Below, in pieces: positions 1 to 64,000 of a stretch of DNA of 64,000 nt. The notes beneath the pieces are model-generated. The model was not told the origin of the DNA. It did not search any database and saw nothing but the letters and a program-made list of their open reading frames with translations. The DNA is from Burkholderiaceae bacterium (lineage in GTDB: Bacteria > Pseudomonadota > Gammaproteobacteria > Burkholderiales > Burkholderiaceae_E). Numbering within the stretch: position 1 is the stretch's first letter; each line of letters opens with the position of its first letter. The DNA is taken from assembly GCA_024637155.1 (NCBI GenBank), contig JAGXFR010000019.1:1-64000 (forward strand). The letters are read 5' to 3'. Position numbers and translations under genes: made by a program.

Positions 1-95
1 AATGTCGAGGTATCGTACGCAAGCTTACAGAAGCGCGCCACATGACAAGGGGCTGACCCCTTGCGGGAGTCAACCCCTCGATTTTCCCGCTCGTG
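1..95. other. Chromosomal flank left of the integrated element
   Basis: This stretch lies outside the left att repeat, so it should be the DNA that originally followed the tRNA-Pro gene. It contains no credible gene. A small perfect hairpin (AAGGGG-CTGA-CCCCTT, 47-62) may be a remnant of the original transcription terminator of the tRNA, but it has no T-run, so that is only a guess. Confidence 0.5.
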
Positions 96-141
96 TTGGT
101 CGGGACGGAGTGATTCGAACACTCGACCCCTTGCACCCCAT
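96..141. repeat. Left attachment site (46-bp partial tRNA-Pro copy)
   Basis: This is an exact direct repeat of 16618-16663. It contains the T-arm, variable region, 3' anticodon stem and part of the anticodon loop of tRNA-Pro, including the encoded CCA. After position 141 it diverges (TTTCCG instead of TGCAAG), so this copy is only a gene fragment. It marks the left boundary created by site-specific integration. Confidence 0.95.
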
Positions 142-331
142 TTCCGCACTCTGGGATTCCTCGCACCCCCGCTAACTTCCCTCATCGCACTTGCTTCGCC
201 CTAACCATTTGTTTTTCCGGGATAATCAGTCGTTAGCGGGAGTTATCGTGGGTTAGGGGTCGCGAGTCGATTGAGCTTCTCTCCGCACCCCCGGCCGCAC
301 CCCCGAGGACCTGCAGCCAGGAGCGACGACG
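142..331. promoter_or_regulatory. Integrase leader with candidate arm-type sites and inverted repeats
   Basis: There is no gene here. The motif GCACCCCC occurs three times (163-170, 285-292, 297-304); GCACCCCA occurs in the att core itself, and GCACCCCT occurs twice near the right end. Two interleaved inverted repeats are also present: CCCGCTAAC (168-176) with GTTAGCGGG (232-240), and CCCTAACC (199-206) with GGTTAGGG (251-258). Such repeats next to int are typical of integrase arm-binding, excisionase-binding or autoregulatory sites. The function is inferred; the repeats are read directly. Confidence 0.5.
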
Positions 332-1681
332 ATGGCGAAGCACACCCTGACCGAGCGCAAAGTGCGCACTGCCCGATGCCCCGCTGGGGCCACGGAGACG
401 ACGATATACGATGGCGACGGATTGTGCCTCCGCGTTCGGGCGACGGCCGACGCGAAGAGCCCGCAACGCGCATGGCAATTTTGGTACACACGGAACGGCC
501 GCCGCCAGCGGATCGGGCTCGGTGCATACCCCGAGATCGGACTGAAGGACGCGCGAGATAGGGCTGATCGTTATCGCGAGTTGTTGCGCGCCGGGATCAC
601 GCCCACCAAAGCTATCCCAACGTTAACGCCGAACGATGTACCGCTAATTCCCCGCACGGTCGACGATCTCATGAATCGATGGCGCGCGAACTATCTCGCG
701 CACAACCACAAGGACGGAGGCGCCGCGTCAGAGGCGGCCTATCGGCGACATATCGGGCCCGCGATCGGTGCGACCCGACTCGTCGACGTCCGCAAACTGC
801 ATGTCCTGCATATCGTGAATGCCCTCACCGCCGCGGGAAAGGGGCGCACCGCCGCAGGGACGCTAGCGATGCTGCGTCAGATGTTCAACTGGGCCATACG
901 ACAGGATTTCGTAGCCGCCGATCCGACCGCCGCGCTGAAGAAGTCAGAGTACGCGGGAAAGACCGTCTCCCGAGACCGCGTGCTGAGCGGAGACGAGTTG
1001 CGCGAACTTGCGACGCGCCTGCAGGCGTCACGTCGTGCCGGGCCGAAAGGTCGAGAGCGCGTGTTTCCGGTGTTGCCTTTGGCTACGCAAGCGTCCGTCT
1101 GGGTCATGCTCGCGACGCTCGCGCGAGTCGGCGAATTGTCGCGGGCGCGTTGGGACAATATCGATCTAGATGCACGAACGTGGATTATTCCGGCGACGAA
1201 TTCGAAGAACGAGAAGCCGCATCTGGTGCACCTGAGCCCGTTTGCGATCCGACACTTGCGCCACCTACAGCAATACGCTGGCGCGGACGCCGAATGGGTC
1301 TTGCCGAACGCTCGCGGCTCCGGTCATCTCGATGTGCAGGCGATTACCAAGCAACTCCGTGATCGGCAACAACCCGCAACTACTGCTCAGCGCAAGGGGC
1401 GATCTGTCGAACGCTCCGCCCTCCATCTTCCCGGCGGCGACTTCACGGCGCATGACCTGCGGCGGACCGGGGCGACAATTATGCAATCCTTGGGCGTCGC
1501 CTCCGAGGTAATCGAGCGTTGCCTGAATCACGTTGAACGCGACGCGCTCGTACGAACGTACCAACGAGCCGAGTTGCTGCCGGAACGAGCCGAGGCGTTC
1601 GCAAAGCTCGGCGCGCAGCTCGACCGACTTGCGCCCGCCGCCGCGACCGCGCATCTCGCTATCAGAGGGACGAGGCCATGA
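332..1681 (+). CDS. Tyrosine recombinase/integrase, P4-type
   Basis: This 449-aa site-specific recombinase should integrate and excise the element at tRNA-Pro. The N-terminal ~90 residues match the DUF4102-type arm-binding domain of P4 integrases, with a GDGLCLRV stretch and a later LGAYPEIGLKDAR motif. A SAM-like core-binding domain follows. The catalytic domain shows Arg near residue 264 (LARVGELSRARW), Lys in NSKNEKPH, HDLRR near 374-378, His near 400 and the nucleophile Tyr near 410 (VRTYQ). The length is normal and all catalytic residues are present, so it is probably active. AGGAG precedes the ATG at a good distance. It lies beside the partial tRNA copy, and its stop overlaps the next start (ATGA). 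Confidence 0.95.
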   Translation: MAKHTLTERKVRTARCPAGATETTIYDGDGLCLRVRATADAKSPQRAWQFWYTRNGRRQRIGLGAYPEIGLKDARDRADRYRELLRAGITPTKAIPTLTPNDVPLIPRTVDDLMNRWRANYLAHNHKDGGAASEAAYRRHIGPAIGATRLVDVRKLHVLHIVNALTAAGKGRTAAGTLAMLRQMFNWAIRQDFVAADPTAALKKSEYAGKTVSRDRVLSGDELRELATRLQASRRAGPKGRERVFPVLPLATQASVWVMLATLARVGELSRARWDNIDLDARTWIIPATNSKNEKPHLVHLSPFAIRHLRHLQQYAGADAEWVLPNARGSGHLDVQAITKQLRDRQQPATTAQRKGRSVERSALHLPGGDFTAHDLRRTGATIMQSLGVASEVIERCLNHVERDALVRTYQRAELLPERAEAFAKLGAQLDRLAPAAATAHLAIRGTRP

Positions 1682-2436
1682 GTTGGATCGAACACGCCTT
1701 GGATATAGTCGAGAAGAGTATTGACGGGTGGTTGAGTTACGAGACGATCGATGAAGACTTCTGGTGCCTGCTGTGGGAAGAGTTGGAAGCTCTGCCGCGT
1801 AGTTCGGACGAGGCCGAACCGATCAACAGTGCGGACCGTGACACGCTGTTGGAACGAGCCCGCTCCAAAAAATTGGAGGCGCCTGAACGAGCCCAGCTGG
1901 ACCTAATGACCATCCACGCATTGCTGACCGAGAACTGGCGCCAGCACGCCGCCGAGATCGACAAAGCAATATCTCTCCTCAAACGGGCACGCAGCTTCGA
2001 ATGGCGGCCCGCGAACCGCGACGAATTGATTAGATCGTTAGTGCTGATCAACTTAGGGATTAATTCACTAGATCGGCAAGAGTTGTTGGCAGTCCGCAAG
2101 AAGCGTGACAAGGTTCGCGCGGGGCGAGCACGCCGCGACGAGCCAAGATCAAAGGCACAACCGGATAGGGACAAGGTTCTTGATCGCTACGATGCCATGG
2201 ACGACCCCAAGCGCGACCGTGCCGGAAAGTTGTCGCAGGGGAACAAGGCTCACGCCGACAGGATTCGGCTCTGGCTGCGCAAGCGCAATGACATGCTGGA
2301 TCAGTTCGACGAGAGCGTAGCGACCGGAAAGAGCGAGGAAACCGCAGCAGAGGAGTTGGCGAAGTCCGGAGGATGGTCGGCCGAATGTATCCTGCGATGG
2401 GCCAGTCAGCGTCGCAACGGCAACGCGACGTCGTGA
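1678..2436 (+). CDS. Hypothetical protein, translationally coupled to the integrase
   Basis: This 252-aa protein is not recognised. Its ATG overlaps the integrase stop as ATGA (1678-1681), so both are probably made from one message. It is rich in charged residues, has no signal peptide or membrane segment, and reads as largely alpha-helical. A highly basic, Arg/Lys/Asp-rich linker lies at about residues 138-180. The C-terminal ~60 residues (RLWLRKRNDMLDQF to WASQRR) could hold a helix-turn-helix-like DNA-binding unit. Given its place, a role in excision, regulation or replication of the element is possible but unproven. Confidence 0.65.
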   Translation: MSWIEHALDIVEKSIDGWLSYETIDEDFWCLLWEELEALPRSSDEAEPINSADRDTLLERARSKKLEAPERAQLDLMTIHALLTENWRQHAAEIDKAISLLKRARSFEWRPANRDELIRSLVLINLGINSLDRQELLAVRKKRDKVRAGRARRDEPRSKAQPDRDKVLDRYDAMDDPKRDRAGKLSQGNKAHADRIRLWLRKRNDMLDQFDESVATGKSEETAAEELAKSGGWSAECILRWASQRRNGNATS

Positions 2437-2683
2437 ACTAATCAGCCGCTTCGAGAGGAAGATCCGGGCGACGTCGGCACGCGTTTGGGGAAAGGAGGAA
2501 TCAGGCGCCCAAGCATCACCGTAGTAATCCAGACTGGTGGGTGCGCGAGCATAGTCCATCAGTGCGATAGCGGTCGAAGGCTTGATCCGGCAAGATGGCG
2601 CTATGAGCCATTGGGAAACTTCTGACGATTGCGCGCACAGGTTGTTGCAACAGGCGACGCAGTCGACAACTGGAGGGGAAACG

Positions 2684-2875
2684 ATGACGCGCGAGCTCAA
2701 AATGGAAAAGGTCGACTGTTCCTATCCGGAGGGTCACGAAAAGTTCGTTCATCGGTCCAAAATCCCCGGCGGGTGGATCGTGATTAAGGACGACATGAGG
2801 GGGTTCGGTGGCTTCTTCGTTCCCGATCCAAACCACGAGTGGGACGGCAACTCGCTGCCGGGATCGCTTTACTGA
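2684..2875 (+). CDS. Small hypothetical protein (63 aa)
   Basis: I chose the ATG at 2684 because GGAGGGG sits 5 nt upstream; a longer reading from 2582 has no such site. The product (MTRELKMEKVDCSYPEG...) is soluble, with a Gly/Asp/Trp-rich C-terminus (DDMRGFGGFFVPDPNHEW) and no recognisable domain. It is the last plus-strand gene before the convergent structural-gene operon. Accessory small proteins in this position are common in satellites, but no function can be assigned. Confidence 0.5.
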   Translation: MTRELKMEKVDCSYPEGHEKFVHRSKIPGGWIVIKDDMRGFGGFFVPDPNHEWDGNSLPGSLY

Positions 2876-2912
2876 TTAATGTTGCGAGTAACGTCGAACG
2901 CAATGAGCCCGA

Positions 2913-3365
2913 TCAGCCCGTCCCGATAAGGTCGCTGCGCAATCGAAGTGCGCGAAAGTAAGCCATCTGGCGCTTGTGCAGTCCATGAACGATTGGTCCA
3001 CGCGGGTTCCGGATCGATCGACCGAGATGGTTCGAGATCAGCGGTCCTTCGGCGTCAAGCAATGCGGCTTCGCGTTCGATGTCAGCCAACGTACGAGCCA
3101 ATTGCGCCGCGACCGGCAACTCGAACGGTTTCCACGACTCGTACGGCCGTACCCGGATAATCGCATCCCAAAACGCTAGGTCGCCGGGCCGGAGCCGCAG
3201 GTGAGACGGCACGTTCGGAGGCCCTTTTGCGGCGGTCCGAAAGGCTTCTACGGCGGCTTCGACGGAGGTAGCTGGTAGGCGTTTCACGGCTGTAATTCCG
3301 GGTAGGCGTTGAGCCGAAGATGTACAGCCGGTCTTAGCCCCCATGGTCCGTACGGCTGAGACCAC
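2913..3365 (-). CDS. Phage terminase small subunit-like protein
   Basis: This protein of up to 150 aa resembles prophage small terminase subunits. The segment LRLRPGDLAFWDAIIRVR, then VAAQLARTLADIEREAALLD, then a basic HKRQMAYFRALRL tail follows the layout of that family, in which an N-terminal helical DNA-binding part is followed by an oligomerisation region. Small terminases recognise the pac/cos site; satellites encode their own to redirect packaging of helper-phage capsids to satellite DNA. It is last in the minus-strand structural operon. The start is uncertain: GTG at 3365, or ATG at 3344. No large terminase is present in the element. Confidence 0.7.
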   Translation of the reverse strand: MVSAVRTMGAKTGCTSSAQRLPGITAVKRLPATSVEAAVEAFRTAAKGPPNVPSHLRLRPGDLAFWDAIIRVRPYESWKPFELPVAAQLARTLADIEREAALLDAEGPLISNHLGRSIRNPRGPIVHGLHKRQMAYFRALRLRSDLIGTG

Positions 3366-3387
3366 CCCCCGGGGCTTGTTCTGGCGC

Positions 3388-3615
3388 TCAGTGGACCGCT
3401 ACCCCTAGAGCGCCGTCTAATGCCGCGAGAGCCCAGAATGCGGCCTCCGCGACCTCGGGTGTTTCGTGGCCACAAATGAACCCGAGACATTGACCGTCGT
3501 CGAAGTCGATCGTCGCGAAGCCAGGATCGATCGCCGCATCGATCGAGATAACGCGTAAGTCATCGAGACTCAATATAAGCCGTAACCCGGCGAGACCGAG
3601 TTCGATCTCGGTCAT
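3388..3615 (-). CDS. Hypothetical small protein (75 aa) downstream of capsid
   Basis: This 75-aa acidic protein (MTEIELGLAGLRLILSLDD...) is not recognised. It overlaps the preceding gene by ATGA (3612-3615), so it is translationally coupled within the capsid/terminase operon. No membrane segment or known motif is seen. The position between capsid and small terminase suggests a role in head assembly or packaging, by context only. Confidence 0.6.
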   Translation of the reverse strand: MTEIELGLAGLRLILSLDDLRVISIDAAIDPGFATIDFDDGQCLGFICGHETPEVAEAAFWALAALDGALGVAVH

Positions 3616-3857
3616 GGGACTTTCCGCAATTCGCGGAGTTCGCGTTCGAGGATTTCGACCCTCGCAGCGAGCGCCACATTCTCGGCGCGGAGTGCATCGA
3701 CGTGTTTGCCGACGAAGGTCCTTATCGCTGCAATTATGTTGTCTCCAACTCGCTTGACGTCAAACTTTGCGCCGACACTGGACTCAAGGACCAACCTCTC
3801 CATCCTGCCGTCACCGTATGTGACAGTCCCTCTTGCCTCATTGGAATTGCTGCTCAT
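3612..3857 (-). CDS. Hypothetical small coiled-coil protein (81 aa)
   Basis: The C-terminal ~35 residues show a heptad-like pattern (ALRAENVALAARVEILEREL), indicating a coiled coil. The N-terminal half is polar, with VTYGDGRMERLVLESS. It lies 24 nt downstream of the capsid gene and overlaps the following 75-aa gene. A structural or scaffold-like accessory is conceivable; the sequence does not prove it. Confidence 0.6.
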   Translation of the reverse strand: MSSNSNEARGTVTYGDGRMERLVLESSVGAKFDVKRVGDNIIAAIRTFVGKHVDALRAENVALAARVEILERELRELRKVP

Positions 3858-3881
3858 CGTGAAGTCCTCGCTGCGGTGGTT

Positions 3882-4946
3882 TCAGTAGCCGACGCCGGTC
3901 AAGACGGCCGCCGTCCCGGTCCGTCGACGCCGCCAGTTGACCGTCCGCTCGGCTCGAAGTGCCACCATGTTCAGTTGCCAAAGACTGACGAGTTGCTGTG
4001 CGCCTGCATAAGGCGCATCGCTCATCTGCGCCGCCGCGTGCCGCGCAACGTCGAAGGTCGCGTCGCCTTCGTCGGCCAGCGCTATGCCGTCCGCGTCCAG
4101 TAGCACGATGCATGTAGCGGCGGGGGAGCCGACCAGCGGAACGTTCCCACTGGTGACAACCGGAAGGCCGAAAAGCGTGCCGCCTCGCGCAGTGACCGTG
4201 GGGAACGCGAGCCCACCGCCAGTACCACGAAGACGAGCGAGATATGCTGCGGTAGTGGGCCGCATAATCCACGCTGCCGCGCTGAGGTCGGATCCCATGT
4301 CGCTGAGGCTGCCGATCAAGCCGCCGAGATCGCCGTCTATTGCACCCAGCGTCGCACCAGTACTCGCGAACGACGGCGCACCGTAGGTGACGGACGCCGG
4401 CTTGTCAACGGTTCCCGCGTTGGCTGGATCGATGAATGCCAAGTCGACCGCCTCCGCACATGCCCGACCCAAATCTGCGAGCAGGGTCTCTTCGGCCGAC
4501 GGTGTCGAGAGCCGTAGCAGCTCCTGCGTCGCGATGGAGATCGCTACGACCTTCGCTGGACCAAGCGACGTTGCTTGCTCGGCCAAGATTGCGGCAGTGA
4601 GCGGTTTAGGGGCACCTTCCCCGACCCAACTCGCCGAACCACCGGCGGTCATGCCGACCATCCGCGTGTTGAACGGGACGTGCAGTACACCAGGAACACG
4701 CCAGACAAGGGTCAGGGGTCTAAGGTACTCGGCAAAATCGATCGCAACCGGTCGAATTAGCGCCGCGGCGCTGCTAGCATCGAGGCCATCGACAGCAGCT
4801 TTGAGCGCACGTATCACACTCGGCGTACTGCGCCAGTCCTGGCCTTCGGCATAGGCCATTGCGGCGGTTGGATCGCCTTCGGCATTCGCCAGTGAGCGAA
4901 GGTAGCGCGCCGCCGCCAGTCCCTTCCGCGTGATGTTTGTACTCAT
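3882..4946 (-). CDS. Phage major capsid protein, HK97 family
   Basis: This 354-aa protein has the sequence character of HK97-fold capsids. A helical N-terminal portion is followed by a conserved VPFNTRMVGMTAGGSASWV/GEGAPKP stretch (the usual GSASWVGEG-type motif). An AxxIaiSTQELLRLS-like E-loop/spine region comes next, and near the C-terminus ARGGTLFGLPVVTSGNVP, as in the A-domain of these proteins. I chose the ATG at 4946 because it overlaps the upstream stop (ATGA) and has AGGAA just upstream; a longer version adds nine residues. A capsid protein without portal, protease or tail genes suggests the element modifies or replaces the head of a helper phage. Confidence 0.88.
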   Translation of the reverse strand: MSTNITRKGLAAARYLRSLANAEGDPTAAMAYAEGQDWRSTPSVIRALKAAVDGLDASSAAALIRPVAIDFAEYLRPLTLVWRVPGVLHVPFNTRMVGMTAGGSASWVGEGAPKPLTAAILAEQATSLGPAKVVAISIATQELLRLSTPSAEETLLADLGRACAEAVDLAFIDPANAGTVDKPASVTYGAPSFASTGATLGAIDGDLGGLIGSLSDMGSDLSAAAWIMRPTTAAYLARLRGTGGGLAFPTVTARGGTLFGLPVVTSGNVPLVGSPAATCIVLLDADGIALADEGDATFDVARHAAAQMSDAPYAGAQQLVSLWQLNMVALRAERTVNWRRRRTGTAAVLTGVGY

Positions 4947-5263
4947 CGAGATTCCTCGTTTTGCTGTGGACAAGTCGAGTTTCCGCCATCTTCGAATCTC
5001 TCGCCTTCATCGCGATGACAAGCCCAAATCGTCGCTGGGGTCCGATGCGAACCACGGCGAGCGTTGACTTTCAGGTAGTCGTGTTCTAACCCGCCACCGT
5101 TCGCTAGCCACGCATTTATCGCGCCGCCGACGAACAGCCGCGCCGGTAGAGGCGGCGTCCGACCGGCGAGCAGATCTCGCGCTACCTCTCCGAGTAGCCG
5201 CACGCGATCTTCGCGGGTGAATCCGTCGGGGAGCCGCGATCTGCCGAACGGGTCGTGAATCAT
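4943..5263 (-). CDS. Hypothetical protein upstream of capsid (106 aa)
   Basis: This soluble 106-aa protein (MIHDPFGRSRLPDGFTREDRVRLLGEVARDLL...) has a helical N-terminal half and a polar, Cys-containing tail. No family is recognised. Its stop overlaps the capsid start (ATGA), and it is the first gene after the candidate origin region. This pattern marks it as a real, coupled gene of the structural operon. Confidence 0.6.
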   Translation of the reverse strand: MIHDPFGRSRLPDGFTREDRVRLLGEVARDLLAGRTPPLPARLFVGGAINAWLANGGGLEHDYLKVNARRGSHRTPATIWACHRDEGERFEDGGNSTCPQQNEESR

Positions 5264-5314
5264 GGCTATCGACCCCGTCGCCGACCCAAGCCGCAGGGCT
5301 CCAACCGAGATCGC

Positions 5315-5418
5315 CGCCCGCTTCGCCCGGTTTTCCCTTTTCCGGCTACTTCGTTATTAAATTCGAATATATTTCTCTCGCGTCCAAGAAATAGGAAACC
5401 GGGCGAAGCGGGCGAAGC
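5315..5418. repeat. Inverted-repeat/iteron region with AT-rich core: candidate replication origin
   Basis: A 22-bp arm (5315-5336) is the inverse of 5394-5414, with one bulged base. The arms enclose about 57 bp whose centre is very AT-rich (TTATTAAATTCGAATATATT) in an otherwise GC-rich context. The 9-mer GGGCGAAGC occurs twice in tandem (5401-5409, 5410-5418) and once inverted (5320-5328). The region separates the helicase gene from the structural operon. Iterons beside an AT-rich unwinding region next to a replication protein fit an origin. It could instead be a terminator/promoter region, or a packaging (pac/cos) site. Confidence 0.5.
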
Positions 5419-5426
5419 GCGCGGCG

Positions 5427-6956
5427 TCACCGACCGACCTCCTTCAACTGTCCCGCGGCACCGCCCACCGCGCTCGCCGCGAGAGCAGCGAGAATGCGAT
5501 CCTCCAGGGCTTCGGGCGGCATCGACATCAGATCCTTCCGCACGAGCGCATTCCGCGCGCGCAGTTCAGGACCACCCTTTGGCTTGAATCGGAAGCCCGT
5601 CAGGGGCGGCTGTGGCCGTACCACCTCGTAGCCGCTACGCCGAGCAACATGATCGATGCGGCGTGTACCGAGGATCTTCTCCAATTCCTCTTTGTGGTCA
5701 AACGCCGGCGCTAGCAATTGCGCCGCGAAGACAATTTCGGGGCGGCCGAGGCGCTCTAAGGCATCGTCCAAAGGTCCCTCAGGAGCGTTCCAGGATTGCT
5801 GGAGGCGCTGCTTTGCGCGCGAGATCGGGGCGTGTCCATGCGGTTTGAACGCACCGATGTCCCGCGTCATGAGCCACCATCGAACCGATTGATTACCACC
5901 GCCTTCGCGGAGCCACGCGAAGTACCGTTCGAAGAAATCGGGGCGGCCCATGTCGCAGTGCCAGTTCTTCGGCGCACGCGATTCGAGGATGAACAGTCGC
6001 CGATCGTCCTCGGGCATGAACAGCACATCCCGATGGTTCGTGATCAGGAATACCCGCACCAGATTCATCACGTAGTACGGATCGTGGAACTTCCTGTCGG
6101 CGCGTAGGGTCTCGGGAGGCGTCGCCGTCAACGGCTTCAGGCCCTCGTACAGCAGCGGGTACCGATGATCTTGGTGCTGAGGGCGAACCTCATTGACGAT
6201 CAGCACCAAAGTCTCGCCGCAGTTCCCGAATCGGTCGAAAAGCACGTCTGGATCAACGACCTTGCTGTTGGCGGCGCCAACTGCCTTGATCAGCGGCAGC
6301 AAGAGAGCGTCCTTGCCGATGCCCTGCTCGCCGATCAAGGCGACGCCAAAATTCGCCTTTTCGCCGGGGCGCTGCACAACGTGGGCGCAATAGTCGAAGA
6401 ACACCATCCGGTTTTCGGCATCCGGAAACAAGTGTTCCACCAGCTCGAACCACAGCGTCGGCGGCTCGTGTCCGGCATCGAGCGGAAGCGGTTCGGGCGG
6501 ACGGTAGGTGTTGAATAGGCGCGCTCCTAGCGACGGTTCAGGGCCGGAGTCGCGCATGATCACGTCGCGAATAATCTGCGGCTTCCCGGGCCACCACGTG
6601 CTCCCCTCGACAAACTGATCGTTCTCAACGCGACAAATGTCGGCCGAAGGCGCTATCAGTCGCTCGCGCCGGTTACGTGGTCGCCCCCTGCGTCGAGATT
6701 GCCCTTCAGGCGGCTCAGGATCGCCCTCCTCCACCTCGACCCGCCACAACGTCCGCGGGATCGACGCGTCGACCGCTTTCGGTCCGTAGAGCTTGCCGAC
6801 GCGGAGATCCCAGTAGGCTTCCTGCGCCTTGTCGTAGACGTAGTCCTCGGGTCGCGCTTGGCGGCGCTGTTGGGCCAACAGTTTCGCCAGTTCCTCCATC
6901 TCGGCTTGAACTCGCGCCCGAACGGCGTCGCCGCTACTTGTTTCATTGCTCATCAT
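5427..6956 (-). CDS. DUF5906/VapE-type SF3-like helicase (satellite replication protein)
   Basis: This ~509-aa protein carries a Walker A motif (GEQGIGKD) in the context of a virulence-associated-E / D5-like superfamily 3 helicase. It also has VFFDYCAHVVQRPGEKANFG before it, an LVLIVNEVR Walker B-like strand and an RVFLITNHRDVLFMPEDDRR sensor region. An N-terminal helical part (residues 1-90) may be the primase or accessory region; no catalytic primase motif is evident. These proteins drive autonomous replication of satellites. The start is one of two adjacent ATGs (6956/6953). Upstream is AlpA; downstream is the candidate origin. Confidence 0.82.
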   Translation of the reverse strand: MMSNETSSGDAVRARVQAEMEELAKLLAQQRRQARPEDYVYDKAQEAYWDLRVGKLYGPKAVDASIPRTLWRVEVEEGDPEPPEGQSRRRGRPRNRRERLIAPSADICRVENDQFVEGSTWWPGKPQIIRDVIMRDSGPEPSLGARLFNTYRPPEPLPLDAGHEPPTLWFELVEHLFPDAENRMVFFDYCAHVVQRPGEKANFGVALIGEQGIGKDALLLPLIKAVGAANSKVVDPDVLFDRFGNCGETLVLIVNEVRPQHQDHRYPLLYEGLKPLTATPPETLRADRKFHDPYYVMNLVRVFLITNHRDVLFMPEDDRRLFILESRAPKNWHCDMGRPDFFERYFAWLREGGGNQSVRWWLMTRDIGAFKPHGHAPISRAKQRLQQSWNAPEGPLDDALERLGRPEIVFAAQLLAPAFDHKEELEKILGTRRIDHVARRSGYEVVRPQPPLTGFRFKPKGGPELRARNALVRKDLMSMPPEALEDRILAALAASAVGGAAGQLKEVGR

Positions 6957-7048
6957 TGGCCAGCCGTCTGTAATCGCGCGACTCGTGCGGATCCGCATCG
7001 AACTCGCTACCGCACCGAGGCAAGCCGCCGACCCCAGCATCACACCAG

Positions 7049-7345
7049 CTACCGGTCGCGTTCATTTCGGGCGCCCCCGGCTTGGGTTCGACGACCGCCG
7101 CGGGCGCGCGCTTCCAATACTTCCCTCCGCCGCGGTGGCACTACCCCCGCGTCACGCTCGGCGACACGCTGCGTGTTCCACTCACAAACCTCGCCCGCAA
7201 TCCATGCGGTTTGTCGCGCGTCGAGCAGGACCGGCGCCGGAAAGGTACCTGCGCGGACGCGATTGTCGATACCGCGCGGGCTGAGGCCCGTCACCTCGCA
7301 AACACGCGGCTTGCGCCACAAGATCGGAAAACTTTCATCGCTCAC
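7049..7345 (-). CDS. AlpA-family transcriptional regulator / excisionase-like
   Basis: This 98-aa protein starts with a MerR-like winged-helix of the AlpA type: WRKPRVCEVTGLSPRGIDNRVRAGTFPAPVLLDARQTAW followed by VCEWNTQRVAERD. The GTG start at 7345 is supported by AGGAG 6 nt upstream. AlpA proteins activate integrase/excision or replication genes in P4-like satellites and PICIs. It is the first gene of the minus-strand block and is followed by the helicase. The basic C-terminal tail (about 30 residues) is not part of the domain. Confidence 0.85.
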   Translation of the reverse strand: MSDESFPILWRKPRVCEVTGLSPRGIDNRVRAGTFPAPVLLDARQTAWIAGEVCEWNTQRVAERDAGVVPPRRREVLEARARGGRRTQAGGARNERDR

Positions 7346-7447
7346 TGTGAACTCCTGGGAAAGTTAGCTGACGAAGTAAGGATGCCGCGCGAAAGCGACG
7401 CGCCAGAACTGCACGACGCTTTCTTTCATCTAGGGGTCGTAAAGAAG

Positions 7448-7481
7448 AAGCCCCGAGGATCTCTCGATCCCCGGGGCTTTT
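7448..7481. terminator. Bidirectional Rho-independent terminator
   Basis: AGCCCCGAGGATC and GATCCCCGGGGCT form a 13-bp stem with one mismatch around a TCTC loop. It is followed by TTTT on the plus strand and by TTCTTCTTT on the minus strand. It ends the small minus-strand gene at 7500-7787 and insulates alpA. Confidence 0.85.
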
Positions 7482-7499
7482 GCTGAGGGCGCCAACTGT

Positions 7500-7787
7500 C
7501 TAGCTGCTTGACGTCTGCAGCGAGACCTGCCAGTCGAACGCGTCCTCCCGCGCGATGAGCAATTTGCGCAGCGTTTCAATCCAGCGCACGTCAAGGTCGA
7601 GAGTAGCGTCCACAACGCGCATGGCCTTTTCGCTTCCCTCTGACACCGCTAAACGCCAGATCCACCTCAACTCATGGGTCGACACGGTAACAAACTTGAC
7701 CACGTTGCCATCGCGTTCCGCAGCCGTGCACTCCGCCATGATGTCGTACGGGTTCCTTGTTGCCAAAGACTTACGTTTTGTTGTCAT
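7500..7787 (-). CDS. Hypothetical protein (95 aa)
   Basis: The ATG at 7787 has a near-perfect ribosome binding site (GGAGG, 5 nt spacing), which overrides a longer reading. The product begins MTTKRKSLATRNPYDIMAEC and contains VVKFVTVSTHELRWIWRLA and DLDVRWIETLRKLLI. It is soluble and mixed alpha/beta, with no recognised family. It is monocistronic, followed by a strong terminator. Its position just upstream of alpA would suit a regulator or immunity function, but nothing in the sequence proves that. Confidence 0.7.
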   Translation of the reverse strand: MTTKRKSLATRNPYDIMAECTAAERDGNVVKFVTVSTHELRWIWRLAVSEGSEKAMRVVDATLDLDVRWIETLRKLLIAREDAFDWQVSLQTSSS

Positions 7788-8233
7788 TTGTACCTCCATA
7801 TTGAATGTCGTCGCCACTCCATGGGCGACGCTCAACAAGGGTCCCAGACAAGAACGTCAAGCCAGAACTGCATGACGCAAAGATCCGAGTAGGCAAAGAG
7901 ATGGGGTACGAGTCTCCGAAGGACGCCGACTCTACGGGCCCATCGTCAATCGAGGCAAGGGCGCCGGTGACGGTGGCGGCGCAACTGCCGCGGACTCAAG
8001 CGGATATTGAGTCGGAGACGCCGTTACTAGACGTGGAGGGGCGCTCATTGCTAACCGCTCCGGACGCGTCGTAGTAACCGCGCAGAAGAGGCGGAGCCTC
8101 TGCAAATGGCCGAATACGGCGCGAGAGGCTTGCAATTGGCTCAACCTAAAGGGCACTCTGGAGTCAGACTGCGTAACATGCAATAGTCTTTCCCAGATTA
8201 GGTAATTATCGTTAATGGGAGAACCACCTCGTC
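7788..8233 (+). other. Gene-poor junction containing a decayed small-terminase fragment
   Basis: No intact gene is supported here. The plus-strand reading at about 7967-8050 matches the element's own small terminase (listed separately). A short near-repeat (GCCAGAACTGCAyGACGC) occurs at 7402-7419 and 7861-7878, on either side of the 95-aa gene. The region lies exactly between satellite core genes and restriction cargo, so it looks like a recombination scar. Confidence 0.6.
7967..8050 (+). pseudogene. Small-terminase-like remnant
   Basis: The plus-strand translation VTVAAQLPRTQADIESETPLLDVEG aligns with VAAQLARTLADIEREAALLDAEG of the minus-strand small terminase at 2913-3365. Conserved positions are V-A-A-Q-L, R-T, A-D-I-E, L-L-D and E-G. 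The nucleotide match is clearly lower than for a recent duplication, so this is probably a leftover of a related but different phage or satellite. Only the central ~25 residues survive, and the orientation is opposite to the intact copy. Confidence 0.65.
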
Positions 8234-10966
8234 ATGGCCCTTCACCCTGAGTTTCCGCGCTCGCCCTACGAGGTTCTGAGTCCGGCGCTTCGCTGGTTTC
8301 CGGCTGCCGAGGAACTGCGTCATACGGCCTACGAGAAGCTGCTGCCGCCGCTGGTGGCCAAGGTTCGAGAAGAGGTCAAGACCTGGCGCGAATCGGGTTA
8401 TACAGGAGCATCCGCAACGTCCCGTGCGCTGCTCGCTTGGTGGTTCCATACGGACCACCTGATGGAGCAAGCGGATGGCGCGCAAAGCGCGTTCCGCTAC
8501 TACTTCGCGCAGCGCGAAGCAGTCGAAACGGTGATCTGGCTCTACGACGTACGCGGCGCACGCGACAAATTCGACCTGCTGCGCTTCGATGCTTCCGGTG
8601 CAGTATCGAGCAACATGTTTGACGAGGACTGGCCGCGCTTCGTGGTCAAAATGGCCACGGGCGCGGGCAAGACCAAAGTGCTGTCGCTGCTGATTGCTTG
8701 GTGCTACTTCCACAAGCTCTACGAAGCGGATTCGTCGCTGGCACGCAACTTCCTGCTGATCGCGCCCAACATCATCGTGTTGGATCGCCTGCGTGCCGAC
8801 TTCGACGGGCTACGCATTTTCTTCAACGATCCAGTCCTGCCCGACAACGGCTATGCCGGGCAGAACTGGCGGGATGATTTCCAGGTGGCCTTGCACATTC
8901 AGGACGACGTACGCGTCGTCCGCCCGACCGGCAACATATTCCTGACCAACATTCACCGCGTCTATCTCAGCGATGTGCCCGAACCTTCGCTCGACGATGA
9001 TGACATGCGCGACTACTTCCTCGCCCCCTTCGGCGCAAAGCCCGTCGGCAAGACCACAGACAACAACACCGACTTGGGCGAGATCGTTCGCGAGATCGAT
9101 GAACTCGCAGTGTTCAATGACGAAGCGCACCACATCCACGACAACCGCATGGCCTGGTTCCAATGCATCCAGGACATTCACCACCGCCTTCTTCAGAAAG
9201 ACCTACGGCTGGCGATACAGGTGGACGTAACGGCCACGCCGCGCCACGACAACGGCGCGATCTTCGTGCAGACCGTGAGCGACTATCCACTGGTTGAAGC
9301 GATTGCCCAGAACGTGGTCAAGCACCCGGTGTTGCCGGATGCCGCCAGCCGCGCCAAGCTCGCCGAATACAAGAGCCCGCTCATCACCGAGAAGTACGCA
9401 GACTACCTACAGCTCGGCGTCGAGGAATGGCGCAAGAGCTACGCTGAGCACGAAAAGCTGGGCAAGAAGGCCGTGCTGTTCGTGATGGTCGACGACACCA
9501 AAAACTGCGACGAGGTGGGCGCGCACCTTGAGAAGATTTGCCCCGAGTTCCAGGATGCGGTGCTGGTGATCCACACCAAAAACAACGGCGAGATTTCCGA
9601 GGCAGCCTCTGGCAAGAACAAGGAGGAGCTGGAGGTTCTGCGCAAGCAGTCGAACGAGATCGACACTTGGAAGTCGCCGTTCAAGGCAATTGTCTCCGTG
9701 CTGATGCTCAAGGAAGGGTGGGACGTTCGCAACGTCACCACCATCGTCGGTCTGCGCGCATACGCTGCCAGGAGCAACATCCTGCCTGAGCAAACGCTAG
9801 GGCGTGGTCTGCGCCGCATGTATTTCGGCACTGACCAGCGCGAGACCGTTTCGGTCATGGGAACGCCCGCCTTCATGGAATTCGTGGAATCCATCCAGAA
9901 CGAAGGCGTCACCTTCGACCGGGTCCCGATGGGCGGCGCAGGAGGGCGGGAACGGCAGGACTCTCTGGTCGTTGAAGTGGAGACCGAATCGCCTGACAAG
10001 GACATCGACGCACTCGACATCTCTGTACCGCGACTGACCCGGCGCTACAACCGGGAATTCAAAGACCTGACGGAGCTGGCGCCCGAGTTCTTCGGCAACC
10101 CGAAGCTACCCGTCAAGGCTTTCACACCGGAAGAGACCCGCGAAATCGTCTTCAAGACCATGCTCGACGCCGAGGTCGATCACACAATGCTCCTAGACGG
10201 TACCGGTCCTGGCGACTATCGCGCCGTCGTAGCGTTCTTTGCCCGGCAGCTCCTCAAGGACTTGCGCCTCGTCGGCGGTTACGACCTGCTCTATCCGAAG
10301 GTCAAGACGTTCATCCGTGACCATCTCTTCACCAACCCCGTCGATCTTGAAGATCCGGTGATCCTGCGCAACCTGTCCGAGCCGGAGGTCAGCAAGGTGC
10401 TGTTCGACCATTTCCGCTCAGCGATCAACAAGCTGACGATCTACGAGAGTGGTAGCTCGCGCATCGACGGGCATATCCGGTTGCGCGATACCCGCCCCTT
10501 CCGCACTGAGCCGCGCGGCTTCGTGCAAGCGAAGAAGTCGGTGTTCAACCGCATTGTCGGTGAGGCCAGCGCCGATGGCCTGGAGCTGGCATTCGCCGCG
10601 TTCCTCGAAACCGCGCCCGATGTACAGGCCTTCGGCAAGAACTACATGGCGGTTGGCTTCAAGATCGAGTACGTCAAGGGCAACGGTGAACTGTCTACCT
10701 ACACGCCGGACTTCATTGTCAGAACTGGGAGCGGCGAAGTCTGGATCGTCGAGACCAAGGGTCGCGAGGAACTTGACCTGCCGCAGAAAATGGCGCGGCT
10801 GCGTCAATGGTGCGAAGACGCCACCGAAGCGACCAGGGACGATGGAGGGCCGACTTACCACTTCGTCTATGTCGATCAGGCGAGTTTCGAGCAGCACAAG
10901 CCGTCAACGTTCGCGGGACTAGCCAGCACTTTCCGCGAATACCAAAATGAAAACCGCAAGGGCTGA
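8234..10966 (+). CDS. Type III-like restriction endonuclease (Res, SF2 helicase-nuclease)
   Basis: This 910-aa protein combines an SF2 helicase with a C-terminal nuclease. Walker A is MATGAGKT (about residue 140-147). The DEAH-type box is FNDEAHH (about 294-300), motif III is VTAT, and the arginine-finger motif VI is QTLGRGLRRM. The C-terminus has a PD-(D/E)XK signature, TPDFIV then VWIVETKG (about 823-842). Residues 1-140 are a helical adaptor for DNA or Mod binding. Two bases separate its stop from the methyltransferase ATG, so the two genes form one unit. It would cleave foreign DNA lacking the cognate methylation. Gene order (res before mod) is the reverse of classical Type III systems. 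Confidence 0.9.
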   Translation: MALHPEFPRSPYEVLSPALRWFPAAEELRHTAYEKLLPPLVAKVREEVKTWRESGYTGASATSRALLAWWFHTDHLMEQADGAQSAFRYYFAQREAVETVIWLYDVRGARDKFDLLRFDASGAVSSNMFDEDWPRFVVKMATGAGKTKVLSLLIAWCYFHKLYEADSSLARNFLLIAPNIIVLDRLRADFDGLRIFFNDPVLPDNGYAGQNWRDDFQVALHIQDDVRVVRPTGNIFLTNIHRVYLSDVPEPSLDDDDMRDYFLAPFGAKPVGKTTDNNTDLGEIVREIDELAVFNDEAHHIHDNRMAWFQCIQDIHHRLLQKDLRLAIQVDVTATPRHDNGAIFVQTVSDYPLVEAIAQNVVKHPVLPDAASRAKLAEYKSPLITEKYADYLQLGVEEWRKSYAEHEKLGKKAVLFVMVDDTKNCDEVGAHLEKICPEFQDAVLVIHTKNNGEISEAASGKNKEELEVLRKQSNEIDTWKSPFKAIVSVLMLKEGWDVRNVTTIVGLRAYAARSNILPEQTLGRGLRRMYFGTDQRETVSVMGTPAFMEFVESIQNEGVTFDRVPMGGAGGRERQDSLVVEVETESPDKDIDALDISVPRLTRRYNREFKDLTELAPEFFGNPKLPVKAFTPEETREIVFKTMLDAEVDHTMLLDGTGPGDYRAVVAFFARQLLKDLRLVGGYDLLYPKVKTFIRDHLFTNPVDLEDPVILRNLSEPEVSKVLFDHFRSAINKLTIYESGSSRIDGHIRLRDTRPFRTEPRGFVQAKKSVFNRIVGEASADGLELAFAAFLETAPDVQAFGKNYMAVGFKIEYVKGNGELSTYTPDFIVRTGSGEVWIVETKGREELDLPQKMARLRQWCEDATEATRDDGGPTYHFVYVDQASFEQHKPSTFAGLASTFREYQNENRKG

Positions 10967-10968
10967 CG

Positions 10969-13137
10969 ATGGCACGCCAAGACAAGAAATCCTATGACCT
11001 CAGCGAAGCCGAGCAGCGCGACCTGGTCACGCTAATCCAGCAAGGCAAGGTCCTGCCGGAGAAATTCCGCTTCATCCTGTTCGAGGACAAGCGCGAGGTC
11101 GAATTGGTCTGGAACGGCAAGACTCGGGACGTTTGCACCACGGTGCTGCCCTTCCAAACGCTTGAACACATTGACGAGCCACGCACCGAGACCAAGACGC
11201 AGGAAGACCTCTTCGACAGTCGTGGCCGCCAACAAAGAGGCTGGACCAACAAGCTAATCTGGGGTGACAACAAGCTGATCTTGTCGTCGCTGAAGGCGGG
11301 ACCGCTGCGCCAGCAGATCGAGGACGCGGGGGGGCTGAAGCTGATCTACATCGACCCGCCGTTCGACGTAGGCGCGGATTTCAGCATGGATATCGAGATC
11401 GGCGGCGAGACCTTCCACAAGGAGGCGAACCTGCTGGAGCAAATCGCCTATCGCGACACTTGGGGGCGCGGCGCTGACAGCTTCATTTCGATGATCTATG
11501 AGCGTCTGATTTTGATGCGGGACTTGATGGCTGATGACGGCAGCATTTACGTGCACTGCGACTACCGCGTGAGCAGTTACATGCGCGGCGTGCTGGACGA
11601 GGTCTTCGGAAAAGAGCAACTCCGCAACCACATTCTTTGGCTATATAGCGGTGGTGGTGTGCCTAGGTCGGAGATGCCAAAGAAGCACGACGATATCTTC
11701 TGGTACACGAAGGGTCAGACTTGGACCTATAACCCAATTTTTCGTGAATACTCCGAAGGAACCGTTCAACGAGGTCGCACGGCCGTCAAGGGTGAGAACG
11801 CAGAACTACGTGCGGAGGGAACACCAATCAACAACTGGTGGCCCGACGTAAAGAAAATTACAAGCCCAACAGATCCCGAGAAGCTGTACTACCCAACGCA
11901 GAAGTCAGAGGAGTTGCTTGAGAGAATCATCTCGCTTTCCAGCAATGGAGGTGACCTAGTTGCCGACTTCTTCGTAGGCTCCGGCACGACTGCCGCAGTC
12001 GCCGAAAAGCTCGGGCGCAAATGGATCGCAACCGACCTGGGAAAGTTCGGGGTCCACACGACGCGGAAGCGGTTGATCGGCGTTCAGCGCGAGAAGAAAG
12101 CCGCCGAGCAAGACTTCCGCGCCTTTGAGGTGCTGAACCTTGGCCGCTATGAACGGCAGGCCTACCTGAACGTCGGCGGGCGCTTGACAGCCACACAGAA
12201 GGCGCAAGCACTCGCCCAGAAAGAAAACGAGTTCCGCGAGTTGATCCTGCGTGCCTATAAGGCTTCCGGATTTGGCGGCAACGAAGGCGCGCAGGCACAG
12301 GACGGGTTTTTCCACGGTGCGCGCAATGGACGGCTAGTGGTGATCGGCCCGATTAATCTGCCCGTGGGGCGGTTGTTCGTCGAAGAGGTCATCACCGAAT
12401 GCCGCAAGCGTGGCGCCTCCCGCGTGGACGTGCTGGCCTTCGAGTTCGAGATGGGCCTGTTCCCCGCCGCGCTGGAAGAGGCGCGCGGAAAGGGCATCGA
12501 CCTTACCCCGAAATACATTCCCGCCGAAGTCTTCGACAAGCGCGCGGTGGATAAGGGCCAGGTGGTCTTTCACGACATCAGCTTCGTCGAAGCCACACCG
12601 CGCTACGACAAGAAGGACAAACGCGCGGTCAAGATCGAACTGGCCGACTTTTCCGTCTACTACACGCAGGGCGCCGCCGAATCCGCGATCGCCGCCATGA
12701 AGGATGGCAAGAGCGAGGTCATGTGCGAGCAGGGCCAGCTCTACAAGGTCAGCAAGAACAAGGACGGCATCGTCAAGAAAGAGAAGCTCACCAAGCACTG
12801 GACCGACTGGGTCGATTACTGGGCGGTGGACTTCGATTATTTTCAGCGCAAGGAAATCATCAAAGTGCCGGTGGGATCGAGCCTCGGCGGCGTCACGTCG
12901 CTGCCGGGTTTCGAGCCACCGCAAGGTGAACTCGCCATGCAATTCGAGGAACGCTGGACGGGCGGCTACATCTTCGAAAACGAATGGCAGAGCTTCCGCA
13001 CACGCCAGAACCGCGACCTGGAGCTGACGACCGCGCTGCACACCTACGACCGGCCCGGTCGCTACACCGTCGCCGTCAAGGTGATCGATATCTTTGGGAA
13101 TGACACGATGACGCTCGTTCCCGTGAACGTGGGGTAA
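10969..13137 (+). CDS. Adenine-specific DNA methyltransferase, beta class (Mod)
   Basis: This 722-aa N6-adenine methyltransferase forms the modification subunit for the upstream endonuclease. The catalytic motif IV (YIDPPF, about residue 127-132) precedes the target-recognition region and the SAM-binding motif I (DFFVGSGTT, about 333-341); this order defines the beta class used by Type III Mods. Beyond about residue 400 there is an unusually long C-terminal region, ending in a beta-sandwich-like YDRPGRYTVAVKVID segment reminiscent of PKD/Ig-like folds. That extension probably serves as a recognition or interaction module with the nuclease. The gene appears intact. Confidence 0.9.
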   Translation: MARQDKKSYDLSEAEQRDLVTLIQQGKVLPEKFRFILFEDKREVELVWNGKTRDVCTTVLPFQTLEHIDEPRTETKTQEDLFDSRGRQQRGWTNKLIWGDNKLILSSLKAGPLRQQIEDAGGLKLIYIDPPFDVGADFSMDIEIGGETFHKEANLLEQIAYRDTWGRGADSFISMIYERLILMRDLMADDGSIYVHCDYRVSSYMRGVLDEVFGKEQLRNHILWLYSGGGVPRSEMPKKHDDIFWYTKGQTWTYNPIFREYSEGTVQRGRTAVKGENAELRAEGTPINNWWPDVKKITSPTDPEKLYYPTQKSEELLERIISLSSNGGDLVADFFVGSGTTAAVAEKLGRKWIATDLGKFGVHTTRKRLIGVQREKKAAEQDFRAFEVLNLGRYERQAYLNVGGRLTATQKAQALAQKENEFRELILRAYKASGFGGNEGAQAQDGFFHGARNGRLVVIGPINLPVGRLFVEEVITECRKRGASRVDVLAFEFEMGLFPAALEEARGKGIDLTPKYIPAEVFDKRAVDKGQVVFHDISFVEATPRYDKKDKRAVKIELADFSVYYTQGAAESAIAAMKDGKSEVMCEQGQLYKVSKNKDGIVKKEKLTKHWTDWVDYWAVDFDYFQRKEIIKVPVGSSLGGVTSLPGFEPPQGELAMQFEERWTGGYIFENEWQSFRTRQNRDLELTTALHTYDRPGRYTVAVKVIDIFGNDTMTLVPVNVG

Positions 13138-13142
13138 TCACA

Positions 13143-13564
13143 TTGGCACTGATGGACCTGGCGAAGATTCAAGAGTTGCCTTCGGGCGCGCGTTTCTATC
13201 GATGCGCATTCCAGGTCAACACATTCGACTACGTGCCGCCGCGTGAGGCGGTCGCGGAAGCCTTTCAGCGCAAGCAACGAAAGGCCCGAAGGCTTTCAGA
13301 CGACGAACTCGGACGTCGCGCAGAACAGGCTCACGCAAAGCCGGGACGCCGCGAGACTACGTCAACCCCTCATGATCGCAGTCCGTGGGTAGCAGAGCAC
13401 GCGAAACGTCGTGCCAAGGGCTATGCGACCTTTGTGGGCAGGGCGCACCGTTCATGGACCATGACGGTCAACCATATCTTGAAAGTCACCACGTCATTTG
13501 GCTAGCAAACGATGGAGAGGATCACTACTCGAAAGAAGCGCTTGCCGGGCAAATTGCTTGGTGA
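13143..13564 (+). pseudogene. Frameshifted and truncated HNH endonuclease
   Basis: The first ~93 codons (TTG at 13143 or ATG at 13152) read as the N-terminal part of an HNH nuclease, ending SPWVAEHAKRRAKGY. Adding one base near 13422-13424 restores KGYCDLCGQGAPF, then DHDGQPYLESHHVIWLANDGED, the zinc-finger and His-His core of the family. The expected closing segment (a CPNCH-type motif) is absent: after about 13522 the frame runs into unrelated sequence and stops at 13562. The gene is therefore broken twice, by a one-base deletion and by loss of its 3' end. It follows the methyltransferase closely and was probably part of the restriction cassette. Confidence 0.8.
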
Positions 13565-13982
13565 TGCTGGCGAGCACTACGCGTTAAGTCAGTTCAGCTT
13601 TGCCGGCAAGTACGCCGCGAAAATGCCTGACAACTGGGAGGCCTACGACCTAGCCGTCGAGACTGGCTCAGGCCTAGTGCGTGTGAGCGTGAAGACCCGA
13701 AGCGAGACAAGTGGCTGGAAGGCCAACAGCTGGTTCACCTTCGACGATCGGAAGGAATGTGATTGGGTGGTTTTTATTTTCAAGCCGCGCACTGGAATCG
13801 TCCGTTCGTGGATCGTTCCATACGAGGTAGTTGAACAGAACGCGAATGTGCCTGGTCTCGGCCGCAAGGATGCGTGGTTTCGTGATGTCTCTTGGGCCAA
13901 GCTAAACAAATCGCCACTGGCGGATTACGAGAATAATTGGTCGCTCTTGGCGGATCCAGGAGATGTGTCACAACGTGGCTAG
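13512..13982 (+). CDS. PD-(D/E)XK-like protein of unknown role (156 aa)
   Basis: This 156-aa soluble protein starts inside the broken HNH gene. Glu21 (GDAGEHYALSQ), Asp46 (EAYDLAV) and the strand VRVSVKTR with Ser59-x-Lys61 match the E...D...(E/Q/S)xK layout of restriction/resolvase-fold nucleases. A WFTFDDRKECDWVVFIF core strand follows. No clear ribosome binding site precedes the ATG, so the original start may have been lost at the junction with the HNH fragment. A nuclease or DNA-binding function is plausible; the target is unknown. Confidence 0.65.
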   Translation: MERITTRKKRLPGKLLGDAGEHYALSQFSFAGKYAAKMPDNWEAYDLAVETGSGLVRVSVKTRSETSGWKANSWFTFDDRKECDWVVFIFKPRTGIVRSWIVPYEVVEQNANVPGLGRKDAWFRDVSWAKLNKSPLADYENNWSLLADPGDVSQRG

Positions 13983-14322
13983 GCTCTCGCCAACAATCCT
14001 GTGTGCGATCAGATCAGTATTTCGCGCGCGGATCAATTCCCGCGACCTAGTCCCTTTGTGGGGTTCTCGCCACTGAGCCTGAGGAGCAGAATCAGGCACG
14101 GAAAATGGGAGGATGGAATCAACTTCCACGACCTAGCGAATGATGCGTTGGCTGAAGGGCTCCGAGCGCTGCTCGGAAGGGACATTATGGCGGCACAGGC
14201 CAGCGAACCAACTGCAGTACCGGGGGCAGAAGGCGTCCAACCGTCTGGTTGGGTTCGCCGATGCCGAAAATCGGGTACAAGACCGTCTCTCCAGCACACC
14301 TTAGAAGCCGGAGGAATTACCG
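13983..14322. other. Intergenic stretch before the first cassette-like gene; no supported gene
   Basis: A plus-strand frame is open from 14001 to 14354, but it overlaps the start of the next gene, has no ribosome binding site and matches nothing I recognise. It contains TTAGAAGC at 14301, which lies 22 nt before the next start codon. That is the same distance as between the attC core TTAG (15277) and the second cassette gene (15299). A degenerate attC upstream (RYYYAAC-like GTCCAAC at 14235) cannot be demonstrated. Confidence 0.5.
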
Positions 14323-15210
14323 TTGACTACAGTAGAAGTTCATCGGGAAGTTGATCGCTTCGTCCTCTACTTCGAAACGCCGAAGCATGAGGTGAGTGCA
14401 TATGCGCTTGCTAGCGCCCTTGTGGGACTAGCAGATGCCGTGCGTGAGGCCAACAACCTTGTCAACCCAGGGCACGTTGTTGAGGTCGTTGTCGAGTCAC
14501 TCAGTGACGGTAGCTTCAAGGCAACGGTTCGAACGGTTTACACCAAGGCAAAAAATCTCTTCTCGCACACCGCCGTTCAGGCGGTGATCTACGGAGTCAT
14601 CTCGACCTACGTCTACGAGAAGGGCCTGAAGTCTGAAGTACCTCCGCAAATTATCGTCACCGGTGATCTCGTGACTGTAGTCATTGGTAACGACAGGATC
14701 ATCGTCCCCAAGGACGTCTACGAGGCAAAGCGCCAACTTGAGAAATCGATTCGCTTCAAGAGCGCAGTAGGTCAAATCTTCGATGCCGCCAGTTCTGACG
14801 TTTCAATCACTGGCCTCGCGATTACCGAAGATGATGGTGGCAAACGGCCACCGCTCATGGTGAATCGGGAACAGTTCGCGATCTTTGAGGTGAGCCGAGA
14901 CGTTGATGAGCACATCCGCGAGATTGTGGAAATCACACACGTTGAAATCAATCGCGCCATCCTGGAGCGTGGTAAGCGTCGCTGGGAGTTCTTCTGGCGA
15001 GGTATTCGTATAGCCGCACCGATACTCGACGACGGCTTCTACGATCGGTTCTTCGCGCATGAAATAACCATAGCGCCAGGCGACTCTTTGCATGTTGCCC
15101 TCCGAATCATCCAAGAGAAGAGTCGCGACACTGGAATCTATGTGAACGCTAGATACGAGATCGTGGAGGTCTATGAACACCTTCCTCGACTCAAACAAAC
15201 CGGCTTCTAA
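14323..15210 (+). CDS. Uncharacterised cassette protein (295 aa)
   Basis: The TTG start at 14323 is favoured by GGAGG about 8 nt upstream. The 295-aa product begins MTTVEVHREVDRFVLYFETP and reads as an N-terminal alpha/beta domain. A short hydrophobic stretch (AVQAVIYGVISTYVYE, about 87-102) follows, then a second beta-rich domain containing FFWRGIRIAAPILDDGFYDRFF. No catalytic motif is obvious and no family is recognised. The stop codon (TAA) lies inside a following attC-like site, typical of integron cassettes. The base composition is lower in GC than the chromosome. A defence or host-interaction role is only a guess from neighbourhood. Confidence 0.75.
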   Translation: MTTVEVHREVDRFVLYFETPKHEVSAYALASALVGLADAVREANNLVNPGHVVEVVVESLSDGSFKATVRTVYTKAKNLFSHTAVQAVIYGVISTYVYEKGLKSEVPPQIIVTGDLVTVVIGNDRIIVPKDVYEAKRQLEKSIRFKSAVGQIFDAASSDVSITGLAITEDDGGKRPPLMVNREQFAIFEVSRDVDEHIREIVEITHVEINRAILERGKRRWEFFWRGIRIAAPILDDGFYDRFFAHEITIAPGDSLHVALRIIQEKSRDTGIYVNARYEIVEVYEHLPRLKQTGF

Positions 15211-15282
15211 CCCTTACCATGGGGTCGAGCTGACGTCTCCCGGCCTGCAACATTCAGTCGCGGCTCACCTCAAACGTTAGGC
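15205..15282 (+). repeat. attC-like recombination site 1
   Basis: The outer arms are CTAAC (15207-15211) and GTTAGGC (15276-15282), matching the conserved integron core consensus GTTRRRY. The inner arms GGGGTCGAGC (15221-15230) and GCTCACCTC (15263-15271) pair over nine positions, leaving one unpaired base (C15226). That extrahelical base is the hallmark that gives attC its polarity. The total length is about 77 bp. It overlaps the stop codon of the preceding gene and lies 17 nt before the next ATG. Confidence 0.7.
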
Positions 15283-15298
15283 AACGCAACTACCTCAG

Positions 15299-16324
15299 AT
15301 GCCAATGGACCTATTCACCCCGGTCATTCCTCAATCTGAGCAACACCAAATCTTTCAAATGCTACTCGACAAGAGGTATGCAGCTGAAAGGGTCGTAGTT
15401 ACAAGCTTCGCAAGAGACTTTCGGGATCGTGACGGAAAATTCGTTCGCGAGTTTCAGAGCACTTTTGAGTCAAGCTTCTGGGAGCTCTATCTGAACGCTG
15501 CGGCGTCGACTTGGGGCTTAACTATCGACCGCACATACGGTTCACCAGACTTTGTAGTCACGGCACCAACCTCACTCTGCATTGAAGCAACTATTGCCGC
15601 GCCCGCACAGGGTGGCAAGCCTCCGATCGGCTACGAAATCTCAGACATCCCCGAAGACTTCACTGACTTCAACGTCCAAGCGTCTCTGCGCCTTAGCAAC
15701 AGCTTCACATCGAAGGTAAAGCGATATCGAGACTACTACGCTTCCCTTCCACAGGCTTCCAATCGCCCATTTGTTATAGCAATCGCCCCTTTCGACAGGC
15801 CAGGGGCACACTTTGCCGCTGGGCGTTCAGTCATGCCTACACTGTACGGCCTATACCACGATGAAGCAGCCACGTCGCCCGACGCGAAAGAAGTTGTGAG
15901 CTATAACGTCTCGGCTGCGGCCAAGTCCGAGACAGTCGTTGTGCCAATGGGCCTCTTCTGCGATGACGCCTACGAGGATGTTTCTGCGGTCATCTATAGC
16001 GCACTAGCTACTTGGGGCAAGATCCGAGCACTCGCCGACAACCCTGGCGCTAGGACCGTCTACACAACTTTCCACACGAATGAAGGCAGCTTGCTGCCGG
16101 AAGTTCGACGCACGCAAAAGAGCGACTACACCGAGGACCTACTTGACGGTCTGTACGTGCTGCACAACCCGTTCGCCAAGTTTCCTGTTCCCAGGGGCCT
16201 TCTATCCCATCATCGACTTGCAGAGGTACGCGTCGCCCATGATGGAGAGTTGCTCATAGAGGCGCCAGATGACTTTCTTCTCTTGCGCTCGCTCTTTTCA
16301 GTCAATGAGCGTTCCAGTTATTAA
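15299..16324 (+). CDS. Uncharacterised cassette protein with nuclease-fold-like N-terminus (341 aa)
   Basis: This 341-aa protein starts at ATG 15299 (a second in-frame ATG is at 15305), 22 nt after the attC core TTAG. Residues FWELYL (Glu62), GSPDFVV (Asp84) and CIEATIA (Glu96) follow the spacing of a PD-(D/E)XK nuclease core, but the expected Lys two residues after Glu96 is Thr. The protein may therefore be inactive or use a variant site. The N-terminus MDLFTPVIPQSEQHQIF and the DRDGKFVREFQ segment resemble a widespread uncharacterised bacterial family I have seen but cannot name with certainty. It is followed by a second attC-like site. Confidence 0.75.
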   Translation: MPMDLFTPVIPQSEQHQIFQMLLDKRYAAERVVVTSFARDFRDRDGKFVREFQSTFESSFWELYLNAAASTWGLTIDRTYGSPDFVVTAPTSLCIEATIAAPAQGGKPPIGYEISDIPEDFTDFNVQASLRLSNSFTSKVKRYRDYYASLPQASNRPFVIAIAPFDRPGAHFAAGRSVMPTLYGLYHDEAATSPDAKEVVSYNVSAAAKSETVVVPMGLFCDDAYEDVSAVIYSALATWGKIRALADNPGARTVYTTFHTNEGSLLPEVRRTQKSDYTEDLLDGLYVLHNPFAKFPVPRGLLSHHRLAEVRVAHDGELLIEAPDDFLLLRSLFSVNERSSY

Positions 16325-16330
16325 GGGGCT

Positions 16331-16407
16331 ACCTAGCCCTTCCATCAATCCGGACGCCTGCCGGCAAGCTCCGCTAGCCTCCAGTCTCCCCGCGGATGAC
16401 GTTAGGC
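16331..16407 (+). repeat. attC-like recombination site 2
   Basis: The outer arms are CCTAGC (16332-16337) and GTTAGGC (16401-16407). The left arm departs by one base from the RYYYAAC consensus. The inner arms CATCAATCCG (16343-16352) and CGGATGAC (16393-16400) pair if one A is left unpaired. It starts just after the stop of the preceding gene and is about 77 bp long, as for site 1. The two sites share only the core and the architecture, as expected for attC. Confidence 0.6.
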
Positions 16408-16570
16408 CCTACGCCTGCAGCATCCGACGTTCAATCGCCCGATGGTGGTCTCGTTCAGTCGTTTTCGCGGCAAACTTGGCAGCCTGCCGTTCATGCGTCC
16501 GCCGCGTCGACCGAACTTCGAACTAGCTCAGAGAAATAGAAGCACCCCTAAAAGCACCCCTAGAAAGAAA
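16408..16570. other. Right arm of the element with GCACCCCT repeats
   Basis: No gene is supported between the second attC-like site and the terminator. GCACCCCT occurs at 16541-16548 and 16553-16560, the same motif found three times left of the integrase gene and once in each att core. These are candidate integrase arm-binding sites on the opposite arm. Confidence 0.5.
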
Positions 16571-16600
16571 AACGGGTTACGCCTTTCAGCGTAACCCGTT
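16571..16600 (-). terminator. Rho-independent terminator downstream of tRNA-Pro
   Basis: A perfect 12-bp inverted repeat (AACGGGTTACGC / GCGTAACCCGTT) with a 6-nt loop is followed, on the minus strand, by TTTCTTTCTA (with the arm end, TTTTTCTTTC-like). It lies inside the element, so the integrated element provides the terminator of the host tRNA gene. Confidence 0.85.
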
Positions 16601-16618
16601 GATTTACTTCTATTATTT

Positions 16619-16697
<79 letters not shown>

Positions 16698-16704
16698 GCC
16701 GTGC

Positions 16705-16733
16705 ATTATAGCAGCGGGAATCTCACTCGATGC
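16705..16733 (-). promoter_or_regulatory. Promoter of tRNA-Pro
   Basis: A perfect TATAAT (-10) lies on the minus strand at 16710-16705, ending 9 nt before the mature 5' end. The -35 region (GCATCG at about 16733-16728, 17-nt spacing) is weak and overlaps the last codons of the merR-family gene. Confidence 0.6.
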
Positions 16734-17124
16734 GCAGCAGTTTGAGGGCTGCCTCCAAGTCTGCGCGGGCGCTGCCGACTTCGTCTGGCGTCGGGGTGGC
16801 CACTGCCTCGTCGGAGGGTTGGGATGGCGCCGCAGCGCTGCGGCCGCGACCGTTTTGCGATGCCTCGAGCAGTCGGTTGCGCGCGCCGCTGATCGTGAAA
16901 CCGTCCTCGTAGAGCAGCTCGCGAATCCGACGCACGAGCAGCACCTCGTGATGCTGGTAGTAGCGTCGATTGCCGCGACGCTTCATCGGGCGCAGCTGCG
17001 TGAATTCCTGTTCCCAGTAGCGCAGCACGTGCGGCTTTACCGCGCACAGTTCGCTCACCTCACCAATCGTGAAGTAGCGTTTCGCCGGAATCGGCGGCAG
17101 GGGGGCCTCGCTCTTGGTCGACAT
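16723..17124 (-). CDS. MerR-family transcriptional regulator
   Basis: This 133-aa protein has a MerR winged-helix: RYFTIGEVSELCAVKPHVLRYWEQEF, then RPMKRRGNRRYYQHHEVLLVRRIRELLYEDGFTISGARNRL. The C-terminal third is Ala/Pro/Ser-rich and ends in a short helix; there is no metal-binding Cys cluster. The gene following ihfA and preceding tRNA-Pro is the standard arrangement in Betaproteobacteria. Its ligand and target are unknown. Confidence 0.9.
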   Translation of the reverse strand: MSTKSEAPLPPIPAKRYFTIGEVSELCAVKPHVLRYWEQEFTQLRPMKRRGNRRYYQHHEVLLVRRIRELLYEDGFTISGARNRLLEASQNGRGRSAAAPSQPSDEAVATPTPDEVGSARADLEAALKLLRIE

Positions 17125-17159
17125 CGCGGCGTGTTGGGCGGGAGAGGATGAATCGCGGC

Positions 17160-17531
17160 TCAGCTGCCGACGGAGTCAATCTGGGTCTTGAGCTTCTGGC
17201 TGGCGTGAAAGGTCACCACGCGGCGCGCGCAGATCGGGATCTCTTCTCCGGTCTTGGGATTGCGTCCGGGGCGCTGCGGCTTGTCGCGCAACTGGAAATT
17301 CCCGAAGCCCGAGAGCTTCACGCTCTCGCCGCGCTCGAGCGCGTCACGGATCTCGTCGAAAAAGGTGTCGACCATGTCCTTGGCTTCGCGCTTGTTCAAC
17401 CCGACCGATTCGAACAGCAGCTCGGCGAGTTCGGCCTTCGTCAGCGTGAAGGACGGCGCCCGGGGCGCCGGGCTCGTCCCCACCGCCGCCGGCTCGAGGC
17501 GTTCGTCGGGCTGTGTGTCGCGCTGGTTCAT
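17160..17531 (-). CDS. ihfA: Integration host factor subunit alpha
   Basis: This is the DNA-bending HU/IHF-family subunit. The core starts at [33 protein letters not shown] and contains the [13 protein letters not shown] turn and the DNA-intercalating arm [13 protein letters not shown]. It ends with [13 protein letters not shown]. At 123 aa it carries a ~25-residue N-terminal extension compared with the E. coli protein. It lies directly downstream of pheT in the same orientation, as in many Proteobacteria. IHF is also needed by many tyrosine integrases, such as the one in the neighbouring element. Confidence 0.96.
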
Positions 17532-17564
17532 GGTCGCTTCAGTGTTCTCGTTTCCGGAGCTCGT

Positions 17565-19958
17565 TTAGCGCAGCCGCGCGCCCAGTTCGACAGCCAATCG
17601 GGCGACGATGACCTGCATCGCCTGAGCCACCTGAGCGTCGTCCAGGGTGCGGTCAGTATCTTGCATCCAAATTCTGAACGCAAGGCTTTTTTCCTTATTT
17701 TCCAACCCCTTACCGCGATATTCGTCAAATAACTTGACGTATTTCACACTCCTTGCAACAGGGTCCGCCGCGGCCGCGGCGCGGATCGCGGCGGCCACCC
17801 GTGCCGCCGGCACATCGTCGGCGACCACCAGCGCCAGGTCGCGGATCGCCGGCGGGAAGCGGGACACCTCGGCGAAGAGCGGAATCCCGACCGTCAGCAG
17901 TGGCTCGAGGTCGATTTCCATCACCAGCGCAGCCCGGGGCAGTTCAAGCTGTTGCTGCAGTGCCGGGTGAATCTCGCCCAGCCAGCCGACCGGCGTGCCG
18001 CGCAGCAGCACGCGCGCGGCCCGGCCCGGATGCAGCGCCGGATGTTCACCGGGCTCGAAGCTCCACTCGGACTCCGGCGCCAGCGTGACCAGATCTCCCT
18101 TGAGATCGAAGAAATCGACCCCTCGCCCGGCCAGACCCCATTGCTCGCCGGACGCGTCGCCGTAGGCGAGCGCCGCCAAGCGCTGCGGTTGCGCCACACC
18201 GGCCACCGCAAGCGGTCCCGCGCTGACGCTCGCATCCGGGCGAAACACGCGACCGACCTCGAAGATGCGCACCCGCGCCGCCTTGCGGTTCAGGTTGGCG
18301 CGCAGATTCTCGACCAGGCCCCCGAGCAGCGTCGTGCGCATCACGTCCAGATTCGAGGCGATCGGGTTGAGCAGCCGGATCGGTGCCGCGTGCGAGAGCA
18401 GCGCGTCGGTGCGCGAATCGACGAAACTGTAGTTGATCACTTCCTGGAAATCGCGCGCCGCCATGGCTCGCTTGATCGTTCCGACACTCCTGCGACCCTC
18501 GGGACACGCGAGCATCGGCAGCGACGCCACCGGGGGCCGCTGCGGCAGACGTTCGAAGCCCCAGACCCGCGCCACCTCTTCGATCAGGTCTTCCTCGATC
18601 TGCAGGTCGAAACGGTACGCGGGCGGGGTGACCCGGAAGGATCCGGGTTCGCGTTCGAAGTCGAAGCCCAGGCGCGTGAAGATCTCGGCGATCTCCTGCT
18701 CGCTGACCGCGGCGCCGATCACCCGCTGGGCCCGCGCGACGCGCAGCACCACCGGCTCGCGCTCCGGCAGGCCCGTGATCTGGTCGTCGACCGGGCCCGC
18801 CTGCCCGCCGCAGATCTCGAGCACCAGTCGCGACAGGTACTCGAGGTGCTCGACCGTGCTCGCGGGGTCCACCCCGCGCTCAAAGCGATGCGCCGCGTCG
18901 GTGGTGAAGTTCAGCCGGCGTGCGCGCCCGGCGATGGCGTCGGGCCACCAGAAGGCCGCTTCGAGGTAGACATCGGTCGTGTCGAGCGTCACCGCGGTGC
19001 GCTCGCCGCCCATGATTCCGGCGATGCTCTCGACCTGATCGGCGTCGGCGATGACACCGATTCCGGCGTCGAGTGCCACCGTACGGCCGTTAAGCAGTTC
19101 GAGCTGCTCTCCTTCGCGCCCCCAGCGCACCGTCAGGGGCGCGCGGATCTTGCCCAGGTCGAACACGTGCGTGGGCCGACCGAGTTCGAGCATCACGTAA
19201 TTGGAGATGTCCACCAGCGCCGAGATCGGGCGCTGCCCGGCGTGCTCGAGACGGCGCTTCATCCACTCCGGGGTCGGTGCGCGCGCATCGACTCCGCGAA
19301 TCACGCGGCCCGAGAAGCGCCCGCACAGATCGTCCGCCTCGATGTGCACCGCAACGCGTTCGTCCAGGCTGACCGGAGCGGGTTCGAAGCGCAGCGCGCG
19401 CAGCGGGGTGTTGCTGAGCGCGGCGACTTCGCGGGCCACGCCAAAGACGCTCAGGCAGTGGGCAAGATTCGGAGTGAGCTTGAGCAGATGCACCGGATCG
19501 TCGAGATCCAGGAATTCGCGGATGTCGGCGCCAACCGGCGCGTCGGCCGGGAGCGCCAGCAGACCGGCGTGCTCCTCGGAAATCCCCAGTTCGCGCGCCG
19601 AGCACAGCATCCCGTGGCTGTCGACGCCACGCAATTGTGCCGCGCCGATCGGCAGTCCTCCCGGCAGCACGGCACCGGGCAGTGCACAGGGCACGCGCAG
19701 CCCCGGCGCCACGTTGCTCGCCCCGCAGACGATCTGGCGCAACTCGGTGCCGTCCCAGACTTCGCAGATCGAGAGCTTGTCGGCCTGCGGATGCGGCCGG
19801 ACCGTGCGCACCTCGGCCACCACCACGCGCTCGAAGGGCGGAGCGAACGGGGTCGACTCCTCGACCTCGAGCCCCGCCATCGTCAATGCGTCGGCCAGCT
19901 CCTGCGAGTTCCAGGGCGGCGCGACGAAACTGCGCAGCCAGCTCTCGGGAATCTTCAT
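17565..19958 (-). CDS. pheT: Phenylalanyl-tRNA synthetase beta subunit
   Basis: This 797-aa protein starts at MKIPESWLRSFVAPPW (ATG 19958). It contains the N-terminal tRNA-binding EMAP-like domain (VRPHPQADKLSICEVWDG), the B3/B4 editing region, the B5 domain and the C-terminal ferredoxin-fold anticodon-binding domain (FPPAIRDLALVV). With PheS it forms the alpha2beta2 synthetase that charges tRNA-Phe and edits Tyr-tRNA-Phe. It lies 26 nt downstream of pheS, and its length is normal. Confidence 0.98.
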   Translation of the reverse strand: MKIPESWLRSFVAPPWNSQELADALTMAGLEVEESTPFAPPFERVVVAEVRTVRPHPQADKLSICEVWDGTELRQIVCGASNVAPGLRVPCALPGAVLPGGLPIGAAQLRGVDSHGMLCSARELGISEEHAGLLALPADAPVGADIREFLDLDDPVHLLKLTPNLAHCLSVFGVAREVAALSNTPLRALRFEPAPVSLDERVAVHIEADDLCGRFSGRVIRGVDARAPTPEWMKRRLEHAGQRPISALVDISNYVMLELGRPTHVFDLGKIRAPLTVRWGREGEQLELLNGRTVALDAGIGVIADADQVESIAGIMGGERTAVTLDTTDVYLEAAFWWPDAIAGRARRLNFTTDAAHRFERGVDPASTVEHLEYLSRLVLEICGGQAGPVDDQITGLPEREPVVLRVARAQRVIGAAVSEQEIAEIFTRLGFDFEREPGSFRVTPPAYRFDLQIEEDLIEEVARVWGFERLPQRPPVASLPMLACPEGRRSVGTIKRAMAARDFQEVINYSFVDSRTDALLSHAAPIRLLNPIASNLDVMRTTLLGGLVENLRANLNRKAARVRIFEVGRVFRPDASVSAGPLAVAGVAQPQRLAALAYGDASGEQWGLAGRGVDFFDLKGDLVTLAPESEWSFEPGEHPALHPGRAARVLLRGTPVGWLGEIHPALQQQLELPRAALVMEIDLEPLLTVGIPLFAEVSRFPPAIRDLALVVADDVPAARVAAAIRAAAAADPVARSVKYVKLFDEYRGKGLENKEKSLAFRIWMQDTDRTLDDAQVAQAMQVIVARLAVELGARLR

Positions 19959-19984
19959 CGCTCGTTCCTGGTTGGTCGGTGCAC

Positions 19985-20992
19985 TCAGCCGGCGAACTGC
20001 TGCAGGAAGCGCAGATCGTTCTCGTAGAACAGACGCAGGTCGCCCACGCCGTAGCGCAGCATGGCAAGGCGCTCGACGCCGGAACCAAAGGCGAATCCCG
20101 TGTAGCGCTCCGGGTCCAGCCCGATGTTGCGAATTACGCTCGGGTGCACCTGCCCTGCGCCGCACACCTCGAGCCAGCGTCCGGCGAGCGGCCCGTCGGC
20201 GAAACGCATGTCGATCTCGGCTGACGGCTCGGTGAACGGGAAATACGACGGACGAAAGCGCACATCGATGTCGTCGCGCTCGAAGAAGCGGTGCACGAAA
20301 TCAGCGTAGACGTTCTTGAGGTCGGTGAGGCTGATGTTCTCCTCGACCCACAAGCCCTCGACCTGGTGGAACATCGGCGAGTGGGTCGCGTCGGAATCGA
20401 CCCGGTAGGTCTTGCCCGGCGCGATCACCCGGATCGGCGGCTGATGCATGCGCGCGTAGCGAATCTGCATCGGGCTCGTGTGCGTGCGCAGCAGCAGCCC
20501 GCCCTCGACGTAGAAGGTGTCGTGCATCGAACGCGCCGGATGGTTCTCCGGGGTGTTCAACGCGGTGAAGTTGTAGAAATCCTCCTCGATCTCGGGACCA
20601 TCGGCGACATCGAAGCCGATCGAGCGAAAGATCGCCTCGACCCGCTCGATGGTCAGCGTGATCGGGTGCAGTCCGCCGCGCGCGCTCCCGCGCCCGGGCA
20701 GCGTGACGTCGATCGCTTCCTGCGCGAGCCGGGTTTCGAGCAGCGCTCGCGCAAGCTCTGCCTCGCGCGCGACGACAAAGGATTCGATCGCCTGCTTGAC
20801 TTCGTTCAGGCGCTTGCCCAGCGCCGCGCGCTCTTCGGGCGTGGCCTTGCCGAGATCCTTCATGCGCCGGGTCAACTCGCCGTCGCGGCCCAGGAAGCGT
20901 GCCTTGGCGTTGGCGAGCGCTGCCGCATCGACCGCCGTCCCGACGGTTTCGCGCGCCAACCCGATCAGGGCATCAATCGATGCTGTGTCCAT
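19985..20992 (-). CDS. pheS: Phenylalanyl-tRNA synthetase alpha subunit
   Basis: This 335-aa protein (ATG 20992, [16 protein letters not shown]) has the N-terminal coiled coil and the class II catalytic core. Motif 2 reads [15 protein letters not shown] and motif 3 reads [17 protein letters not shown]. An [12 protein letters not shown] segment is conserved in PheS. It activates phenylalanine in the PheST complex. A terminator-like hairpin lies 30-50 nt upstream of the start, suggesting attenuation or processing. Confidence 0.98.
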
Positions 20993-21022
20993 GTTTCTCC
21001 CGTGCCGCACCCTCAAAAGGAA

Positions 21023-21080
21023 ACGGGGCCTGTGCGGCCCCGTCTCGGCATCCTGCCGTCGGCGCCCCGCCAAGGGCGCC
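21023..21080 (-). promoter_or_regulatory. rplT-pheS leader with terminator-like hairpin (candidate attenuator)
   Basis: On the minus strand, GGCGCCC/GGGCGCC (21080-21061) forms a first hairpin. ACGGGGCC/GGCCCCGT (21043-21023) then forms a second, followed by TTTCCTTTTG, as in an intrinsic terminator. The sequence ACAGGCCCCG occurs both at 21100-21091 and in the 3' arm of the second hairpin. The upstream copy could therefore pair with the 5' arm and act as an antiterminator. No Phe-rich leader peptide is evident. Confidence 0.55.
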
Positions 21081-21100
21081 GCCAGCCGGTCGGGGCCTGT

Positions 21101-21463
21101 TCAGACCGCCGCGAGGGCGGCCTTGACCCGTTCCACGATTGCCGCGAACGCCGGCTTGTCGTGAACCGCCAGGTCCGCGAGCACCTTGCGGTCCAGCCCG
21201 ATCTCGGCGCGGTTCAGTCCGTTGATGAACAAGCTGTACGAGATGCCGTGCGAACGGGCCGCCGCGTTGATCCGGGCGATCCACAGTCTGCGGAACATCC
21301 GCTTCTTGGTGCGACGATCCCGGTAGGCGTACTGCCCTGCCCGCATGACCGCCTGGACCGCAACCCGGTAGACGTTGTTGCGCCGGCCGCGATACCCCTT
21401 GGCACGTTCGATGACCTTCTTGTGGCGCGCGCGCGCCGTAACTCCGCGTTTGACTCTGGGCAT
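21101..21463 (-). CDS. rplT: 50S ribosomal protein L20
   Basis: This 120-aa basic protein has the characteristic N-terminus [30 protein letters not shown]. The globular part includes [23 protein letters not shown]. It binds 23S rRNA early in assembly and in enteric bacteria represses rpmI-rplT translation through the infC-rpmI leader. It lies 10 nt after rpmI. Confidence 0.98.
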
Positions 21464-21473
21464 ATCGCTCTCC

Positions 21474-21671
21474 TCAGGCGTAAGGCATCATGGCCTTGAC
21501 GGAGCGCACGTCGGACTTGTCGACGTGAACCGTGGCGCGCAGATGGCGTTTGTTCTTGGTGGTTTTCTTGGTCAGGATATGGCGCTTGAACGCCTGCGAG
21601 CGCTTGATCGTGCCGCCTGCTCGCACCCGGAAACGCTTTGCAGCGCCCCGCTTCGTCTTCATCTTGGGCAT
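21474..21671 (-). CDS. rpmI: 50S ribosomal protein L35
   Basis: This 65-aa, very basic protein starts [20 protein letters not shown] and contains the [23 protein letters not shown] core of L35. It is the first gene of the rpmI-rplT pair and is preceded by a 181-nt structured leader after infC. Confidence 0.98.
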
Positions 21672-21852
21672 GTGACAACCCTTCCTATTTTATTGCCTCG
21701 ACAGGTGCCCGGGATCGCGTCCCGAATCTTTTGATACCTGCTCGGCTTGTCGTCGCGCCGCCCCGGGGGGACAGCGCGCGCCGGAGGCTTCCCTCCGGAT
21801 CGTTCGGCGCCCGCGTGCGGGCGCCCTTTCGATTCCTACTGCCCGCGCCGCA
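21672..21852 (-). promoter_or_regulatory. infC-rpmI leader with two strong hairpins (candidate L20 control region)
   Basis: This 181-nt gap holds two strong stems on the minus strand: GGCGCCCGC/GCGGGCGCC (21825-21806) and CCGGAGG/CCTCCGG with a GAAG loop (21798-21781). Neither is followed by a T-run, so they are not terminators. In E. coli, L20 binds two structures in this same leader to repress rpmI and rplT. The position fits, but the structures here have not been shown to be homologous. Confidence 0.45.
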
Positions 21853-22371
21853 TCACTTCTTCTTCGGCGTGAGCACCATCACCATCTGACGTCCTTCCAT
21901 CTTCGGCATCTGCTCGACCACGGCCAATTCGACCAGATCGTCGCGCACTCGCTCGAGGAGCCGGTACCCGAATTCCTGGTGCGCCATTTCGCGCCCCCGG
22001 AAGCGCAGCGTCACCTTCGCCTTGTCGCCTTCGTCGATGAAGCGCTTCAGGTTGCGCAGCTTGACCTGATAGTCGCCCTCATCGGTTCCGGGCCGGAACT
22101 TCACTTCCTTGATCTGGACGATCTTCTGCTTCTGGCGCGCATCGTGAGCCCGCTTCTGCTCCTGATACTTGAACTTGCCGTAGTCCATGATCCGGCACAC
22201 CGGCGGCTCCGCCTGCGGTGCGATCTCGACCAGGTCCACAACGGCCTCTTCGGCCAGCTGCAGCGCTTCCCGGATGCTCACAACCCCGATCGGCTCATTC
22301 TCCAAACCAACCAGTCGCACCTGCGGCGCCGTGATTTCCCCGTTGATGCGATGCGAACGTTCGTTAGCGAT
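21853..22371 (-). CDS. infC: Translation initiation factor IF-3 with AUC start codon
   Basis: The 172-aa protein starts at the rare codon ATC (22371-22369), preceded by GGAGGAG. This extends the reading to [28 protein letters not shown], the conserved IF-3 N-terminus; a GTG start at 22320 would delete the first strand. The C-terminal domain contains [18 protein letters not shown] and ends with the VLTPKKK tail. IF-3 discriminates against non-AUG starts, and a rare start codon in infC allows autoregulation, as with AUU in E. coli. It follows thrS. Confidence 0.95.
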
Positions 22372-22416
22372 GCTTGCTTCTCCTCCGACAGAATAATCAA
22401 TGGCCGCGCCGCAGCC

Positions 22417-24339
22417 CTAGGCCAGCGGGTTGTGCCGACGACTCGTCACATCCTCCGCGATGCGTTCGATGAACGCCTCGAGCGTGGTCACTCCGAGATT
22501 GGCACCGCCCCGCGCGCGCACGGCAACCTGCCCAGTCTCGCGCTCCTTGTCGCCCACAACGAGCAGATAGGGCAGCTTCTGGAGACTGTGCTCGCGGATT
22601 TTATAGTTGATCTTCTCGTTTCGCAAATCGGCCTGAACCCTAAAGCCTTGTTTTTTCAGCGTTTGTGCAACTGAACGTGCGTATTCGTCCTGCCCCTCGC
22701 TGATCGTGAGCACGGCGACCTGCACGGGAGCGAGCCAGATCGGCATTGCTCCGGCGTAGTTTTCGATCAGAATCCCGAGGAAGCGTTCCATCGAACCGAC
22801 GATCGCGCGGTGCAGCATCACGGGGTGGCGGCGCGAGTTGTCCTCCGCCACGTACTCGGCGCCGAGGCGCTCGGGCATGGTGAAGTCCACCTGCATCGTG
22901 CCGCACTGCCACGGGCGCCCGAGGGCGTCCTTCAACGTGTACTCGATCTTGGGGCCGTAGAAGGCACCCTCCCCGGGCGACACGGTGAACTCGCAGCCCG
23001 AACGGCGCATGCTCTCCATGAGCGCCTCTTCCGCCTGGTCCCAAAGCGCATCGGAACCGACGCGCTTGTCCGGCCGGGTGGCAACCTTGTAGAGAATGTT
23101 CTCGAAGCCGAAGTCGGCGTAGACCTGGCGCAGCAGTGCGGTGTAGGCGACGCATTCGTCGAGGATCTGGTCCTCGGTGCAGAAGATGTGGCCGTCGTCC
23201 TGCACGAACCCGCGCAGCCGCATGATTCCGTGCAGCGCGCCCGAGGGCTCGTTGCGGTGGCACGAACCGAACTCGCCGTAGCGCAGCGGCAGTTCGCGAT
23301 AGCTGCGCAGCGCCGAGTTGTAGACCTGCACGTGACCCGGACAGTTCATCGGCTTCACGGCGTAGTCGCGATTCTCCGAGGACGTCGTGAACATGTGCTC
23401 CTGGTAGTTCTCCCAGTGGCCGGACTTCTCCCAGAGCGCCCGATCGAGAATCTGCGGGCAGCGAATTTCCTGGTACCCGTTGTCCTGGTAGACGCGACGC
23501 ATGTACTGCTCGACCTGCTGCCAGAGGACCCAGCCGCGCGGGTGCCAGAAGACCATCCCCGGCGCATTGTCCTGCAGGTGAAACAGGTCGAGTTCCCGGC
23601 CCAGGCGCCGGTGATCGCGGCGCTCGGCTTCCTCGAGCATGTGCAGATACGCGTCCTGATCGTCCTTGCGCGCCCACGCGGTGCCGTAGATGCGCTGGAG
23701 CATTTCGTTCTTCGAGTCGCCGCGCCAGTAGGCCCCGGCGAGCTTCATCAGCTTGAACACCTTGAGCCGGCCGGTGGAGGGCACGTGCGGTCCGCGGCAG
23801 AGATCGACGAAATTGCCCTCGCGGTACAGCGAGATGGGATCCCCCGCCGGAATCGCCGCAATCAGTTCCGCCTTGTAGTGCTCGCCGATCGACTTGAAGT
23901 AACCGACGGCCGCGTCGCGCTCCATCAGCTCGCGGGTCACCGGTTCGTCGCGCCGCGCGAGCTCGACCATCTTGGCCTCGATCGCGACCAGATCCTCGGG
24001 CGTGAACGGCCGGTGATAGGAGAAGTCGTAGTAGAAGCCGTTCTCGATCACCGGCCCGATGGTGACCTGCGCCTCGGGAAACAGTTCCTTGACCGCATAG
24101 GCGAGCAGGTGCGCGCTGGAATGGCGGATGACCTCCAGGCCCTCGGCGTCGCGCTCGGTGACGATCGACACCTTGGCGTCGGCCTCGATGCAATGCGAGG
24201 TGTCGACGAGCTTTCCGTCGACCCGTCCGGCCAGCGCGGCCTTGGCGAGCCCCGCGCCGATCGACGCGGCCAGTTCGGCCACCGTCACCGGTGCCTCGAA
24301 AGCGCGCTGTGAACCGTCGGGAAGGGTAATCGTGACCAT
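22417..24339 (-). CDS. thrS: Threonyl-tRNA synthetase
   Basis: This 640-aa class II synthetase starts at ATG 24339 ([20 protein letters not shown]). The order is the TGS domain (1-60), the N2 editing domain with [16 protein letters not shown] and an HxxxC-type site, and the catalytic core with [12 protein letters not shown] (zinc Cys), [19 protein letters not shown] and [13 protein letters not shown]-terminal anticodon-binding domain completes it. The length is normal. A terminator-like hairpin precedes the start, downstream of tRNA-Val. Confidence 0.98.
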
Positions 24340-24355
24340 GCGTGACCCCGGAAAC

Positions 24356-24376
24356 AAAAACAGCGCCGTCGGCGCC
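24356..24376 (-). terminator. Intrinsic terminator between tRNA-Val and thrS
   Basis: On the minus strand GGCGCC-GAC-GGCGCTG folds into a short GC stem (core GCGCC/GGCGC), followed immediately by TTTTTG. It would stop transcription from the tRNA-Val promoter, or act as a leader attenuator for thrS, whose ATG is 17 nt further on. Confidence 0.6.
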
Positions 24377-24420
24377 GCTTTCTTCACACTCCACTTTCGG
24401 AACCGAAACGTCTGTGGTGT

Positions 24421-24497
24421 TGGTAGGCGCGATTGGACTCGAACCAACGACCCCCACCATGTCAAGGTGGTGCTCTAACCAGCTGAGCTACGCGCCT
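24421..24497 (-). tRNA. tRNA-Val (anticodon GAC)
   Basis: The 77-nt minus-strand cloverleaf has acceptor AGGCGCG/CGCGCCT and D-arm GCTCAGCTGGTTAGAGC. The anticodon stem CCACC/GGTGG encloses the loop TTGACAT, giving anticodon GAC. The T-arm contains GGTTCGAGTCC, and CCA is encoded. It lies immediately upstream of thrS. Confidence 0.97.
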
Positions 24498-24515
24498 GCT
24501 GAATCTGAACGGCGG

Positions 24516-24544
24516 AGTATAGCAAAAATGCACTGTGCCGCAGG
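24516..24544 (-). promoter_or_regulatory. Promoter of tRNA-Val
   Basis: TATACT (24521-24516, minus strand) forms a strong -10 box ending about 18 nt before the mature tRNA 5' end. The -35 element at the 17-nt position (CCTGCG) is poor. Confidence 0.5.
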
Positions 24545-24579
24545 GGCCGCGGGCGGCCTGGACGCGCCGTGCCGGGGCG

Positions 24580-26229
24580 TCATGGGCGCAGCGTGCTGCG
24601 CGTGAGCAGCAGCACGGGCGCGAGCCCCAGCGCGACGATCAGCAGCGACGGTGCGGCGGCCTGCGCGAGGCGTTCGTCGGAGGCGAACTGGTAGGCGATC
24701 ACCGCCAGCGTGTCGAAGTCGAAGGGGCGCAGCACGAGCGTGGCGGGGAGTTCCTTCAGGCAGTCGATCATCACCAGCAGCCCGGCCGTCGCCACGCTGC
24801 GGCGCAACAGCGGCCAGTGGACGTCGCGCAGCACGCCGATGGGGGTCCGGCCCAGGCTGCGTGCGCTCTGATCCATGGCCGGACTGATGCGTTTGAGCCC
24901 GGAGTCCAGCCCCTGGAACGCGACCGCGAAGAAGCGCACCAGATAGGAATAGACGACCGCGAACACGGTCCCCCCCAACAGGGCCCGGCCGAACAAGGTC
25001 TGCCCGAGGCCCCGATCGATCGCACCGACCACCACCAGCAGACCCACGCCGAGCACGATCCCCGGCAGCGCGTAGCCGCTGTTCGCCATGGCGATCGCCG
25101 CGCGCGTCGAGCGGCCCGGTCCCAGCCGTGCGGCATAGGCCGCGAGCAGTGCCGCAGGCAGCGTGGCCGCCGCACCCAGCAGCGCGAGCGTCGCGGTGTT
25201 GGCAAGCCACCCGGCGAGGCGTGCGTCGAGCTGCCCCCCCTCGCCCAGCCAGGCCCGGATCAGGAGCGCCGCGGGCAACGCGAAGCCGAGCAGGATCGGC
25301 GCCAGGCAGACGGCGGTGGCGCGCAGCGCAGCGCCGCCGGCCAGCCGTTCGCGCGGGGCGACCCGATGGGCGCGGGAAAAGAACTGCATGCGGCCGCGCT
25401 GGCGCCGCTCGATCCAGATCAGCCCTCCTACCAGCACCAGCAACACCAGCGCCAGGCGCGCGGCGCCCGTTCGATCGCCCAGGCCCTGCCAGGCGCGGTA
25501 GATCCCGGCGGTGAAGGTGTCGACCGCAAAATAGGTGACGACGCCGAAGTCCGCCAGCGTTTCCATCAGCACCAGCGCGCAGCCGGCGACGACGGCCGGG
25601 CGGGCCACCGGCCAGGCCACGCGCCACCAGAGCGCGCGCCGGCCGAGCCCCAGCGAACGCGCCGCCTCGGCGAGCGACGGGCTGCGCTCGGCGAAGGCCG
25701 CGCGCGCCAGCAGATAGACGTAGGGATAGAGCGCAAGGCCGAGAAAGAGCCCGGCGCCCGGGATCGACCGGATGTCGGGGAACCAGTACTCGCCGATCCG
25801 CCAACCCGTCACCCCCCGCAGCCACCCCTGGAAGGGGCCCGATGTGTCAAAGAAGTCGGTGTAGGCGTAGGCCATCACGAAAGCCGGCATGGCGAGCGGC
25901 AGGACGAGCGCCCAGGCCAGCCAGCCGCGTCCCGGGAACTCGTAGGCCGCAACCAGCCAGGCCGACGATACGCCGACCAGCAGGGCCGTGGTGAGGACCA
26001 CCAGCGCGAGCGCGAACGTGGTCAGCGCGTAGCGCGGCAACACCGTCTGGACGAGGTGCGCAATCCCCGAATCCACTGCGGGATTCGTGTCCCCGCCAAG
26101 GGCAATCAGCGCCAGCGCGACGATGGGCGCGGCGGTGGCGAGCGCCAGCAAAAGTGCGCCGGCTTCGAGCGCACCGGCGCGCGCGGGGCGGGCCGCTACG
26201 GATCGGAAGTCGCGCGGGCTAGAATGCAT
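24580..26229 (-). CDS. Iron(III)-type ABC transporter permease (fused two-domain)
   Basis: This 549-aa inner-membrane protein (ATG 26229, MHSSPRDFRS) has about 12 hydrophobic segments in two homologous halves. Each half carries an EAA-type loop: SLAEAARSLGLGRRALWWRVAWP in the first and DQSARSLGRTPIGVLRDVHWP in the second. This is the FbpB/SfuB layout of Fe3+ uptake systems, in which both permease domains are in one chain. It is transcribed divergently from the ATPase gene with a 22-bp gap. No periplasmic binding protein is nearby. Confidence 0.88.
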   Translation of the reverse strand: MHSSPRDFRSVAARPARAGALEAGALLLALATAAPIVALALIALGGDTNPAVDSGIAHLVQTVLPRYALTTFALALVVLTTALLVGVSSAWLVAAYEFPGRGWLAWALVLPLAMPAFVMAYAYTDFFDTSGPFQGWLRGVTGWRIGEYWFPDIRSIPGAGLFLGLALYPYVYLLARAAFAERSPSLAEAARSLGLGRRALWWRVAWPVARPAVVAGCALVLMETLADFGVVTYFAVDTFTAGIYRAWQGLGDRTGAARLALVLLVLVGGLIWIERRQRGRMQFFSRAHRVAPRERLAGGAALRATAVCLAPILLGFALPAALLIRAWLGEGGQLDARLAGWLANTATLALLGAAATLPAALLAAYAARLGPGRSTRAAIAMANSGYALPGIVLGVGLLVVVGAIDRGLGQTLFGRALLGGTVFAVVYSYLVRFFAVAFQGLDSGLKRISPAMDQSARSLGRTPIGVLRDVHWPLLRRSVATAGLLVMIDCLKELPATLVLRPFDFDTLAVIAYQFASDERLAQAAAPSLLIVALGLAPVLLLTRSTLRP

Positions 26230-26251
26230 GCTCCGATTATAGGCAGCGTCG

Positions 26252-27406
26252 ATGCCGTCTCCGCTTGACCCTTCCACCTTCGAGCCTGCGGTGCCGGCAG
26301 CGCGACCGGCGACGACGCTGCGCGCCCGGAATCTGCACCTGCAGTTTCCGACCGACCGGGGCGCGCTGCAGGTTCTCGCAGGACTCGACTTCGGTTTGCA
26401 TGACGGCGAGATCGGCTGCCTGCTGGGTGAGTCGGGCTGCGGCAAGACGACGGCGCTGCGCGCGATTGCCGGCTTCGCGCGGCCGCAGGCCGGCCAGATC
26501 GAGATCGCGGGTCGCACCGTGTGTTCGCCCGAGACCTGGGTCGAGCCCGAGGCGCGCGGGGTCGGTGTCGTGTTCCAGGACTATGCGCTGTTCCCGCATC
26601 TGAACGTCACACGCAACGTCGCCTTCGGCCTGCGCGCCAGCGCGCCCGGCGAGCGTGACACGCGCGTCGCGGAAATGCTCGAACTCGTCGGCCTCGCCGA
26701 CGCGGCCAGCCGCTTCCCGCACGAACTCTCGGGCGGCCAGCAGCAGCGCGTGGCGCTGGCGCGCGCGCTCGCGCCAGCGCCCGGGGTGCTGCTGCTCGAC
26801 GAGCCCTTCTCCAATCTGGACCCGGACCTGCGCGAGCGCCTTGCGCTCGAATTGCGCGACATCCTCAAGCGCTGCCGGACGACCGCCCTGCTGGTCACGC
26901 ACGACCAGTACGAAGCCTTCGCGCTCGCCGACAGCGTGGGCGTGATGGAGGCCGGACGCATCGCCCAGTGGGACACTCCCTACCGCCTGTATCACCGCCC
27001 GGAAACGCGCGCGGTGGCGGACTTCGTCGGACTCGGCGCGTTCGTGCCCGGCCAGATGGTGCAGCGCGACGGGCTGGCGAGCGTGGTGATCGAACTCGGC
27101 GCGCTGCCGATTCACCTGCGCACCGACCAGGCGATGGCGGGCGCGCACGCGGGCGTGAGCGGGCAGGTCACGGTGCTGCTGCGCCCCGACGACGTCGTCC
27201 ACGACGACGAGAGCCCGGTTCGCGCCGACGTGGTGCGCAAGTCCTTCCGCGGCGCCTCTTTTCTCTATACGCTGCGCTTGCCGAGCGGCACCACGCTGCT
27301 CAGCCTGGTGCCCAGCCACCACAACCATGCGGTCGGCGAGCAGATCGGAATCCGCTTCGCAGCCGAACATGTGGTGACCTTTCCGATCGAGAACTCCGGG
27401 GACTGA
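26252..27406 (+). CDS. Iron(III)-type ABC transporter ATP-binding protein
   Basis: This 384-aa ATPase contains Walker A GESGCGKTT, Q-loop VFQDYALFPH, signature LSGGQQQRVALARAL, Walker B LLLDEPFSNLD and the H-loop VTHDQYEA. The C-terminal ~130 residues form the TOBE-type regulatory region typical of FbpC. It should energise the divergently encoded FbpB-like permease. The start is at 26252, close to the permease start, so the promoters of both genes must overlap the other gene's 5' end. Confidence 0.88.
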   Translation: MPSPLDPSTFEPAVPAARPATTLRARNLHLQFPTDRGALQVLAGLDFGLHDGEIGCLLGESGCGKTTALRAIAGFARPQAGQIEIAGRTVCSPETWVEPEARGVGVVFQDYALFPHLNVTRNVAFGLRASAPGERDTRVAEMLELVGLADAASRFPHELSGGQQQRVALARALAPAPGVLLLDEPFSNLDPDLRERLALELRDILKRCRTTALLVTHDQYEAFALADSVGVMEAGRIAQWDTPYRLYHRPETRAVADFVGLGAFVPGQMVQRDGLASVVIELGALPIHLRTDQAMAGAHAGVSGQVTVLLRPDDVVHDDESPVRADVVRKSFRGASFLYTLRLPSGTTLLSLVPSHHNHAVGEQIGIRFAAEHVVTFPIENSGD

Positions 27407-27431
27407 CTCCAGGGGGCTGCGCGCACCCGCG

Positions 27432-30020
27432 TCAGCGGGCTTCCGGTTCGATCAGGTGAACCCGCCCGCGCGCGAAGCGCTTCTGCAGTTCGGAAAAGCG
27501 GATCGAGACGGCACGTCGATCGCTGCGACGCACCAGGAGCGCCACCGTGCGCCGCCGGTTGACCCACGCGACCTTCAGGTAGGCCGGCGGTGCGCCCGGC
27601 TCGGAGAACTCCAGCCACCCCCCGCGGTGAATCCGTCGAAACGCCTGCTCGGGTTCGAGCGAGGCTTGCCGCGGGTCGCTCGGCAGGTCGTCGAGGTCGA
27701 GCGACTTGAGGATGTCGAGCAGACGCTGGTTGCCTTCCGATTCGCTGCGCGTGGCGTCCGACGCGGGCTCGGTCGGCACGCCGTCCGGCTCGCTTTCTCG
27801 CACCTCCTTCTCCTGCGCCGCGCGCTCCGGCAACGGGGCCGGGACCGTGCGGGCCGCCTCCGGCGGACGCTGCTGCAGGGTCGGCAAGGGTGGCAGCACG
27901 TCGAAGAGCATCGCGCCGGCGGGGGGGGCATCCGTCGCGCGGCGTCCGTAGCCCGGATCTCCCCGGACCGCAAAGGGATCGACGGGAGGCGCCGGCGCGG
28001 GGTGCGGCGTGGCAGCAGGCGGCGCGGCGCGGCTCGTCGTCGACGCTTCGCCCTGGCCGCGGCGCGTGCTGGCGCGCGTGCTGGGCGACCCGGAACGGGC
28101 GGCACCCGCTTCCTCCGCATGCCCGGTCCCGCTCGGGAGCGTCGTCGCGCCGGAACGTCCCGAACCCGCGCCGCGGTGCATCCGGCGCAGGTGGATCAGG
28201 AAGAGCTCGTCGAAGAACGCCTTGTAATCCTCGTCGCGCGCACCGATGTCCCGCGTGCCCCGGGTCAGGGTGCGGATCAATGAGGGGATCTTGCGCGCCA
28301 GCTGGCTGCGGCTGACCCGCTGCTGCGTGCCGCCCAGGCTCCAGAGCAGTTCGTCGACGACGTTGAGCGCCAGCTGGAATTCGGGGCCCTGCTCTCCGCC
28401 CCGCAGCGCCGCCGTACGCAGGTGACGGGCCCAGACGTTCGTCAGGAACTCGCGGGTGGTCTCCGGAACGGCCTTCTCGTCGAGGCGCTGCGCGAGCATT
28501 TCCTCGACCTGCTGGGTGACCTGCACTTCACGCTCGGGCCCGGGCCGCCGCGAATAGTCGCGCCGGTTCCGCCCTCCCGGGGCGGTCTCGAGCGTCTTGC
28601 GCTCACGAATCACGCGTTCGATCAGCTGTTCGATGTTGCGCGCCGCCCGCGAGTACTCCTTGTCGACCTGGTGCGCGATCACCGTCGCCCGCGTCTGCAG
28701 CGCACTGGTCACGATCTCGACCGCCCTCACCGCGGTCTCGAGCCGACGGTACAGTGCGTTCTCGGGACTCAGCTCGTCGCCATGGACGCTCGCGATCGCG
28801 CCGAGATTCTCGATCAGGCGACGCAGCGAGCGCGGCTCCTCGCCAAGGTAACCGGCATCCATCAGGGCAAGCGATACGGCGGGCTGTTGCAGCCGCCACA
28901 GCAGCGGCTTTGCCGCTTCGGACAGGCGCCGGTCATCGACCACGTAGTCGAACAGGCCCGCCACGACGTCGACCACGGCAATCTGGGCGGGCCCCGCACC
29001 GGCCTCGCGCAGCCCGGCGCGCACGCCCCCGAAGTAGGCGCTGCGGGCGTCGCGCCCATAGGGGCTGACGTCGATCGAATGGGCGAACGCGATGGCGTCG
29101 CGTTCGATCTCGAAAATGGGCCGCAGCATGGGCAGCACGCCCCGCCACTTCTCCTCGCCGACGGCGCTCAGCGGCGACGACCCCAGCGCGTCGGCGGTGG
29201 CAGCGCTCTCGGCGGCAATCGCTGCGGGATTCCAGGGTGCCGACGGGGCAGCTCGCGGCGCCACGCTTTCCGGTGGGGCTGGCGCGGGGACCGCATCGGC
29301 CACGGAACTCACGTCGGCACGGCGATCGGTGATGATCGGCGCTTCCGTGGGCATCGGCGCCACGCCCATCTCGATCATGCGTGCCCGCGCCGCGGCGAGA
29401 ATCCCCACGATGCGGCCGGTCAGGTGTTGCGGCAACAGGCTGCGCAGCGCGGACTTGGCCGCCGCGGATTCCGCCGCGCCGTGAAACGCTGCCACCGCGG
29501 CGGATGCGATCGCGCGCGCTCCGAGCGGGTTGAAGTCGTCATCCTGCCAGGCCCGCGGACAGAGCGTCTGCACCCGCTGCGCGTAGTCCACATAGTCCGG
29601 GCCGGCCGCCGCCCGTACCGCTCCGGCGAGTTCCACCGTGACGATCTGGGCGTCGAGTTCGTCTTCGTCGATCAGCGCCAGGGAACGCTCGTCCGGGTTG
29701 TCGATTTCGGCGAGCGCGAGGCAACGGCGCACCCGATCGTCGAATGCCGCCGCGACGCGACCCGAGCGTTCGGTTTCGTCGAGCCGCAGCAGCGACGCCG
29801 CCGCATACAGCGAGTGACGTTCGCGCGGGTGGGGGGCACGCGAGCCCGCCGCCTCGAGGTCACGCGGCAACAGGGCCAGGGCGTCGGCCACGACCCGACG
29901 GAGCTCGGCGCCGATCATCGCGCGCAACTCTGCGAACTGCTCCCTGTGCTGCGTTGTGTCCCGCTCGGTCATCCCCAATGGCCCCAGTCGGATCCGATGA
30001 TGCATCGTCCCCCGCGTCAT
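27432..30020 (-). CDS. DUF1631 family protein
   Basis: This protein of up to 862 aa matches the DUF1631 family, common in Gammaproteobacteria and Betaproteobacteria and sometimes misnamed thymidine phosphorylase. The body is alpha-helical (ERHSLYAAASLLRLDETE; FNPLGARAIASAAVAAFHGA). A long Pro/Ala-rich low-complexity linker (about 630-780) separates it from a C-terminal PilZ-like beta domain (WLEFSEPGAPPAYLKVAWVN...). This suggests a c-di-GMP-responsive or envelope-related role that remains unproven. The start is uncertain: ATG at 30020, 30005 or 29972. It converges with the ATPase gene, 25 bp apart. Confidence 0.8.
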   Translation of the reverse strand: MTRGTMHHRIRLGPLGMTERDTTQHREQFAELRAMIGAELRRVVADALALLPRDLEAAGSRAPHPRERHSLYAAASLLRLDETERSGRVAAAFDDRVRRCLALAEIDNPDERSLALIDEDELDAQIVTVELAGAVRAAAGPDYVDYAQRVQTLCPRAWQDDDFNPLGARAIASAAVAAFHGAAESAAAKSALRSLLPQHLTGRIVGILAAARARMIEMGVAPMPTEAPIITDRRADVSSVADAVPAPAPPESVAPRAAPSAPWNPAAIAAESAATADALGSSPLSAVGEEKWRGVLPMLRPIFEIERDAIAFAHSIDVSPYGRDARSAYFGGVRAGLREAGAGPAQIAVVDVVAGLFDYVVDDRRLSEAAKPLLWRLQQPAVSLALMDAGYLGEEPRSLRRLIENLGAIASVHGDELSPENALYRRLETAVRAVEIVTSALQTRATVIAHQVDKEYSRAARNIEQLIERVIRERKTLETAPGGRNRRDYSRRPGPEREVQVTQQVEEMLAQRLDEKAVPETTREFLTNVWARHLRTAALRGGEQGPEFQLALNVVDELLWSLGGTQQRVSRSQLARKIPSLIRTLTRGTRDIGARDEDYKAFFDELFLIHLRRMHRGAGSGRSGATTLPSGTGHAEEAGAARSGSPSTRASTRRGQGEASTTSRAAPPAATPHPAPAPPVDPFAVRGDPGYGRRATDAPPAGAMLFDVLPPLPTLQQRPPEAARTVPAPLPERAAQEKEVRESEPDGVPTEPASDATRSESEGNQRLLDILKSLDLDDLPSDPRQASLEPEQAFRRIHRGGWLEFSEPGAPPAYLKVAWVNRRRTVALLVRRSDRRAVSIRFSELQKRFARGRVHLIEPEAR

Positions 30021-30158
30021 GCTAATCGATCCGGATCAGCGACAATGTGACGAAGTTGACGCAATCGAGCGAGCGCGGGGACGCGCCGGGCAGTGTGGTT
30101 TTTTCGCCTCAGGGCAGCGTGCAGGATCGGTCGCGACGACCGGCATGAGGAAAATGGC

Positions 30159-31100
30159 GTGACGATGACGGCGAATTTCGACCTGACCGACCTGCGCCTG
30201 CTGGTGCGCGTCGCCGAGGGCAACAGCCTGACCGCTGGCGCGCAGGCGCTCGGGATCTCGCTGCCCGCGGCGAGCGTGCGCGTGAAGAACCTCGAAGTGC
30301 GCATCGGGGCGCAGCTGCTGCATCGGACCCCGCAGGGCGTCACGCTCACGCCGCCCGGGCAGGCCTTCGTGCACCACGCGCGCCTGGTGCTGGGCCAGCT
30401 CGAGCAACTGCGCGGCGACCTGCGCGAGTACACGCGGGGCATCAAGGGCCACTTGCGCGTGTTCGCGAACACGACCGCGCTGGGCGAATTCCTGCCGCCC
30501 GTGCTGCGCACCTACTTGCTGCGCCACCCCGACGTCAGCGTCGACCTGCGCGAACGCCTGAGCCACGACATCGTGCGTGCCGTTTCCGAGGGGCAGATCG
30601 ACATCGGCATCGTGGCGGGCACGGTGCGCACCGAGAGCCTTGAAACCATTCCCTATCGCAAGGACCGCCTGGTGCTCGCGGTGCCGCGCGGCCACGAACT
30701 GGCGCCGCTTCCCGGCGCGTGGTTCGCCGACACGCTCGAGTACAACCACGTCGGGCTCGACGAGGGCAGCGCGATCCACGGCTTTCTCACCGTCATCTGC
30801 GAAGGACTGCGCCGCCCGTTCGCGCCACGCATTCAGGTCGGCAGCTTCGAGGCCGCGTGCCGGATGATCGAGGCCAACGTCGGGGTGGGCATCATGCCCG
30901 GTTCGGCGGCGCTGCGGCACGCCCAGTCGATGGCGATTCACGCGGTGCCGCTGCGCGACGACTGGGCGCTGCGCGCGATGCAGATCGTCGTGCGCCGGCT
31001 CGACGCGCTGGCGCCGTTTGCCCGTGACCTGGTCGACCTGCTCGTGGCCGATGCCGGCGGCACCGCCCTTACGCCAGGCGCCGCGCCACCACCTGGTTGA
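30159..31100 (+). CDS. LysR-family regulator, probable regulator of the itaconate-type operon
   Basis: This 313-aa LysR protein has an N-terminal winged helix (DLRLLVRVAEGNSLTAGAQALGIS, then VRVKNLEVRIGAQLLHRTPQG) and a periplasmic-binding-like effector domain. The GTG at 30159 is preferred because GAGG lies 8 nt upstream; ATG 30165 is the alternative. It is convergent with the catabolic operon at 31069-37255, overlapping its last gene by 32 bp. In Pseudomonas, the itaconate operon has an adjacent LysR gene (RipR/ItcR), so this is the likely counterpart. Confidence 0.85.
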   Translation: MTMTANFDLTDLRLLVRVAEGNSLTAGAQALGISLPAASVRVKNLEVRIGAQLLHRTPQGVTLTPPGQAFVHHARLVLGQLEQLRGDLREYTRGIKGHLRVFANTTALGEFLPPVLRTYLLRHPDVSVDLRERLSHDIVRAVSEGQIDIGIVAGTVRTESLETIPYRKDRLVLAVPRGHELAPLPGAWFADTLEYNHVGLDEGSAIHGFLTVICEGLRRPFAPRIQVGSFEAACRMIEANVGVGIMPGSAALRHAQSMAIHAVPLRDDWALRAMQIVVRRLDALAPFARDLVDLLVADAGGTALTPGAAPPPG

Positions 31101-31689
31101 CGACCCCGACTCCGGAGTGCAGCGCGCCTTCGCGCACGGCGCGCGGGCCGCTGAAGCGGTGAACCACCTCGCAACCCGGCCAGTCCCCGAGCAGTTCCTC
31201 GAGTGCGGGCAGCAGCGCCGCGTCGGGCGGCCCGCCGGTTCCCCGGCCCAGTTGCCCCTGCGCATAGGCCTCGTAGACAAACACGCCACCCGGGCGCAGT
31301 GCCTGCGCACAGCGCGCATGCAGGGCGCGCCGCGGCGCCGGCGGCAGATGCAGGAAGATCGAGACGATCGCGTCCCAGCCCTCCACGCCGGGGTCGAATT
31401 CGGTGACGTCGGCCACCTGCGCATCGATGACGACCCCGGCCACCTGGGCCAGTTCGCGCGCCTTGACGATCCCCTGGTCGGCGATGTCGAGCGAGCTCAC
31501 CCGATGGCCCTGCGTCGCGAGCCAGACCCCGTTGCGGCCCTCGCCGTCCGCCAGGCACAGGATGCGCGACCCCTTGTCGAAGGACGCCGCCCGCGCAACC
31601 AGGAAGTCATTGGGTTGCGTCCCATACGCGTAGTCCGGCGACGCGTAGCGCTCGTTCCAGAAGGTCCGCAGCCGCTCGCCCGGGTTCAC
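31069..31689 (-). CDS. Class I SAM-dependent methyltransferase
   Basis: This 206-aa protein starts at GTG 31689, overlapping the stop of the CitE-like gene (GTGA). The SAM site is ILCLADGEGRNGVWLA (motif I, E/DxGxGxNG type), followed by VSSLDIADQGI and the GWDAIVSIFLHLPP motif. It resembles the TehB/thiopurine-like small-molecule methyltransferases. Because it is translationally coupled to a CoA-ester catabolic operon, it may methylate a carboxylic acid related to the pathway (a detoxification step). This is inference; the family does not fix the substrate. Confidence 0.85.
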   Translation of the reverse strand: MNPGERLRTFWNERYASPDYAYGTQPNDFLVARAASFDKGSRILCLADGEGRNGVWLATQGHRVSSLDIADQGIVKARELAQVAGVVIDAQVADVTEFDPGVEGWDAIVSIFLHLPPAPRRALHARCAQALRPGGVFVYEAYAQGQLGRGTGGPPDAALLPALEELLGDWPGCEVVHRFSGPRAVREGALHSGVGVVNQVVARRLA

Positions 31690-32555
31690 CGGTCTTCCGT
31701 CCGCTCGGACGCGCCACCGCGCGCGGCGTGCTCGCGCAGGATCGCCTGCGCGCGCAGCAGCACCGGTCGGTCGACCATTTCGCCGCCCACCGCGACCGCC
31801 GCGCCCCCGGCCGCGCCGGCCGCCGCCACGATGTGGCGCGCCCACGCGAGCTGGCCGTCGCTCGGCGCGAAGCCCCGGTTGACCGCGCCCACCTGGCGCG
31901 GGTGGATGCACAGCTTGCCGCCAAAGCCGATCCGGCGCGCGAGCGCAGTGTCATGCTCGATCGCCACCGGATCGTCGATCGCGGCCGTCACGCCGTCGAT
32001 CGGCGCGGCCAGCTGCGCCAGCCGCGAGGCGAGCACCAGCTGCGAGCGGAACCACAGGAGTTCCTCGTGGCCGCCGTCCATGCCCAGGTCGAGCTGGAAA
32101 TCGATGGTCCCGAAGGCGATCCGCGCCACGCGGGGCGCGTGCGCCAGCGCGAGCGCATTGGCGAAGCCCGCCGCGCTCTCGATGAGCGCCAGCACCGTGC
32201 GTTCGCCACCGCCGTTGCCCGCCGGTTGCGCCACCGTGTCCAGCGCCCGCACGACGGCAGCGACGTCTTCGACGCGCTCGGTCTTGGGCAGCATCACCGC
32301 GGCGACGCCCGGGTGCGCGCACAGCTTCAGATCGTCGTCGAACCAGCGCGTGCCGGCCGCATTGATGCGCACCACGACCGGGTGCGCCGCCGAGAGCCAG
32401 CCGGCCAGCGCGGCGCGCGCCTGCCCCTTGTCGTCGGGCGCGACCGCATCCTCCAGATCGACGATCACCGCGTCGGCGCCACTCGAGAGTGCCTTGTCGA
32501 AACGTTCCGGCCGATTGCCCGGAACGAACAGGTAGGAACGCGCAGGCAGCGTCAT
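31686..32555 (-). CDS. ccl: CitE-like CoA-ester lyase (probable citramalyl-CoA lyase)
   Basis: This 289-aa HpcH/HpaI-type TIM-barrel lyase starts MTLPARSYLFVPGNRPERFDKAL. It contains VIVDLEDAV (Mg-binding Asp/Glu), VRINAAGTRWFDDDL, MLPKTERV, ALIESAAGFANA and KLCIHPRQVGAVN. Family members cleave malyl-, citramalyl- or citryl-CoA. With an itaconate CoA-transferase-like and a MaoC hydratase-like gene in the same operon, cleavage of citramalyl-CoA to acetyl-CoA and pyruvate is the most likely reaction. It overlaps the PrpD-like gene (ATGA, 32552-32555). Confidence 0.82.
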   Translation of the reverse strand: MTLPARSYLFVPGNRPERFDKALSSGADAVIVDLEDAVAPDDKGQARAALAGWLSAAHPVVVRINAAGTRWFDDDLKLCAHPGVAAVMLPKTERVEDVAAVVRALDTVAQPAGNGGGERTVLALIESAAGFANALALAHAPRVARIAFGTIDFQLDLGMDGGHEELLWFRSQLVLASRLAQLAAPIDGVTAAIDDPVAIEHDTALARRIGFGGKLCIHPRQVGAVNRGFAPSDGQLAWARHIVAAAGAAGGAAVAVGGEMVDRPVLLRAQAILREHAARGGASERTEDR

Positions 32556-33940
32556 TGCGCCCCCTGCGCCGGAAACCAGCGTCCCATCACCGGGGTGTCG
32601 GCGAGCGTCCAGATGCGTGCGATCACCGCGCGCATCTCGCTCTCGGTCGCACCGTCGCGATAGGTCGCCAGCCGAATCGCCTTGTCTTCGAGTTCGGGGC
32701 GGCTCAGCGTGTTCCCCGGATCCCCCTTGGGCTCGTCGACGCGCGCGGCGAGCGTCCGGCCGTCGGCGGTTTCGATTTCAACCTTGCCGATCCAGCGCTG
32801 CGGGTAGGCGCGATCGACCTCGTCGTCGCGCACCATCACGACCCGATCGCGAAACGCGACGACCTCCGGGTCGCGGAAGCGCGCGTCGAACTCGGCGAGC
32901 CCGGCACGACCCTCGAGCGCGATCATCGCCAGCACCGTGCCCATCGAGAACTTTGCCTGATGAACCGTCTGCGGATCCGTCACCGGTCCGAGCACGTCGA
33001 GCGCTCCCTGGTGAACCCGCGCGGTGACGCGGCGGATCGCGCCGGCGGCCACGTCGTTCTCGCGCATCACACGCGCCAGCGCGTCGGCCGCGGGATGGGT
33101 GTGACGGCACGATGCGTGAAACTTGAACGAGGTCTCCGGGAGCGCCCAGCGCGCGCCGAGCCGGTCCGTGAGCCGCGCCGCATCGGCGTCGTCGGACATC
33201 CCCGCCGCCATGCCCTGCGGACCTTCGAGAATGCGCGTCGCCCCGGTCAGGTCGTCCGCGGCGAGGTACGCCGCGGCCAGACCCGCGCTGGACGCGTGCG
33301 CCGTGTGCAGTTGCTTGGAGTGCGCCGCGTCGCGCAGGAATTCCCACAGGCCGGCCGACTGGGTTCCCGCCGAGCCGAACGCGTGCCCCATCTGCTCGGG
33401 CGTGAGCCGCAGCAGATTGCCCACGGCCGCCGCGGCGGCGAGCGTCCCGGCGGTTCCCGTCGTGTGGAACACCTTGTAGTGCGAGCGCCCGAGAAACTCC
33501 CCGACCCGGATGCCGACCTCGTAGCCGGCCACCGCAGCCGTCAGGAACTCCGCCCCCGAGCGCCCGAGTTCCTGGGCAACCGCCAGCGCCGCGGGAAACA
33601 CGACGGCCGCGGGATGGAACACCGAGCCATTGTGAACGTCGTCCTGCTCGGCGAAATGCGAAGCCGCAGCATTCGCATAGGCCGCCGCGAAGGGGCTCGT
33701 CGCAGAGCGGTGAATCAGGATCTCCGACGGTCCGTCGGCCGGGCAGATCCGGTGCGCGAATGCCGCGAGCGCCTCGACCGGAAGCGCGCCCTTCCCCGCC
33801 AGCGCGGAGGCGAACCAGTCCAGAAAAAGATCTTCCGCACGACGCAGCACCGGCACGGGGATCGCCTCGCATTGCAGTCCGGCCGCGAAGGCGGCGAGCG
33901 TTCGCGTCGGCGATGCCTGCGTGTTGTCCTTCGAATTCAT
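32552..33940 (-). CDS. MmgE/PrpD family protein
   Basis: This 462-aa protein belongs to the PrpD/cis-aconitate decarboxylase-like fold family. Typical elements are SHFAEQDDVHNGSVFHPAAVVFPAALA, GYEVGIRVGEFLG, HTTGTAGTLAAAAAVG and FKFHASCRHTHPAADAL. The family includes 2-methylcitrate dehydratase and the cis-aconitate decarboxylases that make itaconate. A PrpD-like gene of unknown function also sits in the Pseudomonas itaconate operon, which supports the operon assignment. It starts at ATG 33940, 12 nt after the CoA-transferase gene. Confidence 0.85.
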   Translation of the reverse strand: MNSKDNTQASPTRTLAAFAAGLQCEAIPVPVLRRAEDLFLDWFASALAGKGALPVEALAAFAHRICPADGPSEILIHRSATSPFAAAYANAAASHFAEQDDVHNGSVFHPAAVVFPAALAVAQELGRSGAEFLTAAVAGYEVGIRVGEFLGRSHYKVFHTTGTAGTLAAAAAVGNLLRLTPEQMGHAFGSAGTQSAGLWEFLRDAAHSKQLHTAHASSAGLAAAYLAADDLTGATRILEGPQGMAAGMSDDADAARLTDRLGARWALPETSFKFHASCRHTHPAADALARVMRENDVAAGAIRRVTARVHQGALDVLGPVTDPQTVHQAKFSMGTVLAMIALEGRAGLAEFDARFRDPEVVAFRDRVVMVRDDEVDRAYPQRWIGKVEIETADGRTLAARVDEPKGDPGNTLSRPELEDKAIRLATYRDGATESEMRAVIARIWTLADTPVMGRWFPAQGAQ

Positions 33941-33952
33941 GCGTGCTTCCTC

Positions 33953-35158
33953 CTAGACCGCGCCCTGCGCGCGCAGTTGTGCAATCTCGTCGTCGCCGCA
34001 GCCGAACTCGCTGAGCAGCGCATCGGTGTGCTCGCCGAGCGCGGGGATCGCGCCCATGCGCGCCGCCCAGCCGTCCGGGAGTCCCGGAGGCAGCAAGGCC
34101 GGCAGCGTGCCGCCGGGCACGCCCACTTCGGTCCAGCGCCCGCGGGCGGCCAGCTGCTCGTGCGCCCAGACGTCGTGCATGTCGTTGAGTCGGGCATTGG
34201 CGATCTGCGCACGCTCGAGCCGCGCGAGGAGTTCTTCCGAGCTCAGCGTGGCGAACACTTCGACGATGCGCTTCCGCAGTTCCTCGCGGGCGCCCTGGCG
34301 GCGCGCGTTCGAGCTGAATCTTTCGTCGTCGGCCAGTTCGGGAAGCGCGAGCACCTGCACGCAGAATTCGCGCCACTCGCGCTCGTTCTGCAATCCGAGC
34401 ATCACGGTCTTGCCGTCGCCCGCCTCGAACGGTCCGTAAGGGTAGATCGTTGCATGGGCCGCGCCGGCGCGCGCCGGCGGCTGTGCGCCGTCCATCGCGT
34501 AGTACAGCGGATAGCTCATCCACTCGACGGTGCTCTCGAGCATCGAGACGTCGATCCGGCAACCTTGTCCGCTCGTGGTGCGCGCGAGCAGCGCCGCCAG
34601 GATGTTGCTGTACCCGTACATCCCCGCGGCGATGTCCGACATCGAACAACCGACCTTGGCCGGCGCATCGGCCGAGCCGGTCACCGACAGAACACCCGCC
34701 TCGCTCTGGATCAGCAGGTCGTAGGCCTTCTTGTCGCGGTACGGCCCGTCGGCGCCGTAGCCCGAGATGTCGCAGACGATGAGCCGCGGGAAATCGTCGT
34801 GCAAGGCCTCGAAGGACAGCCCCATGCGCGCGGCTGCGCCCGGCGCGAGGTTTTGCACCAGCACGTCGGTGTGCGCCAGCACGCGCCGCAGGATCGCGAG
34901 CGCCTGCGGGTGCTTCAGGTCCAGCGTCAGGCTCTCCTTGGAGCGGTTGGTCCACACGAAGTGCGAGGCCTGACCGCGCGCGCGCTCGTCGTAGCCACGC
35001 GCGAAATCCCCGACACCCGGGCGCTCGACCTTGATCACACGCGCCCCCAGGTCGGCAAGCTGTCGCGTGCAAAACGGCGCGGCGATCGCATGCTCGAGGG
35101 TGAGCACGGTGATTCCCGCGAGCGGGAGCGGAGCAGCGGCAGTGGCGGACATGCTCAC
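33953..35158 (-). CDS. ict: CaiB/BaiF (class III) CoA-transferase, probable itaconate CoA-transferase
   Basis: This 401-aa class III CoA-transferase shows the N-terminal GITVLTLEHAIAAPFCTRQLADLGARVIKVE and the FVWTNRSKESLTLDLKHP region. The catalytic Asp lies in DKKAYDLLIQSEAG, and GYSNILAALLARTTSGQG follows. Such enzymes move CoA between dicarboxylic acids through an aspartyl-CoA intermediate. Between acyl-CoA dehydrogenase and PrpD-like genes in this order, it corresponds to Ict of the itaconate pathway, activating itaconate with succinyl-CoA. The substrate is inferred from context only. Confidence 0.8.
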   Translation of the reverse strand: MSMSATAAAPLPLAGITVLTLEHAIAAPFCTRQLADLGARVIKVERPGVGDFARGYDERARGQASHFVWTNRSKESLTLDLKHPQALAILRRVLAHTDVLVQNLAPGAAARMGLSFEALHDDFPRLIVCDISGYGADGPYRDKKAYDLLIQSEAGVLSVTGSADAPAKVGCSMSDIAAGMYGYSNILAALLARTTSGQGCRIDVSMLESTVEWMSYPLYYAMDGAQPPARAGAAHATIYPYGPFEAGDGKTVMLGLQNEREWREFCVQVLALPELADDERFSSNARRQGAREELRKRIVEVFATLSSEELLARLERAQIANARLNDMHDVWAHEQLAARGRWTEVGVPGGTLPALLPPGLPDGWAARMGAIPALGEHTDALLSEFGCGDDEIAQLRAQGAV

Positions 35159-35159
35159 C

Positions 35160-36323
35160 TCAGAACGACCGCGGCAGGCCCAGCACGTGCTCGGCCACGA
35201 AGGAGAGGATCAGGTTCGTCGAGATCGGCGCCACCTGATAGAGCCGCGTCTCGCGGAACTTGCGCTCGATGTCGTATTCGCAGGCAAAGCCGAAACCGCC
35301 GTAGGTCTGCAGGCAGGCCTCGCCCGCCTCCCAGGAAGCCTTCGCCGCCAGGTACTTGGCCATGTTCGCTTCGGCCCCGCAGGGCTGCCCGGCGTCGAAG
35401 AGTTCGCAGGCACGATAGCGCATCAGATTGGCGGCCTCGACTTCGATGTGCGACTGCGCGATCGGGAACTGCACGCCCTGGTTCTGCCCGATCGGCCGAT
35501 CGAAGACGCGGCGCTCGTTGGCGTAGCGCGTCGCGCGCTCGATGAACCAGTAGCCGTCGCCGATGCACTCGGCGGCGATCAGCGCGCGCTCGGCGTTCAG
35601 GCCGTCGAGGATGTACTTGAAGCCGCGCCCCTCGGCGCCGATCAGGTTCTCCACGGGAATCTCGAGGTTCTCGAAGAACAGCTCGTTGGTCTCGTGGTTG
35701 ACCATGTTGGCGATCGGCCGCACCTCCATCCCATGGCCGGTCGCCTCGCGCAGGTCGACGATGAAGATCGACATCCCCTCGGACTTGCGCTGCACTTCGG
35801 CGAGCGGCGTGGTGCGCGCCAGCAGGATCATCAGATCCGAATGCTGAATGCGCGAGATCCAGACCTTCTGACCGTTGACCACGTAGCGATCGCCCTTGCG
35901 CACGGCGGTGGTCTTGATCTTCGTCGTGTCGGTGCCGGTGCTCGGCTCGGTCACGCCCATCGACTGCAGCCGCAGTTCGCCGGCGGCGATCGACGGCAGA
36001 TAGCGCTGCTTCTGCTCCGCCGAACCGTGGCGCAGCAACGTACCCATGTTGTACATCTGACCGTGACAGGCCCCGGAGTTGCCGCCGCTGCGGTTGATCT
36101 CCTCCATGATGATCGAAGCCTCCACGAGGCCCAGCCCGGAGCCGCCGAACTCCTGCGGAATCAGTGCCGCCATCCAGCCGGCCTTCGTCAGGGCGTCGAC
36201 GAAGGCTTCCGGGTACGCGCGCTGCTCGTCGATCTTGCGGTGGTACTCGTCGGGGAACTCGGCGCACAGTGCGCGTACGGCGTCGCGGATGTCGGGGTGC
36301 TTGTCGTCGTGAAAGCTTTTCAT
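35160..36323 (-). CDS. Acyl-CoA dehydrogenase family protein
   Basis: This 387-aa flavoenzyme contains the FAD/substrate segments LQSMGVTEPSTGTDTTKIKT and VNGQKVWISRIQHSD. EGRGFKYILDGLNAERALIAAE carries the region of the catalytic Glu, and a C-terminal LQTYGGFGFACEYDIERKFRE motif is present. It lies between the CoA-transferase and the MaoC-type hydratase genes, separated by one base from the former. An acyl-CoA dehydrogenase occupies the same place in the Pseudomonas itaconate operon (PA0879). Its exact substrate is unknown; itaconate degradation itself does not require it. Confidence 0.88.
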   Translation of the reverse strand: MKSFHDDKHPDIRDAVRALCAEFPDEYHRKIDEQRAYPEAFVDALTKAGWMAALIPQEFGGSGLGLVEASIIMEEINRSGGNSGACHGQMYNMGTLLRHGSAEQKQRYLPSIAAGELRLQSMGVTEPSTGTDTTKIKTTAVRKGDRYVVNGQKVWISRIQHSDLMILLARTTPLAEVQRKSEGMSIFIVDLREATGHGMEVRPIANMVNHETNELFFENLEIPVENLIGAEGRGFKYILDGLNAERALIAAECIGDGYWFIERATRYANERRVFDRPIGQNQGVQFPIAQSHIEVEAANLMRYRACELFDAGQPCGAEANMAKYLAAKASWEAGEACLQTYGGFGFACEYDIERKFRETRLYQVAPISTNLILSFVAEHVLGLPRSF

Positions 36324-36403
36324 CGGATCACTTTTTCAGAAGGCAGGATTCGGGCAGCGTGCCCGGATGGGACGCTGCGGGGTGATGGCACGGTTCCCGG
36401 GGG

Positions 36404-37255
36404 TCAGTCGATTTCGCCACGCGCATCCATCGCGAGCGCGCCGGCGGAATTGCGCGCCCACAGCGCGACGCTGCCGTCGCTCTCGGGTCGACCGCAGACG
36501 TCAAAGGGCGCGATGTCGAACAGCGGGGAGACGGCCCGGAAGCTGAAGCGACGCACCCGCGCGGTGGGCATCTCGCGGCGCAGCAGGTCGAGCAGCAGCG
36601 TGGCGATCAGCGGGCCGTGCACAACCAGCCCCGGATAGCCCTCCACTTCGGTCACGTAGCTGCGGTCGTAGTGGATGCGATGCCCGTTGAAGGTCAGCGC
36701 CGAATAGCGAAACAGCAGCACCGGGTCGGGAACGATCGTGCGCTCGAAGGCGGCGTCGGTGCGCGCCGCCACCGGAGCTGGCGCCGCGGCGCCGGGCTGC
36801 GGCGCGTCGCGGTAGACGATGTCGTGTTCCTCGGTGATCGCCGTCTTGTCGTGCACGGCGATCTCGTGACGCACCGTGACGAAAACCAGGTCCCCGCTGC
36901 GCCCGCTCTTGGCGTTCACATCGGCAATCGTGGAGGTGCGCGTGGCGGAGTCGCCAACCCGCAGCGAACGCGCGAAGTCGAGCCGTCCCCCGGCCCACAT
37001 CCGGCGCGGCAGGGCCACCGGCGGCAGGAAGCCGCCGCGGCTCGGGTGTCCGTCGGGGCCGAGATCGCCCTGGGGCACCGCGGGATTGAATGCAACCCAG
37101 TGCCACAGGGGAGGCACTTCGGTGCCCGGTTTCACCGGGGGATCGTCGCGATCCAGCGTCGCCGAGAGAGCGGCGATCGGCGCCGCACAGAACTGCTCGA
37201 CGCGCCGCTCGCCGCGCCCGACCCATTCCCGCAAGTGATCCAGATCGACAGCCAT
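36404..37255 (-). CDS. ich: MaoC-like/HTD2-type hydratase (probable itaconyl-CoA hydratase)
   Basis: This 283-aa protein has two hot-dog halves. The N-terminal half includes PPLWHWVAFNPAVPQGDLGPDGHP and GGFLPPVALPRRMWAGG. The C-terminal half has YSALTFNGHRIHYDRSYVTEVEGYPGLVVHGPL, which carries the Asp/His hydratase signature. It resembles mesaconyl-C4-CoA hydratase and PA0878 (Ich). It would hydrate itaconyl-CoA to citramalyl-CoA, feeding the CitE-like lyase. It is the first gene of the operon, with a palindromic T-N11-A element about 60 bp upstream. Confidence 0.8.
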   Translation of the reverse strand: MAVDLDHLREWVGRGERRVEQFCAAPIAALSATLDRDDPPVKPGTEVPPLWHWVAFNPAVPQGDLGPDGHPSRGGFLPPVALPRRMWAGGRLDFARSLRVGDSATRTSTIADVNAKSGRSGDLVFVTVRHEIAVHDKTAITEEHDIVYRDAPQPGAAAPAPVAARTDAAFERTIVPDPVLLFRYSALTFNGHRIHYDRSYVTEVEGYPGLVVHGPLIATLLLDLLRREMPTARVRRFSFRAVSPLFDIAPFDVCGRPESDGSVALWARNSAGALAMDARGEID

Positions 37256-37313
37256 CCCCGCCTCCCCTCGATGTCAGGCCTGCACGGTAACCCGATCCGG
37301 GCCGCGGGGACAA

Positions 37314-37328
37314 TTCGCAATTGGCGAA
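37314..37328. promoter_or_regulatory. Candidate LysR operator (T-N11-A palindrome)
   Basis: TTCGCAATTGGCGAA is a near-perfect dyad (TTCGC/GCGAA), and its inner 13 bases have the T-N11-A form of LysR-type boxes. It overlaps a second inverted repeat TTGGCG-N17-CGCCAA (37321-37349). Both lie between the aldehyde dehydrogenase stop and the ich start, where the operon promoter must be. The likely ligand is the LysR protein encoded at 30159-31100. Confidence 0.5.
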
Positions 37329-37361
37329 CCTCCCCTTCGCTTGCGCCAAAGGGGCGCGTGC

Positions 37362-38789
37362 TCAGTGCCGGCCCAGCAGCAATCCGACCATCGCGCGGAA
37401 GCGCCTGCCGTAGGGCGGCTTCAACAGGCCGATCCCGGCGAACCGTGACTGATGAAACACGGCCTTCTGGTGGGAGAAGGTGTCGAAGCCGTCGCGTCCG
37501 TGGATGCGTCCCATTCCGCTCGGGCCCACCCCGCCGAAGGGCAGATCGTTCTGCGCGATGTGCAGGATCGTGTCGTTGAGCGTCACGCCGCCCGTCGTCG
37601 TTTCGCGCATCACGCGCTCGATGCGCTGCGGATTGCGATCGAACAGATAGAGGGCAAGTGCGCGCGGGAGCGCGTTGACGAACGCGATCGCCTCGTCGAG
37701 GTCCCGGTAGGCAATGACCGGCAGGAGCGGCCCGAAGATCTCCTCGCGCATCACCTGCATCTGCGGCCGCACGCCCAGCAGCAGATGGGGTGCAAGCCGC
37801 CGGGTCCCTTCCGGCATCTCGGGACCGAGCCGGATCACCTCGGCGCCCCCCTGCGCTGCTTCGTCGATCAGGCGGCACAGCCGCCGGTAGTGGCGCTCGT
37901 CGACGATCGTCGCGTAGTCGGGCGTCGTCGCCATCTCCGGATAGAAGCGCGCGCAGACCCGGCGCGCCTCCGCGACAAAGGCCGCCTCGCTGCCCGCCGG
38001 CACGAGGACGTAGTCGGGCGCGAGGCAGGTCTGCCCGGCGTTCATGAGCTTGCCCACGAAGATGCGGTCCAGCGCATGCGCCAACGGATAATCGGGTGCA
38101 ACAATCGTCGGCGACTTGCCACCCAGTTCCAGGGTGACCGGCGTCAGGTTCAGGCCTGCCGCGCACATCACGCTCGCTCCGACCGCGGTCGAACCCGTGA
38201 ACAGGAGGTGATCGAAAGGCAACGCCACGAAGGCCTGTGCGACCGGTATGTCGCCTTCGACCACCGTGACTTCGTCCGCAGCGAAGCGTTCCGCGATCAA
38301 TCGCGCCAGGAGTGATGCGGTGCGCGGCGCGTGTTCGGACATCTTGATCATCACGCGATTCCCGGCCGCGAGCGCTTCGCTGAGCGGGCCGACCGCGAGC
38401 AGCAGCGGATAGTTCCACGGCGCCACGATACCGACCGCTCCGAGCGGCTGCGAGACCACGCTGGAACGCGCCGGCAGGAACCACATTCCGGTGGCGCGGC
38501 GGCGCGGGCGCATCCAGCCGCGCAAATGGCGCCGCGCGTGCCGCAGTTCGTTGAAAACCGGGAAGAATTCGCACATCCGGGTCTCGTCACCGGAGCGATT
38601 GCCGAAGTCGGCGCTGATCGCCGCCACGAACGCTTCAACATTGTCACGCAACAATCCTTCGAGCTTCGTCAGGCGACTGCGGCGCAGCTCGATGCCCGGG
38701 TATGGGTCACGCCGCGCGGCCGCGCGCAGCGCCTCGAAGCGTGCTTTCAGTGTCGTGGAAAGCGTCGCGTCATTCGATGCCTGATCCAT
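37362..38789 (-). CDS. Aldehyde dehydrogenase, coniferyl-aldehyde-dehydrogenase-like
   Basis: This 475-aa NAD(P)+ aldehyde dehydrogenase starts at ATG 38789 with GGAG upstream. Key elements are GIVAPWNYPLLLAVGPL (coenzyme), FTGSTAVGASVM, catalytic Glu in VTLELGGKSP and catalytic Cys in NAGQTCLAPDYV. EIFGPLLPVI and the late ALYLFDRNPQRIERVM segment are also present. The overall character is that of CalB-type enzymes, which oxidise hydrophobic aldehydes. It is the last gene of an operon that includes a ThDP-dependent 2-oxoacid decarboxylase, so an aldehyde made there is a possible substrate. Confidence 0.88.
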   Translation of the reverse strand: MDQASNDATLSTTLKARFEALRAAARRDPYPGIELRRSRLTKLEGLLRDNVEAFVAAISADFGNRSGDETRMCEFFPVFNELRHARRHLRGWMRPRRRATGMWFLPARSSVVSQPLGAVGIVAPWNYPLLLAVGPLSEALAAGNRVMIKMSEHAPRTASLLARLIAERFAADEVTVVEGDIPVAQAFVALPFDHLLFTGSTAVGASVMCAAGLNLTPVTLELGGKSPTIVAPDYPLAHALDRIFVGKLMNAGQTCLAPDYVLVPAGSEAAFVAEARRVCARFYPEMATTPDYATIVDERHYRRLCRLIDEAAQGGAEVIRLGPEMPEGTRRLAPHLLLGVRPQMQVMREEIFGPLLPVIAYRDLDEAIAFVNALPRALALYLFDRNPQRIERVMRETTTGGVTLNDTILHIAQNDLPFGGVGPSGMGRIHGRDGFDTFSHQKAVFHQSRFAGIGLLKPPYGRRFRAMVGLLLGRH

Positions 38790-38809
38790 CACAGGGTCTC
38801 CTTGCTCGC

Positions 38810-39565
38810 TCACGGCGCCCCGACTTCGATTCCGCAAGCCGCGAAGGCGGTTCGCAGCGCCCCGGCAAACGCAACTGCGCCGGGCTGGTCGCCGTGCAGA
38901 CACAGGGTATCGGGGGCGACCGCCACCGCATGCCCGGTGACGCTCGTCACGCGACCCTCGCGCACCATCGACAGCGCCTGGGCCACCGCGCGCGCCTCCT
39001 CCTCGATCATCGCGCCGGCCGTGCCGCGCGGCGTAAGCGTGCCGTCGTCGCGGTAACCCCGGTCGGCGAAACCTTCTTCGGCAACCCGCAAGCCCTGTTC
39101 GCGCCCCACCCGCGCCATTGTGCTGCCGGCGAGCGCGTAGAGGATCACGTCGCCGCCCAGGTCGCGCACCGCACGCGCCATGGCCGCGGAGAGCGCCTCG
39201 TCGCCGGCCGCCGTGTTGTAGAGCGCCCCGTGGCACTTGACGTGGTGCAGCGGGGCCCCCGCCGCCCGGGCGAAGGCCTGCACCGCGCCGGCCTGATAGA
39301 GCACGAGGTCGTACATCTCCTGGGGCGAGATCTTCATCGCCCGCCTCCCGAAACCCTGCAGGTCCGGAAGCCCCGGATGTGCGCCCACCGCCACGCCATG
39401 CGCGAGGGCCAGATCAATCGTCTGGCGAATCGTCGCCCCGTCGCCGGCATGGAAGCCGCAGGCGATGTTCGCCGAACTCACCAGCGGCATCACCTCGGCG
39501 TCGGCACCCATGCGCCAGGCACCGAAGCTCTCGCCCATGTCGCAATTCAGATCGATTCGCCTCAT
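38810..39565 (-). CDS. pxpA: 5-oxoprolinase subunit A (LamB/YcsF family)
   Basis: This 251-aa protein starts MRRIDLNCDMGESFGAWRMG. It has SANIACGFHAGDG, GAHPGLPDLQGFGRR, HVKCHGALYN and the later VAEEGFADRGYRDDGTLTPR, all family hallmarks. PxpA works with PxpB and PxpC to hydrolyse 5-oxoproline (pyroglutamate) with ATP. It overlaps pxpC by ATGA (39562-39565). Confidence 0.95.
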   Translation of the reverse strand: MRRIDLNCDMGESFGAWRMGADAEVMPLVSSANIACGFHAGDGATIRQTIDLALAHGVAVGAHPGLPDLQGFGRRAMKISPQEMYDLVLYQAGAVQAFARAAGAPLHHVKCHGALYNTAAGDEALSAAMARAVRDLGGDVILYALAGSTMARVGREQGLRVAEEGFADRGYRDDGTLTPRGTAGAMIEEEARAVAQALSMVREGRVTSVTGHAVAVAPDTLCLHGDQPGAVAFAGALRTAFAACGIEVGAP

Positions 39566-40608
39566 GTTCCGAACTCCGTGGCAATGGAACGCAGCACCGC
39601 CTCCAGGACGCCGTGGGCCGCGCCGTGGCGCGCGCGCGCCTCCTCGAGCGTACACCGAAGCAGGCGCAATTCGTCACCCGGCGCGAGTTGGGCGACGCGC
39701 GGCACATCGACGCTCGCCACCTCGGCGATCTTCGGGTAGCCGCCGGTGGTTTGATGGTCGGACATCAGCACGATTGGCGCCCCGCCCGCCGGCACCTGCA
39801 CGGTGCCCAGGCAGGTGGGTTCGGACAGAATTTCGAGCCGCCCGACGGTGTCCAGCCGGGGGCCGCCGAGCCGAAAGCCCATCCGGTTCGAGTCCGGGAG
39901 CACGCGCCAGGCACTGGCGAAGAGCGCCGCCTGCGCCTCCGGGGCAAAGCGCTCGAAGTGCCGCCCGGTCATCGCGGCGACCTGGATCGGGGCGCGCTCG
40001 AGCACCGTGAGCGGCGGCGTGAACCAGCGTACCGTGACCAGCCCGGCCCCCGCCGGAACCGGCGACGCGAGGCGAGCGAAGCGCTCACGGGCGAGCGTCG
40101 CGGCGTTGCGCGCGAGCGGCACCGCGTCCCCGGCACGCAGCGCGCGTCCGGCCAGCCCGCCGAAGGCAGCCGGCAGATAGGTGCTGCGACTCTCGAGCAC
40201 CGGTTCCACCGCAATGCCCCCGGCGATCGCCAGGTAGCCCCGGCACCCGCGCAACGCGCGTCCCGCGACCAGGCGGGCCCCCGCCGGCACCAGGACGGGG
40301 CGATTGCCCGGCAGCCGGCACCCTTCGATCGACGCATCGAAAGGCGCACCGCACAGGGCGATCAGGGCGGCGCGCGCAAACACCAGTTCGGGGCCGATCA
40401 GGGTGAACTCGAGCGTGGCCGCATCCGGCGCGTTGCCCACCAGTGCGTTGGCGAGCTCGTGCGCCACCGGATCCATGGCTCCCCCGGGCCCCACCCCGAG
40501 GTGCTGCAAACCGTGGCGGCCGCGATCCTGCACCGTCGTCAGCATGCCGGGTCGCACCACCGTGATGCCTGTGCCCGCAGCGGCTTTCACGGCCTTCGCG
40601 GCGTTCAT
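39562..40608 (-). CDS. pxpC: 5-oxoprolinase subunit C (biotin-dependent carboxyltransferase family)
   Basis: This 348-aa protein has the KipA/PxpC signature ITVVRPGMLTTVQDRGRHGLQHLGVGPGGAMD, and later SNRMGFRLGG and VLMSDHQTTGGYPKIAEV. It acts with PxpB (KipI-like) in 5-oxoproline cleavage. Overlaps with both neighbours (ATGA at each end) show a tightly coupled pxpB-pxpC-pxpA unit. Confidence 0.94.
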   Translation of the reverse strand: MNAAKAVKAAAGTGITVVRPGMLTTVQDRGRHGLQHLGVGPGGAMDPVAHELANALVGNAPDAATLEFTLIGPELVFARAALIALCGAPFDASIEGCRLPGNRPVLVPAGARLVAGRALRGCRGYLAIAGGIAVEPVLESRSTYLPAAFGGLAGRALRAGDAVPLARNAATLARERFARLASPVPAGAGLVTVRWFTPPLTVLERAPIQVAAMTGRHFERFAPEAQAALFASAWRVLPDSNRMGFRLGGPRLDTVGRLEILSEPTCLGTVQVPAGGAPIVLMSDHQTTGGYPKIAEVASVDVPRVAQLAPGDELRLLRCTLEEARARHGAAHGVLEAVLRSIATEFGT

Positions 40609-41360
40609 CGCGGCCCCCCGGTGCGCCGCGGCGCGTCCGCCGCCGGTCCGCCGCGCGCTTCCTCGGCGGCAAGGCGCTCATAGTCCTGGCGCGACACGCG
40701 CACGAAGCGAACTCGGTCGCGCGGCGCCAGCAGGCTCGGCTCCGCGCGGTACGCGTCGAAGACCACGCGCGGGGTGCGTCCGATCACGTTCCAGCCGCCC
40801 GGAATCGCATAGGGGTAGACGACGCACTGCACGTTGGCGATCGCGACCGACCCGGCCGGTACGGCGGGCCGGGGGTTGGCGCGCCGCGGCACGGAAAGCG
40901 CGGGGTCGAGGCCCCCGAGATACGGATGGCCGGGGGCGAAGCCCATCATCAGCACCGCGTACTCGCGCGCGCCGTGGCGCCGGATCACTTCCTCGACGTC
41001 CAGACCGAGTGATGCCGCCAGCTCGGGGAGATCGATCCCGAACTCCGGCTCGTAGCACACCGGCACCTCGACGAGACGTCCGGGCTCCGGCGCCGCCCGA
41101 TCGCCCGCAAGGCAGCCGTCGACGAGTTCGGCGACCGCAAGGAGCGGCACTTCGGGCAAGGCCGGGTGATCCAGATCGAAGTGCAGCGCGATGCCGCCGA
41201 GGGCCGGCACCACGTCACGGATCCACGGCGGCTGCTGGGCGCGGATCAGTGCCGCCACCTCCTGCAGCGCCGCGTTGAGAGCGAGGTCGAGCGTTTCCGA
41301 GAACTCGACGTAGGCGGCAGCGTCTCCGAGGGGGACGATCCCCGTGGGCCGCGGATTCAT
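40605..41360 (-). CDS. pxpB: 5-oxoprolinase subunit B (allophanate hydrolase subunit 1/KipI family)
   Basis: This 251-aa protein (ATG 41360) contains IVPLGDAAAYVEFSETLDL, VPVCYEPEFGIDLPELA, MMGFAPGHPYLGGLDPALSVPRRANPRPAVPAGSVAIA and YPYAIPGGWNVIGRTPRVVFD. These are the typical PxpB/KipI cyclophilin-like domain motifs. It precedes pxpC with a 4-bp overlap. The C-terminal ~25 residues are a disordered Arg/Ala/Gly tail. Confidence 0.94.
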   Translation of the reverse strand: MNPRPTGIVPLGDAAAYVEFSETLDLALNAALQEVAALIRAQQPPWIRDVVPALGGIALHFDLDHPALPEVPLLAVAELVDGCLAGDRAAPEPGRLVEVPVCYEPEFGIDLPELAASLGLDVEEVIRRHGAREYAVLMMGFAPGHPYLGGLDPALSVPRRANPRPAVPAGSVAIANVQCVVYPYAIPGGWNVIGRTPRVVFDAYRAEPSLLAPRDRVRFVRVSRQDYERLAAEEARGGPAADAPRRTGGPR

Positions 41361-41368
41361 CGCAGCCG

Positions 41369-41980
41369 CTAGGGCTCCTGCGCCCCGAGCAGCGCCAAAC
41401 GGAAGCGGCTGCGCAGCAGCGGACCGTCGCGCGGTGGCAGGGACACCGCGGTGGGGTCGGTGCCAATCTTGATGACCGCGACCAGCGGCCCGGGCGCGGT
41501 GCCGATCCGCTGCGCCAGCGCCTCCAGTTCCGGGGCCGTGCGCACGGTGCCGGTGTCGACGATTCCGGTGGCCGCCGCGATGCCCGCGAGATCCGCGCCC
41601 CGCGCGCTCGCCGTCGCCTGCATTCCGGTTTCGCCGTAGCGTTCGTTGTCGAGCACGACGATCGCCAGATTGGCGGGCCCTGCGCCGGCAATCGTCGCGA
41701 ACGACCCGAGCCCCATCAGCATCTCCCCGTCGCCGGTGAAGACGATCACGCGCCGGTCCGGTTGCGCGAGCGCGATGCCCAGCCCGACCATCGCCGCCCC
41801 GCCCATCGCGCCCCACAGGTAGAAGTTGTGCGGTGTGTCCCCGGCCGCGAACAGGTCGTAGGCCGAACTCCCCAGACCCGCCACCACGAGCGCATCGCCG
41901 CGCCCGAGCAGGATCCGCGCCACCACCTCGCGCCGCTGCAGCGCCGCCTTGCCCGCTGCGGACTTCGCCGGCGCGCTCAT
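41369..41980 (-). CDS. ThDP-dependent decarboxylase, beta subunit (sulfopyruvate/phosphonopyruvate decarboxylase-like)
   Basis: This 203-aa protein holds the C-terminal ThDP-binding half. The pyrophosphate/Mg motif is GDGEMLMGLGSFATIA, followed by NLAIVVLDNERYGETG, which replaces the usual NN of ThDP enzymes. It resembles ComE of sulfopyruvate decarboxylase and the C-terminal half of phosphonopyruvate decarboxylase. It overlaps the alpha-subunit stop (ATGA, 41977-41980). The substrate is a 2-oxoacid; which one cannot be told from the sequence. Confidence 0.85.
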   Translation of the reverse strand: MSAPAKSAAGKAALQRREVVARILLGRGDALVVAGLGSSAYDLFAAGDTPHNFYLWGAMGGAAMVGLGIALAQPDRRVIVFTGDGEMLMGLGSFATIAGAGPANLAIVVLDNERYGETGMQATASARGADLAGIAAATGIVDTGTVRTAPELEALAQRIGTAPGPLVAVIKIGTDPTAVSLPPRDGPLLRSRFRLALLGAQEP

Positions 41981-42492
41981 TTGCGAAACTCCTTCGAACC
42001 CACGACCCGCTGCGGGACGAGCACGGCCACCGCACGTCCGCTCTCGAACGCGAGCCGCGCGGCGGCCCGCACGTTCGGCCCGACCTCCGCGGCAGTCTGC
42101 GCGCGCTGGACGATCACGCCGGCGAGTTCGAGCGCGGCCTGTGTCGCCTGCCCCATCGGCACCTGCCAGGGGTTGAATTCGCCCCACTCGCCGCGCATCG
42201 TGACGATGGCGAGCAGCGGGATCCGGCACTCCTGCTGGAGCGAGAGCATGTTGATGCAGTTGCCCACGCCGCTCGACTGCATCAGCAGCGCGCCGCGCAC
42301 CCCGCCGAGCCATGCCCCGGCGAGCATCGCGACCCCCTCCTCTTCGGTGGTCAGCGTGATCGAGTGCATGTCGGGGTCCGCGTCGCACAACCGGATCAGT
42401 TCGCCCAAGCCCCCGTCGGGAACGTAGGCAACCTGCCGGACCTGCGCGGAACGCAGTTCGTCAAAGACTTCGCTGGGCCAGGATGGGGACAT
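41977..42492 (-). CDS. ThDP-dependent decarboxylase, alpha subunit (sulfopyruvate/phosphonopyruvate decarboxylase-like)
   Basis: This 171-aa protein (ATG 42492, MSPSWPSEVFDELR) is the pyrimidine-binding half. The conserved Glu lies in TTEEEGVAMLAGAWLGG, and LLMQSSGVGNCINMLSLQQECRIPLLAIVTMRG is typical of ComD/phosphonopyruvate decarboxylase. Together with the next gene it forms one split enzyme. It is the first gene of the operon that continues with pxpBCA and an aldehyde dehydrogenase. Confidence 0.85.
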   Translation of the reverse strand: MSPSWPSEVFDELRSAQVRQVAYVPDGGLGELIRLCDADPDMHSITLTTEEEGVAMLAGAWLGGVRGALLMQSSGVGNCINMLSLQQECRIPLLAIVTMRGEWGEFNPWQVPMGQATQAALELAGVIVQRAQTAAEVGPNVRAAARLAFESGRAVAVLVPQRVVGSKEFRK

Positions 42493-42526
42493 GTTCGGCA
42501 ATGGGCGGCAGTGGGTGGCAATCGGT

Positions 42527-42584
42527 AACAACGGGTTGTTCGGGCAAGTCCTCGATCCTACTGCCGCCGCAGGCGCGGTGCAAA
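42527..42584 (-). promoter_or_regulatory. Candidate promoter and palindromic operator of the decarboxylase-pxp operon
   Basis: On the minus strand TTTGCA (42584-42579), an 18-bp spacer and TAGGAT (42560-42555) form a plausible -35/-10 pair. Just downstream, AACAACCCGTTGTT (42540-42527) is a perfect 6-2-6 dyad placed at about +8 to +21, a usual repressor position. No cognate regulator gene is adjacent. Confidence 0.4.
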
Positions 42585-42615
42585 GCCCCGCGGCTGCGCC
42601 ACGTGACGCGCGCGT

Positions 42616-43728
42616 TCATCCCTTCACATTCACCACCGGGCGCACGCGCGCAACCACTTCGACGAGCTCGCGCTGTTGTGCCATGACCGCATCGAGGTCC
42701 TTGTAGGCGGCGGGCGACTCGTCCAGCGTCTTCGCCTCCACGCGGGCCGTGATGCCGCGCATCTGTGCGCGAAAGCCCTCGAGCGCGAGCGTGCGCCGCG
42801 CCGCGTTGCGCCCGAGTACGCGGCCGGCCCCGTGGGCGCTCGACCAGAGCGCCTCCGGGTTGCCGCGCCCGCGCACGATAAACGAGCCGTCACGCATGTT
42901 GCCCGGCACCACGCCCATCATGCCCGCCTCGGCGTGCGTCGCGCCCTTGCGATGAATCCACATCCCGTCGCGCTCCTCGACGTGGTTGTGGTGCCGATTG
43001 ATCAATTCGTCCCACGTGCCCCCGTCACTCGTGTCCTTGCCCCCAATCTGGCGGCGCAGCACGGCGAGCACCCGGCGCATCATCTCGAGCCGGTTCTCAA
43101 GCGCGAAGGCCAGGCAGAAACGCTGGTCGCTCAGGTACTCCCGCCCCGCCGCGCTCACCAGCGCGAGTCCGTCATGACCTTCGCGCGCATGCCCCCCACC
43201 GGCGGCGAGCTTCATGTAATGGGTCGCGGTCGCATGGCCGACGCCGCGCGAGCCCGAGTGGATCACCACCCAGACACGCGCCTGCTCGTCGGTGCCGATC
43301 TCGATGAAGTGGTTGCCGCTGCCCAGCGAGCCGAGCTGGTGCAGCCCGTCGCGCGCGAAGATCGCCGCGAGCACGGAACTGGGCTCGAGCGCCTCACCCT
43401 GCGGCCACGGGGTCTCGGCGCGGTTGTGCGCGAAGCCGACCGGAATCACGCGGTAGATGTCGTCGAAGATGGCGCGCGCATTCTCGCGCAGGGCCTGTGC
43501 GTCGAAGCGCGTGGGCAACGCGCACATGCCGCATCCGATGTCGTAGCCCACCCAGGCCGGAACCACCACGCCGCGCGTGGCCACCACGGCGCCGATCGGC
43601 AGCGCATAGCCCAGGTGCGCATCGGGCATCAGCGCGCCGCGCACCGCAAAGGGCTGCTCCAGCGCGCTTTCAAACTGCGCCAACGCGCCCGGGTCGACGT
43701 TCTCCGCGTAGACCCGGCGCGGTTTCAC
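42616..43728 (-). CDS. rtcB: RNA 3'-phosphate ligase RtcB
   Basis: This 370-aa RtcB ligase starts at GTG 43728, which overlaps the aroG stop (GTGA). Metal-binding Cys/His residues are seen in VGYDIGCGMCAL, LGSGNHFIEIG and HSGSRGVGH. The guanylated His lies in ALWSSAHGAGRVLGR, and GMMGVVPGNMRDGSFIVRG is also present. RtcB joins 2',3'-cyclic phosphate or 3'-phosphate RNA ends to 5'-OH ends in RNA repair. No rtcA or rtcR gene is nearby; instead it is coupled to a DAHP synthase gene. Confidence 0.95.
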   Translation of the reverse strand: MKPRRVYAENVDPGALAQFESALEQPFAVRGALMPDAHLGYALPIGAVVATRGVVVPAWVGYDIGCGMCALPTRFDAQALRENARAIFDDIYRVIPVGFAHNRAETPWPQGEALEPSSVLAAIFARDGLHQLGSLGSGNHFIEIGTDEQARVWVVIHSGSRGVGHATATHYMKLAAGGGHAREGHDGLALVSAAGREYLSDQRFCLAFALENRLEMMRRVLAVLRRQIGGKDTSDGGTWDELINRHHNHVEERDGMWIHRKGATHAEAGMMGVVPGNMRDGSFIVRGRGNPEALWSSAHGAGRVLGRNAARRTLALEGFRAQMRGITARVEAKTLDESPAAYKDLDAVMAQQRELVEVVARVRPVVNVKG

Positions 43729-44804
43729 GGCGCTGCGAGACGCCGCGGCAGCACCTCGCGCAGCACCTCGCGCGCGCCGCGCAGCATCGCCTCGGTGGTC
43801 GGCCAGTCGACGCACGCGTCGGTGACCGAGCAGCCGTAGCGCAGTTCGCTGAGATCCGCCGGGATCGGCTGGTTGCCTGCCTCGATGTTGCTCTCGACCA
43901 TCATGCCCAGAATCGAGCGGTTCCCCTGGCGAATCTGATGCACGCAGTCGGTCATCACGAGCGACTGCAGCGCGGGGTCTTTGAAGGAATTCGCGTGCGA
44001 GCAGTCCACCACGATGTTGGGCGCGAGGTCCGCGTTGCGCAGCGCGCGCTCGGCGATCGCCACGCTGACGCTGTCGTAGTTCGGCCGCCCGCCGCCGCCA
44101 CGCAGCACCGTGTGCCCGTAGCGATTGCCCCCAGTTCGCACCACCGCCGTGCTGCCGGCGCGGTTGATGCCGAGGAAACTGTGCGGGATCGCCGCCGAAC
44201 GGATCGCGTTGACCGCGACTTCGATGTCGCCGTCGGTGGCGTTCTTGAAGCCCACCGGCGTCGAGAGCCCCGAGGCCATCTCGCGGTGCGTCTGCGACTC
44301 GGAGGTGCGCGCACCGATTGCGGTCCAGGAAATCAGGTCGCCGAGATATTGCGGGCCGATCGGATCGAGCGCCTCGGTGGCGGTCGGCAGTCCAAGTTCA
44401 GCCAGTTCCAGCAGAAACGCGCGCGCGCGCTCCATGCCCTCCTCGATGTGAAAGGAATCATTCATCCGCGGGTCGTTGATGAAACCCTTCCAGCCGGTGG
44501 CGGTGCGCGGCTTCTCGAAGTACACGCGCATCACCAGCCGCAGTGTGTCGTCGACCTCGGCCGAGAGTGCGGCCAGGCGACGTGCGTAGTCGAGCCCGGC
44601 GACCGGATCGTGGATCGAACAGGGCCCGACGACGATGAAGAGCCGGTGATCCTGCCGGTCGAGAATGCGCTTGAGGTCCTCGCGCCCCGCGTGCACCGTG
44701 TCCGCCGCGCGGCGCGTGAGCGGAATCCGCTCGTGCACCTCTTCCGGCGAGGGCATCCGATCGAATGCGGTGACATTGAGATTCTCGAGAATTCGCTGCG
44801 GCAT
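43725..44804 (-). CDS. aroG: 3-deoxy-7-phosphoheptulonate synthase (class I, AroF/G/H type)
   Basis: This 359-aa enzyme condenses PEP and erythrose 4-phosphate in the first step of the shikimate pathway. Diagnostic segments are RLFIVVGPCSIHDP, MRVYFEKPRTATGWKGFINDP, ISWTAIGARTSESQ and HEVVVDCSHAN-like IVVDCSHANSFKDP, followed by RSILGMMVESNIEAGNQ. The length and N-terminus match the feedback-regulated type I enzymes. Its stop overlaps the rtcB start. Confidence 0.95.
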   Translation of the reverse strand: MPQRILENLNVTAFDRMPSPEEVHERIPLTRRAADTVHAGREDLKRILDRQDHRLFIVVGPCSIHDPVAGLDYARRLAALSAEVDDTLRLVMRVYFEKPRTATGWKGFINDPRMNDSFHIEEGMERARAFLLELAELGLPTATEALDPIGPQYLGDLISWTAIGARTSESQTHREMASGLSTPVGFKNATDGDIEVAVNAIRSAAIPHSFLGINRAGSTAVVRTGGNRYGHTVLRGGGGRPNYDSVSVAIAERALRNADLAPNIVVDCSHANSFKDPALQSLVMTDCVHQIRQGNRSILGMMVESNIEAGNQPIPADLSELRYGCSVTDACVDWPTTEAMLRGAREVLREVLPRRLAAP

Positions 44805-44896
44805 CGGGGTTCTCTTGGCGTGGGGCGCGCGCGCCGGCGTGGCGGCGGCAACCCGTTACGATACCACTCGATCGGTCGCGATTCGCCCGCCGGCGA

Positions 44897-45598
44897 CTAG
44901 GCGGACATCTTGCGCCAGCTCGCGCTGAAGCGCCGCGCCGCGTTGTCCATGTGGCGCCGCATGGCGGCGCGCGCGCGCCGCGCCTCGCCCTTCTGGATCG
45001 CGACGAGGACATCGTGATGCTCGGCGATGGCGGTCCGCCAGAGTTCCGGCGAATCAAAATGGTGCTCGAGCTGCAGGAACAGCGGCCCCATGCGCTGCTC
45101 CCAGAGTGCCTGCACGGCGAGCACAAGGGCGCTGTTGCCGCTGCCCTGCGCCACGCACAGGTGAAACAGGCGATCGGGCACCAGCGGATCGCCCGCGGGC
45201 CAACTGGCCTCCATCGCCGAGAGCGCCTCCTCCATCGCGCGCACCTGGGCCGGGGTGGCCTCCCGGGCGGCGAGCGCGGCACATTCGCCCTCGATGATCC
45301 AGCGGGCCCGAATCAGCTCAAAGGGGCCCGTCTCCGCCGACAGGGAAGCAACCCGGGCCACCGGCGGCGCACGCCGGGCGTACACGCCCGAGCCGACGCG
45401 CACCTCGACGTAGCCTTCCACCTCGAGCGCGATCAGGGCCTCGCGCACCGACGGCCGGCTCACGCCCAGTTGCGTGGCGAGCGCGCGCTCCGGCGGCAGC
45501 CGTGCACCCGCAGCGTACTCGCCGCTGCGGAGGAGCGCCGCGATCTGATCGGCAATCTGCCGATAGAGCCTGCGGTTTTCGACCGCCTGGAGCGGCAT
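44897..45598 (-). CDS. FadR-subfamily GntR transcriptional regulator
   Basis: This 233-aa protein (ATG 45598) has an N-terminal GntR winged helix (LYRQIADQIAALLRSGEYAAGARLPPERALATQLGVSRPSVREALIALEVEGYVEVRVGSGVYA). The C-terminal FCD helical domain has metal-binding-type residues (FELIRARWIIEGECA, DRLFHLCVAQ, EHHDVLVAI). It ends the long minus-strand sugar-acid operon and probably controls it in response to a hydroxy- or sugar acid. Confidence 0.9.
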   Translation of the reverse strand: MPLQAVENRRLYRQIADQIAALLRSGEYAAGARLPPERALATQLGVSRPSVREALIALEVEGYVEVRVGSGVYARRAPPVARVASLSAETGPFELIRARWIIEGECAALAAREATPAQVRAMEEALSAMEASWPAGDPLVPDRLFHLCVAQGSGNSALVLAVQALWEQRMGPLFLQLEHHFDSPELWRTAIAEHHDVLVAIQKGEARRARAAMRRHMDNAARRFSASWRKMSA

Positions 45599-45654
45599 GT
45601 TCTGAAGTCCTCCCGTCAACGTTTCTGCGCGCGCCGCCCGGGTCAACGGATCGC

Positions 45655-46623
45655 TCAGGGATGTTCGTCGGCGATGTATGCGCGCACGATCTCCTCGAAG
45701 CCGGCATCGGCCTGCATGCCCATCTCTCTCGCGCGCGCGGTCTCGACCCCGGCGGGCCAGCCGGAGACGATCTTCGCGATGCGCGCGTCGGGCTCCCAGC
45801 GGATGCGGGATGCCACCTCCCGGCCGGCAACGCGCTCGAGGGTCGCGGCCATCTCGCCAACGCTCACCGTGATGCCCGGGAGATTGAGCGAGCGGCTCGC
45901 TCCGAAGGCCGCTGCCGGAACCTCGTGCGCCGCGATGAAGTGACCCACGACCGCACGCGGCGAGGACAGCCACATCGGCGTTTCCGGGCCGACCGGGCAG
46001 ATCGCCTCCACGCCGGCGAGCGGCTCACGGATGATGCCGCTCGCGAACGAGGAAGCTGCCAGATTCGGTATTCCGGGACGCACGCAGATCGTCGGCAGCC
46101 GCAGCGCGCGGCCGTCGATGAAGCCCTTGCGCGAATAGTCGTTGACCAGCAGTTCGCCGATCACCTTCTGGGTTCCGTAGGAGGTCTGCGGCTGCAGGTT
46201 CCAGGTCTCCGGAACCAGCGCCGGAAGCGCGCCGCCGAATACGGCGCAACTGCTGGTGAAGACGACCCGCGGAGCAACCGGCAGCTTGCGACACGCTTCC
46301 AGAAGGATGCGCGTCGCGTCCAGGTTCACCCGCATGCCCAGATCGAACTCGGCCTCCGCCTGTCCGCTCACCACCGCGGCAAGGTGGAAGATCGTCGCGG
46401 TGTCATCCCCGATCACCTCCGCGATGAGCGTCGGGTCCGCGACATCGCCCGCGACGCAGCGCACCCGCGGGTCATCGAGCATTGCCCGCACAACATCCAG
46501 AATGACGATGCGTGAAATCGCCTCGGCCCGCCCGGAGCTTGCGGTCAGCGAACCGCGCGCCAGCAGTTCTTTCGCCAGGCGCAGCCCGAGAAAACCTGCG
46601 CCCCCCGTGATCACGATCTTCAT
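45655..46623 (-). CDS. denD: D-erythronate dehydrogenase (extended SDR)
   Basis: This 322-aa NAD-dependent protein has the Rossmann motif ITGGAGFLGLRLA. The catalytic triad region is VVFTSSCAVFGG with QPQTSYGTQKVIGELL (Ser, Tyr, Lys). LRLPTICVRPG and NLPGITVSVGEMAATLERVAG match the DenD group. DenD oxidises D-erythronate at C2 to 2-oxo-D-erythronate, which OtnI, OtnK and OtnC convert to dihydroxyacetone phosphate. All those genes are adjacent, which supports the assignment. Confidence 0.9.
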   Translation of the reverse strand: MKIVITGGAGFLGLRLAKELLARGSLTASSGRAEAISRIVILDVVRAMLDDPRVRCVAGDVADPTLIAEVIGDDTATIFHLAAVVSGQAEAEFDLGMRVNLDATRILLEACRKLPVAPRVVFTSSCAVFGGALPALVPETWNLQPQTSYGTQKVIGELLVNDYSRKGFIDGRALRLPTICVRPGIPNLAASSFASGIIREPLAGVEAICPVGPETPMWLSSPRAVVGHFIAAHEVPAAAFGASRSLNLPGITVSVGEMAATLERVAGREVASRIRWEPDARIAKIVSGWPAGVETARAREMGMQADAGFEEIVRAYIADEHP

Positions 46624-46633
46624 GGTCGTCTTC

Positions 46634-47416
46634 CTATTTCCCGAGCCACTTGCGGGCCCAGCCGAGGCCCGCCGAGGTGCCTGCGCGGGGCCGATATTCG
46701 CAGCCGATCCACCCGTCGTAACCGAGCTCGTCGAGAAGATCGAAGAGGAACGGGTAATTCACCTCTCCGCGATCCGGTTCGCCGCGGTCCGGAACGCCGG
46801 CGATCTGAATGTGCCCCACCTGGCTGAGGTTCTTGCGCATCTTCACCGCCAGGTCACCCTCGACGATCTGGCAGTGATAGAGGTCCAGCTGCACCTTGAG
46901 GTTCGCCGCACCGACCTCCTCGCAGACGGCGTGTGCCTCGTCCTGTCGGTTCAGGAAGAAGCCCGGGATGTCGCGCGTATTGATCGGCTCGATCACGGTG
47001 GTGATGCCGGCGCTCGCCGCCTGCTCGGCGGCCCACGCAAGATTGTCCACGTAGGTCTTGCGATGGCGGGTCCGATCATCGCCCGCTGCGATGAGCCCGG
47101 CCATCACGTGGACGCGCGTGTTGCCGAGCACGGCCGCATATTCCAGCGCGCTTGCGACCGAACGCCTGAATTCCTCCTCGCGACCCGGCAGCGACGCGAT
47201 GCCGCGCTCTCCCTTGGCCCAGTCGCCCGGCGGCGCGTTGAAGAGCACCTGCGTCAGGCCGTTGTCATCGAGCCGCTGGCGCAGTTCGGCCGGCGTGTTC
47301 TCGTACGGAAACAGGAACTCGACCCCGCGGAAACCGTCGCGCGCGGCGGCGCCGAAACGGTCCAGGAACGGGTGCTCGGTGTACATCATCGACAGATTCG
47401 CGGCGAAGCGCGCCAT
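46634..47416 (-). CDS. otnI: 2-oxo-tetronate isomerase (hydroxypyruvate isomerase-like TIM barrel)
   Basis: This 260-aa protein starts [39 protein letters not shown]. It has [38 protein letters not shown] and [18 protein letters not shown], with the Glu/Asp/His/Glu metal ligands of the Hyi/OtnI family. It would interconvert 2-oxo- and 3-oxo-tetronate. It lies 10 nt upstream of denD and 14 nt downstream of otnC. Confidence 0.92.
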
Positions 47417-47430
47417 GGGATCCTCCTCGT

Positions 47431-48087
47431 CTACCAGCGCGCGCCAAAAGCGCGACGCAGTTCGTCAATCGTGTTTTCGTGCAGCGGGGTCGCTGCACGG
47501 CCAGTGAGGAGCCACAGCTTCGCGGTCTCCTCGAGTTCTTCGAGTACGGCCATCGCCGCGCCCGGCGTCTCGTGCCACACGTTGGGTCCGAGTCGCTCAA
47601 GCATCACCGCCCGAATTGGCGCGCCCTGCGCGGCAAAGCGCGCGATGGCCTGCGCAACCCGTTCCCCCACTGCCGCATCACCGGGTCGATGGTACGGGAC
47701 CAGCGGCACGTGCCCGACCTTCATCACGAAGTACGGCGTAAGGGGTGGAATCAGATCGTCGGTGTGCCACGCGCCGATCAGCGACAGGGCCACCAGGTGG
47801 GTCGAATGCGTGTGGATCACGCACTGCGCCTCCGGGTCGGCCTCATAGATGCGCCGGTGCAACGCCAGTGTCTTGCTCGGCCGATCGCCCGACACCGCAG
47901 CGCCGCCCGCATTGACCCGGGCCAGTCGGGCGGGATCGAGAAAACCCAGGCACGCGTCCGTGGGCGTGATCAGGTAGTCGTCACCGAGCCGCGCGCTGAT
48001 GTTGCCGGCCGTCGCGTGAACGTAGCCCCGCGCGAACAGGCTCCTGCCCACGCGGCAGATTTCGTCGCGCAGCGCCTGCTCGTTCAT
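47431..48087 (-). CDS. otnC: 3-oxo-tetronate 4-phosphate decarboxylase (class II aldolase family)
   Basis: This 218-aa protein (ATG 48087) has the class II aldolase/adducin fold: [40 protein letters not shown] (metal His-x-His) and [32 protein letters not shown]. In the Otn pathway it decarboxylates 3-oxo-tetronate 4-phosphate to DHAP. Its start overlaps the otnK stop (ATGA). Confidence 0.92.
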
Positions 48088-49364
48088 GCCGACGGCCGCG
48101 CCAGGCACCCGAAGGACTTCGCGAAGAAATCGGTCGCGCCGAAGTTTCCGGACTTGAGCGCGAGGTGAATCGTCGCGTTGCCCACCGTCGAATGCGCCGC
48201 GCACCACGGCACGCCCGGATCGATCTGCGTCCCGATGCGCAGCCGTTCGACGCCCAGCGCCTGCACGACGGCCCCGGAAGTCTCACCGCCCGCGACGACC
48301 AGTTGACGAACGCCGCGCTCGACCAGACCCCGTGCGATCCCGGCGAGCGCCTTTTCGACGAGGCTCCCGGCCGCTGCGACGCCCAGTCGTTTCTGGACGG
48401 CCGCCACCGCTTCCGGCGCCGCGGTCGAGTAAACGAGCACCGGGCCGCCGGAGAGCGCCTCGGCTGCCTGCGCGAGCAGCCGCGCGGCGAGGGACGGATC
48501 GTCGGCGAGGGCAACCGGATCGAGTGCAAAGGATGCGCCGCCCGTCGCGCTGAATGCCTCCACCTGCGCGCGCGTGGCCGTCGAGCAGCTTCCGGACACG
48601 ATCGCGCGGTACCCCACTGCGGGCGGCAATTGCGCGGCGCGCGACGTGGGCGCGAATCCCCACTTCGCCGGAAGCCCGATGGCAATGCCCGAGCCCGCCG
48701 TCACCAGCGCCAGATCCGCAAGGACCGGACCGAGACGGCGCAGATCGTCGTCCGAGATCGCATCGACGATCGCGATCGCGATCCCTTCCTCGCGCAGCGC
48801 CGCGATGCGTGCCGCGATGGCGTCGCCCCCCCGGGCCACCGTCGCGTAGTCGATCAGGCCGACGCGCTTGCGGCACTGCGCCTGCAGCACGCGCACGAGG
48901 TTCGCGTCGGTCATCGGCGTGAGCGGATGGTTCTGCATGCCCGATTCGCTGAGCAGCCCGTCACCGGCGAACAGGTAGCCCTTGAAGACCGTGCGCTTGT
49001 TTTCGGGGAAGGCGGGGCAGGCGATGGTGAAGTCCGCGTCGAGCGCATCCATCAGCGCTTCGGTCACGGGACCAATGTTGCCGGCCGGCGTCGAGTCGAA
49101 GGTCGAACAGTACTTGAAGTAGACCTGGCGCACGCCCTCTCGCCGCAGCCACGCGAGGGCAGCCAGCGACTGCGCCACCGCCTCCGCGGCGGGAATGGTG
49201 CGCGACTTGAGCGCGACGACCACCGCGTCGACTTCTTCGCCCAGGGGGCCGGCGGGGACGCCGATCGTCTGCACGACGCGCATCCCGCAACGAACGAGGT
49301 TGTTGGCGAGGTCGGTGGCGCCCGTGAAGTCGTCCGCGATGGCGCCAAGCACGATGCCCGTCAT
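48084..49364 (-). CDS. otnK: 3-oxo-tetronate kinase (DUF1537/four-carbon acid sugar kinase)
   Basis: This 426-aa kinase starts at ATG 49364. The N-terminal domain has VLGAIADDFTGATDLANNLVRCGMRVVQTIGVP and VYFKYCSTFDSTPAGNIGPVTEALMDAL. The C-terminal nucleotide-binding domain contains VVAGGETSGAVVQALGVERLRIGTQIDPGVPW. It phosphorylates 3-oxo-tetronate. It is coupled to ltnD and otnC by 4-bp overlaps at both ends. Confidence 0.93.
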   Translation of the reverse strand: MTGIVLGAIADDFTGATDLANNLVRCGMRVVQTIGVPAGPLGEEVDAVVVALKSRTIPAAEAVAQSLAALAWLRREGVRQVYFKYCSTFDSTPAGNIGPVTEALMDALDADFTIACPAFPENKRTVFKGYLFAGDGLLSESGMQNHPLTPMTDANLVRVLQAQCRKRVGLIDYATVARGGDAIAARIAALREEGIAIAIVDAISDDDLRRLGPVLADLALVTAGSGIAIGLPAKWGFAPTSRAAQLPPAVGYRAIVSGSCSTATRAQVEAFSATGGASFALDPVALADDPSLAARLLAQAAEALSGGPVLVYSTAAPEAVAAVQKRLGVAAAGSLVEKALAGIARGLVERGVRQLVVAGGETSGAVVQALGVERLRIGTQIDPGVPWCAAHSTVGNATIHLALKSGNFGATDFFAKSFGCLARPSA

Positions 49365-50245
49365 GACTGCCCGGGCAGCTCGATCCCGGGGAACACTTTG
49401 ATGACCGCGGAATCGTCCTCGCGGCCATACCCGGCAGTGGATGCCTGCATGAACATCTGATGCGCGGTGGAGGCAAGCGGCAGCGGGAACGAAGTGGCGC
49501 GCGCCGTGTCCAGCACGATGCCCAGGTCCTTGACGAAGATGTCCACCGCGGAGAGCGCCGTGTAGTCGCCCGCGAGGACATGCGGCATGCGATTCTCGAA
49601 CATCCAGCTGTTTCCCGCGCTCGCGGTGATCACCTCGAAGAGCGCGCGCGCATCGACCCCGGCGCGCAGGCCGAGCGCCATCGCCTCCGCCGCGGCCGCG
49701 ATGTGCACGCCGGCGAGCAGCTGATTGACGATCTTCACCGTGCTGCCCGTGCCGGCACGATTCCCCAGCCGGAAGACGCGGCCCGCCATCGATTCGAGGA
49801 CGGCGTCGCTGCAGGCATAGGCCGCCGGCTTGCCGGCGGTCATCATCGTGATCTCGCCCGCGAGCGCCTTGGCGGCCCCACCGGAGATCGGCGCATCCAG
49901 ATACAGGATGTCCAGCGCCTCGAGGCGTGACTCGAGCGCCGACGACCAGGCCGGCGCCACGGTCGAACACATCACGAAGCACGCGCCCGCTCGCATCGCT
50001 GCCGCGGCACCGTCTTCCCCGAAAAGCACAGCCTCGGTCTGCGCCGCGTTGACGACCACCGAGATCACCACGTCGCTGGCGGCCGCCAGACTCGCCGGAG
50101 TTGCGTGACCGGTTCCGCCCTCCGCGACAAAGGCCGCGACCGCCTCCGCGCGCAGGTCGCAGACATGCACCGCGTGGCCGGCGCGCCGCAACGACGCGGC
50201 CATGCCGCGGCCCATTGCGCCCAGCCCGATCAACCCGACTTCCAT
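49361..50245 (-). CDS. ltnD: L-threonate dehydrogenase (3-hydroxyacid dehydrogenase family)
   Basis: This 294-aa protein has the N-terminal Rossmann motif VGLIGLGAMGRGMA. The substrate motif is DAPISGGAAKALAGEITMMTAG, and catalytic Lys lies in GSTVKIVNQLLAGVHIAAAAEAM. The DIFVKDLGIVLDTA region is typical of the beta-hydroxyacid dehydrogenases. LtnD oxidises L-threonate at C2, feeding the OtnI-OtnK-OtnC route. Having both LtnD and DenD implies use of more than one tetronate. Confidence 0.88.
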   Translation of the reverse strand: MEVGLIGLGAMGRGMAASLRRAGHAVHVCDLRAEAVAAFVAEGGTGHATPASLAAASDVVISVVVNAAQTEAVLFGEDGAAAAMRAGACFVMCSTVAPAWSSALESRLEALDILYLDAPISGGAAKALAGEITMMTAGKPAAYACSDAVLESMAGRVFRLGNRAGTGSTVKIVNQLLAGVHIAAAAEAMALGLRAGVDARALFEVITASAGNSWMFENRMPHVLAGDYTALSAVDIFVKDLGIVLDTARATSFPLPLASTAHQMFMQASTAGYGREDDSAVIKVFPGIELPGQS

Positions 50246-50252
50246 GGCTCTC

Positions 50253-51128
50253 CTACTCCTTGACGGCTCCGGTCATTCCCGAAACGTAGTACTCGACGAA
50301 GAACGAGTACATGATCGCGACCGGGAGCGAGCCCAGCAGCGCGCCCGCCATCAGCGCGCCCCAGTGATACACGTCCCCCTCGACGAGTTCGGTGATCACG
50401 CCCACCGGGACGGTCTTGATCTCCGACGAAGAGACGAAGGTGAGCGCATAGATGAATTCGTTCCACGAGAGCGTGAACGCGAAGATGCCTGCCGAAATCA
50501 GCCCGGGCACCGCGAGCGGCAGAATGATCTTGACGAGAATCTGCAGCCGCGTCGCGCCGTCGATCAGCGCGCACTCCTCGAGCTCGTAGGGGATCGAGCG
50601 GAAGTAGCCCATCAGCAGCCACGTACAGAACGGAATGAGGAAGGTCGGGTAGGTGAGGATCAGCGCCCAGCGCGTATCGAAGAGACCCAGCTGGAAGACG
50701 ATCGCCGCGAGCGGGATGAACAGGATCGAGGGCGGCACCAGGTAGGCGAGGAAGATCGCCAGCCCCACCTGCTTCGAACCGTTGAAGCGCAGCCGCTCGA
50801 TCGCGTAGGCGGCGAGCACGCTCGCGAAGAGCGAGGTGAACGTCGCGACGACCGACACGATCACGGTATTCCACATCCAGGCCGGGTACGGCGTGTCGAA
50901 AAGCAGCTTGCGGAAGTGATCCAGCGTCGGCTCGATCACCCAGAACGGATTGCCGGTGCGCGACAGGAGTTCTCCGTTCGGCTTGAAAGAGGTCACCGTC
51001 ATCCAGTAGAAGGGAAAGAGCAGCACGAAGAGAAAGATCACGAGCGGGAGATAGACCGTGACGACACGCCTCGGAATCGTCTCGAGGTAGTTCATCCCCG
51101 AGGTCTGGAGGTCTTCTTCGTTCTTCAC
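50253..51128 (-). CDS. Carbohydrate ABC transporter permease (MalG-like)
   Basis: This 291-aa inner-membrane protein has six hydrophobic segments. The EAA loop is YELEECALIDGATRLQILVKIILPLAVPG, the hallmark of CUT1 permeases. It pairs with the MalF-like protein encoded just upstream (1-bp gap) and the ATPase at 53455-54537. The neighbouring catabolic genes suggest the substrate is a sugar acid or a sugar that gives rise to one. Confidence 0.93.
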   Translation of the reverse strand: MKNEEDLQTSGMNYLETIPRRVVTVYLPLVIFLFVLLFPFYWMTVTSFKPNGELLSRTGNPFWVIEPTLDHFRKLLFDTPYPAWMWNTVIVSVVATFTSLFASVLAAYAIERLRFNGSKQVGLAIFLAYLVPPSILFIPLAAIVFQLGLFDTRWALILTYPTFLIPFCTWLLMGYFRSIPYELEECALIDGATRLQILVKIILPLAVPGLISAGIFAFTLSWNEFIYALTFVSSSEIKTVPVGVITELVEGDVYHWGALMAGALLGSLPVAIMYSFFVEYYVSGMTGAVKE

Positions 51129-51129
51129 G

Positions 51130-52026
51130 CTAGTCCTTTCCGCCCTGCTGCCACTTGCGCCGCTGCAGGCCGAAGTAGCTGAACAGGATCGCCGAGAGCA
51201 GGAAGGGGATCATCAGCGTCGCGAGCGCGGCGCCCTCGCCCAGCGAGCCGCCCGAGATCGCGCGCTGAAAGGACAGCGTGGCCATCAGGTGGGTGGCGTT
51301 CAACGGTCCGCCGCGGGTGAGCACGTAGATGAGCTGGAAGTCGGTGAAGGTGAAGAGCACCGAGAAGGTCATCACCACCGCGATGATGGGCGTCAGGAGC
51401 GGCAGCGTCACGAAGCGGAAGCGCTGCAGCGGCGAGGCGCCGTCGAGCGCGGCGGCCTCGTAGAGTGTGGGTGAAATCGTCTGCAGGCCCGCCAGCAGGC
51501 AGATCGCCACGAAGGGCACGCCCCGCCAGATGTTCGCCGCCACGGCGGAGAACCGCGCATTCCACGGATCGCCCAGGAAGTCGATGTAGACGTCGATCAG
51601 GCCCATCTTGGTCAGGGTCCACGAGATGACCGAGAATTGCGCGTCGTAGAGCCACCAGAAGGCGATGGCCGAGAGCGCCGTGGGCACGATGAAGGGCAGC
51701 AGCACGATCGCGCGGAAGAACGACTTGAGCGGGATGTTGCGGTTGAGCAGCACCGCCAGCCACAGGCCGAGCATGAACTTCACGACACTCGCGAAGACCG
51801 TGTAGAAGAGCGTGTTGAAAACCGAGAGGCGGGCGATCGGATCGCTGATCAGGTAGCTGAAGTTGTCGAAGCCCACCCATTCCCCGATCCGCCCGATCTT
51901 GGTGTCGGTGAAGCCCAGCCAGGTGCCGAGCCCGAGCGGATAGGTGAGGAAGACGACGAGAACCGCTGCCGCGGGCAGCATGAACAGCATCCCGAGGAAA
52001 TGGCGATTGTTGAGCCAACGCGTCAT
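51130..52026 (-). CDS. Carbohydrate ABC transporter permease (MalF-like)
   Basis: This 298-aa membrane protein begins RHFLGMLFMLPAAAVLVVFLTYPLGLGTWLGFTD and contains the EAA-type loop PTLYEAAALDGASPLQRFRFVTLPLLTP. It is the CUT1 partner of the MalG-like permease. A very stable UUCG-capped hairpin lies between this gene and the upstream binding-protein gene. Confidence 0.93.
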   Translation of the reverse strand: MTRWLNNRHFLGMLFMLPAAAVLVVFLTYPLGLGTWLGFTDTKIGRIGEWVGFDNFSYLISDPIARLSVFNTLFYTVFASVVKFMLGLWLAVLLNRNIPLKSFFRAIVLLPFIVPTALSAIAFWWLYDAQFSVISWTLTKMGLIDVYIDFLGDPWNARFSAVAANIWRGVPFVAICLLAGLQTISPTLYEAAALDGASPLQRFRFVTLPLLTPIIAVVMTFSVLFTFTDFQLIYVLTRGGPLNATHLMATLSFQRAISGGSLGEGAALATLMIPFLLSAILFSYFGLQRRKWQQGGKD

Positions 52027-52034
52027 GTGCGAGA

Positions 52035-52058
52035 CGGGGCCGGCCGAAGCCGGCCCCG
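52035..52058 (-). promoter_or_regulatory. UUCG-tetraloop hairpin between binding protein and permease genes
   Basis: On the minus strand CGGGGCCGGC-TTCG-GCCGGCCCCG forms a perfect 10-bp stem with the extra-stable UUCG loop. It lies 11 nt after the binding-protein stop and before the permease start, without a T-run. Such stems usually protect the 3' end of the upstream message, raising binding-protein levels over permease, as in mal-type operons. Confidence 0.7.
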
Positions 52059-52068
52059 ATTCCTTTGG

Positions 52069-53397
52069 TCAGACCTTGTAGTAACGCTCGGCACGCTTCT
52101 GCGCGCGCGCCGCGGCATCCTGCGGCGTCTGCGAGCCGCTCGCCGCCTCCGCGACCATGTCGAGCACGATGTAGTCGGCCATTGCCGCCGCCGAGGCATA
52201 GCCCAGCGGCCCCGCGTGACCGTTGTCGAGCATGATTTTCCCGCCGTCACGATAGACCGTGTGCTTCGGATCCGAGGTCCAGATCGGATTCGCTTCGAAA
52301 GCCTTGAGCGGCTGGCTGGTGTAACCGATCGACGCCTGCAACCACGGGTTGTACTGGTCGCCCTCCATCATGAACGCGAGGAAAGCCTTGGCCGCGTTCG
52401 GCGCCTTCGAATACTTGAACAGGAACATCTGCGTGATCTGCATCAGTTCGGCGGGCTTGCCGACCGGACCGATGGGGAAACGCGCGTGATTGATGTCCGG
52501 CACCAGGTCCTTGATCCGCGGCTCCTGCGAGTTCTTGGCCGCGTAGTAGACCGAGATGCCGTTGCCGGTGAGCGAGATCTGTCCATCGAGGAAGGCCTTG
52601 TTGTTCGACGGATCGAGCCAGGAGAGCGTGCCCGGCACGAAGGTGTCATAGAGCTTCCTGGCGTATTCGAGCGAGGCGATGGTCTCGGGCGAATTGATGA
52701 CCACGTTGCCCTTCTCGTCGACCATCTTGCCGCCGTGCGACCAGAGCAGCCAGTGCGCCCAGTTGTTGCCGTCGCCGACCGCCTTGCCCAGCGCGAAGCC
52801 GCCGGGCGTGCCCTTGGCCTTGAGCGCCTGCATCAGCGAGAGGAAGCCCGCCGTGTCCTTGGGGATGCCGTCGAAACCGGCCGCCTTCACGTGGCTCTCG
52901 CGGTAGACGATCGCGTTGCCGATGATGCCCAGCGGAATCGCGATCCAGCGATTGTTCTTGGTGCCGTACTTGCGGCACACGTCGTACCAGCCGCCGTACT
53001 TTCCTCCCAGATAGTTCGCGACGTCGGTGACGTCCACCAGCTTGTCCGGATACTGGTGCGGGTCGTCGAACCACCCGACGATGATGTCCGGGCCGCTGCC
53101 CACGTTCGCCGCCACCGCCGCCTTGGGCCGCACGTCCTCCCAGCCCTCGTTGTCCACCCGCACCTCGACGCCGGTGAGCGCGGTGAACTTCTTCACGTTG
53201 GCCATCCACATGTCTTCGTCACCCTGGACGAAGCGCTTCCAGCGCAGCACGCGCAGCTTGGCTCCCTTCTCGGGCGTCCACTTCGTCTGCGCAAACGCCT
53301 GCGGCGTCCAGACCGCGCTGCCCACGCCCAGGGCTCCGGCCGCCGCCGCTCCTGCCGTCGTGGATTTCAGGAAATCCCGTCTCGTGTACTTTGACAT
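52069..53397 (-). CDS. Extracellular solute-binding protein (family 1), Tat-exported
   Basis: This 442-aa protein has a twin-arginine signal (KYTRRDFLKSTTAGAAAAG, probable cleavage after QAFA near residue 36). The mature part is a CUT1-type sugar-binding protein: KLRVLRWKRFVQGDEDMW, VGSGPDIIVGWFDDPHQYPDK and KAPNAAKAFLAFMMEGDQYNPWL. It captures the substrate in the periplasm for the adjacent permeases. Tat rather than Sec export means it folds in the cytoplasm. Confidence 0.93.
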   Translation of the reverse strand: MSKYTRRDFLKSTTAGAAAAGALGVGSAVWTPQAFAQTKWTPEKGAKLRVLRWKRFVQGDEDMWMANVKKFTALTGVEVRVDNEGWEDVRPKAAVAANVGSGPDIIVGWFDDPHQYPDKLVDVTDVANYLGGKYGGWYDVCRKYGTKNNRWIAIPLGIIGNAIVYRESHVKAAGFDGIPKDTAGFLSLMQALKAKGTPGGFALGKAVGDGNNWAHWLLWSHGGKMVDEKGNVVINSPETIASLEYARKLYDTFVPGTLSWLDPSNNKAFLDGQISLTGNGISVYYAAKNSQEPRIKDLVPDINHARFPIGPVGKPAELMQITQMFLFKYSKAPNAAKAFLAFMMEGDQYNPWLQASIGYTSQPLKAFEANPIWTSDPKHTVYRDGGKIMLDNGHAGPLGYASAAAMADYIVLDMVAEAASGSQTPQDAAARAQKRAERYYKV

Positions 53398-53429
53398 CGC
53401 AGTCTCCTTCTTGGTGTTGGAATATCTCC

Positions 53430-53444
53430 CGGGCCGGGGGCCCG
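53430..53444 (-). promoter_or_regulatory. Short GC stem upstream of the binding-protein gene
   Basis: CGGGCC-N3-GGCCCG folds between the ATPase stop and the binding-protein start. Together with the UUCG hairpin it brackets the binding-protein message and may mark a processing or stability boundary. Confidence 0.35.
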
Positions 53445-53454
53445 AACCGTCCTG

Positions 53455-54537
53455 CTACCTCCGAATCAGCGACTTCCCCGTTTCCGCGTCGAACAGATGC
53501 GTGCGGTCATGGTCCGGAAAGAGTTGGATCACCGACTCGGGCTTGAACTCGTGCCGTTCGCGGAAGACGGCGTTGAACTCGACGTCGCCGAAGCGGCAGA
53601 ACACCTGCGTATCCATCCCCGTGGGCTCCACCACCACGACCCGGGCCGCGAGTCCGTCCTCCGGGTCGCCTTCGAGAGAGAGGTGCTCCGGGCGCGCCCC
53701 GTAGATGACGCGTTGGTTGTCCTGCGCTTCGCTCCCCAGGGGTGCGGCCACCGTCCGGCCGCCGTCGAGCGCGATGCGCATCGCGCCGCCCGCGCTCTTC
53801 ACCACACCCTGCATCATGTTCATCGCGGGCGAACCGATGAAGCCCGCAACAAACAGGTTGCTCGGGCTGTCGTAGAGATCCAGCGGACGCCCGTGCTGTT
53901 CGACCAGGCCGTCCTTCATCACGACGATCAGGTCGGCCATCGTCATGGCCTCGATCTGGTCGTGGGTCACGTACACCGAGGTGGTCTTGAGGCGCTGGTG
54001 CAGTTCCCGGATTTCGGTGCGCATGTCCACGCGCAGCTTCGCGTCGAGGTTCGAAAGCGGCTCGTCGAACAGGAAAACCTGGGGATTGCGCACGATGGCC
54101 CGCCCCATGGCCACGCGCTGGCGCTGGCCGCCGGAGAGCTGGCGCGGGTAGCGTTCGAGCAGTTCCGTCAGGCCCAGGATGTCGGCTGCCTTCCCCACCC
54201 GCTCGTCGATCTCGGCCTTCGGCCGCTTGGCGAGGACCAGGCTGAACGCCATGTTGTCGCGCACGTTCATGTGCGGGTAGAGCGCGTAGTTCTGGAACAC
54301 CATCGCGATGTCCCGCTCCTTCGGCTGCACCTTGTTCACCACCGTGGCGCCGATCGCGATCTCGCCACTGCCGATCTCCTCGAGGCCCGCGATCATGCGC
54401 AGCAGCGTGGACTTGCCGCAGCCCGACGGCCCCACCAGCACTGCGAACTCCCCGTCGGCAATTTCGATGTCCACGCCGCGGATCACGTGGTTCTTGCCGA
54501 AGTACTTCTCGACGTTGCGGATCGATACGGATGCCAT
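53455..54537 (-). CDS. Sugar ABC transporter ATP-binding protein (UgpC/MsmK-like)
   Basis: This 360-aa ATPase contains Walker [14 protein letters not shown]-loop [12 protein letters not shown], signature [15 protein letters not shown], Walker [15 protein letters not shown] and the switch [12 protein letters not shown]. The C-terminal TOBE/regulatory domain ([14 protein letters not shown]) is that of CUT1 transporters. It precedes the binding protein gene and shares the operon with the two permeases. Confidence 0.94.
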
Positions 54538-55509
54538 TCAGATCCCCGTTCCAGTGCGGCCTTCGACCACGACGTAGCGCGGCCGGCCCGTGCGCGCCCA
54601 GTCGATCAGATTCTGCGCCGCTTTGCGGCGCAATTCCTGCTCGGCTTCCACCGAATAGAAGGCCGCGTGCGGCGTCAGCAGCACGCGCCGGTGCGCGAGC
54701 AGCGGGTGTCCAGCGGGAATCGGCTCCTGCGGCAGGACGTCGAAGGCCGCGCCGTCGAGCCCGCCGGAATCCAGCGCCGAGAGTGCGTCGTCCACCTTGA
54801 CCACCGCGCCGCGCGCCGTATTCACGAGCACCGCCCCCGGTTTCGCCATGTCGAAGAGCCGGGCATTCACAATCCCCCGCGTCTCGTCGGTGAGCGGCAC
54901 GTGCAGCGACACCACGTCCGCTTCCCGGAACAAATCCTCGAGCGAAACGCGCCCCACATAGGCCGGGAAGTCGCCGTCGATGATGTACGGGTCGCAGGCG
55001 ATCACCCGCTGGAAGCAGTTCCGCCCCAGGTGCGCCATGCGCTTGCCGATGCGCCCGAGCCCGAGGATGCCGAGCGTCATCCCGGATACACGGCGGATCG
55101 GACCCGGCGACGTGTAGTGCCACTTGCCGGCCTTGACGTCCCGATCGTAGATGGCCAGGTGGCGCAGCAGCGCCAGCGCCATGCCCAGCGCGTGCGTGGC
55201 CACTTCGCCGACGCCGTAATCCGGGGAATTCGCCACCCAGACGCCGTGGCTCCGCGCGTCCTCGGTGTCGATGGTGTCGAAACCGGCGCCGTAGCGCGAG
55301 GCGATGCGGATTTCGGGGCGCGCCGCGAACACCTCGGCGTTGACCGGCGCGTACTGCACAAGCAGGCCGTCGCAGCCTTCCGACGCCGCGATCACCTCGT
55401 CCTCGGTGCGGCACTGCGCGGCACGCATTTCCACGCCCGCCTCCACAAAGAGCTCGCGTTCCAGCTCGATATCCGGGTAATCGTAGTCCGTGATCAGAAA
55501 GCGCGCCAT
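54538..55509 (-). CDS. D-isomer-specific 2-hydroxyacid dehydrogenase
   Basis: This 323-aa protein (ATG 55509) has the NAD-binding motif LGILGLGRIGKRMAHLGR, the SRYGAGFDTIDTEDARSHGVWVANSPDYGVGEVATHALG segment and catalytic Arg in VLVNTARGAVVKVDDAL. Glu lies in FDVLPQEPI and His in LLTPHAAFYS. It reduces 2-oxoacids or oxidises D-2-hydroxyacids. It overlaps the dehydratase stop by one base (TGATG) and lies directly before the ATPase gene. Confidence 0.9.
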   Translation of the reverse strand: MARFLITDYDYPDIELERELFVEAGVEMRAAQCRTEDEVIAASEGCDGLLVQYAPVNAEVFAARPEIRIASRYGAGFDTIDTEDARSHGVWVANSPDYGVGEVATHALGMALALLRHLAIYDRDVKAGKWHYTSPGPIRRVSGMTLGILGLGRIGKRMAHLGRNCFQRVIACDPYIIDGDFPAYVGRVSLEDLFREADVVSLHVPLTDETRGIVNARLFDMAKPGAVLVNTARGAVVKVDDALSALDSGGLDGAAFDVLPQEPIPAGHPLLAHRRVLLTPHAAFYSVEAEQELRRKAAQNLIDWARTGRPRYVVVEGRTGTGI

Positions 55510-57239
55510 CAATGATTGTCCCGCGGCACGGCCGACCCGCTCTTGCCGACCAGGAAGTCCAGGTCCGCGCCATCGCTCGCCTGGTTCACATGATCGACAT
55601 AGAGCTTCCAGTACCCGCGCGTCAGCGCCGCCGCCGGCGCCTTCCAGGCGGCCCGCCGCTTCGCGAGCTCCGCGTCGCTGACATGCAGGTGGAGCTTGCG
55701 CTGCGCCACGTCGAGCTCGATCCGATCGCCCTCCCGCACCAGCGCGAGCGGCCCCCCTGCGGCCGCCTCCGGAGCGACGTGCAGGACCACCGTGCCGTAC
55801 GCGGTGCCGCTCATGCGTGCGTCGGAAATGCGCACCATGTCGGTGACGCCGCGCTTGAGGAGCTTTGCCGGCAGCGGCATGTTGCCCACCTCGGCCATGC
55901 CCGGATAGCCCTTGGGCCCGCAGTTCTTGAGCACCATCACCGAGTCGGCGTCGATCGCCAGCTTGGGATCGTCGACGCGCTTGTGAAAATCCTCGATGTC
56001 CTCGAACACCACCGCCCGCCCGATGTGCTTCATGAGCTTCGGTGTGGCCGCCGAGGGCTTGATGATGGCACCGTCGGGGCACAGGTTTCCGCGCAGCACG
56101 GCGATGCCCGCATCCGCCTTGAAGGGCTTCGCGAAAGGCATGATGACTTCGGTGTTGTGGTTCTGCGCGTCCTTGTTGTTGGCCCAGATCGTCTTGCCGT
56201 TGGCCGTGACCGAGCGCTTGTTGAGCAGCCCCTGTTCGCCCAGCTCGCGGATCACGACCGGCAGCCCGCCCGCGTAGCAGAAGTCCTCCATCAGGTACTT
56301 GCCGTTGGGCATCAGGTTCACGAGCGTGTGCACGTCACGGCCGAACCGGTCCCAGTCTTCGAGGCCCAGCTTCACGCCGATGCGACGCGCGATCGCGATC
56401 AGGTGAATGACCGCGTTCGTGGATCCGCCGATGGCCGCGTTCACGCGGATGGCGTTCTCGAAGGCCGCGCGCGTGAGAATCTGCGACAGGCGTATGTCCT
56501 GGATCACCAGTTCCACCGCGCGCCGCCCCGCCATCCGCGCCAGCTCGTTGCGACGCGCATCGACCGCCGGGTAGGCGGCGTTGCCGGGCAGCCCGACGCC
56601 CAGCGCCTCGACCATCGAGGCCATCGTCGAGGCGGTGCCCATCGTCATGCAGCTGCCGTGCGAGCGATGCATGCTCGCCTCGGCCTCGTGGAACTCCGCC
56701 TTGGTGATGCGGCCCGCGCGCAGGTCCTCGGAGAGCGACCAGGTATTGGTGCCCGAGCCGATGCGTTCGCCCTTGTACCAGCCCGAGAGCATCGGACCGC
56801 CGGACACCCCGATGGTGGGCAGGTCGACGCTCGAGGCGCCCATCAGCAGCGACGGGGTCGTCTTGTCGCAACCCATCAGAAGCACGACGCCGTCCATGGG
56901 GTTGCCCCGGATCGACTCCTCGACGTCCATCGAGGCCAGGTTGCGGTAGAGCATCGCCGTGGGACGCAGCAGGGTTTCGCCGAGCGACATCACGGGGAAC
57001 TCGAGCGGGAATCCACCGGCCTCGAGCACGCCCATCTTGACCTGCTCGGCGAGCAGTCGGAAGTGCGAGTTGCAGGGCGTGAATTCGGAGAAGGTGTTGC
57101 AGATGCCGATGACCGGCCGGCCGTCGAACTGGTCGTGGGGAATGCCCCGGTTCTTCACCCACGAGCGATAGATGAAGCCCATCTTCCCGTCGCGACCAAA
57201 CCACTCCTGGCTGCGTCGCCGTTTCCTGGGTTCCGCCAA
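55509..57239 (-). CDS. IlvD/Edd-family dehydratase (sugar-acid dehydratase)
   Basis: This 576-aa iron-sulfur dehydratase starts at TTG 57239, preceded by GGGGAG; an upstream reading lacks family similarity. Conserved parts are GICNTFSEFTPCNSHFR (cluster Cys), VVLLMGCDKTTPSLLMGAS, SHGSCMTMGTASTMASM, AAIGGSTNAVIHLIAIARRIG and ISDARMSGTAYGTVVLHVAPE. Together they match aldonate dehydratases such as arabonate/xylonate dehydratase more than branched-chain IlvD. It heads the operon and would form 2-keto-3-deoxy acids from pentonates or related acids. Confidence 0.88.
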   Translation of the reverse strand: MAEPRKRRRSQEWFGRDGKMGFIYRSWVKNRGIPHDQFDGRPVIGICNTFSEFTPCNSHFRLLAEQVKMGVLEAGGFPLEFPVMSLGETLLRPTAMLYRNLASMDVEESIRGNPMDGVVLLMGCDKTTPSLLMGASSVDLPTIGVSGGPMLSGWYKGERIGSGTNTWSLSEDLRAGRITKAEFHEAEASMHRSHGSCMTMGTASTMASMVEALGVGLPGNAAYPAVDARRNELARMAGRRAVELVIQDIRLSQILTRAAFENAIRVNAAIGGSTNAVIHLIAIARRIGVKLGLEDWDRFGRDVHTLVNLMPNGKYLMEDFCYAGGLPVVIRELGEQGLLNKRSVTANGKTIWANNKDAQNHNTEVIMPFAKPFKADAGIAVLRGNLCPDGAIIKPSAATPKLMKHIGRAVVFEDIEDFHKRVDDPKLAIDADSVMVLKNCGPKGYPGMAEVGNMPLPAKLLKRGVTDMVRISDARMSGTAYGTVVLHVAPEAAAGGPLALVREGDRIELDVAQRKLHLHVSDAELAKRRAAWKAPAAALTRGYWKLYVDHVNQASDGADLDFLVGKSGSAVPRDNH

Positions 57240-57405
57240 TTCCGCTCTCCCCTCTGGCACCCCGGGACCCCGGGGTCGTCTCGTTCTCTTGTGGTCGCGC
57301 AAGGCCCGACCCGTTGTCCGGCGAGGGTACGGGGCGCGACGTGGATGGTCAAGTGGTCAGGCCAATCTTCGGTTATCCTCGGAGCACATCGATGGAGAGG
57401 CAAGC
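57240..57405. promoter_or_regulatory. Divergent promoter region with candidate GntR operator
   Basis: The region separates the minus-strand operon (dehydratase first) from the plus-strand SDR operon. TGGTCA is repeated at 57346-57351 and 57354-57359, the second copy continuing as TGGTCAGGCCA (TGG-N5-CCA), the kind of element bound by FadR-subfamily GntR proteins. A 7-bp stem (ACCCCGG/CCGGGGT, 57259-57276) lies in the leader of the minus-strand operon. No clear -10/-35 pair could be picked. Confidence 0.4.
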
Positions 57406-58152
57406 ATGAATCAGCTCGACCTGAAGGGCCGCAACGCAATCGTCACCGGCGGCGCGGCCGGGATCGGATTTGCGATCGCCTCGCGCCTCGCCGGCGCCGG
57501 CGCGCGGGTGGCGCTGTGGGACCGCGACGCAGCGGCGCTCGCGGCGAGCGCGCAGACCCTCGGTGCCGCGGTCAGTGCGCAGCAGGTGGATGTCTCCGAC
57601 GAAGCGCAGGTGCAAGACGCGCTGGCGCGAACACTGCAGGCGCTGGGTCACGTCGACGTGCTCGTGTGCAGCGCCGGAATCACCGGCCCCAACATGACGG
57701 TGGCGGACTATCCGCTCGACGAGTGGAAGAAGGTGCTCGACGTCAATCTGACCGGCGTATTCCTGTGCAACAAGACACTCGTGCCGCACCTGGTCGCCAA
57801 CGGCTACGGTCGCATCGTCAACATCGCCTCGATCGCGGGCAAGGAAGGCAATCCCAACGCCTCGGCCTACAGCGCCTCCAAGGCGGGCGTCATCTCGCTT
57901 ACCAAGAGCCTGGGCAAGGAACTGGCCCGGAGCGGCGTCTGCGTGAACTGCGTGACGCCGGCCGCGGTGAAGACCGGCATGTTCAGCCAGATGACGCAGA
58001 CCCATATCGACTTCATGCTCTCCAAAATCCCGATGGCGCGCTTCGGCGAAGTCGAGGAAATCGCCGCGCTGGTCGCCTGGCTGTGCACCGAGGACTGCTC
58101 GTTCTCCACCGGAGCGGTCTTCGACCTGTCGGGCGGACGCGCGGTGTACTGA
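57406..58152 (+). CDS. SDR-family oxidoreductase
   Basis: This 248-aa classical short-chain dehydrogenase starts at ATG 57406 with GGAGAGG upstream. The cofactor motif is VTGGAAGIGFAIA. The NAG-type motif is replaced by CSAGITG, and the catalytic Ser/Tyr/Lys are in IVNIASIAGKEGNPNASAYSASKAG. A Gly-rich C-terminus ends in FDLSGGRAVY. Divergence from the sugar-acid operon suggests oxidation of a polyol or sugar-derived hydroxyl; the substrate is unknown. Confidence 0.9.
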   Translation: MNQLDLKGRNAIVTGGAAGIGFAIASRLAGAGARVALWDRDAAALAASAQTLGAAVSAQQVDVSDEAQVQDALARTLQALGHVDVLVCSAGITGPNMTVADYPLDEWKKVLDVNLTGVFLCNKTLVPHLVANGYGRIVNIASIAGKEGNPNASAYSASKAGVISLTKSLGKELARSGVCVNCVTPAAVKTGMFSQMTQTHIDFMLSKIPMARFGEVEEIAALVAWLCTEDCSFSTGAVFDLSGGRAVY

Positions 58153-58156
58153 CGCC

Positions 58157-59209
58157 ATGAGCGCGCGTCACGGTGTCACGGCGCTGGAGGATTTTGCCCG
58201 CGCGCTGCTCGCGCGCGTCGGCGTGGAGCCGGAAAAGGCCGCCGCGGTCGCCTCGGTGCTCGTCGAGGGCGACCTGCTGGGCCATGACACGCACGGCCTC
58301 GCCCTCCTCGCCCCGTACCTGGGCGAGCTCGAGAGCGGATCGATGGCCGCTTCCGGCACCTACGAGATCATTTCCGCGCGCGGCGCCACCGAGACCTGGG
58401 ACGGCCGCCGGCTGCCCGGTCCATGGCTTACCATGCAGGCGCTCGCGCGCGCGATCGAACTCGCACGCGCGCAGGGCAGCGGCACCGTCGTCATCCGCCG
58501 CAGCCATCACATCGCCTGTCTGGCCGCGTACCTGCGGCGCGTCGCGGAGCAGGGTTTCGTCGCGCAGCTCCACTGTTCGGATCCCAATACCGCCAGCGTC
58601 GCCCCCTTCGGCGGCACCCGCGCGGTGTTCACGCCCGATCCGCTGGCGATCGCCTTCCCGACGGCGGGAGACCCCGTGATCGTCGACATCTCGGCGTCGA
58701 TCACGACCAACGGGCTGACCAACCGGCTGCGCGCCCAGGGTCGCAAACTTCCTCACGAATGGCTCCTGGACGGGCACGGCGCGCCGTCGAACGACCCGAA
58801 CGTTTTCGCGGATGACCCGCCCGGAACGATCCTGCCGCTGGGCGGGCTGGACGCCGGGCACAAGGGCTACGGCCTGGCGCTGCTCGTGGAGGCACTGACC
58901 GGGGGGCTGGCCGGCCTCGGTCGCGCCGACCCGCGCGAGGGTTGGGGGGCCACCGTATTCGTTCAGGTCTTCGACCCGGAGGCGTTCGGCGGCGGCACGC
59001 ATTTCGTGCGACAGATGCAGGCGATCGCCGAGGCCTGCCGCGCGAGCCCGCCGCGACCGGAAATGCCGCCGGTGCGCATGCCGGGCGAGCGCGGACAGGC
59101 GCTGCGCCGCGAGCAGCTGGAGCAAGGCGTGGCGCTGAATCCGCAGATCCTGCCGGCGCTGCAACCCTGGGCGGAAAAGCTCGGCGTTGCCGTCCCGGCC
59201 CCCTGCTGA
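58157..59209 (+). CDS. LDH2/malate-dehydrogenase family oxidoreductase
   Basis: This 350-aa protein belongs to the NAD(P)-dependent LDH2 (YlbC/ComC/ureidoglycolate dehydrogenase) family. It shows VEGDLLGHDTHGLALLAPYL, VVIRRSHHIACLAAYLRR (catalytic His), TDPLAIAFPTAG-like TPDPLAIAFPTAGDPVIVDIS and LGGLDAGHKGYGLALLVEALTGGLAG. It follows the SDR gene by 4 nt and probably acts on a 2-hydroxyacid in the same pathway. Confidence 0.9.
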   Translation: MSARHGVTALEDFARALLARVGVEPEKAAAVASVLVEGDLLGHDTHGLALLAPYLGELESGSMAASGTYEIISARGATETWDGRRLPGPWLTMQALARAIELARAQGSGTVVIRRSHHIACLAAYLRRVAEQGFVAQLHCSDPNTASVAPFGGTRAVFTPDPLAIAFPTAGDPVIVDISASITTNGLTNRLRAQGRKLPHEWLLDGHGAPSNDPNVFADDPPGTILPLGGLDAGHKGYGLALLVEALTGGLAGLGRADPREGWGATVFVQVFDPEAFGGGTHFVRQMQAIAEACRASPPRPEMPPVRMPGERGQALRREQLEQGVALNPQILPALQPWAEKLGVAVPAPC

Positions 59210-59241
59210 CGCGCCCCGGCTGATCCCCAGCGCGCGCGACG

Positions 59242-60408
59242 ATGCCGCTCCTCCCGCCGGTTCTCCGCATCACGCTCTCCGGCATGCTGGCGCTGGCCCT
59301 GGCGATGGGCATCGGGCGCTTCGCCTTCACGCCCTTGCTGCCGATGATGCTCGCCGACGGCCTGGTCGACATCGGCCAGGGGGGCTGGCTCGCGTCGGTC
59401 AATTTCCTGGGCTACCTGCTCGGCGCGCTGGCGGCGGCCTGGCTGCCGCTCTCGCCCCGGCTCGCGCTGCGCGGATCGCTGATCGTGATCGGCATCGCGA
59501 CGCTGGGCGCGGGGCTGACGGAAAGCTACCCGCTCTGGCTGGCCGCGCGCTGGGTCGCCGGACTATGCAGCGCCTGGGCGATGGTCATCGTGAGCAACTA
59601 CACGCTGCGCGCGCTCGCGGAGCACGGCCGCGCGGATCTGCAGGGCTGGGTCTTCTCGGGCGTGGGCTCAGGCATCGCGGCCGCGGGGCTCGTGTGCCTG
59701 GTCTTCATGGCGCTCGGCATCGGCAGTCTGGCGGCATGGCGGATCATCGGCGTGGTCACGCTGATCGCCGCACTGGCGCTGTCGCTCGTCCTGGGCCCCG
59801 AGGTTCCGCAACGGGCGCTCGCCGCGCCGCCGCGCAGCAGCGGGCGAACGCCCATCGTCTGGCGGATCGTCATCGCCTACGCGGCCGCCGGCATCGGCTA
59901 CATCATTCCGGCCACCTATCTTCCGGTGATGGCGCGCGCCATCGTCGACTCGCCGCTGGTCTTCGGCTGGAGCTGGCCCGTCTTCGGCGCAGCGGCCTTT
60001 GTCTCGGCGCTGTGCGTCGCGCGCCTGCAGAACTGGGCTGCCAACCGCACCGTCTGGGCGATCAGCCAGGCGGTGATGGCGCTGGGTCTGCTGCTGGCCG
60101 CGCTCGCGCCCGACATCGTGACGATCATCATCGCCGGACTGTGCGTCGGCGGCACGCTGATGATCATCACGCTGATGAGCATGAAGGAAGTGCACCGCAT
60201 GGTTCCGTCCGGAGACGCGATGAGGCATATTGGCGTGATGACCATCGCCTTTGCCGCCGGCCAGATGATCGGGCCGGTGTTCGCCAGTTCGCTCCACGCG
60301 ATCACCGGGAGCTTCGCCGCGCCGCTGCTGGCCGCGAGCGGCGTGCTGCTGGTCACAGCGGCAGCGCTGCTCGGCGGGACGCGCCAGAGCGGGGACGCGC
60401 CGGCATGA
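59242..60408 (+). CDS. YbfB/YjiJ-family MFS transporter
   Basis: This 388-aa membrane protein has about 12 hydrophobic segments. The N-terminal ALAMGIGRFAFTPLLPMML motif is typical of the YbfB/YjiJ group, and WLASVNFLGYLLGALAAAW corresponds to TM2. Its substrate is unknown; the context suggests an organic or sugar acid. Its stop overlaps the next start (ATGA, 60405-60408). Confidence 0.88.
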   Translation: MPLLPPVLRITLSGMLALALAMGIGRFAFTPLLPMMLADGLVDIGQGGWLASVNFLGYLLGALAAAWLPLSPRLALRGSLIVIGIATLGAGLTESYPLWLAARWVAGLCSAWAMVIVSNYTLRALAEHGRADLQGWVFSGVGSGIAAAGLVCLVFMALGIGSLAAWRIIGVVTLIAALALSLVLGPEVPQRALAAPPRSSGRTPIVWRIVIAYAAAGIGYIIPATYLPVMARAIVDSPLVFGWSWPVFGAAAFVSALCVARLQNWAANRTVWAISQAVMALGLLLAALAPDIVTIIIAGLCVGGTLMIITLMSMKEVHRMVPSGDAMRHIGVMTIAFAAGQMIGPVFASSLHAITGSFAAPLLAASGVLLVTAAALLGGTRQSGDAPA

Positions 60409-62291
60409 CGCAGGACCAAATCGCGATCATCCTCATCCTCGCGCTGACCATCGTGATGTTTCTGTGGGGCCGCTGGCGCCACGACATCGTGGCGCTCGGC
60501 GCCTTGCTCGCGTGCGTGCTGGCCGGCCTGATTCCGGCCGAAGAGGCCTTCCTGGGCTTTGGTCACCCGGCGGTGATCACGGTGGCCTGCGTGCTGGTGC
60601 TCAGCTTCGGCTTGCGCATCACCGGAGCCGTCGACGCACTCGCACGCGCCGTTCTGCCCACTTCGGCCGGACCCGTGCTCACCATTGCCGCGCTGACCGG
60701 GCTGGGCGCAGCGCTGTCCGCATTCATGAACAATGTGGGTGCGCTGGCGCTGCTCATGCCGGTCGCCATTCAACTCGCCCGGAAACAGAACCTGCCATCC
60801 GGAAAGATTCTGATGCCGCTCGCGTTCGGCACAATTCTGGGCGGCATGACGACGATGATCGGCACACCGCCCAATCTGATCGTCGCCGGCTTTCGTGAGG
60901 AGGCGGGGCTGGGCAGTTTCGGGATGTTCGATTTCACGCCGGTGGGTCTCGCCGTGGCGCTCACCGGCGTCCTGTTCATCGTGTTGATCGGATGGCGGAT
61001 CGTCCCCGCACGCAAGCAGGCCGATGCGGAGCACTTCGACATCGGCGCATACATCACCGAGCTGCGCGTGGTGAAGGACAGCAAGGCGGTCGGCAAGTCC
61101 TTGCGCGAGGTGGAAGTCCTGCTGCAGGAGGCCGACGCCCAGATCGTCGGCCTCCTGCGCAACGACATGCGCGTGATCGCGCCCAACCCGCAACGGGTGC
61201 TGCGCATCGACGACATCCTGGTGATCGAGGCCGAGCCGGAGGCCCTTGCGACCGTGCTCTCCGCCCACGGCCTGAAACTGGAGGAAGCCGTCGACCCGGA
61301 GCCCGAAGCGACGGACGACAGCGAAAGCGCGCCATCAAAGCGCGCAACAATGAGCGTGCCTGCCGAAGCGGTGACGGCAGACGAACTGCGGGCGGCGACA
61401 GGCGAAGGCAAAGAGGGGGAACGGCCCGATACCGGAGAAATCGTCGTTCAGGAACTGGTCGTGATGCCCGGCGCGCGGGCGATCGGTCGCTCGGCAACCG
61501 ACCTGCGGCTGCGCACCCGCTACGGACTGAACCTGCTGGCGATTTCGCGCCAGGGCAACCGCTCGATCAAACGCCTGCGCACGACGCCGATCGTGGCCGG
61601 GGACGTGCTGCTGATTCAGGGGCCGCCGGATGCGTTGACCGGCTTCGCGGGGACGTTCGGCGGTGCGCCCCTCGCGACGCGCGCGATCCGCATCCCCGAC
61701 AAGCGCCGCTCGATCATTGCCACGCTGGTGATGCTGGCCGCTGTCGCCGGGGCGGCGTTCGGCCTGCTGCCGGCGGCGATTTCCTTCGCGGCGGGCGTCG
61801 TGGTGTTCATGGCGCTGGGCATCGTTCCGCTGCGCCGGGTGTATGAGGCCATCGACTGGCCGGTGGTGGTGCTGCTCGCGGCGCTGATCCCCGTCGCCGG
61901 CGCCTTGGCGGCCACCGGAACGGCCGATCTGCTGGCCACGGCCATGCTCGAAGGCGTGGCCCAGGGGCACCCGGTCATTGCCCTGGCCCTGATTCTCGTC
62001 GTAACGATGACGCTGTCGGACTTCATGAACAACGCCGCGACCGCGGCGGTGATGTGTCCGCTGGCAATCAGCACCGCTGCGCAGCTCGGCGCAAGCCCGG
62101 ACGCGTTCCTGATGGCGGTCGCCGTCGGCGCCTCCTGCGCCTTCCTCACCCCGATCGGCCACCAGAACAACACCTTGATCCTCGGGCCCGGCGGGTTTCG
62201 CTTCGGCGACTACTGGCGGCTCGGGCTGCCGATGGAGATCATCGTCGTGGCGGTCAGCATTCCGACGCTGCTCTGGGTGTGGCCGTTGTAG
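60405..62291 (+). CDS. SLC13-family (DASS) permease with two RCK_C domains
   Basis: This 628-aa membrane protein has an N-terminal transporter half (FLWGRWRHDIVALGALLACVLAGLIPAEEAFLGFGHPAVITVA, then SAFMNNVGALALLMPVAIQLAR and GTPPNLIVAGFR). A cytosolic insert contains two TrkA-C/RCK_C-like domains (about residues 205-290 and 343-415). The second transporter half ends LSDFMNNAATAAVMCPLAIS, then CAFLTPIGHQNNTLILGPGGF. The SNT-like motifs are those of dicarboxylate/sulfate permeases. The linker between the RCK_C domains is unusually acidic and long. Confidence 0.9.
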   Translation: MTQDQIAIILILALTIVMFLWGRWRHDIVALGALLACVLAGLIPAEEAFLGFGHPAVITVACVLVLSFGLRITGAVDALARAVLPTSAGPVLTIAALTGLGAALSAFMNNVGALALLMPVAIQLARKQNLPSGKILMPLAFGTILGGMTTMIGTPPNLIVAGFREEAGLGSFGMFDFTPVGLAVALTGVLFIVLIGWRIVPARKQADAEHFDIGAYITELRVVKDSKAVGKSLREVEVLLQEADAQIVGLLRNDMRVIAPNPQRVLRIDDILVIEAEPEALATVLSAHGLKLEEAVDPEPEATDDSESAPSKRATMSVPAEAVTADELRAATGEGKEGERPDTGEIVVQELVVMPGARAIGRSATDLRLRTRYGLNLLAISRQGNRSIKRLRTTPIVAGDVLLIQGPPDALTGFAGTFGGAPLATRAIRIPDKRRSIIATLVMLAAVAGAAFGLLPAAISFAAGVVVFMALGIVPLRRVYEAIDWPVVVLLAALIPVAGALAATGTADLLATAMLEGVAQGHPVIALALILVVTMTLSDFMNNAATAAVMCPLAISTAAQLGASPDAFLMAVAVGASCAFLTPIGHQNNTLILGPGGFRFGDYWRLGLPMEIIVVAVSIPTLLWVWPL

Positions 62292-62317
62292 TCCGGACGT
62301 CGACCCGGGAGCGTTCC

Positions 62318-62701
62318 ATGGAGTATCCAGGGGCCTTCAAACGCATCATCGGCGCGGTGTCGCTGTCGCTGGCCGTGCTGACCGCCGGCTGCGGCGGCGT
62401 CGGCTTCTCCTTCAGCATCAGCACCGTGGCCGACGCCGGCCCCGACCGGGACGCGCAGGTCGGTGCCACGGTCACCTTGAACGGGTCGGACAGCAGCAGC
62501 GGGTGGAACCTGATCGTGTCCTACCAGTGGTCCTTCCTGTCCCGCCCCGCGGGCAGTACGGCCACGCTGCGTCCCACACTGCTGGCTTCGGCCGTCTTCG
62601 TTCCGGATGTAGCTGGACCGTATCAAGTCATGCTGCAGGTGATCGACCAGGCGGGGAACAGCAGCACGAGCACGGTCGAGATCCGGGCCAGCGGCACCTG
62701 A
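62318..62701 (+). CDS. Small PKD-like lipoprotein (127 aa)
   Basis: This 127-aa protein (ATG 62318) has a lipoprotein signal: SLSLAVLTAGCGG, a lipobox with Cys near residue 25. The rest reads as one PKD-type immunoglobulin-like domain (ADAGPDRDAQVGATVTLNGSDS, then VSYQWSFLSRPAGS and GPYQVMLQVIDQAGNSSTSTVEI). A function in surface binding or periplasmic scaffolding is possible. The gene lies 26 nt after the SLC13 gene but does not belong to it functionally. Confidence 0.8.
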   Translation: MEYPGAFKRIIGAVSLSLAVLTAGCGGVGFSFSISTVADAGPDRDAQVGATVTLNGSDSSSGWNLIVSYQWSFLSRPAGSTATLRPTLLASAVFVPDVAGPYQVMLQVIDQAGNSSTSTVEIRASGT

Positions 62702-62746
62702 GAGGCGGCGCCTTGGCGCGCGTCGGGATGGGAGCGCCGGGGCCAC

Positions 62747-62786
62747 GCCGCGCCGCCGGTCGGCAATGCCGCGCCGCCGGTCGGCA
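62747..62786. repeat. Two tandem copies of a 19-bp GC-rich sequence
   Basis: GCCGCGCCGCCGGTCGGCA occurs at 62747-62765 and 62768-62786, with a third degenerate copy (CTCCGGCGGTCGG) just after. It lies in the gap between the two lipoprotein genes. No function can be inferred. Confidence 0.6.
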
Positions 62787-62903
62787 GTAACACTCCGGCG
62801 GTCGGGGATCTCGGCAGGCTGCCGGCCGCAAGCGGAGTATGTTGTCCTAACGGCCCACCGCTCCATTCCCCGTTTCCGCGGGTCGATTCACAAAGAGGTT
62901 CCC

Positions 62904-64000
62904 ATGAACATCATCCGTAATCTGAAACTTTCGCTGGCCGCCATCGCCCTGGCCAGCCTCGCCGCCTGCGGCGGCGGCGGCGGCGACACCGGCACACTGC
63001 GCCTGGCGCTGACCGATGCGCCATCCATCGACTATGACGCCGTCTACGTGACGGTCGAGAAGGTCCGCGTGCACCAGAGCGCCACCGCCAGCGAGTCGGC
63101 GGGCGGCTGGTCGGAAATGACGCTCAGTCCGGCGAAGCGCCTGAATCTGCTCGATCTGCAAAACGGCGTGCTGGAGGAGCTCGGCGAAGTGTCGCTGCCG
63201 GCCGGCACCTACACCCAGCTGCGGCTGGTGCTGGCGGAAAACGACGCGACAACCCCGCTCGCCAATTCGGTGCTGCCCACGGGCGGCACCGAGGTCGCGC
63301 TGAAGACCCCGAGCGGCCAGCAATCCGGCCTCAAGATGAAGGTCAACATCACGATCCTGCCCGGGACGATGGCTGATTTCGTCATCGATTTCGACGCCCA
63401 CAAGTCGGTCGTTTCCGCAGGGAGTTCGGGACAGTACATCCTCAAACCCGTGCTGACCGTGATCCCCCGTCTTGTATCCGGAGTGTCCGGTTTCGTGCAT
63501 CTCGACCTGGCGGCCTTGAACTTCGGCACCCGCGTCTCGGTGCAAAGGAGCGACGGCACCATCGTGAAGGCCACGACGCCAATCGTCACCACGGGCGAAT
63601 TTGTGCTGGCGCCCGTTGCCGAGGGGAACTACACGCTGGTCGTGACGGCGCCCGGCCGCGCCACCGCGGTCATCACCGCAGTGCCGGTGGTACGCGACGC
63701 GGTCACGGTGATCAACGCAACGACGAGCCGACTGAATCCCCCGCCGACTTCGTCGACAGGCATTCTCGGTGGCACGGCGCCGCTCGATACGCTGGTGCGC
63801 GTGCTGCAGCCGCTTACGGACGGACCGACGGTGGAGGTTGCGGGCGCGTTCGTGGACGGCCTCGGTGACTACGCCTACACGGTGCCGGTCGGACCGCCGC
63901 AGGTGGCGCCCTACGTCGCCCTGCCCGGTGCGCTGGTCTTTGCTGCCGACGCGCCGGTGGCGGGGAAATACACCCTCAAGGCCAGCCTCACCGGATTCGC
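62904..64000 (+). CDS. DUF4382 lipoprotein, truncated by the window end
   Basis: The frame is open from ATG 62904 (AGAGG upstream) to the end of the window, 365 codons, with no stop seen. A lipoprotein signal (LAAIALASLAACGGGGG) anchors it in the membrane. Residues ~30-190 form a DUF4382 domain (LRLALTDAPSIDYDAVYVTVEKVRVH, then LPAGTYTQLRLVLAEN and VIDFDAHKSVV). Repeated beta-rich carboxypeptidase-regulatory-like segments follow (SGFVHLDL...APVAEGNYTLVVTAPGRAT). Function is unknown; such proteins are surface or periplasmic. Confidence 0.85.
   Translation, partial: MNIIRNLKLSLAAIALASLAACGGGGGDTGTLRLALTDAPSIDYDAVYVTVEKVRVHQSATASESAGGWSEMTLSPAKRLNLLDLQNGVLEELGEVSLPAGTYTQLRLVLAENDATTPLANSVLPTGGTEVALKTPSGQQSGLKMKVNITILPGTMADFVIDFDAHKSVVSAGSSGQYILKPVLTVIPRLVSGVSGFVHLDLAALNFGTRVSVQRSDGTIVKATTPIVTTGEFVLAPVAEGNYTLVVTAPGRATAVITAVPVVRDAVTVINATTSRLNPPPTSSTGILGGTAPLDTLVRVLQPLTDGPTVEVAGAFVDGLGDYAYTVPVGPPQVAPYVALPGALVFAADAPVAGKYTLKASLTGF

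What the first reader, a model, noticed from the sequence alone, without database searches (positions are those of the whole stretch)
13983..16410. Two attC-like sites: integron-type gene cassettes inside a phage-satellite-like island, without an integrase
Two uncharacterised genes are each followed by a ~77-bp site with the attC layout: outer arms CTAAC/CTAGC with GTTAGGC, and inner arms that pair except for one unpaired base. The second gene starts 22 nt after the first site's TTAG. A TTAG also lies exactly 22 nt before the first gene's start. The stop codons abut or overlap the sites, and the genes are less GC-rich than the chromosome. Integron cassettes in a tRNA-inserted, capsid-carrying element would link two gene-capture systems.
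Basis: partly seen in the sequence, partly recalled or inferred. Interest (0 to 1): 0.85.

Follow-up and report, generated by a model that had tools for sequence, protein, structure and literature searches.

The report
Integron defence cassettes in satellite-like island
A small tRNA-inserted, capsid-carrying mobile element holds two anti-phage-type genes that still bear the (partly decayed) recombination sites of integron gene cassettes, and the same two gene families turn up as integron cassettes in other bacteria, once inside a prophage, which suggests that integrons are one source of the defence genes carried by phages and their satellites.

Summary
The observation largely holds. Site 1 (15205-15282) is a real attC: a covariance model trained on 43 unrelated attC sites scores 20.3 bits (E=0.0005 in 4 kb); a second model from the host's own family and order gives 20.5 bits (E=0.0015 in the window). 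Site 2 (16331-16407) has a clear attC left half but a decayed right half; only one model finds it (11.9 bits). The two best matches to an attC left half in the window are these two sites. Both fold far less well than real attC, so they are probably worn. No integron integrase passes cut-off in the 91% complete genome, yet other attC sites, including an array of four, lie elsewhere in it. The genes are PDC-S42-like and PD-T7-5 (anti-phage families). Homologues of both are attC-flanked cassettes elsewhere (PD-T7-5: Gilvimarinus, Vreelandella, a Lysobacterales MAG; PDC-S42: an intI-bearing genome), and an Aeromonas PD-T7-5 cassette sits between gpA and portal of a P2-like prophage. The island has tRNA-Pro att repeats, integrase, AlpA, primase, TerS, capsid and a type III R-M system. 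Best reading: a two-cassette CALIN that became defence cargo of a satellite-like element. Each ingredient is known; I found no report of the combination.

The parts
96..141 (.). distal att site: 46-bp perfect copy of the 3' part of tRNA-Pro
   Evidence: (46/46 identity)
332..1681 (+). tyrosine integrase of the island (Arm-DNA-bind_3 + Phage_integrase)
   Evidence: Pfam PF13356 E=8e-18, PF00589 E=1e-16; phrog_1 E=5e-57
2913..3365 (-). terminase small subunit
   Evidence: phrog_5601 E=2.7e-21
3882..4973 (-). HK97-type major capsid protein
   Evidence: PF05065 E=7.7e-17; phrog_617 E=1.5e-46
5427..7043 (-). primase/helicase (DUF5906)
   Evidence: PF19263 E=4e-10; phrog_1156 DNA primase E=7e-22
7049..7345 (-). 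AlpA-like excisionase/regulator
   Evidence: phrog_66 E=3.9e-6
8234..13137 (+). type III restriction-modification system (res 8234-10966, mod 10969-13137)
   Evidence: PADLOC REase_III E=8e-23, MTase_III E=6e-118
13512..13982 (+). possible PD-(D/E)XK nuclease gene, last gene before the cassettes
   Evidence: PF11645 E=0.0013, below gathering score
14301..14304 (+). TTAG upstream of gene 1: possible left border of the cassette pair, preceded by C instead of G; not proven
   Evidence: sequence
14323..15210 (+). cassette gene 1, PDC-S42-like protein (295 aa, TTG start); predicted hydrophobic helix and C-terminal beta-rich domain
   Evidence: PADLOC PDLC05015 E=3e-22; model pLDDT 75, only weak OB-fold-like matches
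15205..15282 (+). attC site 1 (model match 15211-15282; R' GTTAGGC 15276-15282)
   Evidence: R1 20.3 bits, R2 20.5 bits; best window match to attC right-half consensus and second place to left-half consensus
15299..16324 (+). cassette gene 2, PD-T7-5 anti-phage protein (341 aa; likely start at 15305)
   Evidence: PADLOC PDLC04110 E=8.6e-98; start inferred from alignment A3
16331..16407 (+). degenerate attC site 2 (R' GTTAGGC 16401-16407)
   Evidence: R1 11.9 bits, E=0.054 in 4 kb; best window match to attC left-half consensus; not found by R2
16618..16663 (.). proximal att site at the 3' end of tRNA-Pro
16619..16695 (-). tRNA-Pro(ggg), integration target
   Evidence: ARAGORN

Best explanation
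The two genes are a short array of integron gene cassettes without an integrase (a CALIN of two) lying at the tRNA end of a 16.5-kb satellite-like integrative element. Each cassette is one anti-phage-type gene followed by its attC. Shown: attC homology (strong for site 1, half a site for site 2), same-strand gene-attC-gene-attC order, the tRNA att repeats and satellite-type gene set, and family members as real cassettes elsewhere. Inferred: an integron integrase acting in trans, in this or an earlier host, inserted the cassettes into the element (an attG-like secondary site), or an array fragment was pulled in by another recombination. The attC sites then decayed, so the pair now travels with the element through its own integrase and, probably, helper-phage packaging. 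There it adds PDC-S42-like and PD-T7-5 (nuclease-type) defence to the type III R-M system.
For: attC models trained on other sequences. Half-site scan. attC sites elsewhere in the same genome, including an array of four with cassette genes on contig C39; attC widespread in the family. Gene families. PD-T7-5 cassettes: Gilvimarinus L116 (53% id, attC both sides), Vreelandella L115 (55%, attI-like sequence upstream, attC-like downstream), Lysobacterales MAG L117 (54%), Aeromonas L134 (36%). PDC-S42 cassettes: L228 (attC both sides; genome G072 has intI), L226 (attC upstream). Tree: the window gene, the Gilvimarinus/Vreelandella/Lysobacterales group and Aeromonas are separate branches, pointing to several captures. 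Island. No integron integrase over cut-off.
Against: Site 2 is below significance in one model and absent in the other. Both sites fold poorly. The left border lacks the G of GTTRRRY. No homologous island without the cassettes was found, so insertion by IntI is not shown. The closest PD-T7-5 homologues (64%, L109 and L110) and the plasmid-borne ones tested have no attC hit. Gene 1 has only 14-23% identity to the family members found.
Confidence: 0.77

Rival explanations
1. The two sites are chance or terminator-like inverted repeats after two unrelated genes; there are no integron cassettes here.
For: Site 2 is weak and not found by R2; folding of both sites is not far from that of shuffled sequence; the closest homologues of gene 2 lack attC.
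Against: Site 1 is significant in two models trained on other sequences and stands 5.7 bits above the first doubtful hit in 3.2 Mb. The two best matches to an attC left half in the window are exactly these two sites. Both gene families occur as cassettes elsewhere.
Confidence: 0.08
2. The sites are real attC relics, but the array came in as a fragment by homologous or illegitimate recombination (for example from a CALIN-bearing chromosome or another phage), not by integron integrase insertion into the island.
For: No GTTRRRY at the left border; site 2 is decayed in its right half; no intI in the assembly; Qi et al. 2023 (PMC9892861) propose such routes for phage CALINs.
Against: Cassette order and phase are clean and the array ends with the second attC. 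Insertion at secondary (attG) sites is an established route (Loot et al. 2024, cited in PMC11389934).
Confidence: 0.35
3. The carrier is not a working satellite but a decayed prophage or a defence island at a tRNA gene.
For: Only capsid and TerS remain of the packaging genes; there is no room for portal, large terminase or tail genes; helper dependence is unknown.
Against: Perfect 46-bp att repeats, open frames for integrase, AlpA, primase, TerS and capsid, and an assembly break exactly at the end of the distal att site, as expected if an alternative junction exists in the sample (indirect).
Confidence: 0.3

Closest known systems
[quoted passage not shown] Cury et al. 2016, discussed in PMC11389934 and PMC12444791)
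   Same: gene-attC-gene-attC on one strand with no integrase nearby
   Different: only two sites, the second degenerate; carried by a tRNA-inserted element with capsid and TerS instead of plain chromosome or plasmid
CALINs in phage genomes (Qi et al. 2023, PMC9892861)
   Same: attC-bearing cassettes inside a virus-type element
   Different: that work covers phages and prophages and does not use the word satellite; here the carrier is satellite-like and both genes belong to anti-phage families
Anti-phage integron cassettes (Darracq et al. 2025 and a companion study, summarised in PMC12409362)
   Same: single-gene anti-phage systems borne on integron cassettes
   Different: those sit in chromosomal or mobile integrons; here the cassettes left the integron and are cargo of a satellite-like element
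P2/P4 anti-phage hotspots (Rousset et al. 2022, PMC9122126)
   Same: variable defence cargo in phages and satellites
   Different: that paper does not mention integrons or attC and leaves the recombination route open; here attC remnants point to integrons as a source

Membership tests
attC site (site 1) | R''/R' and L''/L' arms with one extrahelical base, recognised by an attC covariance model | tested here: met
   R1 E=0.00046 in 4 kb, R2 E=0.0015 in 64 kb; spacer or R'' is imperfect
attC site (site 2) | same | tested here: inconclusive
   R1 11.9 bits, E=0.054 in 4 kb; not reported by R2; left half is best match of the window
attC site (both) | stable bottom-strand hairpin | tested here: not met
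   z=-1.95 and -0.1 against -4.0 to -5.8 for real attC; read as decay
attC site (both) | recombination by an integron integrase | not testable with these tools
   needs a bench assay
CALIN | at least two attC sites | tested here: inconclusive
   one clear, one degenerate
CALIN | no integron integrase nearby | tested here: met
   none over cut-off in the whole assembly, best 84 bits against 265
integron gene cassette | same family found between attC sites in real arrays | tested here: met
   PD-T7-5: L116, L115, L117, L134; PDC-S42: L228, L226
integron gene cassette | G|TTRRRY border on the upstream side of the first cassette | tested here: not met
   C|TTAGAA at 14300/14301
phage satellite | own integrase and att sites, regulator and replication gene, few packaging genes | tested here: met
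phage satellite | mobilised by a helper phage | not testable with these tools
   no helper known
capsid-forming PICI | capsid together with portal and other head genes (definition from memory) | tested here: not met
   capsid and TerS only; no portal among the island ORFs tested and no room for more large genes
PD-T7-5 | profile match over full length | tested here: met
   PADLOC PDLC04110 E=8.6e-98, residues 3-336 of 341
PD-T7-5 | anti-phage activity | not testable with these tools
   needs plaque assays

The most novel reading that the evidence does not exclude
Integron cassettes are a recurrent supply line for the defence cargo of phages and satellites: PD-T7-5 genes were captured as cassettes several times, and at least twice (this satellite-like island and an Aeromonas P2-like prophage, between gpA and portal) such cassettes ended up in the cargo region of a phage-type element, which would answer how antiviral hotspots are loaded.
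Probability: 0.35. Interest if true: 0.8.

Novelty: new variant of a known kind. Interest (0 to 1): 0.6.

Why it matters
Phages and satellites carry hotspots of anti-phage genes, but how new genes get in is open (PMC9122126). Integrons are now known to bank small anti-phage genes (PMC12409362). Attachment-site remnants beside defence genes in a satellite-like island and in a prophage give a concrete link between the two that can be tested by scanning prophage and satellite hotspots for attC.

Tried and rejected
Rfam at gathering scores has nothing at the sites. The model search with filters off missed the sites, apparently because long hits exceed the scan window; default filters were used instead. 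TIGR02249 at a loose threshold rings in all control genomes (Xer-type recombinases); the own-genome hits (84 bits and less) are rejected as integron integrases. No relative of the island with or without the cassettes was found by downstream DNA, capsid, last-gene or integrase searches, so there is no empty site. Gene 1 has no relatives in phages, plasmids or viral contigs at the thresholds used. The gene-2 model (pLDDT 88) has no significant PDB match; gene 1 gives only weak OB-fold-like matches. The equal 22-nt leader was considered and dropped.

Full report
What is in the sequence. To test them without circularity I collected attC sites next to real integron integrases: integrase hits over the NCBIfam cut-off in 103 of 274 genomes of the class, neighbourhoods fetched, sites extracted by arm pairing, 43 of them aligned with the variable loop trimmed and made into covariance model R1. 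R1 finds site 1 at 15211-15282 with 20.3 bits, E=0.00046 in 4 kb, and site 2 at 16331-16407 with 11.9 bits, E=0.054. A second model, R2, from 59 matches (some duplicated) in genomes of the same family and order gives site 1 20.5 bits, E=0.0015 in the window, and does not report site 2. In the whole 3.2-Mb genome site 1 ranks ninth, above the first doubtful hit at 14.8 bits.

The two sites resemble one attC subtype of relatives (CTAACCCTTCCATCGAG...GCTCATGTCRAACGTTAG), which also occurs in this genome on contig C57. A simple local-alignment scan with the left half of that subtype puts site 2 and site 1 first and second of all places in the window on both strands; the right half puts site 1 first and site 2 in the top 0.1%. 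The subtype was chosen after seeing the sites, so this is supporting evidence only. The sites are worn: bottom-strand folding z-scores are -1.95 and -0.1 against -4.0 to -5.8 for three intact attC. Site 1 has either a mutated R'' or a spacer about 6 nt too long; site 2 lacks part of its right spacer and its inner arms pair poorly.

The genes. Gene 2 (15299-16324) matches PADLOC PD-T7-5 at E=8.6e-98, gene 1 (14323-15210) matches PDC-S42 at E=3e-22. PD-T7-5 is listed with a PD-(D/E)XK nuclease domain (PMC10952713); in the family alignment E62, D84 and E96 are invariant, though the usual lysine position reads T (EAT), so catalysis is likely but not shown. Homologues of gene 2 begin with the Met at 15305.

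Are these genes cassettes elsewhere? Yes. Of 51 gene-2 loci in named genomes, attC models and inspection show cassettes in Gilvimarinus agarilyticus (L116: attC on both sides), Vreelandella titanicae (L115: an attI-like sequence ending in GTTAGGC just upstream, attC-like site downstream), a Lysobacterales MAG (L117) and Aeromonas salmonicida (L134: attC 4904-4992 upstream at 26.5 bits); all are PD-T7-5 by PADLOC. For gene 1, a PDC-S42 protein in genome G072, which has an integron integrase, lies between attC sites (L228), and another has attC upstream (L226). In a tree of gene 2 the window protein groups with Aquabacterium and Pseudomonas proteins without attC; Gilvimarinus, Vreelandella and Lysobacterales form another group, and Aeromonas lies far away, which points to several separate captures (support on the nodes next to the window branch is 0.62-0.97).

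A second phage-type carrier. In Aeromonas salmonicida the cassettes (4214-4903, attC, PD-T7-5 gene 5001-6044, attC-like site) lie between the replication gene gpA (phrog_91, E=1e-189) and portal/terminase genes (phrog_68 E=1e-122; TerL) of a P2-like prophage. From the description in PMC9122126 (hotspots adjacent to cos) this looks like the P2 hotspot; that identity is inference. The same DNA appears in IMG/VR contigs L195 and L197.

The carrier in the window. A 46-bp perfect repeat of the tRNA-Pro 3' end lies at 96-141 and 16618-16663. Between them are a tyrosine integrase, TerS, HK97 capsid, primase, AlpA-like regulator, a type III R-M system, a possible PD-(D/E)XK gene and the two cassettes. 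No portal, large terminase or tail gene fits in the remaining space. This is a satellite-like gene set; helper dependence was not tested. No integron integrase passes cut-off in the assembly (90.6% complete), but an array of four attC with cassette genes lies on contig C39 and single sites on C1, C57, C12 and C35.

How it most likely works. Shown: attC homology, cassette layout, element borders and gene set. Inferred: the pair entered the element from an integron, either by an integron integrase at a secondary site (attG route, cited in PMC11389934) or by another recombination; it then decayed into fixed cargo. I could not separate these, since no relative of the island was found. The TTAG before gene 1 is preceded by C and is not a proven border. 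The anti-phage function of both genes rests on family membership alone.

Known or new. CALINs are known; CALINs in phages are known, with no mention of satellites (PMC9892861); anti-phage cassettes are known (PMC12409362); defence hotspots in phages and satellites are known, without integrons (PMC9122126). My literature searches found no report of integron cassettes in a satellite, but the library lacks many journals. I rate it a new variant of a known kind.

Noticed in passing
G000 contig C39 57790-60481 (L076 5791-8482): Array of four attC sites with four cassette genes and no integron integrase, upstream of an istA/istB-like transposase pair: a second CALIN in the same genome.
   Followed up: partly
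G000 contigs C1:1001-1058, C57:18476-18547, C12:20739-20798, C35:4049-4115: Single attC sites scattered in the genome (22-52 bits with model R2).
   Followed up: no
window 1-141 and G000 contig C43 1-141: C43 overlaps the window start by exactly 141 bases ending at the end of the 46-bp att copy: an assembly branch at the island's junction, perhaps an empty site or excised form in the sample.
   Followed up: partly
L134 1348-10367 (Aeromonas salmonicida ATCC 33658): P2-like prophage with integron cassettes, including a PD-T7-5 gene, between gpA and portal.
   Followed up: yes
G000 contig C39:4341-5312 (L235): A second capsid gene related to the island's (38% identity), on the same contig as the CALIN.
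   Followed up: no
L125 6014-6160 (Photobacterium damselae): By eye, a Vibrio-type attC (ending GTTAACT) appears to follow this PD-T7-5 homologue too; not found by the models.
   Followed up: no
L246-L279 (IMG/VR): 34 stretches of viral contigs hold exact matches to two attC right-half patterns, most confirmed by model R1; some may be host integron DNA in prophage predictions.
   Followed up: partly

What the first reader, a model, noticed from the sequence alone, without database searches (positions are those of the whole stretch)
15299..16324. 341-aa cassette protein with a variant nuclease-like site
E62, PD84 and E96 fit a PD-(D/E)XK frame, but Thr replaces the expected Lys. It could be an inactive nuclease acting as a sensor, or a variant active site. 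Its start-to-attC distance is typical of cassettes.
Basis: partly seen in the sequence, partly recalled or inferred. Interest (0 to 1): 0.5.

Follow-up and report, generated by a model that had tools for sequence, protein, structure and literature searches.

The report
Known phage-defence nuclease with relocated lysine

Summary
The ORF at 15299-16324 is real and is a PD-T7-5 protein: PADLOC PDLC04110, E 8.6e-98, residues 3-336 of 341. PD-T7-5 is an E. coli anti-phage system from Vassallo et al. 2022, and a review table already lists it under PD(D/E)XK nucleases (PMC10952713). T98 is not conserved (T/V/M/A). Of the protein's ten lysines only K139 is invariant (32/32, 66/66). In a confident AlphaFold model (pLDDT 94.8) E62 lies in the first core helix, D84 and E96 at the central strands, and K139 in the helix that follows. 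This matches a described variant in which the motif III lysine migrates to the motif IV helix (PMC1913061), so an active, lysine-shifted nuclease is likelier than a dead sensor. Side-chain distances could not be measured and fold matches are weak. The gene is cargo of a 16.5-kb tRNA-Pro element; two same-genus relatives show the empty site. The integron-cassette reading is plausible but unproven. Verdict: new member of a known kind.

The parts
15299..16324 (+). PD-T7-5 family protein (341 aa; likely true start at 15305)
   Evidence: PADLOC PDLC04110 E 8.6e-98, residues 3-336; phrog_8571 E 1.9e-82; no Pfam or NCBIfam hit
15482..15484 (+). E62, motif I glutamate in helix 56-71
   Evidence: 32/32 and 66/66; model
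15545..15550 (+). P83-D84, motif II, just before strand 85-89
   Evidence: P 32/32, D 31/32 (one E); both 66/66; model
15584..15592 (+). E96-A97-T98, motif III on strand 93-100; T98 occupies the usual Lys position
   Evidence: E96 32/32 and 66/66; T98 column = V17/T14/A1 and T33/V27/M3/A3
15713..15715 (+). K139, candidate migrated catalytic lysine in helix 121-145 (motif IV)
   Evidence: only invariant Lys of 10: 32/32 and 66/66; model
16133..16171 (+). second conserved patch in the C-terminal part, E279 to P291
   Evidence: N290 32/32 and 66/66; E279 30/32 and 66/66
15205..15282 (+). attC-like site between the two last ORFs
   Evidence: TTCTAAC...GTTAGGC; bottom-strand fold -13.3 kcal/mol, z -1.85, 7 of 200 shuffles as good
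16331..16407 (+). weaker attC-like site after the ORF
   Evidence: ACCTAGC...GTTAGGC; bottom-strand fold not unusual, z -0.61, 51 of 200 shuffles as good
96..141 (.). left attachment repeat of the element
   Evidence: 46-nt perfect copy of 16618-16663; empty site in two relatives
16618..16663 (.). right attachment repeat, the 3' part of tRNA-Pro (GGG) 16619-16695
14323..15210 (+). neighbouring ORF, LAPAL_fam / PDC-S42 candidate defence protein
   Evidence: NF053583 E 6.5e-55, over its cut-off; PDLC05015 E 3.3e-22

Best explanation
The protein is a PD-T7-5-family anti-phage effector. It most likely works alone as a metal-dependent nuclease with a PD-(D/E)XK fold, using E62, D84 and E96 to hold metal ions. 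The invariant K139, in the helix after the third core strand, takes the role of the usual motif III lysine, whose place is held by T98 here and by T, V, M or A in relatives. During infection it would cut nucleic acid and stop the phage. Shown here: family membership, conservation, and predicted placement of these residues on the core elements of the fold. Inferred: metal binding, catalysis, the role of K139, and phage defence in this host. The substrate (phage DNA is my guess) and the trigger are unknown.
For: PADLOC PD-T7-5 match 8.6e-98 against 2.5e-48 for PD-T7-1. Conservation: E62 32/32, D84 31/32, E96 32/32, K139 32/32; all four 66/66 in a second set, of whose rows 58 are under 90% identical to every row of the first (58/58 for all four). 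The T98 column never holds Lys in either set. AlphaFold model pLDDT 94.8, pTM 0.93: helix 56-71 (E62), strand 85-89 (D84 just before it), strand 93-100 (E96), helix 121-145 (K139), strand 158-164. Residues 44-170 folded alone keep this arrangement, pLDDT 90.7. Aligned to 121 PDB chains preselected by Foldseek, the top row is the Holliday junction resolvase Hjc 1gef (Z 5.5, rmsd 2.8, 77 aligned); all 50 entries shown, of 104 chains at Z 2 or more, are nucleases or viral/retrotransposon polymerases with an endonuclease domain (that these share the fold is recalled). Weak Pfam hints among the 66 members: BsuBI/PstI restriction endonuclease (3 members, best E 0.032) and L-protein N-terminus (2 members, best E 0.0038) head the list (that both are PD-(D/E)XK-type is recalled). 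Precedent: in DUF1626 the motif III Lys is often replaced by Thr and is thought to have migrated to the motif IV helix (PMC1913061, passages). A review table lists PD-T7-1 and PD-T7-5 under PD(D/E)XK (PMC10952713, one passage). Lone gene: the commonest neighbour family recurs in only 9 of 66 loci.
Against: No Foldseek match reached E 0.001 for the whole model or the core. All VIA Z scores are under 8, and for the whole model acetyl-CoA carboxylase rows (Z 5.6-5.8) tie with the best row (4g6v, Z 6.0). Coordinates were not returned, so the closeness of K139 to D84 and E96 was not measured. P0001 itself matches no Pfam family, and the weak nuclease hints among relatives cover at most 3 of 66 members beside 22 other families matched by one or two members each. 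K241 is nearly invariant too (28/32, 65/66) and could be the functional lysine. In the 66-row set the search patterns covered about residues 40-62 and 238-245, so the conservation of Q53, E62 and K241 there is partly built in; four rows shared by both sets came from patterns that include E62, E279 and N290. D84, E96 and K139 were in no pattern. No activity data for PD-T7-5 were found in the text read.
Confidence: 0.72

Rival explanations
1. A catalytically dead PD-(D/E)XK protein that senses or binds phage nucleic acid without cutting it.
For: The motif III lysine position is Thr and never Lys in the two alignments.
Against: E62, D84, E96 and one lysine (K139) are kept in essentially every homologue down to about 21% identity; dead sites usually lose such residues (general knowledge).
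Confidence: 0.1
2. An active nuclease that uses another residue in place of the motif III lysine: K241, or E279/N290 from the C-terminal part, with K139 structural or substrate-binding.
For: N290 is invariant (32/32, 66/66), E279 30/32 and 66/66, K241 28/32 and 65/66.
Against: K139 is the only fully invariant lysine and sits in the helix where migrated lysines are described (PMC1913061). K241 and, for four rows, E279/N290 lay in search patterns.
Confidence: 0.15
3. A PD-T7-5 homologue that is not used in phage defence here, for example a decaying cargo gene. This does not exclude the nuclease chemistry.
For: No expression or function data for this host; no homologue in the 60 other related genomes searched.
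Against: Intact ORF with all the conserved residues, in a block with restriction-type genes.
Confidence: 0.15

Closest known systems
PD-T7-5 (E. coli functional selection of Vassallo et al. 2022; PADLOC PDLC04110)
   Same: Full-length match (residues 3-336 of 341), similar length (346-position model), no obligate neighbour gene seen
   Different: 56% identical to the closest E. coli relative found (L030), in another host and element; whether this copy protects is untested
PD-T7-1 (PADLOC PDLC04073; phage- and prophage-borne relatives such as L035, L117)
   Same: Homologous over nearly the whole protein (2.5e-48), same E62/D84/E96/K139 pattern
   Different: PD-T7-1 has about 105 extra N-terminal residues that this protein lacks
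DUF1626 and other PD-(D/E)XK families with a migrated lysine (PMC1913061)
   Same: Thr (or another residue) at the motif III Lys position, conserved Lys in the motif IV helix
   Different: Only the pattern was compared, from the paper's words; no sequence or structure comparison with these families was made
Archaeal Holliday junction resolvase Hjc (1gef)
   Same: Predicted core aligns (Z 5.5, rmsd 2.8, 77 residues); motif order E...D...E
   Different: Hjc keeps the motif III Lys (K48); 17% identity over the aligned part; it resolves junctions

Membership tests
PD-T7-5 | Full-length match to the family profile, better than to PD-T7-1 | tested here: met
   325.6 bits, positions 1-342 of 346, against 162.9 bits for PD-T7-1
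PD-T7-5 | No obligate partner gene | tested here: met
   Within 3 kb (less where contigs end), no neighbour family in more than 9 of 66 loci, and none of the window's neighbours recur. That the original system is a single gene is recalled
PD-T7-5 | Protection against phage | not testable with these tools
   Needs plaque assays; the family's activity rests on PMC9519451 and papers citing it
PD-T7-1 | N-terminal extension (model positions 1-106) | tested here: not met
   Match begins at model position 107
PD-(D/E)XK nuclease superfamily | Core helix-strand-strand-strand-helix-strand order | tested here: met
   Predicted elements 56-71, 75-76, 85-89, 93-100, 121-145, 158-164. The fold matches themselves are weak
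PD-(D/E)XK nuclease superfamily | Motif I E, motif II (P)D, motif III E | tested here: met
   E62, P83-D84, E96
PD-(D/E)XK nuclease superfamily | Motif III lysine at its usual place | tested here: not met
   T98; the column never holds Lys in either alignment. Superfamily members with a migrated Lys are described
PD-(D/E)XK nuclease superfamily | Migrated lysine close in space to the metal site | not testable with these tools
   K139 is invariant and in the expected helix, but model coordinates were not returned
RmuC | Match to the Pfam RmuC family | tested here: not met
   No Pfam family for P0001 at E up to 10, with HMMER's filters on; RmuC is not among the 24 families matched by any of 66 members
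Integron gene cassette | attC site on each side | tested here: inconclusive
   GTTAGGC at 15276 and 16401 with partial R'' partners; only the first folds better than most shuffles; no Rfam support
Integron gene cassette | Integron integrase in the same genome | tested here: inconclusive
   Best TIGR02249 match 84 bits against a cut-off of 265, while all 14 control genomes also give sub-cut-off matches. The genome is 90.6% complete, and arrays without an integrase (CALIN) are known

The most novel reading that the evidence does not exclude
The whole PD-T7-1/PD-T7-5 group is a distinct nuclease clade in which the catalytic lysine was permanently moved to the helix (K139), and the C-terminal lobe (E279, N290) adds residues to a composite active site that is switched on by a phage component.
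Probability: 0.35. Interest if true: 0.45.

Novelty: new member of a known kind. Interest (0 to 1): 0.3.

Why it matters
PD-T7-5 and PD-T7-1 are reported to defend against phage, but the passages I read do not say how. Naming a handful of invariant residues, above all K139, gives a small set of mutants that would decide whether these proteins are nucleases. It also warns against calling a PD-(D/E)XK protein dead because the motif III lysine is missing.

Tried and rejected
Pfam and NCBIfam found nothing for the protein. PDB sequence searches gave nothing above noise (profile: 0 hits; single sequence: best E 0.12). Foldseek gave best E values of 0.51 (whole model, PDB), 0.51 (whole model, viral library) and 2.3 (core, PDB). 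The first scan of viral contigs, with the single sequence, found no relative. Scans with three alignments found 52, 24 and 48 loci, partly the same contigs. Genome-wide, attC-type patterns were not enriched over their reversed controls (3 against 31; 6 against 10).

Rows dropped: of 40 loci with a tblastn match, 31 went into A1 with P0001. Nine were left out: three copies of the window itself (L001, L003, L022), a duplicate (L025), two views of one partial frame (L016, L029), one without a start codon in frame (L026), and two weak ones (L014, L021). L013 and L015, found by profile, had no tblastn match to P0001 and were not used. For A5, 124 loci (4 from genome contigs, 120 viral) gave 120 usable frames, cut to 65 by removing near-duplicates at 92%; these plus P0001 make 66. 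Of those 66, 8 are at least 90% identical to a row of A1 (five of them the same sequence), so the two sets overlap.

Rejected readings: RmuC relative (no Pfam match); dead sensor as the leading idea (see rivals); obligate pair with the LAPAL neighbour (no recurrence; no relative of that neighbour in the plasmid collection).

Full report
WHAT IS THERE. The ORF at 15299-16324 (+) is open, starts with ATG and codes for 341 residues. Against PADLOC it matches PD-T7-5 over residues 3-336 with E 8.6e-98, and the related PD-T7-1 with E 2.5e-48. It also matches phrog_8571, a phage family of unknown function, with E 1.9e-82. Pfam and NCBIfam have no family for it. The PD systems come from a functional selection of E. 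coli DNA against three phages that gave 21 systems, five of them with T7 (PMC9519451: section 2 part 2 read, other passages found). The name PD-T7-5 does not occur in the held main text, so I cannot say from it which phages it stops or whether it acts by abortive infection. A review table, citing that work, lists PD-T7-1 and PD-T7-5 under PD(D/E)XK nuclease (PMC10952713, one passage). Another paper mentions a weak RmuC-like prediction for both (PMC10270631, one passage).

RELATIVES. By tblastn (E 1e-5) relatives are in 98 of 72,556 plasmid records and 13 of 50,697 phage records. The profile rings in 12 of 398 sampled genomes of the phylum and the protein in 7 of 369 of the class, the window's own genome included each time. 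Of 61 close relatives only the window's own genome has it. A 56%-identical E. coli form (L030) has matches in 127 of 5,426 E. coli genomes, all at 99% identity or more. Scans of viral contigs with three sub-alignments found 52, 24 and 48 loci, partly the same contigs.

THE ACTIVE SITE. In 32 homologues (A1) the invariant residues are F56, E62, P83, E96, K139, F220, A230 and N290; D84 is 31/32, with one Glu. In a second set of 66 (A5), E62, P83, D84, E96, K139, E279 and N290 are all 66/66. The sets share P0001 and L017-L020, and three further A5 rows are at least 90% identical to an A1 row. Over the remaining 58 rows the same seven residues are 58/58. The T98 column is V17/T14/A1 in the first set and T33/V27/M3/A3 in the second, so Thr is not a special substitution in this protein but one of the normal states of the family. 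Of its ten lysines only K139 is invariant. Caution: the patterns used to collect the second set cover about residues 40-62 and 238-245, so E62, Q53 and K241 are partly selected there, and four rows common to both sets came from patterns that include E62, E279 and N290. D84, E96 and K139 were in no pattern.

THE FOLD. AlphaFold with 66 sequences gives pLDDT 94.8 and pTM 0.93. E62 is in helix 56-71, D84 just before strand 85-89, E96 in strand 93-100 and K139 in helix 121-145, followed by strand 158-164. Folded alone, residues 44-170 keep this arrangement (pLDDT 90.7). This is the core order of the PD-(D/E)XK fold. Structure comparison supports it only as a group. For the core, the best row is Hjc 1gef (Z 5.5, rmsd 2.8, 77 aligned), and all 50 entries shown are nucleases or polymerases carrying an endonuclease (assignments recalled); the chains compared were Foldseek's own 121 candidates. 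For the whole model the best row (4g6v, Z 6.0) is tied with acetyl-CoA carboxylase rows that are surely unrelated, and Foldseek gives no significant match. In the alignment to 1gef, model residue 11 pairs with Hjc residue 1; if ungapped there, E62 falls on Hjc E9, its motif I glutamate named. This last step is inference. Among the 66 members, the weak Pfam matches at the head of the list are BsuBI/PstI restriction endonuclease (3 members, best E 0.032) and L-protein N-terminus (2 members, best E 0.0038); 22 other families match one or two members each, so this is a hint and not proof.

HOW IT MOST LIKELY WORKS. A missing motif III lysine does not by itself mean a dead enzyme. PMC1913061 (passages) describes families in which this lysine migrates to the helix after the third strand, and for DUF1626 names Thr at the vacated position. 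That is the pattern seen here: Thr (or V/M/A) at 98 and an invariant Lys at 139 in that helix. I therefore read the protein as a likely active, metal-dependent nuclease with a relocated lysine. That it cuts DNA rather than RNA, and what triggers it, are not shown. N290, E279 and K241 form a second conserved set in the C-terminal part; they may belong to the same site or to recognition. No neighbouring gene family recurs in more than 9 of 66 loci, which fits a protein that works alone.

SURROUNDINGS. The gene is the last cargo gene of an element bounded by a 46-nt perfect repeat, 96-141 and 16618-16663, which is the 3' part of tRNA-Pro. Of five relatives' loci compared, all match the right flank and the repeat; in two same-genus ones (L178, L180) a continuous stretch also matches the 50 bases left of the repeat (window 46-141, 80% over 96 columns) and then 16612-18687, so their site is empty. 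The other three match little or nothing beyond the repeat on the left side. The window holds just 95 bases of left flank. The element has an integrase (332-1681), a terminase small subunit (2913-3365, -), a major capsid protein (3882-4973, -) and a primase-like protein (5427-7043, -). It also carries a restriction-type helicase (8234-10966), a type III-like methyltransferase (10969-13137), a small ORF with a weak PDDEXK_5 match (13512-13982) and the LAPAL/PDC-S42 ORF (14323-15210). This looks like a phage satellite with defence cargo, but I did not test that further.

CASSETTE QUESTION. GTTAGGC occurs twice in the window, bracketing the ORF, and the upstream site can fold as an attC-like hairpin on the bottom strand (z -1.85). 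The downstream one is not better than shuffles (z -0.61). No integron integrase reaches the cut-off in the 90.6%-complete genome, and attC-type patterns are not enriched genome-wide. Two cassettes without an integrase inside a satellite are possible: integron pieces in phages are reported (PMC9892861, passages) and arrays without an integrase are known (PMC12444791, passages).

NOVELTY AND SCORE. This is a new member of a known defence family. The added value is the K139 proposal, which I did not find in print. Six papers in the held library name PD-T7-5. I read passages in four of them; the other two (PMC13268207, PMC11811056) I know only from the listing. One of those two, PMC13268207, also holds the word 'lysine' and was not read. 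That is a limited search.

Noticed in passing
window 96-16663: A 16.5-kb tRNA-Pro-integrated element with integrase, terminase small subunit, major capsid protein and primase-like gene plus a block of defence-type cargo; resembles a capsid-carrying phage satellite. Two same-genus relatives show the empty site.
   Followed up: partly
window 14323-15210: ORF over the cut-off of NCBIfam LAPAL_fam ('putative phage structural protein') that also matches the PADLOC candidate defence family PDC-S42; the two names disagree about its role. No relative in the plasmid collection.
   Followed up: partly
window 13512-13982: 156-aa ORF with a sub-threshold match to PDDEXK_5 (E 0.0013, 19.2 bits against a cut-off of 26.1), possibly a second small nuclease in the same block.
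   Followed up: no
window 8234-13137: Restriction-type helicase (ResIII; BPTD_3080-like but below that cut-off) followed by a type III-like methyltransferase whose residues 687-715 weakly match PKD domains, below cut-off.
   Followed up: no
window 96-141; contig C43 1-45 of the same genome: A further copy of the tRNA-Pro repeat lies at the very end of contig C43, so the assembly may break at this repeat and a second element or the true chromosomal join may be there.
   Followed up: no
viral loci L046, L047, L079, L097, L115, L116, L135, L138, L144: Nine PD-T7-1/PD-T7-5 relatives in viral contigs share a neighbouring gene family of about 345 aa (portal-like by its first residues, recalled), suggesting a recurrent insertion spot in related prophages.
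   Followed up: no
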